DNA of 41,679 bases from a virus. This document shows positions 1 through 41,679 of this stretch, piece after piece. The notes under the pieces were generated by a model that worked only from the letters and a program-made list of their open reading frames with translations, had not been told where the DNA came from and did no database searches. The translations under genes were made by a program, and so were the position numbers. The DNA lies in the IMG/VR virus record IMGVR_UViG_3300013118_000638, positions 1-41,679 of that record; one strand, 5' to 3'. Within the stretch, counting starts at the first letter, position 1, and every line of letters starts with the position of its first letter.

Positions 1-156
1 GTTGGGCTTCGGAAGTATATTATTGAGTGTCATAACAATCTAGACGGAAAAGGGAATAATAACTCTTTAGTAAAACAGCATGATGTAGCATACGAATATT
101 CTAGAATGATCAAGATGACAGACAGTATTTTAAAAGAATATGTAAATTTTGAATAA
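1..156 (+). CDS. C-terminal end of an unknown protein (partial)
   Basis: The window opens inside a reading frame; the last 51 codons are visible before a TAA at 154-156. The fragment is polar and mixed in charge, with no motif I recognise, and its start lies outside the window. It is the only frame that stays open here and ends 19 bases before the next gene, whose ribosome site (cgagg, about 163-167) follows directly. It is probably the upstream member of the same + strand operon. Confidence 0.6.
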   Translation, partial: VGLRKYIIECHNNLDGKGNNNSLVKQHDVAYEYSRMIKMTDSILKEYVNFE

Positions 157-175
157 TAAAAACGAGGATAAGTAA

Positions 176-610
176 ATGGCATCTAGATGTAAAAATTCAA
201 TGGCAGTCAAAAACAAAAAGATAAAACCTGTATCTGCAGATGATATTGTCGAAACTAAAAGTGAAATAACTGCAATACCCAGATCTGAAATCAAGAATTC
301 TAAAAAGCTTGTTTCAAAAAAGAAACCTGCTTCGAAGAAAAAGATTTCCAAAAAAGTATCAACAAATTGGGAAGATTCAAAGCCCGATAATCCTGCGGTT
401 GAAAAAGCAGTAAATAAAATCTTAAAGCCTAAAGCAAAGAAAAAGGCTAAGGTTAACAATGCTCAAACTCCCGAGGATGCAATTATGCAATCTGAGGCTG
501 TGACTCCTGATTTAGAAAAAGCTGTTGTTCCTAAAAAGAAGGCAGAAAGAAAGTCACCGGTACGTCGAGCAAAGAAAACAACCAAGAAAACAACCAAGAA
601 AAAGAAGTAA
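176..610 (+). CDS. Lysine-rich, histone H1-like basic protein
   Basis: A 144-residue protein dominated by lysine with alanine, proline, serine and threonine, ending in a tail of KKTT repeats and a final run of lysines. There is no predicted fold, signal peptide or membrane segment; it looks intrinsically disordered. The composition resembles bacterial and phage histone H1-like or AlgP-like tails that bind nucleic acid through charge, so DNA compaction or a virion DNA-associated role is plausible but inferred. The tail is encoded by a 12-bp tandem repeat at 572-595. The start at 176 follows a cgagg ribosome site by about 8 bases; an in-frame ATG at 200 is the alternative. The next gene begins on the base after its stop, so the two are translationally linked. 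Confidence 0.75.
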   Translation: MASRCKNSMAVKNKKIKPVSADDIVETKSEITAIPRSEIKNSKKLVSKKKPASKKKISKKVSTNWEDSKPDNPAVEKAVNKILKPKAKKKAKVNNAQTPEDAIMQSEAVTPDLEKAVVPKKKAERKSPVRRAKKTTKKTTKKKK

Positions 611-1138
611 ATGAGATTAAAAAGAGTCGCCGCCCCAGCCAGAATCTATAAAGATATCAAATCTCTGAGAGAGGGAATCCTCAAGACTGCAGAACCGTCA
701 GAGGTTGTGGTTGCAACGTCAGGCGGATTTGATCCAATGCATGTAGGTCACTTGCGCTGTATTCAAGATGCTGCCGAGCTCGGTGATATCTTGGTTGTCA
801 TCGTCAATAGCGATGAATTTTTGCAACGAAAAAAAGGATTTGCATTCATGCCCCATCAAGAGAGAATGGAAATCATCGCCGGAATTGCAGGTGTTGATTA
901 TGTTGTGGGCTGGGACGATGGATCTCAAACTGTGACAGGTGCATTAGATATCCTCCAGCCGGCGATCTTTGCCAAGGGCGGAGACAGAGATGCTGCGTCC
1001 AACGTTCCCGAGTATGATCTATGCGACAAGATCGGCTGTGAGGTTAAGTTCAACATCGGCGGAGGTAAGATCCAGTCAAGCACCAACCTAATCAGTAACA
1101 GCGCCCTTCAATTTGAAACAGACGATAAAAAGAAATGA
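611..1138 (+). CDS. Cytidylyltransferase-like nucleotidyltransferase (RfaE domain II type)
   Basis: A 175-residue HIGH-superfamily nucleotidyltransferase. A leader of about 33 residues precedes a Rossmann-like core with GGFDPMHVGH at residues 38-47 (HxGH at 44-47 binds the nucleotide phosphates), a QERMEII helix near 83-89 and SSTNLI at 156-161 in place of the usual ISST-x-[IL] signature. Relatives join CTP or ATP to a sugar phosphate or alcohol phosphate, such as heptose-1-phosphate or glycerol-3-phosphate, feeding cell-envelope or capsule synthesis. The substrate cannot be told from motifs. No sugar-kinase domain is present, so it is a stand-alone version of RfaE domain II. It starts immediately after the previous stop, and its own stop overlaps the next start (ATGA). 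Enzyme class is confident; substrate is unknown. Confidence 0.85.
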   Translation: MRLKRVAAPARIYKDIKSLREGILKTAEPSEVVVATSGGFDPMHVGHLRCIQDAAELGDILVVIVNSDEFLQRKKGFAFMPHQERMEIIAGIAGVDYVVGWDDGSQTVTGALDILQPAIFAKGGDRDAASNVPEYDLCDKIGCEVKFNIGGGKIQSSTNLISNSALQFETDDKKK

Positions 1139-1575
1139 AGCTAATTACATCATTCATATGTCTGACCAAAGATCTGGGCGTTCACAATAACCTCTTCGGG
1201 GGAGTCCTTTTGTCACATCTCGATCAAGCCGGCGGCGTTCTTGCAGCAGAGTCATGCCAGACTCCGAGAATGGTAACAGTCAAAATGGATGAAGTTGAGT
1301 TTTTACTACCGGTCAAGGCAGGAAACGTAATTAAGATCTACGGTAAGGTTGCAGAATATGGCAACACGTCAATAACGCTGGAACTCGAGGCTCGAAAAGA
1401 ATCTGCATACACAATGAAGCAAAAGGTTGTTTGCTCAACACGCATCAAGTTTGTTAGAATCGATGAAGATGGCGACCCAGTTCCGATCTCAGAGCGCGCC
1501 AAAAAGGGTGAATCACCTAGCACAACCCGGGAAAAATTAGAAGAAATTCAAAAATGGCGTGAAGGCCTAAAATAA
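1135..1575 (+). CDS. Acyl-CoA thioesterase, hot-dog fold (YciA/BACH type)
   Basis: A 146-residue single hot-dog domain. It shows the family pattern N-x-x-G-G-x-L-L-x-x-L-D-x-A-G near residues 19-34, with the conserved Asp in the long helix, followed by VTVKMDEVEFLLPV and KIYGKV strands typical of YciA/BACH acyl-CoA hydrolases. Such enzymes hydrolyse acyl-CoA thioesters to free fatty acid and CoA in the cytosol and work as oligomers. The length matches YciA (about 130-150 residues). The last 30 residues are charged and helical. It overlaps the nucleotidyltransferase by 4 bases and precedes PEP synthase by 11 bases, so it belongs to the same operon. A role in membrane-lipid turnover during infection is inference. 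Confidence 0.85.
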   Translation: MKLITSFICLTKDLGVHNNLFGGVLLSHLDQAGGVLAAESCQTPRMVTVKMDEVEFLLPVKAGNVIKIYGKVAEYGNTSITLELEARKESAYTMKQKVVCSTRIKFVRIDEDGDPVPISERAKKGESPSTTREKLEEIQKWREGLK

Positions 1576-1586
1576 AGAACGGTAAA

Positions 1587-4076
1587 ATGTCAAAATATAC
1601 AATTGATTTGAAGGACCTTCGTCTCACAGACATTGAGAAGGTCGGCGGAAAGAGTGCCTCTCTGGGAGAGATGATTCAATCACTGTCTGAGATCGGTGTC
1701 AATATCCCGGGCGGCTTTGCAGTTACAGTCCAGGCATACAGAGACTTCCTCGCAGCTAATGGCCTCGAAGACAAAATCAGAAAGCTAATCGAATCATGCG
1801 ACGTTGATGACCTTGTCCAGCTCAGGCAAATTGGCACTCAGATCAGAGAGATGATTCGTCAGTGTGAGTTCCCAGATGATATGCGCGCCGAGATCAAGAT
1901 TGCCTATGAGGAGCTCTCCCAGAGATATGGCCAGGATATCACAGATGTTGCTGTGAGATCTTCCGCCACTGCAGAGGATTTACCGGATGCCTCTTTCGCC
2001 GGCCAGCAGGAGACGTTTCTGAATGTTCGAGGCTGGAAGGGCGTTCTAACTGCAACCCGCAATTGCTTCGCGTCCCTCTTTACTGACAGAGCGATATCAT
2101 ACCGAACCACATTCAATTACGATCACTTCGATGTAGGACTCTCAGCTTGCGTTCAAAAGATGGTCAGGTCAGATCTCGGAGCTTCAGGCGTCGCATTCTC
2201 GCTGGACACGGAGTCTGGATTCAAGGATGTAGTTCTCATTAACGGTTCGTGGGGTTTGGGTGAGATGGTGGTGCAAGGAGCTGTATCACCGGATGAGATG
2301 CTGGTATTCAAGCCTACACTAAAGAGCGGATACACGCCGATCATTGAAAAGCGGATGGGTGACAAAGACAAGAAGATGATCTACTCTGACAACCCAGGTG
2401 AGAGAACAAAAATCATCTCTGTCTCACCTGACCAGCAAGGATCATTTTGTATCGATGACGAGATGGTTCTCAAGCTAGCCGATTGGGTATGCAAGATTGA
2501 AACATACTACACAAACCTCCGCGGAACGTGGTGTCCGATGGATGTTGAGTGGGCTGTTGATGGTTTGACGCACGAGCTATATATCGTGCAAGCCCGCCCG
2601 GAGACAATCCACTCTCAACGCCAGCAAGACGTGATAACTGAATATCATGTCAATGACCCGCTCCGCGCCAAACGCTTAATTGCAAAAGGTGTTGCAGTTG
2701 GTGATGGAATATCAACGGGTAAAGTTCGAATCATGTATTCACTCGACGGCCGTGACGGCGGATCTGACGAGACAGATTTTGAACCCGGCGATGTGCTAGT
2801 GACAGAGATGACTGATCCAGACTGGGAGCCTATAATGAAAAAGGCAGCAGCCATCATCACCAACCGAGGGGGCAGAACCTGCCATGCAGCAATTGTCGCC
2901 CGTGAGATGGGAATTCCAGCAGTGGTCGGTGCCAAAGGTTTAGACAAAAGGCTTTCCACAAAATGCCTAAATGAAGGACAGATCGTTACCGTATCATGCG
3001 CTGAGGGAGACGTTGCCAATATTTACGACGGGATTGTGCTATATGAATCGTTAACCACAAAGCTGAGTGACCTGGCTGAGACCCATACACCGATCATGAT
3101 GAACGTAGGATCACCCGACCAAGCATTTAAATTTGCTGCCATACCCAATGCGGGAGTCGGCTTGGCGCGCGAAGAGTTCATCATCAACAACTACATTCAG
3201 GCACACCCGATGGCGCTGCTTAAGCATCGAGAAGTAGGCGACCCGGAGCTCACAGCAAAGATTGAAGATTTGACGAAGGGTTATGAAAGTGAAGAAGAGT
3301 TCTTTATCAAGCGTCTATCGTATGGTATTGCAAAGATCGCGTCAGCATTCTATCCCAACGAAGTAATCGTCAGGTTTAGCGACTTTAAATCCAACGAATA
3401 CCGAGGTCTGCTAGGCGGAGAACACTTCGAGCCTACGGAAGAGAATCCAATGCTCGGTTGGAGAGGCGCATCACGCTATTACTCACCCGAATACCGAGAA
3501 GCGTTTGGGATGGAGTGCAAAGCCATTCGTCGAGTTCGCGAAAAGATGGGCCTGAAGAATGTGACAGTGATGATTCCATTCTGCCGAACAGTCGGCGAAC
3601 TCCACAAAGTATATGATGTCATGAGTGCTTACGGACTTGAACGAGGCCGAGAGGACCTAAAAGTATTTTTAATGGCTGAGCTACCATCCAACGTAATCCT
3701 TGCTGGTGAATTTGCAAAACACATTGATGGATTCTCAATCGGAAGCAACGATCTAACGCAGCTTACTCTCGGCTTAGACAGAGACAGTGAGCTGGTCCAG
3801 CATCTCTACGATGAGAGAGATGACGCTGTAAAGAAGATGCTAGCAATGGTAATCTGTCAGGCTAAAGCCTGCGGTGTCAAAGTCGGAATATGCGGCCAGG
3901 GTCCATCTGATTTTCCAGATCTGGCAGCGTTCCTTGTTCTGCAGGGAATTGATTCAATTTCTGTGACTCCGGATAGTATGTTAAAGACCCGAAGGGCTAT
4001 ATATGATATAGAGCATAGAAATCTAATCCAAGGACGGAATAGAGAGTATAATAATCCCAACGAAGGAAATAAATGA
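1587..4076 (+). CDS. ppsA: Phosphoenolpyruvate synthase (pyruvate, water dikinase)
   Basis: An 829-residue, apparently full-length PEP synthase; E. coli PpsA has 792. The order is an N-terminal ATP-grasp/pyruvate-binding domain (VGGKSASLGEM near residue 19; a QQETFLNV segment near 140), the swivelling phosphohistidine domain with GGRTCHAAIVAREMG (catalytic His at residue 433) and the TIM-barrel PEP-binding domain with GICGQGPSD (catalytic Cys at 769) and GIDSISVTPDS. All catalytic residues are present. It converts pyruvate, ATP and water to PEP, AMP and phosphate, the gluconeogenic direction. Its stop overlaps the ftsH start by 4 bases. Finding it among phage-type genes suggests rerouting of host central carbon; that is inference. 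Confidence 0.95.
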   Translation: MSKYTIDLKDLRLTDIEKVGGKSASLGEMIQSLSEIGVNIPGGFAVTVQAYRDFLAANGLEDKIRKLIESCDVDDLVQLRQIGTQIREMIRQCEFPDDMRAEIKIAYEELSQRYGQDITDVAVRSSATAEDLPDASFAGQQETFLNVRGWKGVLTATRNCFASLFTDRAISYRTTFNYDHFDVGLSACVQKMVRSDLGASGVAFSLDTESGFKDVVLINGSWGLGEMVVQGAVSPDEMLVFKPTLKSGYTPIIEKRMGDKDKKMIYSDNPGERTKIISVSPDQQGSFCIDDEMVLKLADWVCKIETYYTNLRGTWCPMDVEWAVDGLTHELYIVQARPETIHSQRQQDVITEYHVNDPLRAKRLIAKGVAVGDGISTGKVRIMYSLDGRDGGSDETDFEPGDVLVTEMTDPDWEPIMKKAAAIITNRGGRTCHAAIVAREMGIPAVVGAKGLDKRLSTKCLNEGQIVTVSCAEGDVANIYDGIVLYESLTTKLSDLAETHTPIMMNVGSPDQAFKFAAIPNAGVGLAREEFIINNYIQAHPMALLKHREVGDPELTAKIEDLTKGYESEEEFFIKRLSYGIAKIASAFYPNEVIVRFSDFKSNEYRGLLGGEHFEPTEENPMLGWRGASRYYSPEYREAFGMECKAIRRVREKMGLKNVTVMIPFCRTVGELHKVYDVMSAYGLERGREDLKVFLMAELPSNVILAGEFAKHIDGFSIGSNDLTQLTLGLDRDSELVQHLYDERDDAVKKMLAMVICQAKACGVKVGICGQGPSDFPDLAAFLVLQGIDSISVTPDSMLKTRRAIYDIEHRNLIQGRNREYNNPNEGNK

Positions 4077-5905
4077 GAAACTCTATAAGAAACGCCAATC
4101 CAAGAACGTTGGGACTTTGGTTTATGGCCCTCGCGATAATTTTCTTTTTATTGTCATCGCCAGGACACAGAGATAGCAACGTAAGAAAAGTCAGCTATAC
4201 TGAGATGATTCAACTTATTCAGGAGCTGCCCGCAGGGAAAGATTCAAAATCAACGCTAACGATTAGCGGAGATAGATGGGAACTGATACAGGATGACGAC
4301 CCCGGAATCACAACCTCAGTAGGCCCAGTTACAGAGGGCTTCCTTGATCTGGCACAAAAGCATCATCCGGGCCTAAAGCTGGTAATATCACCCAGAGAAA
4401 CACCGTCGGCATTTTGGTCATTCCTGGGCAGCTTCCTTCCATTCGTTCTTATTTTTGGTATCATATTTTTCTTCGTCAAAAATATGACTAAAACACAAGG
4501 CAGGGCAATGGACTTCAATAAAAGCAAGCATAAGATCATATTGCCAGGTGAAAATAAAAAGAAATTTTCTGACGTGGCTGGGTGTGATGAGGCAAAGGCA
4601 GACCTTGAAGAGGTTGTTGACTATCTCAAAGATCCAGCTAAGTATTATAAGCTCGGCGCCAAACTACCAAAGGGGATTCTATTAGCAGGCCCGCCCGGAA
4701 CAGGCAAGACACTTTTAGCTCAGGCCCTCGCCGGCGAAGCCGGCGTTCACTTTCTAACCATCTCAGGTTCAGACTTCGTTGAAATGTTTGTTGGTGTTGG
4801 TGCATCTCGAGTCAGAGATTTGTTTGAAGCAGCAGAGATGCTCGCGCCTGCCATTATATTCATTGATGAGATCGACGCCGTCGGTCGCCAGCGCGGTGCA
4901 GGCATGGGCGGAGGCAACGATGAACGTGAACAAACACTCAACCAGCTCCTCGTCGGAATGGATGGCTTTGAAGAAAACAGCGGGATTATGGTTCTTGCTG
5001 CATCCAACCGACCCGATGTCCTCGATCCGGCACTTCTCAGACCCGGGCGCTTCGACCGCCGCGTTACAGTTGGTCGCCCAGACATTAAAGGCCGCGCAGA
5101 GATCCTGAGGATTCATCTCAGAGACATTCCGCTGGATCCAGGTGTAGATATTCAAGTCATAGCACGATCAACACCAGGGATGACAGGAGCAGATCTAGCT
5201 AATCTGTGCAATGAAGCAGCATTGAATGCGGCGAAGGACAATAGAGAGAAGGTAATTGATACTGACTTCGAAGTCGCCAGAGACAAAGTTACAATGGGAT
5301 CCCCTCGAAAATCTATGATCATGTCTGATGAGCAAAAGCTAGCCACAGCAAGACACGAGGCAGGACATGCTGTCGTGGCATTCCATACAAAGACCTCAGA
5401 TCCACTGCACAAGGTTACCATTATTCCTCACGGCGGAGCACTCGGTTTGACAATGCAACTACCCGAAGAGGACAAGCATTGCTCAACACATGAAGAGTAT
5501 GAAGACAGAATCAAGGTATTGCTCGGCGGTTATCTAGCTGAGAAGATGTATTACGGCGACAAGGGCTCAACAACAGGTGTCAAGAATGACCTCCAGCGTG
5601 TTAAGGCAATTGCTGCAAGCATGGTCAAAGAGTTCGGTATGTCGCCATTAGGCCCGATCTACAACGCCACCGGAAATGACAGCCCATTCTTAGGTCGAGA
5701 AATGGGGACAGCTAGAAAATCAGATCTGAGCGAAGTGGTTTCTGCCCGAATCGACAAGGAGATCCGGAACGTGATTGAATCATCTCTCGAAGCAGCACAA
5801 GATATTTTGACAAAGAACAAAGCAGTAATGGACAAGATGGTTGATGATCTGATGGAGCATGAAACGCTCAATGCAGACCAGCTTAATAAAGTTCTGTTAA
5901 CATAA
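4073..5905 (+). CDS. ftsH: ATP-dependent zinc metalloprotease FtsH
   Basis: A 610-residue membrane AAA protease. Membrane segments lie near residues 13-29 and 118-140 with a periplasmic stretch between. The AAA module carries Walker A GPPGTGKT at 206-213, Walker B FIDEIDA, and second-region-of-homology RPGRFDRRV. The zinc site HEAGH is at 428-432, and the third ligand is probably the Asp in KNDLQRVK near 504. FtsH assembles as a hexamer and degrades membrane proteins and short-lived regulators. All catalytic residues are intact. It is about 35 residues shorter than the E. coli protein, mainly at the variable C-terminus. It overlaps ppsA by 4 bases and is followed 13 bases later by a cupin. 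A phage copy could reshape host envelope quality control or destroy a host regulator; the target is unknown. Confidence 0.95.
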
Positions 5906-5918
5906 AGAATGGATTGAA

Positions 5919-6251
5919 ATGAAGCTATCATTAGATACTCTCTCCGGAGACGTAGTAAAAAAGACTGACGTATATACCGTCATCGACAACACAGAGCTAA
6001 ACAATCTTGTTGTCTCAAAAACAATACTGCATCCCGAAATGTCAACATCAGGGCACACACATAAAGGACAAGAAGAAGTATATCAATTTATCTCTGGGCA
6101 CGGTCTTATGTATGTTGGCAAGGAGACATATGATGTCAACTCGGGTGTTACAGTGCTTATTCCTGATGGCGAATTTCACAAAGTCGCCAACTCAAGTGAG
6201 TATGAGGATCTAGTATTTATTTGTGTTTTTGACGGCAATAGAAGTCATTAA
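5919..6251 (+). CDS. Small single-domain cupin
   Basis: A 110-residue cupin. The first cupin motif is visible as G-H-T-H-x5-E-V-Y-x-F-I-x-G-x-G around residues 46-62, giving two His and a Glu as metal ligands; the second is in the IPDGEFHKVAN segment, giving another His. The barrel is otherwise minimal, without a partner domain. Cupins of this type include isomerases, dioxygenases and sugar-binding proteins, so the reaction cannot be assigned. It sits 13 bases after ftsH with a weak ribosome site and closes the first operon; AT-rich sequence and a tRNA follow. Confidence 0.82.
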   Translation: MKLSLDTLSGDVVKKTDVYTVIDNTELNNLVVSKTILHPEMSTSGHTHKGQEEVYQFISGHGLMYVGKETYDVNSGVTVLIPDGEFHKVANSSEYEDLVFICVFDGNRSH

Positions 6252-6276
6252 TAATATAAAATCTTGATTATTAGAC

Positions 6277-6282
6277 TATAAT
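6277..6282 (+). promoter_or_regulatory. Possible -10 box ahead of tRNA-Ser
   Basis: TATAAT in an AT-rich 40-base gap, ending nine bases before the tRNA. No convincing -35 is seen at the normal distance, so this is a tentative promoter for the tRNA and the lipoprotein gene behind it. Confidence 0.35.
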
Positions 6283-6291
6283 AAATCATAT

Positions 6292-6379
6292 GGAAAGTTG
6301 GCCGAGTGGTCGAAGGCGACGCATTAGAAATGCGTTGAGGTGCAAGTCTCCGTGGGTTCGAATCCCACACTTTCCTCCA
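6292..6379 (+). tRNA. tRNA-Ser, anticodon AGA
   Basis: A complete class II tRNA. The acceptor stem GGAAAGT (6292-6298) pairs perfectly with ACTTTCC (6369-6375); the discriminator is T and CCA is encoded at 6377-6379. The D stem is GCC/GGC. The anticodon stem ACGCA/TGCGT encloses the loop TTAGAAA, so positions 34-36 read AGA and decode UCU. A long variable arm and a GTGGG/CCCAC T stem with TTCGAAT loop support serine identity. A34 in a serine tRNA is unusual for bacteria, and the discriminator is T rather than the usual G. Phage tRNAs usually supplement codons the phage uses more than its host does. There is no partner tRNA elsewhere in the window. Confidence 0.93.
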
Positions 6380-6399
6380 ATTTCTCTGAAGGAGATCGA

Positions 6400-7167
6400 A
6401 TGAAGAAGCTCGTTTGTTATATGCTAATGTTCACAGGTTGCAATAGCGGCAATGATTCTGTCACGCAAGAGGTAAAGTCTGAATACTCATATGAAGATGA
6501 AATGGTTAGGGTCTACGCTGACGACGTCATTCCAGCCATCAAGCTAAATGAGACTGAACAAAATACACGGGATGCTTCTGTAAAAGTCTTCACGCCCGGC
6601 ATGGGAAGAGGATCAGGCTGCTATGTAACGTATAAGGGAACAAATCTTGTCATTACTGCCGCCCATGTAATCAATGACTCTAAGACTAATTGGTTTTGGG
6701 TTGTCAACAATAAGCAAAAGGTCAAAGCTCACGCTGCTTATTTTAATGGTGCTGAGGACATTGCACTGCTAGCTGTTCCTGATGCAAAGATCGCTGATCC
6801 TGTCCCGCTTGCAGTAGAGAATACATATCCCGATATCGGTGAGGAAATAATCTACTCAGGCTGGCCAGGACACCATTCTCTCTTGACGATCCGCGGCGAA
6901 GTTGTAGGATATCAAAAAATCAGCAGGGGCAAAGAGAAGCTTGTCGTTCATACATACGGTTGGCCCGGGGCCTCGGGATCATGTTTCTTTAATGCAGCTG
7001 GGGCAGTTGTTGGTATCCTCGTAGCACTCCCGGTCGAAAGAGGATATGTTCCGCAGCTTCTTGAGAGCATGGTTTACGCAACCCCCATCAAACATCTGGA
7101 TCTTGACAAGCTCGACAAGGCTCTTTGCACCTTGCCTAAAAATGTTCGACCTGAGATGTGTAAGTAG
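6400..7167 (+). CDS. Trypsin-like serine protease lipoprotein
   Basis: A 255-residue exported protease. The N-terminus is a short hydrophobic signal ending in a lipobox-like FTGC (Cys14), so it is probably lipid-anchored. The chymotrypsin-fold triad is visible as TAAHV (His89), AEDIAL (Asp120) and GASGS (Ser192). Length fits one protease domain without PDZ, unlike HtrA/DegP. The start at 6400 has a strong ribosome site (aaggag); a longer in-frame start inside the tRNA at 6340 is rejected. It is followed by a secreted cysteine-rich protein and a pilin-like protein, so the three may act at the envelope. A second tagged protease of the same fold is at 29126. The substrate is unknown. Confidence 0.88.
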   Translation: MKKLVCYMLMFTGCNSGNDSVTQEVKSEYSYEDEMVRVYADDVIPAIKLNETEQNTRDASVKVFTPGMGRGSGCYVTYKGTNLVITAAHVINDSKTNWFWVVNNKQKVKAHAAYFNGAEDIALLAVPDAKIADPVPLAVENTYPDIGEEIIYSGWPGHHSLLTIRGEVVGYQKISRGKEKLVVHTYGWPGASGSCFFNAAGAVVGILVALPVERGYVPQLLESMVYATPIKHLDLDKLDKALCTLPKNVRPEMCK

Positions 7168-7173
7168 GCAATC

Positions 7174-7527
7174 ATGTTACTAGCATTTGTTCTCGCCACT
7201 TCACTCCCAGCATATCATCCAGCAGCGCCAATAAAATGTGTTAAGTACATGCCGGGATCCAATAGTGTCATACCTGATAACGTCGCGTTTAGATATTCGC
7301 CCTCGCAATGGCGAGACAACCAGATGAGATGCTATTGTGAAGTCGTCCGACCAATCGAAGGAAGATGCATCAGATCAGGCTACAGTAGATCGCAGTGTAA
7401 ATCACGAACAACAACTTGGGTCAATGAGAACTTCCAGATTGTGGATGCCAACAACAATCAAAATCAAGAAGGGCAAGGAAATAATGCAAGACGAAACTTT
7501 ATCCTCAATATCAGTCCACGCCACTAA
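7174..7527 (+). CDS. Small secreted cysteine-containing protein
   Basis: A 117-residue protein with a hydrophobic signal-like N-terminus (residues 1-13), then a polar domain with five cysteines between residues 22 and 75 and an Asn/Gln-rich tail. I recognise no family. The cysteines suggest disulfides in the periplasm. It lies six bases after the serine protease, and its 3' end overlaps the next gene by 44 bases in another frame, a larger overlap than usual here, so its exact end or reality is slightly uncertain. It could be a substrate or partner of the neighbouring protease or pilin, but nothing shows this. Confidence 0.6.
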   Translation: MLLAFVLATSLPAYHPAAPIKCVKYMPGSNSVIPDNVAFRYSPSQWRDNQMRCYCEVVRPIEGRCIRSGYSRSQCKSRTTTWVNENFQIVDANNNQNQEGQGNNARRNFILNISPRH

Positions 7528-7936
7528 AAAAGGCTTCGTGCTGATGGTGACTTTGATGATGCTAGTGATAATCTCTCTTGTAGCAACGATGTTGTGGCAT
7601 TCGTCGAATACTGAGATGCTTATTGCAGGAAATTCTCGCAGAGCTATGCATGCAAAACACTCAGCATCGTCAGGTATTAATCATTTTATGGCAATGGATT
7701 TCTATGCTGACGACGTTTATGAAATGCTAGGCAATATGAACGAAGCACAAATTATTAATACTACGACAATCCCGGGAACAAAGCAATCATATGATGTGAA
7801 GGTTACTACATGCTGTGATCAAAATGGAAATAGATTGCGCAACGGCCTATTCAAAGTAATCAGCTCAGGATATTATGGTAATATATCGGGATCACATGCT
7901 GTTCATGTCCTCGAAGCAACAATCAAAACGGAATAA
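7484..7936 (+). CDS. PilX-like type IV pilin-related protein
   Basis: A 150-residue protein with a class III (prepilin) signal: a short basic leader ending KKG, then a hydrophobic helix beginning FVLMVTLMML (residues 17-35 or so) and the sequence LIAGNSRRAMHAKH. The last part matches the PilX pattern R-M-A-G-N-x-R-x-x-x-x-A. The C-terminal half is a small, probably beta-rich domain with a CC pair. PilX-type minor pilins prime type IV pilus assembly. The start at 7484 follows an aagg ribosome site; a longer frame from 7337 lies inside the upstream gene and is rejected. The usual pre-pilin Glu at +5 is absent. In a phage context it might interfere with host pili. Confidence in the fold is moderate. 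Confidence 0.72.
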   Translation: MQDETLSSISVHATKKGFVLMVTLMMLVIISLVATMLWHSSNTEMLIAGNSRRAMHAKHSASSGINHFMAMDFYADDVYEMLGNMNEAQIINTTTIPGTKQSYDVKVTTCCDQNGNRLRNGLFKVISSGYYGNISGSHAVHVLEATIKTE

Positions 7937-7942
7937 AAAATT

Positions 7943-8764
7943 ATGAGTCAAATTGAATTAAATCTAAAACCCTGGTATCAAGATCTTTGTGATTATTACA
8001 GCGTATCCCCAGAGAAAGCCCTTGAGCTAGGAACAAGAGCAACAGGAAGAAAGCCAGATTTACCAGGATCAGATACATGTGAACCTGTAGCAGACATGAC
8101 ATTTGAAGATATCTGGGAAAGTAAAGATAGAAAATCTGTAAAAGATGTATTCCAGTTTTATAAAGATCAAGGCGCGTGGAGCGCGTTTAGACAGTGTGTT
8201 CGTCATAAAGATTTGGTGCAATTACATTTGAATTTTTTGGCGCCGTTCCTGTCGTCAGGAGCCCATGTATGTGAGTATGGCTCGGGTGTTGCCCCGTATA
8301 TGAATACATTGTTGCAAGCAATCACATCAGAATCAGATTTAGATATATCAATTGCTGATGTTGATTGTGAGCACTTTAATTTTGCAAAGTGGCGTCTAGA
8401 TAAGCTTTTGAAAGATAGAAATTTAAAAAATGTAAATCTTTTCTCTCACACAATTCAGACAGACGATTTGCCGAAATTCCATAAAAACTTAGATTTGGTA
8501 ACAATTTTTGAGGTTTTAGAGCATGTGCCAGATCCAGTCGCAGTTATTAAAAATCTTTATAAACAAATGAATGAAAGCTGTGTTCTTGTAGAGAATTTTA
8601 TTCTAGCACCTGACGTTCTTGAAGGTGAAGAGTTTGAAGGACCGGATTTAAAATCCGCCGCATTATTGAGAGATGAGTATCTAGATTTTGTAGAAAAGAA
8701 TTTTGATTTAATTACAAAAGAAGATGCTAATCCTAATGCAACTCGTATTTGGAAAAAGAAATAA
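7943..8764 (+). CDS. SAM-dependent methyltransferase (class I)
   Basis: A 273-residue protein with a helical N-terminal region of about 100 residues and then a Rossmann methyltransferase core. Motif I is CEYGSGVAPY at 110-119, an acidic SAM-ribose contact follows in IADVDCE, and a post-motif FEVLEHVPDP is typical of class I small-molecule or sugar methyltransferases. The target cannot be deduced. Base composition is more AT-rich than the operon upstream. It starts six bases after the pilin gene with a weak ribosome site. Related proteins in phages often modify glycans or lipids, but none of its neighbours is a glycan enzyme. Confidence 0.82.
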   Translation: MSQIELNLKPWYQDLCDYYSVSPEKALELGTRATGRKPDLPGSDTCEPVADMTFEDIWESKDRKSVKDVFQFYKDQGAWSAFRQCVRHKDLVQLHLNFLAPFLSSGAHVCEYGSGVAPYMNTLLQAITSESDLDISIADVDCEHFNFAKWRLDKLLKDRNLKNVNLFSHTIQTDDLPKFHKNLDLVTIFEVLEHVPDPVAVIKNLYKQMNESCVLVENFILAPDVLEGEEFEGPDLKSAALLRDEYLDFVEKNFDLITKEDANPNATRIWKKK

Positions 8765-8779
8765 AATTGGGCAGTAAGG

Positions 8780-9052
8780 GTGTCGAAAGACAATAGTAAA
8801 AAAAGAATCCTCAAACCTGGCATGCTCGTCAAATGTGTTGCTGGTGATCTGAGTGTGCATGAAAACGCAGTCATTGTCCGCTATCTTGACGAGGTAGAAA
8901 AAGAAGATCTCAGCATGCTCACGAACGACAGAAGTTATTCCACGAGTGACGTCGTCGAGGTGCTGGTGTCTGACGGGCTGATCGTAGTTCACGAGATATA
9001 CTGCAAGCCTTATGATATCAAAGTTCCGTGGGATCACGTATTTAAAGGCTGA
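8780..9052 (+). CDS. GDLV-family SH3-like small protein (array member 1)
   Basis: A 90-residue protein starting at GTG. This is the first of a long series sharing one plan. Strand 1 carries x-[P/K]-G-D-[L/M/I]-[V/I] within the first 5-20 residues. A G-x-V-x strand follows, then a V-x-V-L-[I/V]-x-[D/G]-G hairpin about 20 residues before the end, and last a short hydrophobic strand. The order of short strands suggests a five-stranded SH3/KOW-like barrel of 55-90 residues; this is my prediction, not a database hit. Here the motif is KPGMLVKC (12-19) and the hairpin VEVLVSDG (59-66). No enzyme motifs, signals or membrane segments occur. Small barrels of this shape usually bind RNA, DNA or protein; no role is known to me. 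Confidence 0.75.
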   Translation: MSKDNSKKRILKPGMLVKCVAGDLSVHENAVIVRYLDEVEKEDLSMLTNDRSYSTSDVVEVLVSDGLIVVHEIYCKPYDIKVPWDHVFKG

Positions 9053-9059
9053 GTATATG

Positions 9060-9086
9060 TGCAAACTGCTCCTCATGTAGTATAAT
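9060..9086 (+). promoter_or_regulatory. Promoter, TGCAAA-15-TATAAT
   Basis: TGCAAA at 9060-9065 and TATAAT at 9081-9086, 15 bases apart, just after a gene end and 17 bases before an ATG with a strong acggagg ribosome site. It is one of a recurring set in this window and probably starts the transcript for the small-protein array. Confidence 0.65.
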
Positions 9087-9102
9087 CACTACGGAGGCAA
9101 AC

Positions 9103-9270
9103 ATGAAGCCAGGCACATTAATCAAGCTATCAAGTTCTACCCGAAGGGTCGGTCGTAATGCTGGTCAAGTTGGCGTCATTGTAGGGTATGATCGCTTCTC
9201 GCAATTCAGGGTTTTGATCAATGGAGAAATTATCAAATATCATGAAACCCAAATCGAAGAAGAACTTTGA
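9103..9270 (+). CDS. GDLV-family small protein (array member 2)
   Basis: A 55-residue protein, one of the shortest in the family and close to the minimal barrel. Strand 1 is PGTLIKL (3-9), then GVIVG (24-28), FRVLINGE (35-42) and a terminal helix rich in Glu. It is the first gene behind the 9060 promoter and has a clear ggagg ribosome site. Its stop overlaps the TTG start of the next gene (TTGA). Its hairpin is closest by eye to those of the genes at 11494 and 30056. Confidence 0.82.
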   Translation: MKPGTLIKLSSSTRRVGRNAGQVGVIVGYDRFSQFRVLINGEIIKYHETQIEEEL

Positions 9271-9506
9271 ACACTCCTCGCCACCCACCAATCCAAGCCG
9301 GCGATCTAATCGAATTCATCGGTAACGATATAAGCAACTTCCGAAAAGGCGCCCAAGTAAAGCGAACCCTCGCTGTAGTTCTCACTGATGTCGATTCTGC
9401 TAACTGGTGGGATTACCGCGTAGACCTCCCCTGGGAAGGAACCAGGGTTAACGGTGTATATACTAGCCCTTATCACCCGGAGCTATTATCAAATGAAGAA
9501 GGGTGA
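9267..9506 (+). CDS. GDLV-family small protein (array member 3)
   Basis: 79 residues from a TTG start that overlaps the previous stop. A proline-rich leader (residues 1-10) precedes AGDLIEF (11-17); AVVLT (36-40) and WWDYRVDLPWEG (47-58) follow. The hairpin is longer and more aromatic than in its siblings. The TTG start fits the tight coupling seen through the array, since no ATG lies upstream of the motif. The end overlaps the next gene by 14 bases. Confidence 0.75.
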   Translation: MNTPRHPPIQAGDLIEFIGNDISNFRKGAQVKRTLAVVLTDVDSANWWDYRVDLPWEGTRVNGVYTSPYHPELLSNEEG

Positions 9507-9690
9507 TATGATAAAGTTCCTCGACATCTCGTTCGAGAGTGGTCTAAAGTTTGTCATCCCATCAGGTCAAAGGATCGGGATCATAATCAGAGAATCGTCT
9601 GATAAATCCGAATATGACGTTCAATTCCACGACGGAAAACGAATATGGGTCAACGCAGAAAACCTGGAGGTTGTAAGTGAAGCCCGGTGA
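9493..9690 (+). CDS. GDLV-family small protein (array member 4)
   Basis: 65 residues. KKGDMIKF (2-9) is followed by GIIIRE (29-34), YDVQFHDGKRIWV and a LEVV terminal strand. The start at 9493 places the motif at residue 2, as in most siblings; an in-frame ATG 39 bases upstream would only add residues read from inside the previous gene. It overlaps both neighbours by 14 bases. Confidence 0.82.
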   Translation: MKKGDMIKFLDISFESGLKFVIPSGQRIGIIIRESSDKSEYDVQFHDGKRIWVNAENLEVVSEAR

Positions 9691-9913
9691 TATCGTTAAA
9701 TCAAATACGTCGTCAGCCCCCTGGTGGATGTCCGGTCAATGTGGGATCGTCACAGCATTTCACCCTTTGCCAAAGCCTTTACGTGATTATAGAAACAATA
9801 AAGACATCCAGCCAGGTCCAGCCGCTGATGTTAGGTGGTTAAAGAGCGGCCGCACAAGTAACACCTCAGTTTCAATGCTTGATATTGTTATGAGTAAAGA
9901 TGAGAATCAATAG
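9677..9913 (+). CDS. GDLV-family small protein (array member 5)
   Basis: 78 residues from a GTG start lying inside the end of the previous gene, with a ggagg ribosome site at 9666-9670. KPGDIVKS (2-9), a tryptophan pair (16-17), GIVTAF (23-28) and VRWLKSGR (53-60) mark the barrel strands; a variable loop between strands 2 and 3 is rich in Pro and Asn. There is no other recognisable feature. Confidence 0.8.
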   Translation: MKPGDIVKSNTSSAPWWMSGQCGIVTAFHPLPKPLRDYRNNKDIQPGPAADVRWLKSGRTSNTSVSMLDIVMSKDENQ

Positions 9914-9916
9914 AAG

Positions 9917-10144
9917 ATGATTGATATTCATTACAACGACTTCAAAACCGGAGACATGGTTCAAATGCTAAGCACGGATGCATTTGGTATCGTTACTGTA
10001 GTTGATGTTGATGATGCTGGCACAAACTTTTATTACGTTATGTGGATGTCTGGTGAAGATCTTGTTTCTCCGCCCTTCGAAGATATCGCGTGGGGTGAAG
10101 ACTTGACTTTGATTTCGCGAGGAGACAAAAATGAAAAAAGGTGA
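9917..10144 (+). CDS. GDLV-family small protein (array member 6)
   Basis: 75 residues. A nine-residue leader precedes KTGDMVQM (10-17); then come GIVTVVDVDDAG (24-35), YYVMWMSGED (39-48) and a final LTLIS strand. The DVDDAG element recurs in the gene at 23259 as DEDDAG in the same position, linking these two copies. It starts three bases after the previous stop and overlaps the next start by 14 bases. Confidence 0.82.
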   Translation: MIDIHYNDFKTGDMVQMLSTDAFGIVTVVDVDDAGTNFYYVMWMSGEDLVSPPFEDIAWGEDLTLISRGDKNEKR

Positions 10145-10352
10145 TCTAGTCTGGGCGACAAGGGTGTGGTCTGGCAAGACTGGCACAGTTGGAATATGGA
10201 AAGAGGTTGAGCCTTTGCTGGCAGTAATCTGCGATGTTGATGTTTCACTTGAGTATGAAGAAGACGAATTAGGCTATAGGCTGTTGATTGACGGAAAGAA
10301 GAGCGATGCAATTTACTGCGAGTCAGATCTGGAGTTGGTAGAAAATGCTTAA
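10131..10352 (+). CDS. GDLV-family small protein (array member 7)
   Basis: 73 residues. KKGDLVWA (2-9), GTVGIW (18-23), an acidic loop (EYEEDE) and YRLLIDGKK (49-57), then a terminal LELVENA. A gagg ribosome site sits about 9 bases before the ATG, inside the previous gene. The hairpin resembles that of the gene at 21240 (YTILIDGKK). It overlaps the next gene by 8 bases. Confidence 0.84.
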   Translation: MKKGDLVWATRVWSGKTGTVGIWKEVEPLLAVICDVDVSLEYEEDELGYRLLIDGKKSDAIYCESDLELVENA

Positions 10353-10539
10353 ACCCGGCGATCTCGTTCAAATTAGAGACACCCCCTCGACTGGCCCATT
10401 CAAAGGTTTTGTTACTAAAGTTGAATCAGGGTTTTATAAGAGCCACGATGGGGTGTTTTGTTCTCGTCTAACAATCCTTTGGAGTGATGGTTCAAAGACT
10501 AGCGATCCTGAACCCTATGTTTGTAAGATCGATGTTTAA
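10345..10539 (+). CDS. GDLV-family small protein (array member 8)
   Basis: 64 residues. KPGDLVQI (3-10), GFVTKV (21-26) and LTILWSDG (42-49) give the strand order; W-S-D-G is a variant of the usual I-D-G turn. It overlaps both neighbours by 8 bases, with its ribosome site (ggag) inside the preceding gene. Confidence 0.84.
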   Translation: MLKPGDLVQIRDTPSTGPFKGFVTKVESGFYKSHDGVFCSRLTILWSDGSKTSDPEPYVCKIDV

Positions 10540-10735
10540 GCCCGGAGACTTCATCAAAGTCAATATATCAGATCAACAATTCCTTCCAAGCTGGCTTCAA
10601 GGAAAACTTGCGGTAGTTATAAAAAAGAGGGATGCACAAGGACCCAGTGAAAATAATTTATACCGTGTTCTAATAAAGGGCGAGCAATGGGTCGTTGCTG
10701 AAAAACACTCGTGGAGGATCGATGAAAGATTCTAA
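10532..10735 (+). CDS. GDLV-family small protein (array member 9)
   Basis: 67 residues. KPGDFIKV (3-10), LAVVIKK (26-32), YRVLIKGEQWVV (45-56). The start at 10532 is chosen because it puts the motif at residue 3; an in-frame ATG 48 bases upstream lies deep in the previous gene. It overlaps the next gene by 14 bases. Confidence 0.82.
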   Translation: MFKPGDFIKVNISDQQFLPSWLQGKLAVVIKKRDAQGPSENNLYRVLIKGEQWVVAEKHSWRIDERF

Positions 10736-10967
10736 TAGCAGCCAGGCACTTGTCAAAGGCGACATGGTCAAATACACGGGAAACTGGGACGGTTCAAAGT
10801 TCAAGCATGGTATCGTTATTGAAGGGCCATTCGTGATGGATTTTGCGTTCTCCGTTGCTGGAAAAGAAGCAGAACCTGAATTTGTCAATGTTAAGTGGTG
10901 GAAAACTGACGGAACAATCAGAACCCAGACAGATTCAATCTATAATCTGGTGAAGGTTAATGAATAA
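10722..10967 (+). CDS. GDLV-family small protein (array member 10)
   Basis: 81 residues with a strong ggagg ribosome site at 10712-10716. An 11-residue Ser/Asn-rich leader precedes VKGDMVKY; HGIVIEGPF and VNVKWWKTDG are strands 2 and 3. The W-W pair in strand 3 is distinctive. It is the last gene of the first block; a new promoter follows three bases downstream. Confidence 0.84.
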   Translation: MKDSNSSQALVKGDMVKYTGNWDGSKFKHGIVIEGPFVMDFAFSVAGKEAEPEFVNVKWWKTDGTIRTQTDSIYNLVKVNE

Positions 10968-10969
10968 TG

Positions 10970-10996
10970 TGTAAACCGCAGAGGGTTACATATAAT
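10970..10996 (+). promoter_or_regulatory. Promoter, TGTAAA-15-TATAAT
   Basis: TGTAAA at 10970-10975 and TATAAT at 10991-10996, 15 bases apart, in a 48-base gap before the gene at 11016. It has the same layout as the site at 9060. Confidence 0.65.
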
Positions 10997-11015
10997 ACCT
11001 ATAAAGGATTCATAT

Positions 11016-11291
11016 ATGAAAAAAGGTGACTTAGTTTATTTCTCAGAAGTCAAAGCAAAGCCCGATGACTACATCAACTCTCCTCGATTCTGGTCTGACG
11101 AAGACGATCAAAGGATTCAGCCGGGCACAAAGGGCATGATCATATCCTCAGAGATCATAGAGTGCCCACCAGGTGATTTCGACCCTCTAAATGAGTTTCC
11201 ATACACAGTATTCACTGTCCTTCTAGAAGACGGTGTCATGACCCGTGGCTGGACAGCGGGGGCGTTGATCAAGCTCCCAGAGATCAAATGA
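11016..11291 (+). CDS. GDLV-family small protein (array member 11)
   Basis: 91 residues. KKGDLVYF (2-9), an acidic insert with WSDEDDQ, GMIISSE (40-46), FTVLLEDGVMTRGW (66-79) and a final LIKL strand. An aaagg ribosome site precedes the ATG. It starts the second array block, and its end overlaps the next gene by 4 bases (ATGA). Confidence 0.84.
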   Translation: MKKGDLVYFSEVKAKPDDYINSPRFWSDEDDQRIQPGTKGMIISSEIIECPPGDFDPLNEFPYTVFTVLLEDGVMTRGWTAGALIKLPEIK

Positions 11292-11494
11292 TCATACAAG
11301 GCGACCTAGTCAGAATTCAAACCGGATTACCTCCTTCACCGTATTACAATAGTGTTATGTCAAAAAAGGCATTTGAAAACCCAATGTTTGTTACAGGTTT
11401 AATCTTTAGATACGACCAAAAATTATACGCAAAAGTTTTAAATGCAGACAAGAAACTAATAGACGTCTATATCGAACATTTGGAGAAGATATAA
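11288..11494 (+). CDS. GDLV-family small protein (array member 12)
   Basis: 68 residues. IQGDLVRI (3-10), TGLIFRY (36-42), YAKVLNADKKLIDV (46-59) and the terminal strand HLEKI. The loop between strands 1 and 2 is long and unrelated to its siblings. Its last base is the first base of the next gene (TAATG). Confidence 0.8.
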   Translation: MIIQGDLVRIQTGLPPSPYYNSVMSKKAFENPMFVTGLIFRYDQKLYAKVLNADKKLIDVYIEHLEKI

Positions 11495-11661
11495 TGAAAA
11501 ACACATTCAAACCGGGAGATCTTGTACAAATGATGTTTGGGCCAGAACATGAACCCGGGATTATAGTTGAAAAATCAAACACCAGCTTATTTCGTGTGCT
11601 TATTAGTGGTGAAATCTATCGATCGTCTGAATCAATGCTGACGCATGCCCAAGATGAATAG
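11494..11661 (+). CDS. GDLV-family small protein (array member 13)
   Basis: A 55-residue protein. KPGDLVQM (6-13), PGIIVEKS (21-28), FRVLISGEIYR (33-43) and a helical tail. The hairpin nearly repeats that of the gene at 9103 (FRVLINGEIIK), so these two minimal copies may be recent relatives. A ggag ribosome site lies in the previous gene. It overlaps the next gene by about 17 bases. Confidence 0.82.
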   Translation: MKNTFKPGDLVQMMFGPEHEPGIIVEKSNTSLFRVLISGEIYRSSESMLTHAQDE

Positions 11662-11914
11662 GTTCACCCCCGGCGACCTAATCCAGGTATTCGACAATTC
11701 AGCCCTTGCAAACCGACAACCATATCCAGTTATCCATCCATATCACAAACAAAAGGGTATCGTAATCAAAACACTTGTAATCCAGGATCCCGAAAGGACA
11801 TCATCATTCGACGCATTGATGAGCGCGATCTCGGGTGAATGGCTTGTAGAATGCTTGATTGATGGGGAAATTACCTCTATTGAACCAGAATATCTTAGGC
11901 TGGCAGATCAATGA
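11645..11914 (+). CDS. GDLV-family small protein (array member 14)
   Basis: 89 residues from ATG 11645; a second in-frame ATG at 11654 would give 86 and overlaps the preceding stop more typically. TPGDLIQV (8-15), GIVIKT (38-43), WLVECLIDGEIT (66-77) and a terminal strand EYLRL. A long loop between strands 2 and 3 is predicted to be partly helical. Overlaps the next gene by 4 bases (ATGA). Confidence 0.8.
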   Translation: MPKMNRFTPGDLIQVFDNSALANRQPYPVIHPYHKQKGIVIKTLVIQDPERTSSFDALMSAISGEWLVECLIDGEITSIEPEYLRLADQ

Positions 11915-12126
11915 AACCAGGGGATCTTGTCTCATCAGCCATTAATCTGCTATATAGAGGAATAATCTTATCACGTGAAGAGGATGACTATAAACAAAAT
12001 GATTCATACGATCAAACACACTCAGTTAAAAAGTTCGAAACGTTCCAGGTTTTCTGGTTTGCAGATCGAAAAATATTTAAACACTCACCGCAACAACTGA
12101 TTCCTGTAAAAGATGTCGCCGAGTAG
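11911..12126 (+). CDS. GDLV-family small protein (array member 15)
   Basis: 71 residues. KPGDLVSS (2-9), RGIILSRE (16-23), FQVFWFADRKIF (45-56) and the terminal strand QLIPV. The turn ADRK replaces the usual DG-K. Its 3' end contains the TGTAAA element of a candidate promoter for the next gene. Confidence 0.8.
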   Translation: MKPGDLVSSAINLLYRGIILSREEDDYKQNDSYDQTHSVKKFETFQVFWFADRKIFKHSPQQLIPVKDVAE

Positions 12127-12133
12127 ATATAAT
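12105..12133 (+). promoter_or_regulatory. Candidate promoter, TGTAAA-17-TATAAT
   Basis: TGTAAA at 12105-12110 lies inside the end of the previous gene and TATAAT at 12128-12133, 17 bases apart. It matches the recurring layout but is very close to the ATG at 12139. If it is active, the later ATG at 12157 is the more likely start. Confidence 0.45.
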
Positions 12134-12138
12134 AAAAA

Positions 12139-12390
12139 ATGGTGGGTTTCGTAACAATGTTCAAAGACGAGGAAGACAAACTGCAACCTGGTGATATGGT
12201 CAAGGTAGGATTCTTTCCGCCTCACAAAAAAGTCACTGGGCTATACATCACGACCGGCGTAATCGTCGAGAGGTTCAAGACAAAGGGTGATCGACTCGGG
12301 AAAGACAGGTTTAAAGTTCTCGTTGAAGGAAAGCTATTCAAGACACCTCACATCAAACTAATCGAGAAGATAGAAGATGAAGAGCTTTAA
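12139..12390 (+). CDS. GDLV-family small protein (array member 16)
   Basis: 83 residues from ATG 12139, or 77 from the in-frame ATG at 12157, which fits better if the TATAAT at 12128 is a promoter. QPGDMVKV (16-23), TGVIVERF (40-47), FKVLVEGKLF (60-69) and a terminal IKLIEKI strand. It overlaps the next gene by 14 bases. Confidence 0.82.
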   Translation: MVGFVTMFKDEEDKLQPGDMVKVGFFPPHKKVTGLYITTGVIVERFKTKGDRLGKDRFKVLVEGKLFKTPHIKLIEKIEDEEL

Positions 12391-12574
12391 AAAAGGTGAT
12401 CTGGTTCGGTCAATCATGTCACACTACTTCTCAACTGTCACGATTGAGGCTGGAGACATAGGGTTTGTTACAAAAATAAACGTAGAGCCAGGAATAACGA
12501 CTGCGATCTGCCTAATCAACGGTGTCAATGATACTGAGTTCTATTTTGAAGAGTTGGAGTTGGCAAATGGTTAA
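12377..12574 (+). CDS. GDLV-family small protein (array member 17)
   Basis: 65 residues. KKGDLVRS (5-12), IGFVTKI (28-34), a TAICLINGV strand (42-50) and LELANG at the end. A gaga-type ribosome site lies in the previous gene. It overlaps the next gene by 8 bases. Confidence 0.83.
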   Translation: MKSFKKGDLVRSIMSHYFSTVTIEAGDIGFVTKINVEPGITTAICLINGVNDTEFYFEELELANG

Positions 12575-12842
12575 AGGATCTTTCGTCAAAATAATGGATC
12601 AAAACGGATCTACTATCGATAGCAAAATCTATATCGAAGAAGTGATCCCATACGAGATGCTAAAGAAAGAACCCGATAACGAACACATAAAAGATCGAGT
12701 TGTGTCTTGTCGTATGAAGATGACAACTTATGATACTGAGGGAAAGCACTTCAATCACAGGCATCACGCAGTTCTTGCGGAAGGTCAAATAAAATACTAT
12801 AATACGAGTTACTTCACATTGATGCCTGCGGAGGAATCATGA
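12567..12842 (+). CDS. GDLV-family small protein, divergent (array member 18)
   Basis: 91 residues. VKGSFVKI (2-9) replaces G-D with G-S; strands later in the chain read VSCRMKM and HAVLAEGQIKYY. A His-rich stretch (HFNHRHHAV) sits in the loop before strand 4. The start at 12567 puts the motif at residue 2; the longer frame from 12522 is read through the previous gene. Overlaps the next gene by 4 bases. Confidence 0.75.
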   Translation: MVKGSFVKIMDQNGSTIDSKIYIEEVIPYEMLKKEPDNEHIKDRVVSCRMKMTTYDTEGKHFNHRHHAVLAEGQIKYYNTSYFTLMPAEES

Positions 12843-13048
12843 ACAGAGGTGATCTCGTAAGATGCTACGTTCACCCTGATAAGTTCATCCACAAAAGCAA
12901 GATCAAAGATATCGTTGGTGTCTTGATTAGTCATAAAAGGTTTAAGTCGAAGATCACCAAAAACTGGGATAATGAGTTTCAAGTTTTGTCACAAGGTAAG
13001 ATCCGACGAGTAACTACTGAGCTATATAAGATTGAGAAAATAGAATGA
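12839..13048 (+). CDS. GDLV-family small protein (array member 19)
   Basis: 69 residues. NRGDLVRC (2-9), VGVLISHKRF (26-35), FQVLSQGKIRRV (47-58) and the terminal strand LYKIEKIE. It is notably basic (many Lys and Arg), unlike most siblings, which would suit nucleic-acid binding. It has a ggagg ribosome site (12830-12834), with ATGA overlaps at both ends. Confidence 0.83.
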   Translation: MNRGDLVRCYVHPDKFIHKSKIKDIVGVLISHKRFKSKITKNWDNEFQVLSQGKIRRVTTELYKIEKIE

Positions 13049-13275
13049 ACAACTACTTCCGTGGTGATATTATAAAGATAGTAGAGCTCTATCAGGACAG
13101 AGAGACGCTGTATTGGAATCCGATCAGAGATACAGTAGGCTTGTTGTTGGAGGAAATCGACGATGATCTGATGCAGGTGTTGGTTGCTGGCAGAAAAGAG
13201 ACACATGATATCGGGCGAGGGCCCTACACGAGATACAAAGTGGAAGTGATAAGCAAAGGAAACATCAATGAATAA
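13045..13275 (+). CDS. GDLV-family small protein (array member 20)
   Basis: 76 residues. FRGDIIKI (5-12), VGLLLEEIDDD (31-41) and MQVLVAGRKE (43-52), then YKVEVIS as last strand. It closes the uninterrupted run of family members that began at 8780. Its end overlaps a non-family 55-residue gene by 8 bases. Confidence 0.82.
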   Translation: MNNYFRGDIIKIVELYQDRETLYWNPIRDTVGLLLEEIDDDLMQVLVAGRKETHDIGRGPYTRYKVEVISKGNINE

Positions 13276-13435
13276 CGAAGATAGAGAGACAGCATACTTG
13301 CACCAGGTCAGTGATATCCTGAATGAACTCCGAGATGTGCTAGCAGTAACACATGAGTATCACGGAGATCTGAGGTCCTTGCGCAAGCTGATGAATGAGT
13401 TTGATGATTGTAACTATGGTTCAAACCTTAGCTAG
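13268..13435 (+). CDS. Small helical protein, unknown
   Basis: A 55-residue acidic protein starting ATG at 13268 inside the end of the previous gene. The pattern of Leu and Val at 3-4 residue spacing (VSDILNELRDVLAV) predicts a single amphipathic helix or coiled coil. No family is recognised. It overlaps the GIY-YIG gene, so both are coupled to the array upstream. Confidence 0.62.
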   Translation: MNNEDRETAYLHQVSDILNELRDVLAVTHEYHGDLRSLRKLMNEFDDCNYGSNLS

Positions 13436-13673
13436 CTGGTACGTGTATCTGGTGAAATGTGGCGATGGTTCTCTTTACTGCGGTATCACGACAAACATTG
13501 AGCGACGATTAAAGGAACACAACTCCGGCTCAAAGGGTGCCAAATATACACGATCTCGCCGCCCAGTCAGCTTAGTTCACGTCGAGCCATCAGAAAACCG
13601 ATCGACTGCATCACGCCGGGAGGCACAAATCAAAAAGTTGACACGCAAGCAGAAAGAAGAGCTGATTAAATGA
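13416..13673 (+). CDS. GIY-YIG nuclease domain protein (YhbQ/UPF0213 type)
   Basis: 85 residues from ATG 13416 (an in-frame ATG at 13395 would add seven). A compact single GIY-YIG domain: WYVYLVKC with the paired GIT (residues 8-24), the catalytic Arg in ERRLKEH, and the Glu in SRREAQIKKL. It is close in length and layout to E. coli YhbQ and the SLX1 nuclease domain. Members cut branched or damaged DNA; homing enzymes share the fold but carry DNA-binding tails that are missing here. Neither start has a good ribosome site. Its stop overlaps the next ATG. Confidence 0.85.
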   Translation: MVQTLASWYVYLVKCGDGSLYCGITTNIERRLKEHNSGSKGAKYTRSRRPVSLVHVEPSENRSTASRREAQIKKLTRKQKEELIK

Positions 13674-14374
13674 CACGCAAATATAAGACTGAGCAGGTTT
13701 ATTACAGTGATTGGAATGATAAACTCGCGCCAGGGCATGAAGATTACTGGAACAAGATTAGCATCATCGCTGAGTGGATCGGATATGCGCTGGAAGCATC
13801 AATCTCAGGCTATAGTCCGATGTGGAATCATCTTGCAACCATCACAGTTCAGCAGACCAAAGAAAAGTTCGGCCAGGCAAGAGTATACACTAACCTTGCT
13901 ACCCACGAACATGTTGAGCAGCAGTGGAAAGAAGACCTCACCGATGCCAAGGAAAAGAACAATAGATATCATCGATGGGTGTCCGGCGATCTTGATGAGG
14001 AGAACCACAAGGAAATCACGCCGCACATTCTCAGCTCATTTAAATATAATACCTACCCACTCGATGAACCTACACTTGAAGAGCATGAACAACAATGTCG
14101 TGAATATGATTCTGCGCATTATCGACACGTATATCAGCAGGCATTTACACTCTGGCCTGAATATGAATACGCAATCTGGTCCGGCGCTGATCACCCCAAC
14201 TACTTGTTCAATGATATCGAGGAGCTCGAAGAATACTATGCTAAGCAAGTCGATGATATAAATGAAAGTAGCTACCTAACTGACGATGACAAAGTTGTAG
14301 CAACTACCCGATACGAAGAAGAAAAGGCATATGCAATGACTGTCTGCAGGTTCGGAGATCAAAAGGATGTTTAA
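13670..14374 (+). CDS. Phage-type protein of unknown function (KEKFG motif)
   Basis: A 234-residue acidic, aromatic-rich protein. Residues 61-73 (QQTKEKFGQARVY) match a motif, Q-x-K-E-K-F-G-x-x-R-x-Y, that I recall from common short phage proteins of unknown role, preceded by the usual G-Y/W-x-P-x-W segment. The rest is predicted helical, with many Glu, Tyr and Trp. No catalytic motif is visible. It is coupled to the GIY-YIG gene and overlaps the next small gene by 8 bases. Confidence 0.75.
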   Translation: MTRKYKTEQVYYSDWNDKLAPGHEDYWNKISIIAEWIGYALEASISGYSPMWNHLATITVQQTKEKFGQARVYTNLATHEHVEQQWKEDLTDAKEKNNRYHRWVSGDLDEENHKEITPHILSSFKYNTYPLDEPTLEEHEQQCREYDSAHYRHVYQQAFTLWPEYEYAIWSGADHPNYLFNDIEELEEYYAKQVDDINESSYLTDDDKVVATTRYEEEKAYAMTVCRFGDQKDV

Positions 14375-14528
14375 AGTCGGCGCCAAAGTTCACCACAAGT
14401 CAGCAACGCATCGAATCGGCAAAGTTATTCAGTCATGCGACTCGGGACCCTGCAAAATTCTGTGGGAAGGAAATACAAAAGCAGTATGGATTCATGAGCA
14501 TGCACTGATTCTTTGTGAGACCAAATGA
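14367..14528 (+). CDS. GDLV-related minimal protein (divergent)
   Basis: A 53-residue protein. The first strand reads KVGAKVHH (3-10) instead of K-P-G-D-L-V, then IGKVIQS (17-23), CKILWEGN (29-36) and AVWIHEHALIL. Strand order and spacing are those of the family, so I count it as a divergent copy. It directly precedes, with a 4-base overlap, a larger protein ending in a GDLV module. Confidence 0.68.
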   Translation: MFKVGAKVHHKSATHRIGKVIQSCDSGPCKILWEGNTKAVWIHEHALILCETK

Positions 14529-15265
14529 GCATAGGCAAGACAGTTAATGATCTGTATCAGCTCCTCGGGCTTGAGCATCCACGCATCTGGACCAAGTCAA
14601 AGATCAAGCACAATAAAATGGGAGGATATTCTGAGTGCAACTATATGCGACAAACCGGTCGATCTACGCTTAATTGTTTGACTGCGATTGCCCACTTGAT
14701 GACGGGTGACGATGTCTTGATCCCTGTCCCAATCGCTCATAGTAAGCGAGTTCAATCCACATTTATTGAAAACATCCTAGCAAAGCTGTCAATCCCAGTC
14801 AAAAAATCAAAACGATCGTCAGGCTATCTACAAATTGCGGATGGTGCACAAGTTCATTTTGCCTCAATGTCAAGATTGCGCAGATCAGGGGTCACTCATC
14901 AGACAGGCCTAGGCGAAGAGCTGAGAGGAAGAACTGTCGATGTAATCCTTCCAGACAATGCTCTCTTCGATATAATTAATACGACACCGGTGATTGAAGA
15001 ACGACCCGACGAATTAGTGTTTCTTGACGAGTGTGAACGTGTATTAGATTACGAGAAAAGAACGATGATAGATACAAAAACATTCACAACAAATTATGGC
15101 GAGGTGTTCAGAAACGGTGACCTGATAGAACACGGCGATTCAGCAGCAATGATCATAAATCTGTATGAAGGTCGATACAATATGACTGTCCTTATCGACG
15201 GCCAAAAGAGATCATGGGTTCGCCAAGATTTAAATTTGATGCTTAAATGCACTGACGAGGATTGA
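14525..15265 (+). CDS. Putative P-loop-like protein fused to a C-terminal GDLV module
   Basis: A 246-residue two-part protein. Residues 1-185 resemble a degenerate phage NTPase: MRQTGRSTLN (41-50) looks like the terminase/helicase-type Walker A R-Q-x-G-K-S-T with Arg replacing Lys, and LRGRTVDVILPD near 137-148 sits where Walker B would be, but the acidic pair is incomplete. Residues about 192-246 are a clear family module: RNGDLIEH, AMIINLY, MTVLIDGQKRSWV and LNLML. It may bind nucleotide without hydrolysing it. It is one of two places in the window where the small domain is attached to something larger. The NTPase reading is tentative; the C-terminal module is fairly sure. Confidence 0.72.
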   Translation: MSIGKTVNDLYQLLGLEHPRIWTKSKIKHNKMGGYSECNYMRQTGRSTLNCLTAIAHLMTGDDVLIPVPIAHSKRVQSTFIENILAKLSIPVKKSKRSSGYLQIADGAQVHFASMSRLRRSGVTHQTGLGEELRGRTVDVILPDNALFDIINTTPVIEERPDELVFLDECERVLDYEKRTMIDTKTFTTNYGEVFRNGDLIEHGDSAAMIINLYEGRYNMTVLIDGQKRSWVRQDLNLMLKCTDED

Positions 15266-15290
15266 ACACCGACCACCCGTAGGTTATAAT
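15262..15290 (+). promoter_or_regulatory. Promoter, TTGAAC-17-TATAAT
   Basis: TTGAAC at 15262-15267 and TATAAT at 15285-15290 with a 17-base spacer, close to the sigma70 consensus and differing from the TGTAAA set. It overlaps the preceding stop and lies 21 bases before an ATG with a ggagg ribosome site. Confidence 0.6.
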
Positions 15291-15310
15291 AATACATAAT
15301 GGAGGTGTCT

Positions 15311-15793
15311 ATGGCTAACCTGAAGTGTAGCATTCTAACATCTGATCGTAAAGAGGAGTTCAAGGATGCATTCAAGCATGCTCGATCATTCTCAGACTAC
15401 GACCTGACCCAGCATTCAGAGTCAGTATACTTTGCAAACACCAAATCACCTTACCTTTTTTGGTCTCATGCCGACTACCCGCTGGTCCTAGCGGGCGATG
15501 GGCGCAAGACAAACTTAAGCAAGATCGGCAAGTTCACCGGCGGCATGGACGAGGTGATTGAAGCACTCGACGTCATGACCTTCTTGCTTACACGCGAGAA
15601 CGCATACATTCTGCACCTCGACCCGCATACCAAAGATCTCTATCGGACAATGGTGCCCAAGATCCGCAAGGTCCAGGTCACCAAAGAGCTCAAGGGCCTC
15701 AAGACGATGTCTGAACTCGAAGATCTGCGAGAGGTCAAACGAAAAGAATACGAGGCCAAGAAAGCTGACGCAGAGGCAGAAGTAGAGGCATGA
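15311..15793 (+). CDS. Unknown protein with charged helical tail
   Basis: 160 residues. The first 110 look globular, with alternating hydrophobic segments (SVYFANT, YPLVLAGDGRK, VIEALDVMTFLL, AYILHLDP). The last 45 are a highly charged helix ending in Glu/Ala/Lys repeats. I do not recognise a family. The start at 15311 is set by the ggagg ribosome site at 15301-15305; an ATG 12 bases upstream lies on that site. It is the first gene behind the 15262 promoter, with an ATGA overlap to a tiny membrane protein. Confidence 0.78.
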   Translation: MANLKCSILTSDRKEEFKDAFKHARSFSDYDLTQHSESVYFANTKSPYLFWSHADYPLVLAGDGRKTNLSKIGKFTGGMDEVIEALDVMTFLLTRENAYILHLDPHTKDLYRTMVPKIRKVQVTKELKGLKTMSELEDLREVKRKEYEAKKADAEAEVEA

Positions 15794-15909
15794 CCCCGCA
15801 AGAACTAGTTGGTATCATTACACTAACAATCATCGCCGGCATTGCATTGCAGATTCACATACTCAGAATGCTGTCTCGCAAGAACAAAGACGACGATGAA
15901 TCTAAATAA
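15790..15909 (+). CDS. Tiny single-pass membrane protein
   Basis: A 39-residue protein: one hydrophobic helix (residues 6-27, LVGIITLTIIAGIALQIHIL) followed by a charged tail with basic then acidic residues. The positive stretch after the helix suggests N-out, C-in insertion. Its start overlaps the previous stop by 4 bases and its end overlaps the next gene by 14. Its function is unknown; phages often use such peptides at the host membrane. Confidence 0.62.
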   Translation: MTPQELVGIITLTIIAGIALQIHILRMLSRKNKDDDESK

Positions 15910-16141
15910 GAAGCAGCAGATTCTACTCGACAACACGTTTGCAGATGCAAAAGAGTTCTTAGCAAACCGTGCCCCTCATCTGACAAAAGAGGATATCTCA
16001 AACGAGCTTAGGTGGTTCGGGCAATATGATATAATTGAAAAGAAAGCCGGATACCCTGAGTCACTCAAGCTTATGTGGTATTGGCGCGAGATGGCAGATG
16101 AATTGCTAGAAGGAATAGAAGAAGATGAACAAAACCAATAA
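15896..16141 (+). CDS. Small helical protein, unknown
   Basis: 81 residues, acidic and predicted all-helical, with a Trp-rich centre (LRWFGQYD, LMWYWREMADELLEG). No family is recognised. The start at 15896 fits the overlap pattern; a longer frame from 15842 would be read through the membrane peptide gene. It overlaps the next coiled-coil gene by 17 bases. Confidence 0.7.
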   Translation: MNLNKKQQILLDNTFADAKEFLANRAPHLTKEDISNELRWFGQYDIIEKKAGYPESLKLMWYWREMADELLEGIEEDEQNQ

Positions 16142-16595
16142 GCAAAAGTTTAAAGACCTAGCTGATCTCGCTATAGAGATAGCAAAAGAAAACACTGTCC
16201 CATGGTTGAAGAGCCGAGTCACTGAACTTGAAGATGAGCTTTTGTGCATAGAGGGTAGTTTAATTGCTGAAGAGGGTGAAACGAGAGCTTTAAAAGGCGA
16301 GCTTGAGGAAGTTAATCATCTTTGGGCGATCTGCAGTGACCGCCTCGACTGGCTCGAAGAAAAGATGGAAGTATATGAAAAGCATTCCGGCACCGTGCTA
16401 AGGATGCACTCAGATTACTACCGCGAGTTCTTTGACATCAAAGAAGATTATGCTTATAAAAGTTCAGGCAAATCCAGGCCAGCAAATACGGCAAGGGTAA
16501 CGAAAGAATTCCAAATGATCCTGGACGACGGAATGGTTCGTGCAGCCAAAAAATGGGCAGGCAAAGATAGGGAAGGGGGTGATGAAGATGAGTGA
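16125..16595 (+). CDS. Coiled-coil protein, unknown
   Basis: 156 residues. Residues 10-90 have long heptad-like spacing of Leu/Ile with Glu and Lys (VTELEDELLCIEGS, ALKGELEEVNHLW, LDWLEEKMEVYEKH), indicating a coiled coil. The rest is helical and ends in an acidic tail. No catalytic motif is seen. Its 3' end carries the aaggggg ribosome site used by the next GDLV gene, and the two overlap by 8 bases. Confidence 0.75.
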   Translation: MNKTNKQKFKDLADLAIEIAKENTVPWLKSRVTELEDELLCIEGSLIAEEGETRALKGELEEVNHLWAICSDRLDWLEEKMEVYEKHSGTVLRMHSDYYREFFDIKEDYAYKSSGKSRPANTARVTKEFQMILDDGMVRAAKKWAGKDREGGDEDE

Positions 16596-16821
16596 GATTC
16601 AAAAAGGAGATCTGGTGAGATTAACACCCATTAATAATAACGATGTTCTATCCGTATTCACCGTGAACAGCTCTCCTATGATCGGAACTGTGATAGAACT
16701 TAACACAGAAACGGATGGAGGATTCTCGCTATCTGGACATGGGCACGCAACATATCTGGCTGGTGGCGAGTTGAAAATCCTAGATAAGGGAATGTGGCGC
16801 GCGAAGAAAATAAAAGAATGA
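16588..16821 (+). CDS. GDLV-family small protein
   Basis: 77 residues from ATG 16588, about 9 bases after a strong aaggggg ribosome site; an ATG six bases earlier is too close to it. QKGDLVRL (5-12), IGTVIELN (32-39), ATYLAGGELKILDKG. Strand 3 is diverged, but the motif and length fit. The terminal ATGA overlaps the next gene. Confidence 0.82.
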   Translation: MSEIQKGDLVRLTPINNNDVLSVFTVNSSPMIGTVIELNTETDGGFSLSGHGHATYLAGGELKILDKGMWRAKKIKE

Positions 16822-17222
16822 GCGAGAGTAAAGAGATCAGCGATGTGCGATGGTTAGAACACGGCAAAGAAGGGTATCTGATGCAATTCTGCACAATAGA
16901 TGATAAGGTACACCAGCGAGATCCTACAGAATATTCAGTAATGATTATGAACGCAATGAGTACCCCCATGGATCTAGTGGTATTAAAAGAGGGAGGTGAG
17001 AATGGAGAACCACCCAGATTACCATCCCTAAATGATATCCCTTGGAGTGAACTTCACGATGGGTTCAAGGAGGCACTTCGTGAGTATAGGGTGTTCGGAG
17101 ATGATACAAGGGTGATTCGTAGAATGTGGTTTCGTGAAGATAATGGTGATATAGTTCCAGTTATCGTTAAGAGTGAGAATAGTGTGGAAGTTGGTTTATT
17201 CGCCGAGGGCGTTGAGAAATGA
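16818..17222 (+). CDS. Unknown protein
   Basis: 134 residues, acidic, probably mixed alpha/beta. Hydrophobic strand-like segments (YLMQFCTID, EYSVMIMNAM, MDLVVLKEGG, IVPVIVKS, VEVGLFAEG) alternate with polar loops. I recognise no family. The start at 16818 gives the standard 4-base overlap with the previous gene; it likewise overlaps the next gene by 4 bases. Confidence 0.72.
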   Translation: MSESKEISDVRWLEHGKEGYLMQFCTIDDKVHQRDPTEYSVMIMNAMSTPMDLVVLKEGGENGEPPRLPSLNDIPWSELHDGFKEALREYRVFGDDTRVIRRMWFREDNGDIVPVIVKSENSVEVGLFAEGVEK

Positions 17223-17923
17223 GTGCCTCTGACGAAATCCTACACAATTACACCCTAAACATGGCCAAAGATCACGGCCCGTCATCATACAAAGATGACA
17301 AAATGCCCGGAACATATATGGCCGAAACCGACGAAGATCAGATCGTGGAAGATATGCTCAACGCTGTCGTTAAGAAGGTTCGTAATCAGACACTAGAAGA
17401 CCACAAAGAGTTCGGAGACATGTGGAACAATCCAGTTAAAAATACTGACCCCAAAGAGATCTTCACCCCAAAGTTCGTCTCAATCCATAATGAAGATGCT
17501 AAGTTCTATCCCGTCAGCAAAGGTGACCTAGTTGAGATCCCGAATCCCGAAGATCCAAATGAAAGCTACAAAGGTGTTCTAATCGATATCTTGAAGCCAA
17601 ATCCTGCCTGGATCCTCGATCAAAACGATCAAATGTCAGCGCCCTCAAGCTTGCCAGAAGATATTAAAAAAGCTATGAACGAATCATCTGGGCGTAGCGA
17701 TAAACACGATATCTACTGGGAATTAAACGACGATCAACGAACTGATAAGATGACTCACGAATCTTTGTATGAAGTTCTGGCAAACTCAAAAGTATATAGA
17801 TTCAGATCAAACAAGATCCGAAAGGTTGGTGCAACTAAGCTTGTTAACGAAGAAGCCAAGATTGAACAACCCTCAGAGATGAGCTTTCACGGGATGATGG
17901 ACGCAATGGGAATTACAGGATGA
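17219..17923 (+). CDS. Unknown acidic protein with an embedded GDLV module
   Basis: 234 residues. The first 95 are acidic and probably helical; VSKGDLVEIPNPED near 99-112 followed by YKGVLIDILKPN is a family-type strand 1 and 2, and VYRFRSNKIRKVG near 191-203 looks like the closing strands, with a helical insert of about 65 residues between. The module is thus interrupted compared with the small proteins. The next gene is another single-domain copy overlapping by 4 bases. Function unknown; the embedded domain is moderately supported. Confidence 0.72.
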   Translation: MSASDEILHNYTLNMAKDHGPSSYKDDKMPGTYMAETDEDQIVEDMLNAVVKKVRNQTLEDHKEFGDMWNNPVKNTDPKEIFTPKFVSIHNEDAKFYPVSKGDLVEIPNPEDPNESYKGVLIDILKPNPAWILDQNDQMSAPSSLPEDIKKAMNESSGRSDKHDIYWELNDDQRTDKMTHESLYEVLANSKVYRFRSNKIRKVGATKLVNEEAKIEQPSEMSFHGMMDAMGITG

Positions 17924-18123
17924 TCAACTACAGCTTCAAACCGGGTGATCTCGTATTCTATTATGCTGTAGCAACTCTCGACCCGAGAAATAACAAGCCA
18001 ACATTCCTAATAAGCGAATGGGAAAACGGGTTCGTTGGCTTGATCGACGGGAAGAGGCACTACATAAATAAAAATTGCCTATGGCGAAGTCAATACATCA
18101 ATAACAAGATTGTGTATAATTGA
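17920..18123 (+). CDS. GDLV-family small protein
   Basis: 67 residues. KPGDLVFY (7-14), FLISEWENG (29-37), FVGLIDGKRHYIN (38-50). The chain ends in a basic, polar tail. The -35-like element of the next promoter is embedded in its last codons (TGTATA at 18113). Confidence 0.82.
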   Translation: MINYSFKPGDLVFYYAVATLDPRNNKPTFLISEWENGFVGLIDGKRHYINKNCLWRSQYINNKIVYN

Positions 18124-18139
18124 AACTGTGATATATAAT
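18113..18139 (+). promoter_or_regulatory. Promoter, TGTATA-15-TATAAT
   Basis: TGTATA at 18113-18118 and TATAAT at 18134-18139, 15 bases apart. It begins inside the end of the previous gene and stands 18 bases before the rhodanese ATG, which has an agagg ribosome site. Confidence 0.55.
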
Positions 18140-18156
18140 ATCTACAGAGGATACAG

Positions 18157-18405
18157 ATGAAGCAAACATTCTTTTTAGACGTTCGAACCCAAGAAGAACA
18201 TGCCCGAAGCAATATTCCGGGAGACCTCAACATCAGTTCAATCGAAATCCAGAACCACCTGACTGACCTACCGATGGACAAGACAATCTTGATCTACTGC
18301 CGATCCGGAAAACGTGCTGAATATACAAAGCATATTTTGTTAGCAAAGGGGTTTCAAGCTGAGAACGTTGGAACTGTAGAGGCTGCAAGGAAGTTGCATG
18401 ACTAA
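18157..18405 (+). CDS. Rhodanese-domain protein
   Basis: An 82-residue single rhodanese domain, similar in size to PspE/GlpE. LDVRTQEEHARSNIPG (7-22) is the CH2A-like signature, and the active-site loop CRSGKRAE starts at Cys48, which would carry the persulfide. GlpE-type enzymes transfer sulfur from thiosulfate to thiols; single domains also serve as sulfur carriers in tRNA or cofactor modification. There is no signal peptide, so it is probably cytosolic, unlike PspE. It is coupled to the metallophosphoesterase behind it by an 8-base overlap. Confidence 0.88.
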   Translation: MKQTFFLDVRTQEEHARSNIPGDLNISSIEIQNHLTDLPMDKTILIYCRSGKRAEYTKHILLAKGFQAENVGTVEAARKLHD

Positions 18406-19144
18406 GCTCCTCCTCTTGTCTGATCTTCACTTCGAATTCCACCGTGACATGCCAGAGTTTGTCGAAGGCCTCGATAACGATGTGGATGTGCTGGTGTTGG
18501 CAGGTGATATCACTGTGAATGACCAGATCGAGGACACTCTGGGCTTGTTCTGTGGCCGGTTCGAAAACGTGGTATTTGTACCAGGCAACCACGAATATTA
18601 TCACTCAAGCCCACAAGCAATCAGTGATATCAGAGATCGATGCCTCAAACGCCATGCCAATCTTGACTGGCTCAATAATAACGTTGCAGTAATCAATGGA
18701 CAGCGTTTCCTCGGGAGCACAGGTTGGTTCCGTGATCATCCGACAAACTTCCCTTACGAGCGCAACATGTCAGATTTTAACGTGATCAATGACTTCAAAC
18801 CGTGGGTATACGAAGAGCAAGCAAGGTTTGAGCAGTTCCTCGAGGCAAACCTACAAGTTGATGATATCGTTGTGACCCACCACCTGCCGAGTGAGGTATG
18901 CATCGATGATTTTTTTAAAGGTTCGTTTTTGAACCGATTCTTCGCCTGTGACTATTCGAACTTGATTTATAGTCGAGGGCCAAAGCTCTGGATGTATGGT
19001 CACACCCATTTCGAACAAGATCAAACGATTAGTAACACAAGGCTGGTCTGCAATCCTCGGGGATATCCGCACGAAAGAAACGCATTTGATCCCAGCGATA
19101 ACGGAAAACAAAGCACTTACACAGGTAAGCTAATTACTGTATAA
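18398..19144 (+). CDS. Calcineurin-like metallophosphoesterase
   Basis: A 248-residue metallophosphoesterase with all five metal-binding motifs in order: SDLHFE (Asp9, His11), AGDIT near 35-39, PGNHEYY near 64-70, THHLP near 153 and YGHTH near 195-199. It hydrolyses phosphomono- or diesters using two metals. The family covers nucleases, cyclic-nucleotide and nucleotide phosphatases, so the substrate is open. T4-type and other phages carry similar genes. It is the second gene of the operon led by the rhodanese; a 53-base gap to the tagged-protein operon follows. Confidence 0.9.
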   Translation: MTKLLLLSDLHFEFHRDMPEFVEGLDNDVDVLVLAGDITVNDQIEDTLGLFCGRFENVVFVPGNHEYYHSSPQAISDIRDRCLKRHANLDWLNNNVAVINGQRFLGSTGWFRDHPTNFPYERNMSDFNVINDFKPWVYEEQARFEQFLEANLQVDDIVVTHHLPSEVCIDDFFKGSFLNRFFACDYSNLIYSRGPKLWMYGHTHFEQDQTISNTRLVCNPRGYPHERNAFDPSDNGKQSTYTGKLITV

Positions 19145-19197
19145 TATTACTGCAGCAACCATATATTTATTTGTAGACACACCCGGGAGGGGTAATA

Positions 19198-19548
19198 ATG
19201 GAAATCAAAGCAAACACACTTCGTCAGATCATTCGTGAAGAGCTATCAAAGCTAAATGAGCAACCAGCAGACGGAGCCAATGAGTTCTATTCTGCCAAGG
19301 TAGGATTGCTCACCCAACTTATGGACAATCTAGACGAAGCACATAGCGCACTTGATGCAGTTGCTGAGTTAGCACAGAGCCTCGCAGCACACGAGCAATC
19401 AGCCGCTGCAGAAGACGCTGAGTTTATGGAGCAAATGCTCAAGCTAGAAGATGACTCTGTAAATCATCGTGACAATTCACTTGACCCTGACCTAAGATAT
19501 GTCAAGGGCGAGCTTGATGCAGTTCAGGCAATGTTTCACGGGGAATAA
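19198..19548 (+). CDS. Tagged protein 1: N-terminal capsid-targeting-like sequence, helical body
   Basis: 116 residues. The first 21 form the recurring tag: basic/hydrophobic helix LRQIIREELSKL ending in L-N-E at 19-21, which matches the [L/I]-x-E recognition of T4-type prohead proteases. In T4, such N-terminal peptides target internal proteins into the prohead and are cut off on maturation. The remaining body is acidic and helical, with heptad-like Leu spacing (LTQLMDNLDEAHSALDAV). A gggagggg ribosome site precedes the ATG, implying high expression. It is the first of three tagged genes in a row. The targeting role is inference from sequence pattern. Confidence 0.78.
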   Translation: MEIKANTLRQIIREELSKLNEQPADGANEFYSAKVGLLTQLMDNLDEAHSALDAVAELAQSLAAHEQSAAAEDAEFMEQMLKLEDDSVNHRDNSLDPDLRYVKGELDAVQAMFHGE

Positions 19549-19554
19549 GAGAAA

Positions 19555-20172
19555 GTGAAAACAACACTCAGCAACCTTAGGCAGATCATTCGCGAGGAGC
19601 TCACACGAGTTCTGGCTGAAGCTGATAGTGACGGTGACGGTGAACTTAGCCCTGATGAACTCAGGGACTTGGCAGACAAGCTCGACAACGACACGGTTGA
19701 TATCGTTGATGTAGAAACCGGCGAGGTGCTTTACATCGGCGCCGGCACTCAAAGAGGTATACCTGCTGCCAAAGCCGATGAGTTTATCGAAAAGCTTAGG
19801 CTGTCCGTCATCGTCGACGACAAAGACGGAACTGAACGAAGCATCGAGCTGAGCAAGGCCGATTTTGAAAAGCTTGAGGCGCACATCGATGATGTCTATG
19901 ACAGACCCGAAAGAGAAAAGGCCGCTGCTGCCCGCAAAGCAGAGGAAGAACGGCTGGATCCCAGAAGGCTCAAAGACGAACTCAGTCGAAGAGCAAAGAT
20001 CGCCGGCGAAGAATACATGGCGGACAATCCAGATGCAAGCCTTGAGGATGTAGCTTTAGATCTGGCTGCCTCGGTTCTATACTCATTTGAACAGGATGAG
20101 CAAGAAGAGCTTCGATACGCCTTTGACGACGACGAATATCAGCTTAACTTGTACGCAGCAGAAAGCATGTAG
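19555..20172 (+). CDS. Tagged protein 2: capsid-targeting-like sequence with EF-hand-like loop
   Basis: 205 residues from GTG 19555. The tag LRQIIREELTRVLAE occupies residues 8-22. It is followed at once by DSDGDGELSPDE (24-35), a canonical calcium-binding EF-hand/dockerin-type loop with Asp at 1, 3 and 5 and Glu at 12. The rest is acidic and mixed: strands around VDIVDVETGEVLYIG, then long charged helices. Cutting after L-A-E (residue 22) would leave the calcium loop at the new N-terminus. No family is recognised for the body. It lies seven bases after tagged protein 1. Confidence 0.78.
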   Translation: MKTTLSNLRQIIREELTRVLAEADSDGDGELSPDELRDLADKLDNDTVDIVDVETGEVLYIGAGTQRGIPAAKADEFIEKLRLSVIVDDKDGTERSIELSKADFEKLEAHIDDVYDRPEREKAAAARKAEEERLDPRRLKDELSRRAKIAGEEYMADNPDASLEDVALDLAASVLYSFEQDEQEELRYAFDDDEYQLNLYAAESM

Positions 20173-20180
20173 AAAATAAC

Positions 20181-20645
20181 ATGAAGATCACAAAAAGCAG
20201 ACTACAACAGATCATTCAGGAAGAGCTCAAGAGAGTTTTGACTGAGAGCAGCGACTGGCACAGTGATGAACATGAAACGCTGGCTGATCGTAAATTTGCT
20301 GACAGAGATTGGGCACCACCCGAGGCTGATCTACCCGAAGATATCAAAGATGCCATAAGAAATTCAGCGGCAAATCTTATTCATGATCCTATTCATTCCA
20401 GATCAACGCCGGCTGACATAGCTGTCCAAGCCCTGCTCCATGTCAGGATCCCGCCTGATATGGGTGAGGAAGCCCTAGCTTTCGCTAATGATTTCATTCA
20501 AGATAGCTTCGAAGATGAGCCCGAAGAAGAGATGCACCCAGACGAGATTGCTGCACAAGAATTCGACCGCAAGGCATTCGGCAAGAATTCAGGTAGTGAT
20601 AAGAAAATTCGATTCACAGCAAAAGACGTATTCCTCGACAAATAA
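20181..20645 (+). CDS. Tagged protein 3: capsid-targeting-like sequence
   Basis: 154 residues. The tag LQQIIQEELKRVLTE is at residues 8-22, ending in L-T-E. The acidic body begins with a segment (L-A-D-R-K-F-x5-W-x-P-P) that resembles the body of the tagged 70-residue protein at 24114, suggesting a shared family behind the tag. The C-terminal half is helical and rich in Asp and Glu. It is the last gene of the three-gene tagged operon; the promoter at 20651 follows directly. Confidence 0.78.
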   Translation: MKITKSRLQQIIQEELKRVLTESSDWHSDEHETLADRKFADRDWAPPEADLPEDIKDAIRNSAANLIHDPIHSRSTPADIAVQALLHVRIPPDMGEEALAFANDFIQDSFEDEPEEEMHPDEIAAQEFDRKAFGKNSGSDKKIRFTAKDVFLDK

Positions 20646-20650
20646 TCAGG

Positions 20651-20678
20651 TGTAAACTCCTCGAACCCGCAGTATAAT
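20651..20678 (+). promoter_or_regulatory. Promoter, TGTAAA-16-TATAAT
   Basis: TGTAAA at 20651-20656 and TATAAT at 20673-20678, 16 bases apart, in the 62-base gap before the gene at 20708. It separates the tagged (putative virion) genes from the following small genes. Confidence 0.65.
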
Positions 20679-20707
20679 ATTTAAGATACAAAGCTAGGGG
20701 ATCATCG

Positions 20708-21238
20708 ATGTCTGATAAATATGAGTTTGAATACACCGAAGATGGTGATACAGTAATCAGATCTGAAGAAGATCTGGACGAGCTCTTTAGGCAAATGCGT
20801 GATCAGCCGTGGTATGTGCATCTGTGGTCGGCGATCCTTCGCAATGCAGACGAATATCTTTCTCCCGAAATGATCTACAAGCGATTTGTTAAATGGCCAT
20901 ACCAGCGCCTGACACGCGGCTTCGATGACCGTGAACTATGGAGTTTGTACAATACTATATCTGAGTTTGTTCTCCCGAGGCTCAAGGCGTATAAGAAGAC
21001 TACACACTTCTATGGATATCCGGCCGAACTCGAAGATGGTAATACAAAAAACCCAGACGAAGTGTGGGACAACATGCTGGATGAAATGATCTGGGCTCAT
21101 GAGTTCGTCGCAGCTAACAACGGAATGGATATGCCTGATTACCCGTGGGACGATAAAGAACGCCGCGATTCATGGGAAAATCGATACGAGGCAGGCATGG
21201 CGCTATACACGAAATATTACAGAGGGATCTGGCAATAG
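20708..21238 (+). CDS. Conserved phage-type protein, unknown function
   Basis: 176 residues, acidic and rich in Trp and Tyr. The central segment FVLPRLKAYKK (residues 86-96), followed by G-Y-P-x-E and then WDNMLDEMIWAHEF (118-131), matches a pattern I recall from many unrelated phage genomes, where the protein is annotated only as hypothetical. No catalytic motif is seen. An aggggatc ribosome site precedes the ATG, directly downstream of the 20651 promoter. Confidence 0.8.
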   Translation: MSDKYEFEYTEDGDTVIRSEEDLDELFRQMRDQPWYVHLWSAILRNADEYLSPEMIYKRFVKWPYQRLTRGFDDRELWSLYNTISEFVLPRLKAYKKTTHFYGYPAELEDGNTKNPDEVWDNMLDEMIWAHEFVAANNGMDMPDYPWDDKERRDSWENRYEAGMALYTKYYRGIWQ

Positions 21239-21239
21239 C

Positions 21240-21425
21240 ATGTTCGAACTGGGAGAGCTTGTAAGGGTAAAAGCAGATCCCTTGGGCATGCTTATGAACA
21301 GCAAGCTTATCGGCAAGACAGGATTGATTGTCAAAAATCAATTTAGTATCTATACGATCCTGATTGACGGAAAGAAGATTGATATGCTAGATATCATGAT
21401 CGAAAGCATGGTCAAAGAATCATGA
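21240..21425 (+). CDS. GDLV-family small protein (G-E-L-V variant)
   Basis: 61 residues. ELGELVRV (3-10), TGLIVKN (25-31), YTILIDGKKIDM (36-47). Asp of the motif is Glu here. The hairpin nearly repeats that of the gene at 10131. The start at 21240 lies one base after the previous stop; a much longer frame from 21099 runs inside the upstream gene and is rejected. Confidence 0.8.
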   Translation: MFELGELVRVKADPLGMLMNSKLIGKTGLIVKNQFSIYTILIDGKKIDMLDIMIESMVKES

Positions 21426-21688
21426 AAGAAATCCTCATCGCCGGCGACATGGTGTCAGTCTATGACGGCAGAAAGAACCCTGTATGGATTGATAACGGCG
21501 TCTGGCTTGGAATGACAAAGAAGAATGTTCCGAGAGTTATGGGCACGTTCAACAATCAAAGTGATCATCAGACTGAAAAAGTAGATGCACATGATGTACT
21601 TGTCAAAGGGAAAAGGGTATTATATGAAGCCAGACGTTGGTACATAAAGAAAGGATGGCCCACACATGACAAAGAAGAGAGACAATGA
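21422..21688 (+). CDS. GDLV-family small protein
   Basis: 88 residues. IAGDMVSV (6-13), a long aromatic loop, then HDVLVKGKRVLYEARRWYI (57-75). It is basic overall. ATGA overlap with the previous gene, and 23 bases of overlap with the small helical protein after it. Confidence 0.8.
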   Translation: MKEILIAGDMVSVYDGRKNPVWIDNGVWLGMTKKNVPRVMGTFNNQSDHQTEKVDAHDVLVKGKRVLYEARRWYIKKGWPTHDKEERQ

Positions 21689-21836
21689 AATCAGAGCATA
21701 CTTGAATATACTTGAAGCAGCATGGAGAATCCATCCAGAGCTTCGATTGGGACAACTAATTACCAGCGCATCAGGAGAAATTGATTCATTCTATATTGAA
21801 GATGATGTTTTGATGCAAGGACTAGAAGAATTGTAA
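21666..21836 (+). CDS. Small protein, unknown
   Basis: 56 residues starting ATG 21666 within the end of the previous gene. A basic start is followed by a helix (IRAYLNILEAAWRIHPEL) and LRLGQLITSAS; the tail is acidic. The helix plus R-L-G-Q-L-I pattern resembles short phage proteins of unknown role that I have seen ('R-x-G-Q-x-[IL]'). Its stop overlaps the -35-like element of the next promoter. Confidence 0.62.
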   Translation: MTKKRDNEIRAYLNILEAAWRIHPELRLGQLITSASGEIDSFYIEDDVLMQGLEEL

Positions 21837-21859
21837 ACGATACTGCTGTGTGATAGAAT
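21832..21859 (+). promoter_or_regulatory. Promoter, TGTAAA-16-TAGAAT
   Basis: TGTAAA at 21832-21837 spans the preceding stop; TAGAAT at 21854-21859, 16 bases away. A ggagg ribosome site and the ATG at 21876 follow. Confidence 0.55.
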
Positions 21860-21875
21860 ATTATATGGAGGTTTA

Positions 21876-22766
21876 ATGACCAAGATTCTGACAAAAGATA
21901 TGCAATGGCTATATGATCAGGTGCCCGACGCCGAGGGTGTTCTTGCTCAATTCCAGCCATTTTTTGACCACGGCGCATTTTTAGCAGGAGGCTTTCTTCG
22001 TACTGCAATTACAGAGGGGTCTGCAGTCAAGGCGTTCGATCGGACCCACAGGCCAGGTGACATGGACTTCTTCTTCAGATCACCAGAGCACGCTGAACGC
22101 TTTACAAAGAAAATCCGGGATGATCGTGTCAATCTTGGGCGAGTTTCACTTCATCCCTATCATACAAAGCAATGGGCTTCCGGGCCGAACTCAATGATGA
22201 AGTATGCTTACGATGCTTCATTTACCCTTGCCGATCACTCCGGGATGATGCAATTGATCCACAAGTTCGGCGGAACCCCAAGCCAAATCCTCCAGAGCTT
22301 TGATATCGCCAACTGCAAGATCGCCACTGACGGCAAACAGATCTATATCCGCGAAGGCTGGGAGAAGCTAGAAGAAGATAAGCTGATCCACATCGACGAC
22401 TACCAGGATCTTGTTCCGTGGCGAGTTATCAAGTACATAAACAAAGGTGCAACGAAAGACAAGCCTTCACCCTACAGTCTCTCAGACGACTCAAAGGTTG
22501 GGATCCTCGAGCACGTCATGTCTAAGATGTCATCAGGTCAGTGGGGCAAGCTAATCAATCCTTTGCAAAGGGTCAAGGCACTCCTTACACACTCAAAGCA
22601 GTTAATCAAGACCGAGGACGTCCTGTTCTTCATGAACAAGCTGGGAACCGTCATGATAAGCGAGGCAGGTCCCGGATCTGACCCGTATGACGTGATTGAG
22701 AGAAGGATGAAGACAAAGGACTTTGCTATTCACACTTATGAGCAACGAAAGAAGAAAGAGAAATGA
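21876..22766 (+). CDS. Nucleotidyltransferase-fold protein
   Basis: 296 residues. AGGFLR (37-42) followed by GDMDFFF (61-67, Asp62 and Asp64) is the G-G-x-x-R...D-x-D pattern of the DNA polymerase beta-type nucleotidyltransferase fold, as in CCA-adding enzymes and phage relatives. A further segment, LQSFDIANCKIA near 139-150, is a usual third element in the phage versions. The C-terminal third is helical and basic. It probably transfers a nucleotide to RNA, protein or a small molecule; repair of host-cleaved tRNA is one option. Strong ggagg ribosome site. ATGA overlap with a GDLV gene. Confidence 0.8.
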   Translation: MTKILTKDMQWLYDQVPDAEGVLAQFQPFFDHGAFLAGGFLRTAITEGSAVKAFDRTHRPGDMDFFFRSPEHAERFTKKIRDDRVNLGRVSLHPYHTKQWASGPNSMMKYAYDASFTLADHSGMMQLIHKFGGTPSQILQSFDIANCKIATDGKQIYIREGWEKLEEDKLIHIDDYQDLVPWRVIKYINKGATKDKPSPYSLSDDSKVGILEHVMSKMSSGQWGKLINPLQRVKALLTHSKQLIKTEDVLFFMNKLGTVMISEAGPGSDPYDVIERRMKTKDFAIHTYEQRKKKEK

Positions 22767-22990
22767 AGCTGTTCAGCGCTGGAACATTGGTCTGGTATTC
22801 ATCTCTATTCTGGCTCGGCGATGAGTTGCCTCAAAAAGCCGTGATAACTAAATCCGAGTCAGCCGATCACATAGAGATTCTTGTAAATGAAAAGATTGTC
22901 GTATGCATTCAAGACGAGCTAGCACCCGTCAATGACAAGAACATAGATGATCACAACTGGATTCATGAGTGGGGCCAACCTGAAGCATGA
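22763..22990 (+). CDS. GDLV-family small protein (divergent)
   Basis: 75 residues. SAGTLVWY (5-12) replaces G-D with G-T; KAVITKSE (25-32), IEILVNEKIVV (36-46). The tail after the last strand is polar with two Trp/His clusters. The family assignment rests on strand order and coupling to both neighbours by 4-base overlaps. Confidence 0.74.
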   Translation: MKLFSAGTLVWYSSLFWLGDELPQKAVITKSESADHIEILVNEKIVVCIQDELAPVNDKNIDDHNWIHEWGQPEA

Positions 22991-23262
22991 AGAAGGTGTA
23001 TGTAAAAGATCTGTCAAGAGGTGAGTGCTATAAATATGTTCCGTATAGCTGGCCCAACAGTCTAGCCAATCTGGTCGAACCGGGCGTTGTCCAGTACGTT
23101 GGATCGTATAAGCACGCATACAAAGACGGAAGCAAGTGGAAGAAGCATAGATTTTTATGGATAAAAAAGCCTGAAAAGTTGCAGCATGGTTACAGCTACG
23201 AAGGAAAAGCAACCATCGAACTTTACGGTGACAATATTCGCGGATGTCTGAGATTCATGTGA
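22987..23262 (+). CDS. Small basic aromatic protein, possibly GDLV-related
   Basis: 91 residues, basic and rich in Tyr, Lys and Trp. LSRGECYKYV (9-18) could be a degenerate strand 1 and VVQYVGSYK (34-42) a strand 2, but the rest does not follow the family pattern closely (HRFLWIKKPEKL). I leave the assignment open. 4-base overlaps at both ends place it in the same operon as the surrounding family members. Confidence 0.65.
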   Translation: MKKVYVKDLSRGECYKYVPYSWPNSLANLVEPGVVQYVGSYKHAYKDGSKWKKHRFLWIKKPEKLQHGYSYEGKATIELYGDNIRGCLRFM

Positions 23263-23432
23263 TCAAAAAGGGTGACCTAATCAGAGTCCGCACAGAAATC
23301 AGTTCATTCCCTGACGACAAAGGTATCGTCCTCGCAGTAGACGAAGATGATGCCGGGACACTGCGATACAAAGTTCTTCTTAAGAATGAAATGTGGTGGG
23401 TGCATCAAGATGAAATAGAAGCTATAGCCTAA
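23259..23432 (+). CDS. GDLV-family small protein
   Basis: 57 residues from GTG 23259, which overlaps the previous stop as GTGA and puts the motif at residue 3; an in-frame ATG at 23244 is the alternative. KKGDLIRV, KGIVLAVDEDDAG, YKVLLKNEMWWV, DEIEAI. The DEDDAG turn repeats that of the gene at 9917. One-base overlap with the next gene (TAATG). Confidence 0.82.
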   Translation: MIKKGDLIRVRTEISSFPDDKGIVLAVDEDDAGTLRYKVLLKNEMWWVHQDEIEAIA

Positions 23433-23641
23433 TGATTGCTGTGAATCCAAAAGTAGCTTTTAAAGAAGGTATGATGATCAAGATCGTCGGAAGCATATTC
23501 AAAAACTCTGTAGGCCTTGTTCTCGAAACACCAAAGTCATTTGATACATTTCTCTGGGTATTCGTTGACAATGAGCCTCAATGGATTCATATTAATGATT
23601 GCGAAGCAGCCGAGGAAGACAATGGTAAAGCCTACATATGA
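23432..23641 (+). CDS. GDLV-family small protein (divergent)
   Basis: 69 residues. KEGMMIKI (11-18) is the diverged strand 1; VGLVLETP (27-34), LWVFVDNEPQWIH (41-53). The N-D-C-E-A-A end matches the final-strand position of siblings. It overlaps the next gene by 20 bases. Confidence 0.75.
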   Translation: MIAVNPKVAFKEGMMIKIVGSIFKNSVGLVLETPKSFDTFLWVFVDNEPQWIHINDCEAAEEDNGKAYI

Positions 23642-23894
23642 TCATCACTCGTGGATAAAAGAAGCTATGCCCGAGTATGATCCTGACAGAGAGTTGAACT
23701 TGAAGCCCGGAGATCTGGTGATAGGAACTGGAACGTCATACCGTATGACAAAAAACCTCAAGGGGTTCATAATTAGAAAGACGCAAGCAAGACGTCCGCA
23801 CAGAACTGATGTATATCTCGTCAGGTTCCAGAACGAAGAACCGAAAGAAGTAGATGAGCGATGGCTTCAAAGGATAGAAAATGAAGAAGGGTGA
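23622..23894 (+). CDS. GDLV-family small protein with N-terminal extension
   Basis: 90 residues from ATG 23622. A 27-residue leader with His and Trp precedes KPGDLVIG (28-35); GFIIRKTQARR (48-58), YLVRFQNEEP and WLQRIENEEG follow. The region around strand 2 is strongly basic. The start is uncertain; one closer to the motif is not available as ATG except within the leader at MPEYD. Overlaps the next gene by 14 bases. Confidence 0.78.
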   Translation: MVKPTYDHHSWIKEAMPEYDPDRELNLKPGDLVIGTGTSYRMTKNLKGFIIRKTQARRPHRTDVYLVRFQNEEPKEVDERWLQRIENEEG

Positions 23895-24078
23895 CATGGT
23901 CCGGTTCCGAACTGTAATCAATCACCGCGCTGAGGAGCTGTCTGAGTGGAAATACGGTGTTGTCGTCAAGGAGTATGAATCCTGGGAGAAGATCGTTTCT
24001 ATTCTCCACGCCGGCACAGTCGTAAGAATCAAGGCAGCTCATGTTCAAATCCACCAGCGTGGCCCGGAAAAAAGGTAG
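23881..24078 (+). CDS. GDLV-family small protein
   Basis: 65 residues. KKGDMVRF (2-9), YGVVVKEYES (25-34), VSILHAGTVVRIK (39-51). Basic tail. It ends the second dense family block; an AT-rich 35-base gap leads to the tagged gene at 24114. Confidence 0.83.
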   Translation: MKKGDMVRFRTVINHRAEELSEWKYGVVVKEYESWEKIVSILHAGTVVRIKAAHVQIHQRGPEKR

Positions 24079-24113
24079 CTCTGTCTAATATATATTATTA
24101 TTAGGGGCAGATC

Positions 24114-24326
24114 ATGATTAAAATAACTGCAAAACAACTCCGCGAGCTAATAAGAGAAGTTGCTAAACGTCGACCCGATGGTTGGTTGCCTTCAACTGCT
24201 AAGAACCTTCACTTAGACAAGAAGTTTAAGTCCGCCGGCGGATGGCCTGAAGGTGAGTATGACCCGCCTGTCAATGTCAGAATCAGCAACTATCTCAAGT
24301 CCCTCGGCCTTTTAGACGAAGATTAA
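24114..24326 (+). CDS. Tagged protein 4: short capsid-targeting-like protein
   Basis: 70 residues. The tag is at residues 3-19 (KITAKQLRELIREVAKR) but lacks the terminal L-x-E. The body has HLDKKFKSAGGWPEG and then D-P-P-V-N-x-x-I-x-x-Y-L-K-S-L-G-L, a pattern I recall from short tagged proteins in marine phage sequences and similar to part of the gene at 20181. An aggggc ribosome site precedes the ATG. The body function is unknown. Confidence 0.75.
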   Translation: MIKITAKQLRELIREVAKRRPDGWLPSTAKNLHLDKKFKSAGGWPEGEYDPPVNVRISNYLKSLGLLDED

Positions 24327-24370
24327 AAATATAGAGCTCTGCATAGTTATACTATACACGGAGGTAATAT

Positions 24371-24577
24371 ATGAAGAGTGATGATGTCACAAAGATACAA
24401 GAAGTACATGATAAAAGATTAAGTAGATTTGCAAAGATCAAAGGGGAGCTTACGCTGCTTATGATCTTGTGTCGCAAGTTAATCACATTTAAAATGCCGT
24501 GGCAATACTATTTTCTCGGTGCAATGCTATGGGCTGACGGAATGTTGGCAGGCTGGTTATGCTCAAACCCTTTTTAA
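24371..24577 (+). CDS. Small membrane protein, unknown
   Basis: 68 residues. A charged, helical N-terminal half is followed by hydrophobic stretches LTLLMILCRKLITF (28-41) and YYFLGAMLWADGMLAGWLC (46-64), giving one or two membrane helices. It has a ggagg ribosome site with a TATACT box (24348-24353) upstream. It overlaps the secreted-protein gene behind it by 19 bases, so the two are probably co-translated. Confidence 0.68.
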   Translation: MKSDDVTKIQEVHDKRLSRFAKIKGELTLLMILCRKLITFKMPWQYYFLGAMLWADGMLAGWLCSNPF

Positions 24578-24984
24578 TAACGGGGGTAGGTATTCTACTG
24601 GCTGCTTGTATTTTTGCAGCGTCTAGACAACAAACACACCAGTTCAAGGCTGTAATTACCGGACATGATAATACATGGGTCAATAATTACGCACATGCTA
24701 GAATCTCTATGATCCCGGAAAAGGGTTGGTTCATTAAGCCCGAAGCACCAGTAAAGATATCCATCAAACACACTCAGAATATTGAGCTTAGCCAGACAGA
24801 ACTTACGATCAAAGACGTGCGCTGGGGTAAAAAAGTAAAGTCAGCAAACTTTGACATACTAATCAAAGGTAAGAAGGTTGGCATAGCAGAGATTGATGCT
24901 GATCTCGTATTCTCTACATGCAATAAAAGTGTCTGTATAGAAAATACCGGGCGCCTAACGAAGACCATAATAGTAAAGCCATGA
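24559..24984 (+). CDS. Exported protein, probable lipoprotein, with C-x4-C pair
   Basis: 141 residues. The N-terminal hydrophobic segment (4-20) contains the lipobox-like LLAAC (Cys17). The mature part is predicted beta-sandwich: ARISMIPEKGWFIK, VKISIKHTQN, DILIKGKKVG, then VFSTCNKSVC with Cys121 and Cys126. This layout resembles a secreted family I associate with Myxococcota (beta domain ending in F-S-x-C-x4-C) and, more loosely, the periplasmic domain of DsbD. Both comparisons are from memory. It is followed, after a 4-base overlap, by a GDLV gene. Confidence 0.7.
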   Translation: MLKPFLITGVGILLAACIFAASRQQTHQFKAVITGHDNTWVNNYAHARISMIPEKGWFIKPEAPVKISIKHTQNIELSQTELTIKDVRWGKKVKSANFDILIKGKKVGIAEIDADLVFSTCNKSVCIENTGRLTKTIIVKP

Positions 24985-25205
24985 AATACAATCCCGGCGA
25001 CATGGTTATAATAAAAGAATGTTCAGACTATACAGCAAGTTCAAAAAGCTGGACGTGGAAAGATAAGTCTGGAATTGTTATTAACTGCTTAGATCCACTT
25101 GTAATGGCAATTGCTGATGCAGGAACTGGCGGATACGACTACCAGATCTTCCTCGCCGGAGAACTTGTTTATTTCCACGAGGATGAATTAATCAGGGTAG
25201 GATAG
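24981..25205 (+). CDS. GDLV-family small protein
   Basis: 74 residues. NPGDMVII (4-11), SGIVINCL (30-37), YDYQIFLAGELVYFH (51-65) and a terminal ELIRV. Only six bases separate it from dnaJ, so it is transcribed with the chaperone and site-2 protease genes. Confidence 0.82.
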   Translation: MKYNPGDMVIIKECSDYTASSKSWTWKDKSGIVINCLDPLVMAIADAGTGGYDYQIFLAGELVYFHEDELIRVG

Positions 25206-25211
25206 TATTAC

Positions 25212-26228
25212 GTGAAGAACTATTACGATATCTTGGGTGTAAAGAAAGATGCTACTCAAGCACAAATCAAAAAGTCATATAGAAACCTGGCTAAGAGATA
25301 TCACCCAGACACTTCAAAAGAGACAAACGCAGAAGAGCTGTTCAAAGAAGTCGCTGAAGCATACACAGTCTTAGGCGATAAGGACAAAAGAAAATCATAC
25401 GATAATCCTGCACCAAAAGGGTTCCCGCCTCCAGGTCCAGGCTTCGGTGATTTCTTTAGCCAGTTTACGGGCGGGTTTGAAGATTTATTCACAAGTCGCC
25501 GAGGCTACAAGCAGAACCCAAAGCCTACAAATCTTCGCTATCGACTTAATATCGATTTCTTCGCAGCAGCGATAGGAAAAGTAATCGATCTAAAGGTTGA
25601 GCGTATGGTGCCATGCAAGACATGCGATGGGTCAGGAAGCACAGACAAGACTGTCAAGGCTGTATGCAAGAAGTGTCACGGGCAAGGTAACACTACTTTT
25701 TTGCAAGGCTTCTTCCAGATGACACGAACATGTGAGGAATGCAATGGTAAAGGCACAAATATAACGAATCCATGCAATTCATGTCTGGGCAAGGGCTTGA
25801 AAAACACACACGAGTCTATCAAGGTCAACATCCCAGCAGGAGTCGAAAATAACAACGTAATCAAAGTCAAGGGATACGGACATCAAAATGTAAAAGGCTC
25901 ACCTCCTGGCGATCTTTTTCTAGAAGTAAGAGTAGGTGAGCATGGTAACTTCAAGCGGGTGGGAAACGATATTCATACCAGCGTTGTTATTTCTATACCT
26001 GAATCAATATTGGGTTGCCGAAGAGAGATTGAAACGGTCGCCGGCCCGGCCAAGCGATTAGTAATTCCTGACTGCACCAAGCCCGGAGACACGATTCGTC
26101 TCAAAGGTGAAGGTGTCAACGGCGGCGATCACGTTGTCACAATAAGGGTAACATTTCCCAGAACCCTTAGCAAAGAATTAGAAGACGCTTACGAGCAAGT
26201 TTATGAAGTTACTCACCCGAAAGGATAA
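25212..26228 (+). CDS. dnaJ: DnaJ chaperone (type I Hsp40)
   Basis: 338 residues from GTG 25212. J domain with HPD at 31-33; a Gly/Phe-rich linker (about 65-95); the zinc region with four C-x-x-C-x-G-x-G repeats from Cys135 (CKTCDGSG, CKKCHGQG, CEECNGKG, CNSCLGKG) to about 195; then the C-terminal beta domains. It is slightly shorter than E. coli DnaJ (376) but complete in domains. DnaJ stimulates the ATPase of DnaK and delivers unfolded substrates; no DnaK or GrpE is in the window, so it would have to work with the host chaperone. It is followed eight bases later by the protease gene. Confidence 0.95.
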   Translation: MKNYYDILGVKKDATQAQIKKSYRNLAKRYHPDTSKETNAEELFKEVAEAYTVLGDKDKRKSYDNPAPKGFPPPGPGFGDFFSQFTGGFEDLFTSRRGYKQNPKPTNLRYRLNIDFFAAAIGKVIDLKVERMVPCKTCDGSGSTDKTVKAVCKKCHGQGNTTFLQGFFQMTRTCEECNGKGTNITNPCNSCLGKGLKNTHESIKVNIPAGVENNNVIKVKGYGHQNVKGSPPGDLFLEVRVGEHGNFKRVGNDIHTSVVISIPESILGCRREIETVAGPAKRLVIPDCTKPGDTIRLKGEGVNGGDHVVTIRVTFPRTLSKELEDAYEQVYEVTHPKG

Positions 26229-26236
26229 TTATTAAT

Positions 26237-27046
26237 ATGTTAACATTCGTCGGTATTATTACATTCGTCGTATTTGTTCATGAATTTGGACATTACCTTG
26301 CTGCAAAGTCAGTAGGGATCCCAGTCAAGACATTCTCCCTCGGCTTCGGCCCCAAACTCCTCAGCTTCAATGCACGAGGAACTGAGTGGAGATTATCGCT
26401 TATACCTCTCGGCGGATACGTTCGCCTGGAAGGTGACGATGATTATGAGAACCTTGCAGAGGATCCTAATTCATTCTGGGGATGTAAACCTTGGAAGCGG
26501 ATTCTAATTGCAGTGGCGGGTCCCGTGGTAAACCTAGCACTACCTCTGGCACTATTCTTTGGCTATTACTATGGTCAAAAGGTTGAAGTTGAGCATCAAA
26601 CCCCGGCCGGAGTCATGGTAAAAGTTCACGAGGTAGATGCAAAGGTTGCAGCTCAAGCGTCCTATAGGATGACGAAAGACATGTATGCATCAATCGGTCG
26701 CGCAGTTAGTCACCTCAAGCAAAGCGGGGTCAAGAAAGAAGATCTCGGCGGGCCAGTAGCAATATATAATGAGACGCAAAGAGCTGTAAGGAAATCTGAG
26801 GAGACTAAAGACTGGGGATTCCTAATTCAGTGGATCGCTTTCTTCTCAATCAATCTGGGCGCCATGAATCTACTACCTATACCACTATTGGACGGCGGGC
26901 ATATTATGCTGTCTACCTATGAATGGATCACTCGCAAGCGCATATCAATGTCAGTCCGAGGCAAGCTTCATTTCGTAGGATTGTTATTTGTCTGTGCACT
27001 AATGGGCTTGGCAATCTATACCGATGTAGCTAGACTAATTGGCTAA
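26237..27046 (+). CDS. rseP: Site-2 metalloprotease (RseP/M50 family) without PDZ domains
   Basis: 269 residues. The zinc motif HEFGH is at 15-19 in the first membrane helix, and the second half of the site, LLDGGH with Asp219, is in a later helix; three to four membrane segments are apparent. E. coli RseP is about 450 residues with two periplasmic PDZ domains; here the central part (about 115-190) is too short and has no PDZ motif. The family cuts anti-sigma factors and signal peptides within the membrane. A PDZ-less enzyme may be less restrained or be guided by another protein. Its last 4 bases overlap the convergent gene on the other strand. Confidence 0.9.
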   Translation: MLTFVGIITFVVFVHEFGHYLAAKSVGIPVKTFSLGFGPKLLSFNARGTEWRLSLIPLGGYVRLEGDDDYENLAEDPNSFWGCKPWKRILIAVAGPVVNLALPLALFFGYYYGQKVEVEHQTPAGVMVKVHEVDAKVAAQASYRMTKDMYASIGRAVSHLKQSGVKKEDLGGPVAIYNETQRAVRKSEETKDWGFLIQWIAFFSINLGAMNLLPIPLLDGGHIMLSTYEWITRKRISMSVRGKLHFVGLLFVCALMGLAIYTDVARLIG

Positions 27047-28305
27047 CCACCGGTGCAGATATTGAGGAAGATCCTGCGCAAGGATTCAAATACCTCATTG
27101 GTTGTAGGATGATCACCAAGCGGGTGGAAGTTGTCTCGAACCCTAAAGATATCATCAAAGCTATCATAGAATCCATTGTCTGAATATACGTGCACGATGA
27201 ATGGTGAGTTTGCCACAATGGCTCCTACTTCTGCTTCTCTGTGTTGAGGGATTGCTAGATCATGTGTCTGGCCTTCTTCATCTGTCATGAGAATGATAAC
27301 CTTGTTTGACCCAGGCCGAAATGATAATCTAAAGGTGTTCTCAACGACATAGCGAATAGCATCCCACGATGGCTCATCACCGCCTCCACGACTTCTTGCC
27401 ATCTCTAGCGCAGTCTCAAGATGTTGCAAGAACTCATCTCGTGGCACAAAGTCTGTAATCAATCTCATCTTGCCATCGAGGTAGTTGGCACCCGGAATAG
27501 AATGAGAGCCAATCACAACGAGACTGAACTTAAAGTTGCGTGTAAGATCGTCTTCGAGCAGAGGAGCAATACCGTAAATGGTTCGTTCAATCTCATCGTC
27601 AAAGGATCCGGACACATCAATGATAAACGTAAGGTCAACACTGCCCGTGTCAAAGCCTTCGTCAATCTCACCATCACAATCATTGTCTTTGCCATCGCAA
27701 AGTTCCGGGGAAGGCAAAACCATGCCAACGCAATCAGACTCCATTGATCCGTCAACACAATATCTAATACCCGGCTTGCATTCACCTACAAGAATCGTCT
27801 CCTGCGGACCGTCATAGCAGACTTCCATCGTAGTGTTGGGAAGCTGATCATCAACTACACCGTTACAATCATTGTCAATGCTGTCGCAAACCTCAGGGCT
27901 CGGACCAGCATGACCATCGCACCTCAGGTATCCGTCATAGCACATCCAGACACCGGGACTGCATATGCCCACACCGTATTCGATATCATCTTGCATACCG
28001 CAAAGCTGTGCTTGCTCTGGATAGTCTTCGTCAATTGCGCCATCACAATCATTGTCAAGGCCGTCACAAACTTCTGCTGTCGGGTCGGTGACACCTTCAC
28101 ATTCTGACCACCCAGCGTATGAGCATGTCTGCTTGCCCCACGAGCATATTCCGGTTCTGACTTTTTTATCTTCCCACGTCCGGCCAGCACCGTCACAATA
28201 TAGAATACTGCCAGGTGTGCAGTCAAGCGCGATAAGCTTATCATCTTCACATGCCCCTGCAAGAAGCAATGCCACTGAGATGGAAACGACCGCAGCCCAT
28301 TTCAT
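27043..28305 (-). CDS. MopE-repeat and von Willebrand A domain lipoprotein
   Basis: 420 residues on the - strand. Signal peptide with lipobox LLAGAC (Cys19). Three repeats follow, each with G-x-C-x2-G...C...W-x-x-C-x-G and the metal-binding core C-D-x-x-D-N-D-C-[D/N]-G at about 80, 140 and 203. Residues 225-420 form a VWA domain with an intact MIDAS DVSGS at 230-234. MopE-type repeats with VWA domains are typical of secreted or surface proteins of Myxococcota and relatives. Adhesion or surface masking is plausible. It is transcribed opposite to its surroundings with two other envelope genes, which looks like an inserted cassette. Confidence 0.88.
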   Translation of the reverse strand: MKWAAVVSISVALLLAGACEDDKLIALDCTPGSILYCDGAGRTWEDKKVRTGICSWGKQTCSYAGWSECEGVTDPTAEVCDGLDNDCDGAIDEDYPEQAQLCGMQDDIEYGVGICSPGVWMCYDGYLRCDGHAGPSPEVCDSIDNDCNGVVDDQLPNTTMEVCYDGPQETILVGECKPGIRYCVDGSMESDCVGMVLPSPELCDGKDNDCDGEIDEGFDTGSVDLTFIIDVSGSFDDEIERTIYGIAPLLEDDLTRNFKFSLVVIGSHSIPGANYLDGKMRLITDFVPRDEFLQHLETALEMARSRGGGDEPSWDAIRYVVENTFRLSFRPGSNKVIILMTDEEGQTHDLAIPQHREAEVGAIVANSPFIVHVYSDNGFYDSFDDIFRVRDNFHPLGDHPTTNEVFESLRRIFLNICTGG

Positions 28306-28766
28306 TTTAGCTCCTCCATGCCTTTAATACATGATTCCCGGGAGCTATAAAAAGGAATTGTAAGGACTGAGCTCTTAAGCCATCTAAACCTAATGCTTTT
28401 GATCGGGGTGTCTTTGCCCCCTAGATTACCCATCATAACAACTGGCAAAGCTTTTTGCTGGGAAGTTAAATTATATGAGAGGACTGCAATGTCACCGTGA
28501 ACCTCAAGCACGCCAACAATAGATCCTCGAACCTCAGCTTTGGGTATGCCGATGAAGACACGTGAGAAGCTACCGCGTTCCCGAGTAACATCGTTCTCAA
28601 TGTACCCAACCCAGTCACAAAGACCGTTCTTACCCGGGATGTAGTATGTGGTCTCAGCGGCAAAGATGATCTCAGGCTTTTGGTCAGCTGAGATGATGTA
28701 AGTGAATCCGGCTATTATTAATAGACCGAGTAGAATTGAAAGTCTTGAAAACTTTTCCCGTATCAT
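28302..28766 (-). CDS. Membrane-anchored exported protein, unknown
   Basis: 154 residues on the - strand. A basic start and one hydrophobic helix (residues 9-26, LSILLGLLIIAGFTYIIS) anchor or export it. The remaining domain looks beta-rich (AAETTYYIPG, FSRVFIGIP, GSIVGVLEVHGDIAVLSYNL). Two cysteines may pair. I recognise no family. It overlaps both neighbours by 4 bases, so the three-gene cassette is a tight operon. Confidence 0.74.
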   Translation of the reverse strand: MIREKFSRLSILLGLLIIAGFTYIISADQKPEIIFAAETTYYIPGKNGLCDWVGYIENDVTRERGSFSRVFIGIPKAEVRGSIVGVLEVHGDIAVLSYNLTSQQKALPVVMMGNLGGKDTPIKSIRFRWLKSSVLTIPFYSSRESCIKGMEELK

Positions 28767-29047
28767 TCACCCTCGCTTGACTGACGCTCCACTGTAATAA
28801 AAGGCATCTTTATCAATTGTGCTTTGACTTCTGTGTTAGATGCATTGAAACCTGCAGCAGTAAAAAAGACTTGGTGCTTCATCTTTGGCTTCTGATTTGC
28901 TACTGCCCACTCACCTTTAACTACATGCCACATCTGTGGAATCTTAGTAATTTTTGGCTGGGTATCAATATCATTTGCCATTGCCGAGAGGCTGGTAGAA
29001 AGAACAACTGACCCCATCAAAAGGACTCTTGTTAAATTCGCAAACAT
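28763..29047 (-). CDS. Small secreted protein, unknown
   Basis: 94 residues on the - strand, first gene of the reverse cassette. Typical signal peptide with cleavage likely after SAMA (about residue 24). The mature part is basic and beta-like, with no cysteines. Strong aggag ribosome site at 29056-29060 (reverse). No family is recognised. Confidence 0.74.
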   Translation of the reverse strand: MFANLTRVLLMGSVVLSTSLSAMANDIDTQPKITKIPQMWHVVKGEWAVANQKPKMKHQVFFTAAGFNASNTEVKAQLIKMPFITVERQSSEGE

Positions 29048-29080
29048 GTTTTGTGCTCCTGTTGCTTCATACGCGCCATT

Positions 29081-29121
29081 TATAAATATGGACTTATAAG
29101 CTAAATTCGTCTATATTTATA
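29081..29121. promoter_or_regulatory. Divergent promoter region with two TATAAATA boxes
   Basis: The 78-base gap between the divergent genes holds TATAAATA on the + strand (29081-29088) and the same octamer on the - strand (29121-29114). Each sits upstream of the gene it points toward. TATAAATA is the T4 late-promoter consensus; here the similarity may be chance in AT-rich DNA. Confidence 0.4.
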
Positions 29122-29125
29122 CTTG

Positions 29126-29974
29126 ATGGATATAAAAAACCTTAAAAAGTATATAATTTTATGCATAATCATGATTGTGACTTCTTCATGTGCGTCATCT
29201 TATTGCGCTGTTAAAGATCTTTCAAGGACCGTAGAAGAAAAACTACCCAGACAATCTTTTGCATTGATACAAAATTCTTTAGACCTCAAGGCATGCAAAT
29301 CAATCGGAACTAATCTTCTCTCTGCATGTCAAACTGCAACGCTCGGATCCGCGTCCTCGGGTATGTTCGTAGGCAGAAGCAAGATCGACAGCACAGTAGG
29401 CTACGTTTTGACTGCAGGTCATAGCTGTGATGCGCAAGGCTTCAAGAAAAGATATGATAAGCCAGACGTCATCATCACAGTCGAGGCGCAAAGAATGAAT
29501 ATTGTTACGTATCATGGGCAATCATACCCGGCAACAATCGTCAAGATGAATCATCAATATGATATGTGCTTGCTACAGGTTCACGGCATCGGAGATCATC
29601 CAGCTCCAGTTCGCGTATCAGAGACCCCCCCGGTCCGCACACAAAAATCATACAACATCGCCGCTCCGCTCGGAATATTTAATACGAAGATGGTGTTCAT
29701 GTTCAAGGGCTTGTTCTCAGGATACAACAAGCAAGGTTACGCACTATATACACTGCCTACAAAGCCTGGATCAAGCGGATCATCAATCTTAAATGCTGAT
29801 GGTGAGATTATAGGCATGATCTTTGCAGGCTACCGCGGAATTGAAAGCATTGCTATTTCCTCTCCACATCATGCGCTTAAGGCGTTTATCGAGGACAATA
29901 TCAAGATGGGTGAGCTAGCATTGCACACCCGCCAAAAAATGCTTGAAGCAAGAATCCTTGATCTTATAAGATAA
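29126..29974 (+). CDS. Trypsin-like serine protease lipoprotein
   Basis: 282 residues from ATG 29126 (a TTG three bases earlier is less likely). Signal peptide with lipobox-like TSSC (Cys22). Triad in chymotrypsin-fold order: LTAGHS (His99), QYDMCL (Asp146), GSSGSS (Ser217). The C-terminal 30 residues are helical. It is the second exported serine protease of this fold in the window (see 6400), but the two share little beyond the motifs. No PDZ domain is present. It is the first + strand gene after the reverse cassette. Confidence 0.86.
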   Translation: MDIKNLKKYIILCIIMIVTSSCASSYCAVKDLSRTVEEKLPRQSFALIQNSLDLKACKSIGTNLLSACQTATLGSASSGMFVGRSKIDSTVGYVLTAGHSCDAQGFKKRYDKPDVIITVEAQRMNIVTYHGQSYPATIVKMNHQYDMCLLQVHGIGDHPAPVRVSETPPVRTQKSYNIAAPLGIFNTKMVFMFKGLFSGYNKQGYALYTLPTKPGSSGSSILNADGEIIGMIFAGYRGIESIAISSPHHALKAFIEDNIKMGELALHTRQKMLEARILDLIR

Positions 29975-30023
29975 ACATTCCCACAGCTCAAATTATAATC
30001 TATCATACTAACAGACGGGTTAT

Positions 30024-30059
30024 ATGAAATTCAATCTACAGACAAAGGCATCCGATTGA
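30024..30059 (+). CDS. Possible 11-codon leader ORF
   Basis: ATG 30024 with a gacggg ribosome-site-like sequence opens 11 codons (MKFNLQTKASD) and stops at 30057-30059, where the stop overlaps the TTG start of the next gene as TTGA. TATAAT at 29994-29999 lies upstream. It could be a leader that couples translation of the downstream gene, or chance. Confidence 0.35.
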   Translation: MKFNLQTKASD

Positions 30060-30265
30060 GATCACCAAAAGCTGGCGATCTAGTCGAGGTTCTTGTATAC
30101 GAGCTTGATATCTCCGGAGCCAAAGAACCTGTATGGAAGAACGGCGTCTTGCTCAATCTTCCTGCATCCGTTCCGTTCGATGAATTGCTGTGGGTAGAAG
30201 TATTAATTAGCGGACAGAAGATAATGACAACGCCTGACAAGGTAGAAATAATGAAAAGGAGCTAA
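30056..30265 (+). CDS. GDLV-family small protein
   Basis: 69 residues from a TTG start. KAGDLVEV (5-12), NGVLLNLP (29-36), VEVLISGQKIM (47-57) and a last strand KVEIM. It is isolated from the main arrays, between a protease and a GapR-like protein. There is no usable ATG before the motif, and the TTG overlaps an 11-codon upstream frame, as at 9267. Confidence 0.77.
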   Translation: MRSPKAGDLVEVLVYELDISGAKEPVWKNGVLLNLPASVPFDELLWVEVLISGQKIMTTPDKVEIMKRS

Positions 30266-30266
30266 C

Positions 30267-30494
30267 ATGTCAGAGGCACTGAAAAGTGAGATCAATGAGT
30301 TCATGAGTCGGCTTATGAACATCGAGGGAGAGATAGAGACGCTCAAGGAGGATCGAAAGATTCTGTTCAATGAGTTCAAGGACAAGCTCGACACCAAGGC
30401 ACTCAAAGCAGCACTCAGTATCTATAAGATTCGATTGAAAAACATTGACTCTTCAAGCACAATCGAGACAATGATTGATATCCTCGAGGCATAA
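30267..30494 (+). CDS. GapR-like (DUF2312) DNA-binding protein
   Basis: 75 residues, all helical. The pattern E-I-N-x-F-M-x-R-L-x-x-I-E-x-E-I-x-x-L-K-E-D-R-K at 8-30, then F-K-D-K-L-D-x-K-A-L-K-A and a closing helix, follows the DUF2312/GapR layout. GapR encircles overtwisted DNA ahead of replication and transcription forks in Alphaproteobacteria, and short homologs occur in phages. This copy is near minimal length and lacks the usual long C-terminal region. It starts one base after the GDLV gene and abuts the pyrophosphohydrolase gene. Assignment by eye, moderate confidence. Confidence 0.7.
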   Translation: MSEALKSEINEFMSRLMNIEGEIETLKEDRKILFNEFKDKLDTKALKAALSIYKIRLKNIDSSSTIETMIDILEA

Positions 30495-30806
30495 ATGAAG
30501 AAATATGACAAGCTTGTCCGCGATAACATCCCGAAGATCATTCGAAGGTCAGGACAAAAGTGCAAGACCCGGAAGGTCAAAGACAAAGAGCTAACGTCAT
30601 ACCTCAGGAAGAAAGTGCTTGAGGAAGTGAATGAGCTCTTCGAGGATCCGTGTGCAGAGGAATTTGCCGACGTTATTGAGATCCTCGAAGAGTTCCGCCG
30701 ACACATGGGGATCACAATCGAAGATGTTCTCGAGGAGAAGTCCACCAAACATGATAGTCGAGGCGGCTTTAAAAAAGGCATAGTATTGCTCGAGATTAGT
30801 GATTAA
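30495..30806 (+). CDS. NTP pyrophosphohydrolase, MazG/HisE-like
   Basis: 103 residues. YDKLVRDNIPKII (4-16) is the hallmark opening of a group of all-alpha NTP-PPases; the metal-binding pattern follows as LEEVNELFED...EEFADVIEIL, equivalent to E-x2-E...E-x2-D. Such enzymes hydrolyse NTPs to NMP and pyrophosphate, either to remove damaged nucleotides or, in phages, to lower (p)ppGpp or adjust pools. It starts immediately after the GapR-like gene. Confidence 0.86.
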   Translation: MKKYDKLVRDNIPKIIRRSGQKCKTRKVKDKELTSYLRKKVLEEVNELFEDPCAEEFADVIEILEEFRRHMGITIEDVLEEKSTKHDSRGGFKKGIVLLEISD

Positions 30807-30848
30807 ATCCCTGTATACGAATATTTATCTTAGCAAGGATTGTCATAC

Positions 30849-33104
30849 ATGAAAATCAAAATAAATAATGAGCTCGAGCATATTACAGATCGGACTGGTC
30901 TTCTCCAAGACTTCATTGTCTTCACGTGCAAAGATTTGCAATGCATGCCCTGTGACGTTGATATTGTTAATGGGCGAGATGAAGCTGGTTTAAAGACAAC
31001 TGCACAATACGATCCGAACAGTCAGTATATCACAGTGAATGGCAAGAATCGTCACTTCGGTGATGTGCTTAGATCAATTGCACACGAGCTGGTTCATCAT
31101 AAGCAAAATGTAAACGGCGAACTTGAAGCAGTTGTCCAAGATGTTGGCGGTGATATCGAGGATGAGGCAAATGCAAGAGCAGGTGCAATGCTTAAATCCT
31201 TTGCATACAATGTGGGCCCTGAGCGGATTTATGAGGGACGTTCACTTATAAGCGAAAAAGAAGAGTCTGCAAGCAAAAAGCTAGAATCTCAATTAAGCAC
31301 CTTCCTTAAAAATATCAAAGCAGATGTTTCATCTAGCGAAGACGAAGATGAGGAAGAAGAATCTGACTCATTGAGCGTGAAAAAATTTTCTAATAATAGG
31401 CTACCTCACGCAGCTGAAAAACAAAAATCGCTTGAAATTTTAGCAATGTCAAGGTATGAAAAGAAGCCATTCGAACCAATCTTAGGAATGCCTGCCCCAA
31501 GCCTGTCAGATGATACAAAAAAAATATATAAGATTGAAGGTCACGGAGTACCGGTACATGCAATCTTTTCTGGTTTTGTTCTTAAAATAGGAAATGAAAA
31601 AGAAAAAGGAAATTTCATAGAAATTCTTAGCAATGTTCAAAGCAAAGATAAAAAAACAATATCTCAATACATTGCTGTTTATATGCACTTAGGCGAAAAA
31701 ACAAACAAAATCAAGCCGGGGGAGAATATAAGACAAGGAGAAATTATTGGATATACATCTCCCGATATAAAAGATGACAAAGATGATAATAATTTTTCAA
31801 ATGATTATTTTGAAATAAGAATAGTACATATATCAAATATTGAAGTAAACGATCCAGAAGATCCAAATGATGATAAGCAAACACGCGCCAAAGATCAAAT
31901 CAAAGATCTCGAGACATTTACAATTAATGAGGCAGCTAACAATCTTCTTTCTCTTAAAAATCAATTTATTAAAAAAGTTTTCAAAGTAGTTCCTCCTGCT
32001 AAAAAAATGGAGATATCGTCACCGTACGGTTCAAGAACAACTACAATTGTTGGCGAAGACGGAAAGCCAAAAGAGATTAATAATACGCACCGAGGCATCG
32101 ATATAAGAACAGATCCTCTAGGTGAATCTGGAAAAACGACAGTTTATTCTTCTGTATATGGAGTTGTTGCTGATATACGTGATGGTAAAAAATCTTATAA
32201 TTTAAAAACAGATAAGTGCCCACCCGGCACTGCAGCCGGAAATTATATAAAAATCAAACCAATCTATTCGGTTGGAGATCAAAATTTAACACTATTTTTT
32301 GCACACCTTCATGAAGGTTCAATTTTTCCGGAAGTAGGTGACCTTGTTGAGCCCGGAAAAGCAATTGGTTTAATGGGTATGTCTGGTTGCACTACAGGTC
32401 CCCATCTTCACTTTGAAATAAGAAAAGGTGGAAAAAATTGGAATTTAGCACACAAACATAGTAATACTACAGGTCGCCTAAAATCATATGAAAGCTTAAA
32501 AGATGAAATTACTTCTGTTGCTGATAAATTTAAAAGTGTAATAAGCGATGATGAAAAGTTTTTAAAGCTTTTTGAAGCAACAATACCAGAACAATTTAGA
32601 AAACCCGAGAAAAGCATGTCAGAATCTAAAGTCCCAGGCACCAATATTATTAAGCAATATATTAATGAAGTTGTGTCAGCATATGGTGTAGGAAGAATTG
32701 ATCCTACACAAGGTGGTGTGGGCCAAATGTTTAGGATGGGTGTTGATTATAAGAATGCAAGCACAAATATCCCACATGCTGCTGCGGGATATGTTGATCG
32801 AACTCGATCATTGCCATATGAAATTTCAATACGCTCTGATCGAGATGCAAAGAAGCTTTATGAAACATTTTTCAAAGGTGGGTTTGTTGATGATAAAATA
32901 GTGATCCAGCCTGATGATGTTCATTATACTACTGACGGCTTTAAAATGGATTGCCATGTATCAACCGGCTCAAATGCAGGAAATGATCGAGATGTTAACC
33001 TTATACAGCGACAACTCTATTCATCAATGCTAGGAATTCCGAGCATGCCCAAGAATGCTTCGATCATCATTGATGTTATTCCAAAAGAAACAAAGATAAA
33101 ATAA
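30849..33104 (+). CDS. Large multi-domain peptidase with HExxH and two M23-like domains
   Basis: 751 residues from ATG 30849, nine bases after an aagga ribosome site. Domain 1 (1-130) has HELVHHKQ with HExxH at 79-83. An acidic linker follows (about 150-180). Domain 2 (about 215-335) has the beta pattern of an M23 lysostaphin-type domain but is degenerate. Domain 3 (about 390-530) is a clear M23 peptidase: HRGID (His414, Asp418) and GPHLHFEI (His519, His521). The C-terminal 150 residues are unknown and contain a tag-like helix NIIKQYINEVV. M23 enzymes cut peptidoglycan cross-links, so this is probably a virion-associated or lytic wall hydrolase. Codon use is more AT-rich from domain 2 onward. 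Confidence 0.88.
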   Translation: MKIKINNELEHITDRTGLLQDFIVFTCKDLQCMPCDVDIVNGRDEAGLKTTAQYDPNSQYITVNGKNRHFGDVLRSIAHELVHHKQNVNGELEAVVQDVGGDIEDEANARAGAMLKSFAYNVGPERIYEGRSLISEKEESASKKLESQLSTFLKNIKADVSSSEDEDEEEESDSLSVKKFSNNRLPHAAEKQKSLEILAMSRYEKKPFEPILGMPAPSLSDDTKKIYKIEGHGVPVHAIFSGFVLKIGNEKEKGNFIEILSNVQSKDKKTISQYIAVYMHLGEKTNKIKPGENIRQGEIIGYTSPDIKDDKDDNNFSNDYFEIRIVHISNIEVNDPEDPNDDKQTRAKDQIKDLETFTINEAANNLLSLKNQFIKKVFKVVPPAKKMEISSPYGSRTTTIVGEDGKPKEINNTHRGIDIRTDPLGESGKTTVYSSVYGVVADIRDGKKSYNLKTDKCPPGTAAGNYIKIKPIYSVGDQNLTLFFAHLHEGSIFPEVGDLVEPGKAIGLMGMSGCTTGPHLHFEIRKGGKNWNLAHKHSNTTGRLKSYESLKDEITSVADKFKSVISDDEKFLKLFEATIPEQFRKPEKSMSESKVPGTNIIKQYINEVVSAYGVGRIDPTQGGVGQMFRMGVDYKNASTNIPHAAAGYVDRTRSLPYEISIRSDRDAKKLYETFFKGGFVDDKIVIQPDDVHYTTDGFKMDCHVSTGSNAGNDRDVNLIQRQLYSSMLGIPSMPKNASIIIDVIPKETKIK

Positions 33105-33128
33105 CAATTAAAGTATAAAGAAATATAT

Positions 33129-33146
33129 AATATTGTCACAAGACAA
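33129..33146 (+). promoter_or_regulatory. Inverted repeat TTGTC-N4-GACAA and TATAAT box
   Basis: TTGTC (33133-33137) and GACAA (33142-33146) form an inverted repeat just after a TATAAT (33126-33131), upstream of the gene at 33164. The ten bases at 33129-33138 recur at 34984-34993 ahead of the gene at 35007. Candidate operator, weak. Confidence 0.35.
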
Positions 33147-33163
33147 AAGGAGTACAATCTTAA

Positions 33164-33946
33164 ATGAGTAATAATAATGATAATCGCTGGCTAAAGATGG
33201 CAGGAGTTTTAAACGAAGCTAAAGATCCATCTGAAAACCAAGAGGTCAAAACAGTCTTAGCTGAGCAAAAAGTTCGACGAATCATAAGAACACAAATTAA
33301 AAAGATTCTTACTGAGGCACGCAATCCAACTCGCGAGGATGTTGTAACACTGCAAGCTACGCTAAATACATTAAAGCCAAACTCAGCTAAGCCTGACGGA
33401 ATTTACGGCAAAGAGACTGCAAATGCTATTGCACAATTTCAAAAAGATGCTAATCTTACCGTTGATGGTGTTGCAGGTCCTGAAACTTACGCAGCACTTG
33501 CATCTGCACTTGAGGCTGAAGAGTGGCCGTCAGAAGATGTTATGGGCGCTCTATTGACAGATGGACCGATTATTGGGCGCAAAGGTGTAGCAGATTTATC
33601 TCCTGCAGAGGTCGAAATGCCCACAATTAACTTAGTTGCCGGCGATAAAGAAAGCGATGCTGCAGTAGCTGATGCTTTACGTATGATAATCGGAGATACC
33701 AAAGTTGATGTAGGTATCACAGAAGAAGATCGTTTGGCCGTCGCCCGCGCAATGGGTCAAGGTGATGATGCAGAAATAGTAAAATCCAGCCCCGAAGAAG
33801 TCGAAGTCAAAGTTGGCGGTAAGCAAGGTCTCGAACCAGTGATAATTAAAATTCATGACAGATCTGGCGCTAGCCTTGATATTGAAGAGCCAACACAATT
33901 GTCAGACAAGTTTATGTCTGGTGATCTTATGATCAAAATGCCGTAA
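33164..33946 (+). CDS. Tagged peptidoglycan-binding protein with three L-x-E sites
   Basis: 260 residues. The N-terminus reads RWLKMAGVLNEA, then VKTVLAEQ, then the recurring tag VRRIIRTQIKKILTE (37-51), so L-x-E occurs three times (LNE, LAE, LTE). Next is a peptidoglycan_binding_1 domain (about 57-115): DVVTLQATLNTL...PDGIYGKETANAI...VDGVAGPET. The rest is acidic and unrecognised. The PG-binding fold grips the cell wall, so after processing the protein could help injection or lysis. aaaggag ribosome site. Its layout is paralogous to the gene at 35426. Confidence 0.82.
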   Translation: MSNNNDNRWLKMAGVLNEAKDPSENQEVKTVLAEQKVRRIIRTQIKKILTEARNPTREDVVTLQATLNTLKPNSAKPDGIYGKETANAIAQFQKDANLTVDGVAGPETYAALASALEAEEWPSEDVMGALLTDGPIIGRKGVADLSPAEVEMPTINLVAGDKESDAAVADALRMIIGDTKVDVGITEEDRLAVARAMGQGDDAEIVKSSPEEVEVKVGGKQGLEPVIIKIHDRSGASLDIEEPTQLSDKFMSGDLMIKMP

Positions 33947-33954
33947 TCAATATT

Positions 33955-34248
33955 ATGAAAAACACTATTAGGAAAAATTCATTCATATACTTGATTGCAG
34001 CTTTGCTAACTATCTTATTTTTTAGCACGATCTCTGATGCAAAAGCCTCCGATGTCAAAAGAGAAGAAGATAAAATTTCATATCGAAAGAAAACATCAAT
34101 CGATTTTTCAGATATCAACATCACCGGTGAGTTAGTTAAACCCGAAGGTGCATATGTGGGAGTTAGAAAGAACATAAGGTTTAAGAACTTTATTAAAGTA
34201 AGATCAAATTTTAGGCACGAACTATTTGATTCAGAAGACAATATATGA
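33955..34248 (+). CDS. Small secreted protein, Myxococcota-like
   Basis: 97 residues. Signal peptide (hydrophobic 10-25, cleavage near DAKA). The mature part, IDFSDINITGELVKPEG then R-x-x-F-x-x-x-I-x-x-R-x-N-F-x-x-E-L near the C-terminus, resembles a conserved domain I recall in exported proteins of Myxococcota, some near gliding-motility genes. That comparison is from memory and uncertain. It lies eight bases after the tagged PG-binding gene and overlaps the next gene by 4 bases. Confidence 0.66.
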   Translation: MKNTIRKNSFIYLIAALLTILFFSTISDAKASDVKREEDKISYRKKTSIDFSDINITGELVKPEGAYVGVRKNIRFKNFIKVRSNFRHELFDSEDNI

Positions 34249-34535
34249 TCGCAGCGTTAGCATCCATGATATCAATGGATACGTGGCCGCTTTATGATGA
34301 CGAAAGAAAAAAAGCGCTTCTTAAGCTTCGGCATTGGTATAAAGCGACGCTTGACTGGGCAAAGATTTACGAGGATGACAATCATTCACTTCGAACTCGA
34401 AACCTCCTGGAAGACATAGAGAGAGTTGCCAGAGATATCGGCGAAGAAGACTCAGGTTGGCAATGGTATGATGACTGGGATGATGAGATGAATGCAATTT
34501 GGGCAACAATGAAACGAATGGGTGTCATAGAATGA
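34245..34535 (+). CDS. Small helical protein, unknown
   Basis: 96 residues, Trp- and Asp-rich, predicted all-helical (LLKLRHWYKATLDWAKIYEDD; LLEDIERVARDIGEE; WYDDWDDEMNAIWATMKRMG). No family is recognised. 4-base overlaps at both ends place it in the operon of the secreted protein and the DUF192 protein. Confidence 0.72.
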   Translation: MIAALASMISMDTWPLYDDERKKALLKLRHWYKATLDWAKIYEDDNHSLRTRNLLEDIERVARDIGEEDSGWQWYDDWDDEMNAIWATMKRMGVIE

Positions 34536-34957
34536 AAATCACTCTGGGTAGCTTGAAAAAGATAATTAAAGAGCATGCTCAGCCCGCATTACTTTCACAT
34601 CAAATTATCACTGTCGAAGGTCATAAGATTGATTGCGAGATTGCAAATACTGACGCAGCAAGAATGCAAGGCCTCATGCATCGAACTGATCTTCCGCAAG
34701 ACACGGGTATGCTCTTCGTATTCCCATGGGCAGACCAGCAATCATTTTGGATGCGGGACACACACATTCCTCTCGACGTAGCATTTGCTGACATCCATGG
34801 CAAGATACTGAATATTGAGACAGGAAACCCGCTGTCTGAGAAGAAGATGCTATCACAAGGCCCGGCCATGTATGTGCTTGAAGCACCCAAAGGGTGGTTT
34901 AGTCTTCACGATCTCGGAGAAGGATCTGTAATAGACTTAAATAGCATTAACATTTAA
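34532..34957 (+). CDS. DUF192 protein with an N-terminal tag-like helix
   Basis: 141 residues. The first 14 residues (MKITLGSLKKIIKE) are the recurring tag without the final L-x-E. From about 25 on it is a DUF192 domain: ARMQGLMHRTDLPQDTGMLFVF (split by loops), SFWMRDTHIPLDVAF and a closing W-F-x-x-H-D-L-G-E-G. DUF192 proteins are usually exported beta-barrels of unknown role; here the tag replaces the signal peptide, which suggests delivery by the virion instead. The start at 34532 gives ATGA overlap; the longer frame from 34499 is read inside the previous gene. Confidence 0.82.
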   Translation: MKITLGSLKKIIKEHAQPALLSHQIITVEGHKIDCEIANTDAARMQGLMHRTDLPQDTGMLFVFPWADQQSFWMRDTHIPLDVAFADIHGKILNIETGNPLSEKKMLSQGPAMYVLEAPKGWFSLHDLGEGSVIDLNSINI

Positions 34958-34980
34958 TAGTCAAAGCGATATATATTATA

Positions 34981-34992
34981 GACAATATTGTC
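34981..34992. promoter_or_regulatory. Perfect 12-bp palindrome, candidate operator
   Basis: GACAATATTGTC is its own reverse complement and lies directly after a TATTAT box (34974-34979), where transcription of the gene at 35007 would start. It uses the same TTGTC/GACAA half-sites as the repeat at 33133-33146. Confidence 0.4.
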
Positions 34993-35006
34993 AAGGGGGC
35001 TAAATC

Positions 35007-35414
35007 ATGTTAGAGCTACTACAATCATTATGGGGCCTAGTATCCCTCGTCGCAATCGCAGCTTGGTCACTAGGCCTCGCATTACTAGCAGGAGCCTGGG
35101 ATCTATTGATGGTTCTTCACGTTGATGCACCTCGTCTTGAAGGCCTGTTGGTCGGAATTGCACTTGCATGGCTGCTAGCACGCAGAGACAAACATCCGCT
35201 CCTCAGAGCAGCATCAGCACCCCTCAAGCTTGTATTGGATATCCTTGACCTTGCATGGGATCAGGTTGTCGAATCAGCATCAGACGTTTGCGACGCAGGT
35301 TGCGGAGCAGTTCGCTGGTCATGGAATAAGAAGGTTAGCTGGGTCAAGGCTGGCTGGTCATGGTGCATGAGTCGCCTTGTAGCGCTCAAAGAAAAACTTA
35401 GCCACAAGGAATAA
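35007..35414 (+). CDS. Membrane protein, unknown
   Basis: 135 residues. Two hydrophobic helices at about 5-35 (WGLVSLVAIAAWSLGLALLA) and 45-57 (LLVGIALAWLLA), then an amphipathic Trp-rich region (WDQVVESA, WSWNKKVSW, WSWCMSRL) and a basic end. A holin or membrane-remodelling role is possible given nearby wall-binding proteins, but nothing specific shows it. An aaggggg ribosome site and a palindromic operator candidate lie upstream. Confidence 0.74.
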   Translation: MLELLQSLWGLVSLVAIAAWSLGLALLAGAWDLLMVLHVDAPRLEGLLVGIALAWLLARRDKHPLLRAASAPLKLVLDILDLAWDQVVESASDVCDAGCGAVRWSWNKKVSWVKAGWSWCMSRLVALKEKLSHKE

Positions 35415-35425
35415 GGAAAAATCAA

Positions 35426-36376
35426 ATGAAAATGTCAGGCAAGATCTTAAGAAAGATTATTAACGAAGAGATCCAGCTCCTTAGTGAGGCAAAATATAAT
35501 CCTACACATGACGATGTCAAAACTTTACAGTCTGCAATTAATTTTATTGTCGATGTTGATAATGACGAAGACATAGATCTAGATAATCTAGAAAAAGATT
35601 TAAAAGACGCGCTCAATGTTGATGGAATCTTTGGAAGAAATACAGATAGAGAGCTTAGAAAAGCGCAAAGTCAATTAGGAGTAAAGCCCGACGGTTTGGC
35701 CGGCCCAAAGACAATGATAAAAATGTCAGAAGCTATTAATGAGTTTATTCTTGAAATTGAGAATGAAGCTGCTGGAGATTTCGCAGAAGAGGAATTCGGG
35801 CCGATCGCAGATGATTTGAAGCGCTTAATAGATTTACGAGCAGTAATGGGAATGTCAAGAGGCAAGCCCAAAAAGAAAAAATCTAAACCTGAACCTGCAC
35901 CTACGCCTAAGGCTGAACCAGAAGAAAAAGAAATGTCTGTCGGGGGTAAAGATAGCGAAGCAGAATCTAGCGTGAATGCACGAGGCTATGATATCAGCAA
36001 AGGCCCAATTAAAAGAAATAGTAAACAAAGTCACGTAGACTATCTCAATAAAGAAGGAATCAAAAAAGCAGTTCTTGATGGAATCAATTATTTGTTTTTA
36101 AACAATAAAATAAAAAACAAAGACATGGCAATGCATGTTTTGTCAACACTTCCGAAAAAGTCAAAAAAAGAAGGAAGAATATCTGAGCTCCATGCGACAC
36201 TTCTAGATGTTGCTGAAGCCCGCGGAATCAAGCTTATAAATCACTATAATCGACTTCTTAAAGGCTATAAAGGAATTCTCCAGCGAACTAATAAAGACAA
36301 TAGAGATAACATGAAAGCGAAGCTCGAGAAAAGAATTGGCGCCGGAGCAAAAGAATTTAAAAAAGCCTTAAGCTAG
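35426..36376 (+). CDS. Tagged peptidoglycan-binding protein, paralog of 33164
   Basis: 316 residues. The tag LRKIINEEIQLLSE (8-21) ends in L-S-E. A peptidoglycan_binding_1-like domain (about 25-105) follows: DVKTLQSAIN...DGIFGRNTDRELRKAQ...PDGLAGPKT. A Lys/Pro/Glu linker (about 148-180) leads to a basic helical C-terminal domain (200-316). Domain order (tag, then PG-binding, then unique tail) matches the gene at 33164. A second ATG six bases in is the alternative start. Followed by another tagged gene 11 bases later. Confidence 0.82.
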   Translation: MKMSGKILRKIINEEIQLLSEAKYNPTHDDVKTLQSAINFIVDVDNDEDIDLDNLEKDLKDALNVDGIFGRNTDRELRKAQSQLGVKPDGLAGPKTMIKMSEAINEFILEIENEAAGDFAEEEFGPIADDLKRLIDLRAVMGMSRGKPKKKKSKPEPAPTPKAEPEEKEMSVGGKDSEAESSVNARGYDISKGPIKRNSKQSHVDYLNKEGIKKAVLDGINYLFLNNKIKNKDMAMHVLSTLPKKSKKEGRISELHATLLDVAEARGIKLINHYNRLLKGYKGILQRTNKDNRDNMKAKLEKRIGAGAKEFKKALS

Positions 36377-36387
36377 CAGGCAAGTAA

Positions 36388-37860
36388 ATGAATACAACAC
36401 TTCGAAACATAGTTCAAAATGAAATTAAACAATTGCTGTCAGAACAAGATGAGAAATCTGTATCAAAAAAACGAAAGCTAAAATCTGAAGATTCCCGCAT
36501 TATGTCTGCCGATCGCGGCCCATTTCGTGACAAGATGAAAGGTGACCCGTTTGAATATACAATTGTCGGAGATCCATGCGATGATCCCGAGGGTATAAAG
36601 TTTAAAGTAACGGGATTTTCTAAGCTCGCAAAAAGAAAGTTTCGCAATAAGTGGAAGAAGATAACCGCCGGCCAAAGACAAAGAACACTAGAAAAAGATA
36701 AATACATCTGGAAAAGAGGAAAGCTCAAAGGGCAAGATTCCTGGGAGATTCTTCGAAAGACACTCGGCGGTGCAGATTTAATTTGCCAGCGGGTAACTGA
36801 AGCTGAGAAGAAGCATGAGAAGAAATCTAAGCTAGACTTTACAGATCAAGAGCCGATGCAAGACCCAACAATTAGAGGTAAGAAGAAGGCCAAAAAAGAC
36901 GGAATAGGCGGTAAAGATCAAAAGATTGATAACACGTTTCCTCGAGGATCACTTCGATACTATATTAAAAATAATACCACGGGAATTGACCCGAAGGTTA
37001 AAAAATATATAAAGAGCTTCGCTGAAAACGATGATACAAAGTCGCTGTTTAGAGATGCAGTTAAAAAAATCATATCAAAACAATATGACAAAGAAATCTA
37101 CAAGCCGATCAATATGGGCTATAGCTTTATGCAGTTATCTGATGATCCCATTTCGGGAGCGTCAGCTCGTCTGGATGCAGCACTAAAACTAATTTTTAAT
37201 AAATCTCTTCCTCGAGAAATTCAAATGCGGGCTCTAGACTTATCTGAAAGAATATATGATAAGCTAGGCTCATGGGAAAAGGTCGATGATCTAGCAAAGA
37301 AAGAATCAGATATATTGGCATCTGAGCTTAAGATGCCGTATTTCGGAACTGTATCAGATGCTAAGACTAAAAAAGAAGAAGAACCCGAAGTTGTTAAAAA
37401 AGAAAAAGAGATAGCTAAAGAGCCCGCAGCAAAGAAGAAATTAAAATATCCGCAAGGCAATCTCATGAATAAAGAGTTTGATATTGAGGGTATGAAAATG
37501 AAAGTTACTGAAGATCGATTAATTCTAGACGGAAAGCCTTACAAGGCCACAGTATTCGGATCTAATATGAGCTTTAATAATATGAGCTTTAAAAAAATCG
37601 TTGGTAAACCAGACTCTATTGAAATAACCGGTTCTGCTTTGTTTAAAACAGTCACAACAAATATTACATGGGCCGACCTCATACAGAATGCCAAAGATCT
37701 CAGAGGTAAAAACAAAACAACTATATCGACCCCGGGAAATCCTGACATAAAAATTACACCCGCTTCTTCTGCTGTTAGTGAATCCCGCCAAGTTACACCA
37801 GCCCAGCTAAACCAAATAATACTCAGAGAAATGAAAAGAATCCAAAATGAAAATAGATGA
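36388..37860 (+). CDS. Large basic tagged protein, unknown
   Basis: 490 residues. The tag LRNIVQNEIKQLLSE occupies 5-19, ending in L-S-E. The body is strongly basic (runs of Lys/Arg around 20-35, 160-180 and a Lys/Glu linker near 325-350), with no recognised fold. The last 20 residues (VTPAQLNQIILREMKRIQNE) look like a second copy of the tag at the C-terminus. A short repeat, N-M-S-F, occurs twice at about 394-402, coded by a 13-base direct repeat at 37564-37576 and 37579-37591. Its charge would suit contact with packaged DNA. Probably a virion internal protein; inferred. Confidence 0.78.
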   Translation: MNTTLRNIVQNEIKQLLSEQDEKSVSKKRKLKSEDSRIMSADRGPFRDKMKGDPFEYTIVGDPCDDPEGIKFKVTGFSKLAKRKFRNKWKKITAGQRQRTLEKDKYIWKRGKLKGQDSWEILRKTLGGADLICQRVTEAEKKHEKKSKLDFTDQEPMQDPTIRGKKKAKKDGIGGKDQKIDNTFPRGSLRYYIKNNTTGIDPKVKKYIKSFAENDDTKSLFRDAVKKIISKQYDKEIYKPINMGYSFMQLSDDPISGASARLDAALKLIFNKSLPREIQMRALDLSERIYDKLGSWEKVDDLAKKESDILASELKMPYFGTVSDAKTKKEEEPEVVKKEKEIAKEPAAKKKLKYPQGNLMNKEFDIEGMKMKVTEDRLILDGKPYKATVFGSNMSFNNMSFKKIVGKPDSIEITGSALFKTVTTNITWADLIQNAKDLRGKNKTTISTPGNPDIKITPASSAVSESRQVTPAQLNQIILREMKRIQNENR

Positions 37861-38011
37861 AAAACTAAGGCAGGCAATAATCGCAGAGGTCACAAAGAAG
37901 GTCCAAGAGATCCTACCCGTAATCATCAAAGAGATTGTGCAAAAGCAGGTCGATGACACAGTAGATGATCACTATGCACTGCACTTCGACGACGGTAACG
38001 ATTATTATTAA
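37847..38011 (+). CDS. Small helical protein, unknown
   Basis: A 54-residue protein starting ATG 37847 inside the end of the previous gene. A long amphipathic helix (LRQAIIAEVTKKVQEILPVIIKEIV, read with breaks) is followed by an acidic aromatic tail ending D-Y-Y. The helix loosely resembles the tag motif but lacks L-x-E. Unknown function. Confidence 0.62.
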   Translation: MKIDEKLRQAIIAEVTKKVQEILPVIIKEIVQKQVDDTVDDHYALHFDDGNDYY

Positions 38012-38037
38012 TCGGTAATCAAATCATCTATTTGTGT

Positions 38038-38043
38038 TATAAT
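38038..38043 (+). promoter_or_regulatory. Likely -10 box for the adenine salvage operon
   Basis: TATAAT in the 55-base gap before apt. The upstream hexamer is not a good match to the TGTAAA element seen elsewhere. Confidence 0.45.
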
Positions 38044-38066
38044 CTTCTGTAAAACAAGGAAGATAT

Positions 38067-38561
38067 ATGATAAATTTCAAAAGCTTAATTAGAGAAGTTA
38101 ATGATTGGCCCAAGCCCGGCGTAGGATTTAAAGATATCACATCAATACTGGGGACAGATAAGTTTCCTGAGCTAATTGATGCAATGGCCGAGCAGCTCGT
38201 TGATATTGACACCATCGATGCTTTCGTAGGTATTGAATCACGAGGATATATCTTTGCGTCAGCATTGGCATACAAGCTTGGCAAGGGAGTAATATTAGCA
38301 AGAAAGCCCGGAAAACTTCCGCCGCCCGTAAAGTCAGTTGAGTATTCATTGGAGTATGGCACAGATAGCTTAGAAATGCAAGCCGGCTCCGGTCGCGTCG
38401 TAATTGTTGATGATGTAGTTGCTACTGGCGGAACCCTGACTGCTGCAGAACAACTTGCAAAGGATTGCGGGTATGACGTTGTTGATTCACTTTGCTTTAT
38501 TGACTTGAGGTTTATTCATGATAGAAGCCTTGACACGAAATGTGTAGTAACGTATGACTGA
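38067..38561 (+). CDS. apt: Adenine phosphoribosyltransferase
   Basis: 164 residues. The N-terminus FKSLIREVNDWPKPGVGFKDIT aligns (in pieces) with the usual APRT opening L-I-R-x-V-x-D-x-P-x-P-G-I-x-F-x-D-I-T. VGIESRG (54-60) and the PRPP loop VVIVDDVVATGGT (111-123) are intact. It converts adenine and PRPP to AMP. It is slightly shorter than E. coli Apt (183). It overlaps the nucleosidase gene by 8 bases, and the two form a pathway: adenine released from MTA or SAH is salvaged to AMP. An aagga ribosome site precedes the ATG. Confidence 0.94.
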   Translation: MINFKSLIREVNDWPKPGVGFKDITSILGTDKFPELIDAMAEQLVDIDTIDAFVGIESRGYIFASALAYKLGKGVILARKPGKLPPPVKSVEYSLEYGTDSLEMQAGSGRVVIVDDVVATGGTLTAAEQLAKDCGYDVVDSLCFIDLRFIHDRSLDTKCVVTYD

Positions 38562-39126
38562 TATCATAATGATCAGCGCTCTAAGAGATGAAACACAAGA
38601 TCTTTTTGATGATGTTCTTCCAGTGATTTATAGCGGAGTAGGTAAGGTTAATGCTGCTCTCACCACTGCAAAGGCCATTGAGCAATACAAGCCTAAACTC
38701 ATCATCAACTTTGGCACCGCCGGAAGTCACAGTATCAAACCACATACATTAGTTGATTGTAATAAATTTATTCAAAGAGACATGCATATTGATGCACTTG
38801 GATTTGGCTACGGCATTACACCTTTCGAAGAAGACATACCCAGAGTCATAGAGTTTTCCTCGAGTGGTAATATGAATATGGTGTGTGGAACCGGAGATAA
38901 CTTCGTGGCTGCGTCAGATAAACTAGAATGCGACGTAGTAGACATGGAAGCATATGCCATAGCAAAATCATGCCATCTATCTAGCGTCGATTTCGTATCA
39001 TACAAATATATCACAGATGGCGCAGATGAAAATGCAGCTAATCAATGGAAAGAGAATTGCGCAAAGGGCGCCATAAAGTTTTACGATATTTTGAAAAGTG
39101 TCATACAAGACTATAATAAATCTTAA
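38554..39126 (+). CDS. mtnN: Methylthioadenosine/S-adenosylhomocysteine nucleosidase-like protein
   Basis: 190 residues of the PNP/UDP phosphorylase family. Key elements are in order: SALRDET (Glu13, corresponding to E. coli Glu12), GVGKVNAA (28-35), INFGTAGS (51-58), VDMEAYAIAKSC (catalytic-site Glu) and ITDGAD with the catalytic Asp. It is shorter than E. coli MtnN (232), losing part of the middle. It would cleave MTA or SAH to adenine plus the ribose product. Coupling to apt by overlap supports this over other nucleoside phosphorylases. Confidence 0.86.
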   Translation: MTDIIMISALRDETQDLFDDVLPVIYSGVGKVNAALTTAKAIEQYKPKLIINFGTAGSHSIKPHTLVDCNKFIQRDMHIDALGFGYGITPFEEDIPRVIEFSSSGNMNMVCGTGDNFVAASDKLECDVVDMEAYAIAKSCHLSSVDFVSYKYITDGADENAANQWKENCAKGAIKFYDILKSVIQDYNKS

Positions 39127-39163
39127 TAATTAAAAGAAAACTTCAGCCAGAAAGGTTTTTCAA

Positions 39164-39574
39164 TTGACAACCAGACTAACAATCTTATTTTTAATAGCAT
39201 CTTGCACGCCTGCAATCCCAGAGGTGGAAGCAAAAACTTCAGCAAATATTGACACTATATCCGGTATAACTTTATCTGAAAGAGGAAAGGCAATTTTTTA
39301 TGGCGACGGAACAGTAAATTGTTCAACATGTCATACTGCAGGCATGCATAATGCACCGCATTTAATTGGGTTCTCTCATAGAAAGACAATTGCAGGAACA
39401 CTGCCAAACACGCCTGACAATCTGAGAAAGTGGCTAACAGATCCACAATCAGTCAAGCCGTCAACAGAGATGGCAACACACATACTTCCAATTCACCCAG
39501 ATCCTATAAAGAAATTTATAAAGATTCCTGATGCAGAAATAACAGCCCTAATTGCATACCTCCAAACTTTATAA
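39164..39574 (+). CDS. Cytochrome c (class I) lipoprotein
   Basis: 136 residues from a TTG start with an aaagg ribosome site. Lipobox LIASC (Cys14) predicts an outer- or inner-membrane lipid anchor. Heme attachment CSTCH (Cys53, Cys56, His57) follows a helix typical of class I (GKAIFYGDGTVNC). TPDNLRKWLTDP and EITALIAYLQTL are the usual later helices, and a Met in STEMATHILP is a candidate sixth ligand. It would accept and pass electrons in the periplasm after host heme attachment. A cytochrome between nucleotide salvage and a ClpXP-adaptor-like gene is unexpected. Confidence 0.85.
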   Translation: MTTRLTILFLIASCTPAIPEVEAKTSANIDTISGITLSERGKAIFYGDGTVNCSTCHTAGMHNAPHLIGFSHRKTIAGTLPNTPDNLRKWLTDPQSVKPSTEMATHILPIHPDPIKKFIKIPDAEITALIAYLQTL

Positions 39575-39582
39575 TTACCTGC

Positions 39583-39993
39583 ATGACTAATAAAGAAATC
39601 AAGGCTGAGCTAGAAAAGCAACTCGACACTGGCAAGATCCGCGTCATCATCGACACTGGGCATCGAGGTGTCAAAGTCCCAGTATCATTCATGAACGTGG
39701 GCCCAACGGTCTTCATCCTTGCGTGGGATTATCCGGGAATTGATATCGAGATAAACACACGTTCAGTCAAAGCAACACTCAGATTCAAAGGCACACCATT
39801 CAGGTGCACATTCCCGATCAAGTCAATCAAGAGCATCATCTCAATGAACTCGGCGCAAACTCCGCCCGAGCCTACAAAGAAGAAGCTGAAGGATCCCAGA
39901 GACCAGAGCGCAGGTCCAGGTCTCAAGATCATTGAAAAGGAATTCCCGATCACCGGCCTGGGTCACAAAGGCACATTAACCCAGCTGAAGTAA
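39583..39993 (+). CDS. SspB-like ClpXP adaptor (tentative)
   Basis: 136 residues. The region VIIDTGHRGVKVP (21-33), a strand FILAWDYPG, then VKATLRFKGTPFRCTFPIKSIKSI (in two parts, 62-85) follows the SspB fold: G-V-x-V-P early, [F/L]-x-F-x-G-x-x-x-x-x-x-[I/V]-P and a strand ending the domain. A charged, Pro-rich linker leads to a C-terminal end G-x-L-T-Q-L-K, comparable with the ClpX-binding tail of E. coli SspB (A-L-R-V-V-K). SspB delivers ssrA-tagged and other substrates to ClpXP. Similar short versions occur in Myxococcota, from memory. Confidence 0.66.
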   Translation: MTNKEIKAELEKQLDTGKIRVIIDTGHRGVKVPVSFMNVGPTVFILAWDYPGIDIEINTRSVKATLRFKGTPFRCTFPIKSIKSIISMNSAQTPPEPTKKKLKDPRDQSAGPGLKIIEKEFPITGLGHKGTLTQLK

Positions 39994-39996
39994 TTG

Positions 39997-40024
39997 TGTA
40001 AACTTCGCATCCCTGTGTTATAAT
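39997..40024 (+). promoter_or_regulatory. Promoter, TGTAAA-16-TATAAT
   Basis: TGTAAA at 39997-40002 and TATAAT at 40019-40024, 16 bases apart, in the 50-base gap before the DNA ligase ATG at 40044. Confidence 0.65.
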
Positions 40025-40043
40025 ACAATCACACGGAGATATA

Positions 40044-41333
40044 ATGAGCTTCCTCAGAACCCAAGACTTTATGACATCGATGGCGGAAACGTCATCTGTC
40101 CTTGATAAGATCGCGATCCTGGAGTCAGTCGATTTCACAACTCGACGAGTTCTCTACTGGACATATAATAAATACAAGCAATTCCACGTTGGGCCTGACA
40201 ATGTCAGGAAACGCAAGGATTTGTGTGCTGAGACATGCGACTACCTCGATCTGTTCGATCTGCTTGAGGATCTGAATGCACGTGAGATCACAGGCCACGA
40301 CGCTATCTCGCAGGTCAATGCATATATCCGCGACAACCCGGAGAACGAGGAGCTGGTCTATCTAATCCTTGACCGCAACCTCAAGATCCGTGCGTCAGAG
40401 AAGCTGATCAACCGTGCGTGCGATAACCTGATTCCGACGTTTGATGTTGCTCTTGCAGGATCTTACGATGAGAAGACAGCAAAGAAGGTTGACTTCGAAC
40501 GCCAGCAGTGGATGGTATCACGAAAGCTGGATGGTGTTCGTTGTCTGGTGATCGTCGATGAGAACGGTCGAGCAACCTCATGGGCACGCTCCGGCAAGCA
40601 GTTCCAAACTTTGCGGAAGGTCGAAGAAGAGATCGAAGCACTAAACATGAAGAACGTGGTCTTTGACGGCGAGATGTGCATCATCGATGAAAACGGTGAC
40701 GAAGATTTCCAGAACTGCATGAAGCAGATCCGGCGCAAGGATCACACGATCACAAACGGTCTGTATCAAGCATTCGACCTGATCGATCTGCTCGACTTCC
40801 AGCAAGGAACCTCAGGCGACACATTCTTTACGCGACTCGGCCGACTACGTTCTGTGATCGGCGACGATGCAAAGATGCTCTCGGTCCTTCATCAAGAGCA
40901 GATCACTGGCGACAATCACTTCCAGGAGTGGCGACAGGATTCACAGGATGCTGGATGGGAAGGTTTAATGCTCCGCCTCGATGTTCCATATAAGGGCAAA
41001 CGCTCAAAGGACATCCTGAAGGTCAAGACAATGCATGACGCTGAATATCGTGTGAAGGATATCGCCACCGGACCCTTCCGCTACGTGGTCGACGGCCGAG
41101 AGGTCGAAGAAGAAATGCTGTCAGCAGTAATGATCGAGCACAAAGGAAACACGGTCAGGGTCGGAAGCGGATTCACCATCGAACAGCGCAAAGAATTTTA
41201 CCACCGACCAACACATATTTTAAACAAAGTGATTACCGTGCAATACTTTGAAGAGAGCCAAAATCAAAACGGCACATTCAGCCTGAGATTCCCGGTAGTC
41301 AAAGTAATTCACGGAGACAAGAGAACATGCTAG
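40044..41333 (+). CDS. ATP-dependent DNA ligase (T4 type)
   Basis: 429 residues. Motif I is RKLDGVR with the adenylated lysine at 161; motif III VFDGEM, motif IV WEGLMLR and motif V DILKVKTMHDAEY are all present, followed by an OB-fold domain (about 330-425) with VRVGSGFT and a closing FPVVKVIHGD. An N-terminal helical domain of about 150 residues resembles the DNA-binding domain of T4 ligase (487 residues). It seals nicks with ATP in replication and repair. Host bacteria normally use the NAD-dependent enzyme, so this supports a phage origin. It stands alone behind its own TGTAAA-type promoter with a cggag ribosome site. Confidence 0.95.
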   Translation: MSFLRTQDFMTSMAETSSVLDKIAILESVDFTTRRVLYWTYNKYKQFHVGPDNVRKRKDLCAETCDYLDLFDLLEDLNAREITGHDAISQVNAYIRDNPENEELVYLILDRNLKIRASEKLINRACDNLIPTFDVALAGSYDEKTAKKVDFERQQWMVSRKLDGVRCLVIVDENGRATSWARSGKQFQTLRKVEEEIEALNMKNVVFDGEMCIIDENGDEDFQNCMKQIRRKDHTITNGLYQAFDLIDLLDFQQGTSGDTFFTRLGRLRSVIGDDAKMLSVLHQEQITGDNHFQEWRQDSQDAGWEGLMLRLDVPYKGKRSKDILKVKTMHDAEYRVKDIATGPFRYVVDGREVEEEMLSAVMIEHKGNTVRVGSGFTIEQRKEFYHRPTHILNKVITVQYFEESQNQNGTFSLRFPVVKVIHGDKRTC

Positions 41334-41343
41334 GAAGTAACAA

Positions 41344-41601
41344 GTGAGACAGTTGAAGTTTAAGTTAATAGGTGATTTCGCATTGTCAATCAATGATGAG
41401 CCGTGGAATGAAGATGACCCCCGAGGACCGGGCGGCCAGTATGTATTCAATTGCAATGCCATCGCCGGCGGAGACATTTATGCATGCCGCCACTTTACAT
41501 ACTCAGGTGATCCAGAAGATGAACATGCAGTTATGAAGCTTGGACAGGCTGAGAATGCATACAATGAAACCCTTCGAATGATCGAGAGTAACATTCTGTG
41601 A
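41344..41601 (+). CDS. Unknown small acidic protein
   Basis: 85 residues from GTG 41344. A basic first strand (LKFKLIGDFALSI) is followed by an acidic loop with PRGPGGQYVF, two cysteines and a helical end. The layout, strand - 'GGQ-x-V-F' - 'H-x-x-Y' - helix, is not one I recognise. It lies ten bases after the ligase; the GTGA overlap with the next frame shows coupling. Confidence 0.68.
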   Translation: MRQLKFKLIGDFALSINDEPWNEDDPRGPGGQYVFNCNAIAGGDIYACRHFTYSGDPEDEHAVMKLGQAENAYNETLRMIESNIL

Positions 41602-41679
41602 AACTTTACGGCCTAGCTCTGACACTGATAATGGGATGCAGCCATGCTGCAGTCGATCGATGTCGTCCGAGCTCTGGAA
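41598..41679 (+). CDS. Lipoprotein, N-terminus only (partial)
   Basis: A GTG start overlapping the previous stop opens a frame that runs off the window. The visible 27 residues are a short signal peptide with the lipobox LIMGC (Cys14) followed by S-H-A-A-V-D-R-C. The body is not visible. Confidence 0.6.
   Translation, partial: MKLYGLALTLIMGCSHAAVDRCRPSSG

Follow-up and report, generated by a model that had tools for sequence, protein, structure and literature searches.

A site-2 protease without PDZ domains in a T4-like phage lineage and its possible membrane-bound client

Introduction

Regulated intramembrane proteolysis (RIP) is known from cells, and the role of PDZ domains as a filter for its site-2 proteases (S2Ps) is debated. 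The question of what a phage might do with an S2P that lacks PDZ domains is raised by a 41,679-bp virus record of IMG/VR, which was analysed over its whole length and is called the window below; a first-pass annotation had reported in it a DnaJ gene followed by an S2P gene at 25212-27046. Passages of PMC10202637 describe the number of PDZ domains in group I S2Ps as variable and the PDZ pair of E. coli RseP as a size filter. If PDZ domains act as such a filter, an enzyme without them should be able to dispense with a first cut, unless another protein restrains it.

Results

An RseP-type core without PDZ domains

Both open reading frames were found where they had been placed, and Pfam domains confirm their assignment to DnaJ and S2P. 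The S2P gene and its elements are:

26237..27046, + strand: PDZ-less S2P, 269 aa, with an RseP-type core (Pfam, TIGR00054, AlphaFold, structure matches)
26279..26293, + strand: HEFGH zinc-binding motif, S2P residues 15-19; H15, E16 and H19 invariant in 58 aligned S2Ps
26570..26638, + strand: beta-hairpin, S2P residues 112-134, at the place of the RseP PDZ domain(s) (AlphaFold model, motif spacing)
26867..26902, + strand: NLLPIPLLDGGH, S2P residues 211-222, which include D219 as third zinc ligand (conservation in 58 aligned S2Ps)

The zinc site had been described as present in both halves, and HEFGH and NLLPIPLLDGGH are indeed intact: far from being mutated, the ligands are invariant in the 58 aligned S2Ps, as are N211, P214, P216, D219, G220 and G221. 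In the AlphaFold model, HEFGH sits in helix 2-25, the first core transmembrane (TM) helix, and the LDG motif carries the third zinc ligand, which together characterize the S2P/M50 proteases. The protein matches Peptidase_M50 in Pfam (2e-57) and, in two stretches, the RseP model TIGR00054 of NCBIfam (196.9 bits, cut-off 147.55), while the E. coli-type model NF008046 (NCBIfam) stays far below its own cut-off (110.4 vs 477). It likewise aligns to A. aeolicus RseP in two stretches (chain residues 4-126 and 320-428), and the part skipped between residues 126 and 320 contains the PDZ region.

The AlphaFold model, built with 58 alignment rows, reached a mean pLDDT of 95.6 and a pTM of 0.90, with the hairpin strands at residues 115-122 and 125-132. 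Structure comparison (Foldseek, VIA-align) ranked RasP/RseP first, with Z-scores over 257-260 residues of 28.8 (9a6w), 27.5 (9j83), 27.4 (9j82) and 26.7 (7w6x), against 10.6 for M. jannaschii S2P and 8.9-10.1 for SpoIVFB, both over about 150 residues. Because RasP/RseP rank first and the place of the PDZ domains is taken by a hairpin, we regard the enzyme as an RseP-type core without PDZ domains. Its Z-scores and the TIGR00054 match correspond to the core fold of group I S2Ps, which also have at least one PDZ domain; since the Pfam scan, the model and the span of 203 aa between HExxH and LDGG reveal none, the enzyme is named RseP-like and not a strict group I member. The missing PDZ domain is thus one point on which the first-pass annotation was right. 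The CBS domain of group III is absent too, M50 being the sole Pfam match and the protein ending after its last TM helix. A PDZ domain supplied by another phage protein was also considered. PF17820 (PDZ_6) was found in none of 20 viral records searched throughout, so that no PDZ_6 domain is detectable in trans.

With the RseP/RasP proteins of A. aeolicus (9j82), E. coli (7w6x) and B. subtilis (RasP model 9a6w) the phage S2P shares HExxH, NxxPxPxLDG, the re-entrant beta hairpin and a four-helix core. In contrast to these, it has only 269 aa, whereas its cellular relatives have about 345-650 aa; the latter contain one PDZ domain when about 355 aa long, E. coli RseP contains two and the phage S2P none. 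A sequencing error does not explain the protein, because three other IMG/VR contigs encode it with 100% identity, and their DNA is 99.7-99.98% identical to the window over 13.6-20.8 kb. The conserved ligands and the modelled fold suggest that the S2P is probably a working intramembrane zinc protease of the RseP type.

Relatives of the S2P in phages and cells

The first-pass annotation had proposed to search phage collections for M50 proteins without PDZ domains and to determine their phylogeny. Scans of IMG/VR yielded 33 viral S2P loci, many of which are near copies, so that counts over these loci overstate the number of independent cases. In 32 of them, the span from HExxH to LDGG measures 200-203 aa, and the remaining locus has a broken reading frame. 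For the cellular set, 84,980 species genomes were scanned; the best 80 of 567 relatives were kept, and the reading frame could be delimited by the motif rule in 72 of these. Among these 72, the span is 273-574 aa in all but one. The exception, a 282-aa protein from a Clostridia MAG with a span of 182 aa and likewise no room for a PDZ domain, groups with Bacillota and away from the phage clade. Judged from the trees, its PDZ loss is separate from that of the phages.

All phage S2Ps fall on one side of a branch with an SH-aLRT value of 99 (17 phage and 72 cellular rows), and with 100 in a repeat that left out the PDZ columns (15 phage and 43 cellular rows), both being quick trees calculated without bootstraps. 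By this placement the S2P of the window is a member of a phage-only clade, and the loss of the PDZ domains is therefore most simply placed once, before the phage lineages split. dN/dS is about 0.06-0.10 in four of six S2P pairs, the other two being saturated; in the measurable pairs, the S2P is under strong purifying selection. Phages have probably kept the PDZ-less enzyme for a long time.

Phage context

Overlapping contigs extend the window phage by about 43.7 kb leftwards (G003) and about 36 kb rightwards (G002). A 235,681-bp relative, G005, has the same gene order, with identities of 75% for FtsH, 74% for S2P and 61% for DnaJ. The T4-type capsid gene Gp23 occurs in 11 of 20 S2P-bearing records, including G005, and in none of 14 control genomes; it is absent from the window phage's own fragments. 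As the window is a virus record and the syntenic G005 carries Gp23, a chromosomal or contaminant origin can be ruled out, in line with the phage context initially proposed, and we assign the window, as a fragment, to a T4-like phage lineage.

A membrane protein encoded upstream of the S2P

In 27 of the 33 viral loci, the end of the gene directly upstream of the S2P overlaps the S2P start; this gene encodes a conserved phage membrane protein, called the partner below. It has 154-181 aa (less at contig ends) and comprises a single TM segment, a coiled coil predicted to lie in the periplasm and an end that varies; its topology, a cytoplasmic N-terminus and a single pass, is predicted from hydropathy and charge. 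The six loci without an adjoining partner are three copies of the window phage, G005, L208 and L209. A search of whole records nevertheless found the partner in 17 of 20. In the window phage it lies outside the window, about 22 kb beyond the S2P, on the overlapping contigs G001 and G002 (G002:30479-30853; L013:7456-7941), and the L209 record likewise contains it, separate from the S2P; thus, partner and S2P co-occur even where they are not neighbours. It was not recognized in G005 (235.7 kb) or in the L208 record (78 kb), both of which may be incomplete. Conversely, five records (G020, G021, G022, G031 and G033) contain the partner and no detected S2P; all are fragments that had been found through the partner, and the contig G031 stops within the partner gene.

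Within the partner, similarity is highest in the TM segment, with a mean pairwise identity of 0.61 against 0.43-0.52 elsewhere and with invariant W, T and C (23 rows). The C-terminal conservation was not counted as evidence because the gene overlaps the S2P start; the terminus 'CLPFLE' was accordingly ruled out as a recognition tag, as the same bases encode the start of the S2P. The cytoplasmic part of the window phage's copy comprises only about 12 residues, so that this copy can hardly release a functional domain. Its structural model is of low confidence (mean pLDDT 66.2) and shows only the TM helix and a long helix. The partner matched no Pfam family above the cut-off and no lysis family of Pfam or PHROG significantly, and no sequence relation to SpoIVFA was seen. 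It might conceivably act as a membrane-tethered anti-sigma factor, but its copy in the window phage is almost devoid of a cytoplasmic part.

Exported serine proteases and a conserved gene block

Two exported serine proteases had been annotated in the window from 6400 and 29126. Both are confirmed as trypsin-like, with starts at 6340 and 29123, and the latter belongs to a block of genes next to the S2P, listed here together with the 6340 protease:

27043..28305, - strand: lipoprotein-like protein, 420 aa, in which a VWA domain accompanies MopE metal-binding motifs (Pfam MopE 8.7e-15, VWA 1.6e-6); homologues at 40 of the 42 protease loci
28302..28766, - strand: exported protein of 154 aa with a single TM segment, hydrophobic around residue 9; homologues at all 42 protease loci
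28763..29047, - strand: exported protein of only 94 aa; homologues at all 42 protease loci
29123..29974, + strand: exported trypsin-like serine protease without PDZ domain (Pfam Trypsin_2 4.1e-14); its homologue heads the protease-partner-S2P unit elsewhere
6340..7167, + strand: a further trypsin-like protease, exported but distinct in type (Trypsin_2 1.5e-14; 59% homologue in G005)

An exported, lipoprotein-like trypsin homologue precedes the partner in 12 of the 33 S2P loci, giving one lineage a unit of protease, partner and S2P in a row; in L147, the protease stop overlaps the partner start by 4 nt. The 29123 protease is 32-33% identical to five proteases of such units and 54% identical to the G005 copy, and H100, D147 and the serine of GSSGS are invariant in seven aligned members (32-54% identity). 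As in a site-1/site-2 cascade, an exported and predicted periplasmic protease is therefore encoded together with the S2P. The window phage possesses all three parts in scattered positions, with the S2P at 26237, the protease 2.1 kb downstream of the S2P at 29123 and the partner on an overlapping contig. Of 33 records, 17 have a Trypsin_2 gene, among them all eight of at least 118 kb; an S2P was detected in 28 of the same 33. The link to the protease is weaker than the link to the partner, because in the partner-S2P records of clade B the protease is located elsewhere. The 6340 protease is not clearly part of the module. Proteases of the HtrA/DegS type combine a trypsin-like with a PDZ domain, whereas Pfam finds no domain but Trypsin_2 in either window protease; HtrA-family models of NCBIfam match them at 1e-5 to 1e-8.

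The protease family occurs on 44 contigs, of which 42 loci were examined, the three copies of the window phage being counted as one. In all 42, genes for a single-TM protein of 155 aa and for a protein of 93 aa adjoin the protease. The VWA/MopE lipoprotein is found beside it in 40, and the other two loci begin before or within its expected place. A J-domain gene lies nearby in 25 loci and the S2P inside the block in 14, either between DnaJ and the lipoprotein (window and G005) or after protease and partner (12 others). Two things could not have been apparent to the first-pass annotation: the partner, encoded outside the window, and the conservation of the gene block around the 29123 protease.

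M50 matches in isolated-phage records (24 and 22 records) were taken as probable bacterial DNA in phage records and were not used: identities all stay below 60%, the pieces, once joined, cover about 1.0-1.3 kb, a length expected of PDZ-bearing proteins, and the annotated ones are mostly named RseP, with one intramembrane protease RasP/YluC. The protease and the partner had no match in isolated-phage records.

The DnaJ cassette and other genes of the window

The S2P belongs to a cassette with DnaJ and three small genes, and two further genes had been annotated as parts of a proteolytic set:

24371..24577, + strand: small cassette protein, 68 aa (46% homologue at the same place in G005)
24559..24984, + strand: exported or membrane-anchored cassette protein, 141 aa, conserved Cys pair (44% homologue at the same place in G005)
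24981..25205, + strand: cassette protein, 74 aa (51% homologue at the same place in G005)
25212..26228, + strand: DnaJ, 338 aa, with J, zinc and C-terminal domains (Pfam; phrog_14336 1.7e-89); ends 8 nt before the S2P
4073..5905, + strand: FtsH, 610 aa, a possible downstream membrane protease (TIGR01241, 727.5 bits)
39583..39993, + strand: SspB-like protein, weak assignment (NCBIfam 8.6e-5, 22.6 bits, cut-off 202)

The J domain, the CXXCXGXG zinc domain and DnaJ_C all score above their Pfam cut-offs and HPD is present in the translation; the equivalog model TIGR02349 is slightly below its cut-off (329.2 vs 377.2). The DnaJ-S2P pair recurs in the 235.7-kb relative G005, and a homologue of the 141-aa protein lies directly downstream of the S2P in L208. 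A J domain is found at E <=0.001 in 11 of 13 records, 8 of them above the cut-off, but full DnaJ only in the lineage of the window, other large phages having weak J-domain proteins.

The first-pass annotation had seen in the S2P, FtsH, the two serine proteases and an SspB-like adaptor an unusual gene set for taking over host proteolysis. Such genes do surround the S2P, and FtsH at 4073 is verified by Pfam; FtsH is, however, an irregular neighbour, present in only 4 of 13 related records. The adaptor at 39583 did not hold up well, with no Pfam match and an NCBIfam score far below the family cut-off. A sigma-70-like gene is located on overlapping contigs of the window phage; among 20 records, sigma-70 region 2 matched above the cut-off in two, both of them copies of this phage. 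The window also encodes a peptidoglycan-binding protein and an M23 protein.

Discussion

What would the phage enzyme cut? We consider it possible, with a probability of roughly 0.47, that these phages encode a RIP-like module in which the PDZ-less S2P acts first on the phage partner as its immediate client. During infection, the S2P would reside in the inner membrane of the host and the lipid-anchored, trypsin-like protease would cut in the periplasm; the single-pass partner, with its N-terminus in the cytoplasm and its coiled coil in the periplasm, would be the immediate client of the S2P. Most probably, the serine protease would first trim the periplasmic part of the partner, or no first cut would be needed, the PDZ filter being absent; the S2P would then cut or remove the TM helix of the partner. 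The purpose may be to alter the envelope of the infected cell or to time an event at the membrane, for instance lysis or exclusion. The parts cover the requirements of two-step membrane proteolysis: one protease for the periplasm, a client that crosses the membrane once and a second protease for the cut within the membrane. What the analysis establishes are the anatomy, conservation and gene order of these parts. Against this speak G005, which has the same DnaJ-S2P cassette, and L208, both without a recognizable partner in possibly incomplete records; the distance of about 22 kb and the cytoplasmic part of about 12 residues in the window phage; and the five records, all fragments, with a partner and no detected S2P.

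The same parts also build the chief rival explanation, which we regard as less probable: the partner would be a regulator or docking subunit that replaces the PDZ domains, as SpoIVFA does for SpoIVFB, the serine protease would cut the partner to free the S2P, and the true substrate would be another membrane protein. The missing PDZ domain would fit a partner that is a substrate as well as one that is a regulator. A single-pass protein encoded directly upstream of a PDZ-less S2P, together with a secreted serine protease, agrees with a regulator, and the high similarity of the TM segment is expected for a helix packed on the enzyme. The partner of the window phage, with its very short cytoplasmic tail, is also easier to reconcile with a regulator than with a messenger that is released. 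The fold, however, is of the RseP type and not of the SpoIVFB type (Z 26.7-28.8 vs 8.9-10.1). It is unlikely that the S2P, together with FtsH and DnaJ in this lineage, serves a general clean-up of leftover signal peptides, failed membrane proteins and small host membrane toxins, with the partner as a mere neighbour. Passages of PMC10470546 report that E. coli RseP has small membrane proteins among its substrates, one being the toxin HokB, and that it suppresses HokB toxicity; a PDZ-less enzyme should readily accept small substrates, and FtsH, DnaJ and several exported proteins are encoded near the S2P in the window. Yet a general role would not require anything as specific as the frame overlap that joins partner and S2P in 27 of 33 loci, and neither FtsH (4 of 13 records) nor full DnaJ (the window's lineage only) accompanies the S2P regularly.

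A wider version of the RIP-like module is improbable: the phages would hold a complete transmembrane relay of an envelope-anchored site-1 protease, a single-pass sensor and the PDZ-less S2P, joined in the window phage by the sigma-70-like factor and the SspB-like adaptor, which would read the state of the host envelope and time the phage programme (for instance, lysis or exclusion of rivals). Quite remote appears the takeover of the host envelope stress response that the first-pass annotation had suggested, in which the S2P would cleave a host anti-sigma factor, switch on the response and leave the fragment to be fed to ClpXP by the SspB-like adaptor. The RseP-type core, the loose resemblance of the proteases to DegS and the presence of an SspB-like gene in the window and of a sigma-70-like gene on overlapping contigs are in its favour, but no result links any host protein to the S2P, the SspB assignment is below its cut-off and the sigma-70 match is confined to two copies of one phage; the conserved client candidate next to the S2P is a phage protein and not a host-type anti-sigma factor. 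T-type holins and i-spanins have a topology with a short cytoplasmic tail, one TM segment and a periplasmic coiled coil. Least probable, in our estimation, is that the partner is such a holin- or spanin-like protein, the level or timed release of which is set by the S2P: the putatively similar topology and the peptidoglycan-binding and M23 proteins agree with this, but the Pfam and PHROG lysis families gave no significant match to the partner.

In the spoIVF operon, the single-pass protein SpoIVFA is encoded with SpoIVFB, and we know of no equivalent of BofA in the phage module. According to passages of PMC9042235 and PMC10202637, SpoIVFB of the B. subtilis sigma-K checkpoint is itself a PDZ-less S2P, and the secreted serine protease SpoIVB acts on SpoIVFA. 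The phage module resembles this system in its PDZ-less S2P, co-encoded single-pass membrane protein and secreted serine protease, but SpoIVFB belongs to group III with a CBS domain and fits the phage S2P much less well in structure. With the E. coli cascade DegS-RseA-RseP(-SspB/ClpXP) it shares a trypsin-like, predicted periplasmic protease, a membrane protein of predicted single-pass type II topology and an RseP-type S2P, and in the window phage also an SspB-like protein and a sigma-70-like gene. In contrast to the E. coli cascade, neither phage protease has a PDZ domain, the partner has no recognized anti-sigma domain, and the sigma gene is the phage's own and present in few relatives. Unlike cellular RseP/RasP, the S2P is phage-encoded and in most lineages overlaps the gene of a phage single-pass membrane protein.

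An S2P kept by phages and overlapping with a phage-made membrane protein would represent a natural minimal RIP system without a PDZ filter. This would open the questions of what restrains an RseP-type enzyme without PDZ domains and of whether phages rely on cuts within the membrane for the timing or protection of their infection. Beyond the S2P, the analysis shows in a T4-like group a conserved set of neighbouring genes dedicated to the host envelope. Among the literature matches listed, no paper dealt with a phage S2P or with phage-encoded intramembrane proteolysis, a weak negative result as preprints and most subscription papers were outside its scope. In the available text of PMC7824862, a survey of 224 jumbo phages, FtsH, trypsin and intramembrane proteases are unmentioned, and the sole 'M50' string stands in the reference list, apparently as part of a DOI. 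PHROGs contains no family for this S2P. M50 proteins have nonetheless been named in phages already: BFVD holds A0A6J5SMS1 (Peptidase M50, 184 aa) and A0A6J5RHB6 (SpoIVFB-like, 268 aa) from uncultured Caudovirales phages, both of which are remote from the window S2P, with TM-scores over the query of 0.46 and 0.40, respectively.

Envelope genes of the cassette and its surroundings

Opposite the exported trypsin-like serine protease lies a block of three genes:
27043-29047 (-): lipoprotein of VWA/MopE type; 155-aa protein with a single TM segment; exported protein of 93 aa

The order of these three genes is highly constant in this block and its homologues (42 loci). In several loci, tail-fibre-like genes adjoin the block. 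In the 235.7-kb relative, the DnaJ-S2P cassette encodes an exported thioredoxin-like protein with a CPAC motif (L025:13609-14253). Taken with the Cys pair found in the 141-aa cassette protein, this motif suggests thiol chemistry in the envelope.

Neighbouring metabolic, sigma-70-like and putative replication genes

A complete phosphoenolpyruvate synthase is encoded at window 1587-4076 (NCBIfam, 1144.5 bits), with 81% identity to the copy in the 235.7-kb relative, where it adjoins FtsH. On L013, a contig overlapping the window, a sigma-70-like gene (10270-11043; phrog_351, 2.2e-58) is located about 2.3 kb from the gene of the partner, the single-pass phage membrane protein. In the related phage locus L005, a large gene (10274-13690) follows shortly downstream of the partner/S2P region and is taken, by its sequence, for a putative DnaE-type DNA polymerase III alpha; the same applies to L147, L155 and L165, which carry it in the same place.

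Recurrent N-terminal sequences

An N-terminus like MKITKSxLRQIIxEEL is common to otherwise unlike proteins, in the window and in the related loci L025 and L028-L030. MKKLLTEWRKFLKE is also present in related phages. The shared N-terminus is reminiscent of a capsid-targeting sequence, which would be removed in the prohead. Many short window ORFs (about 55-105 aa) share a 'KPGDLV'-like start, a pattern that would fit the multiplication of a small beta-barrel family.

Window positions of proteins sharing an N-terminal sequence
MKITKSxLRQIIxEEL-like: 19198, 19555, 20181, 24114, 34499, 35426
'KPGDLV'-like: 9103-13048, 14367, 16540, 17920, 23244, 23881, 24981
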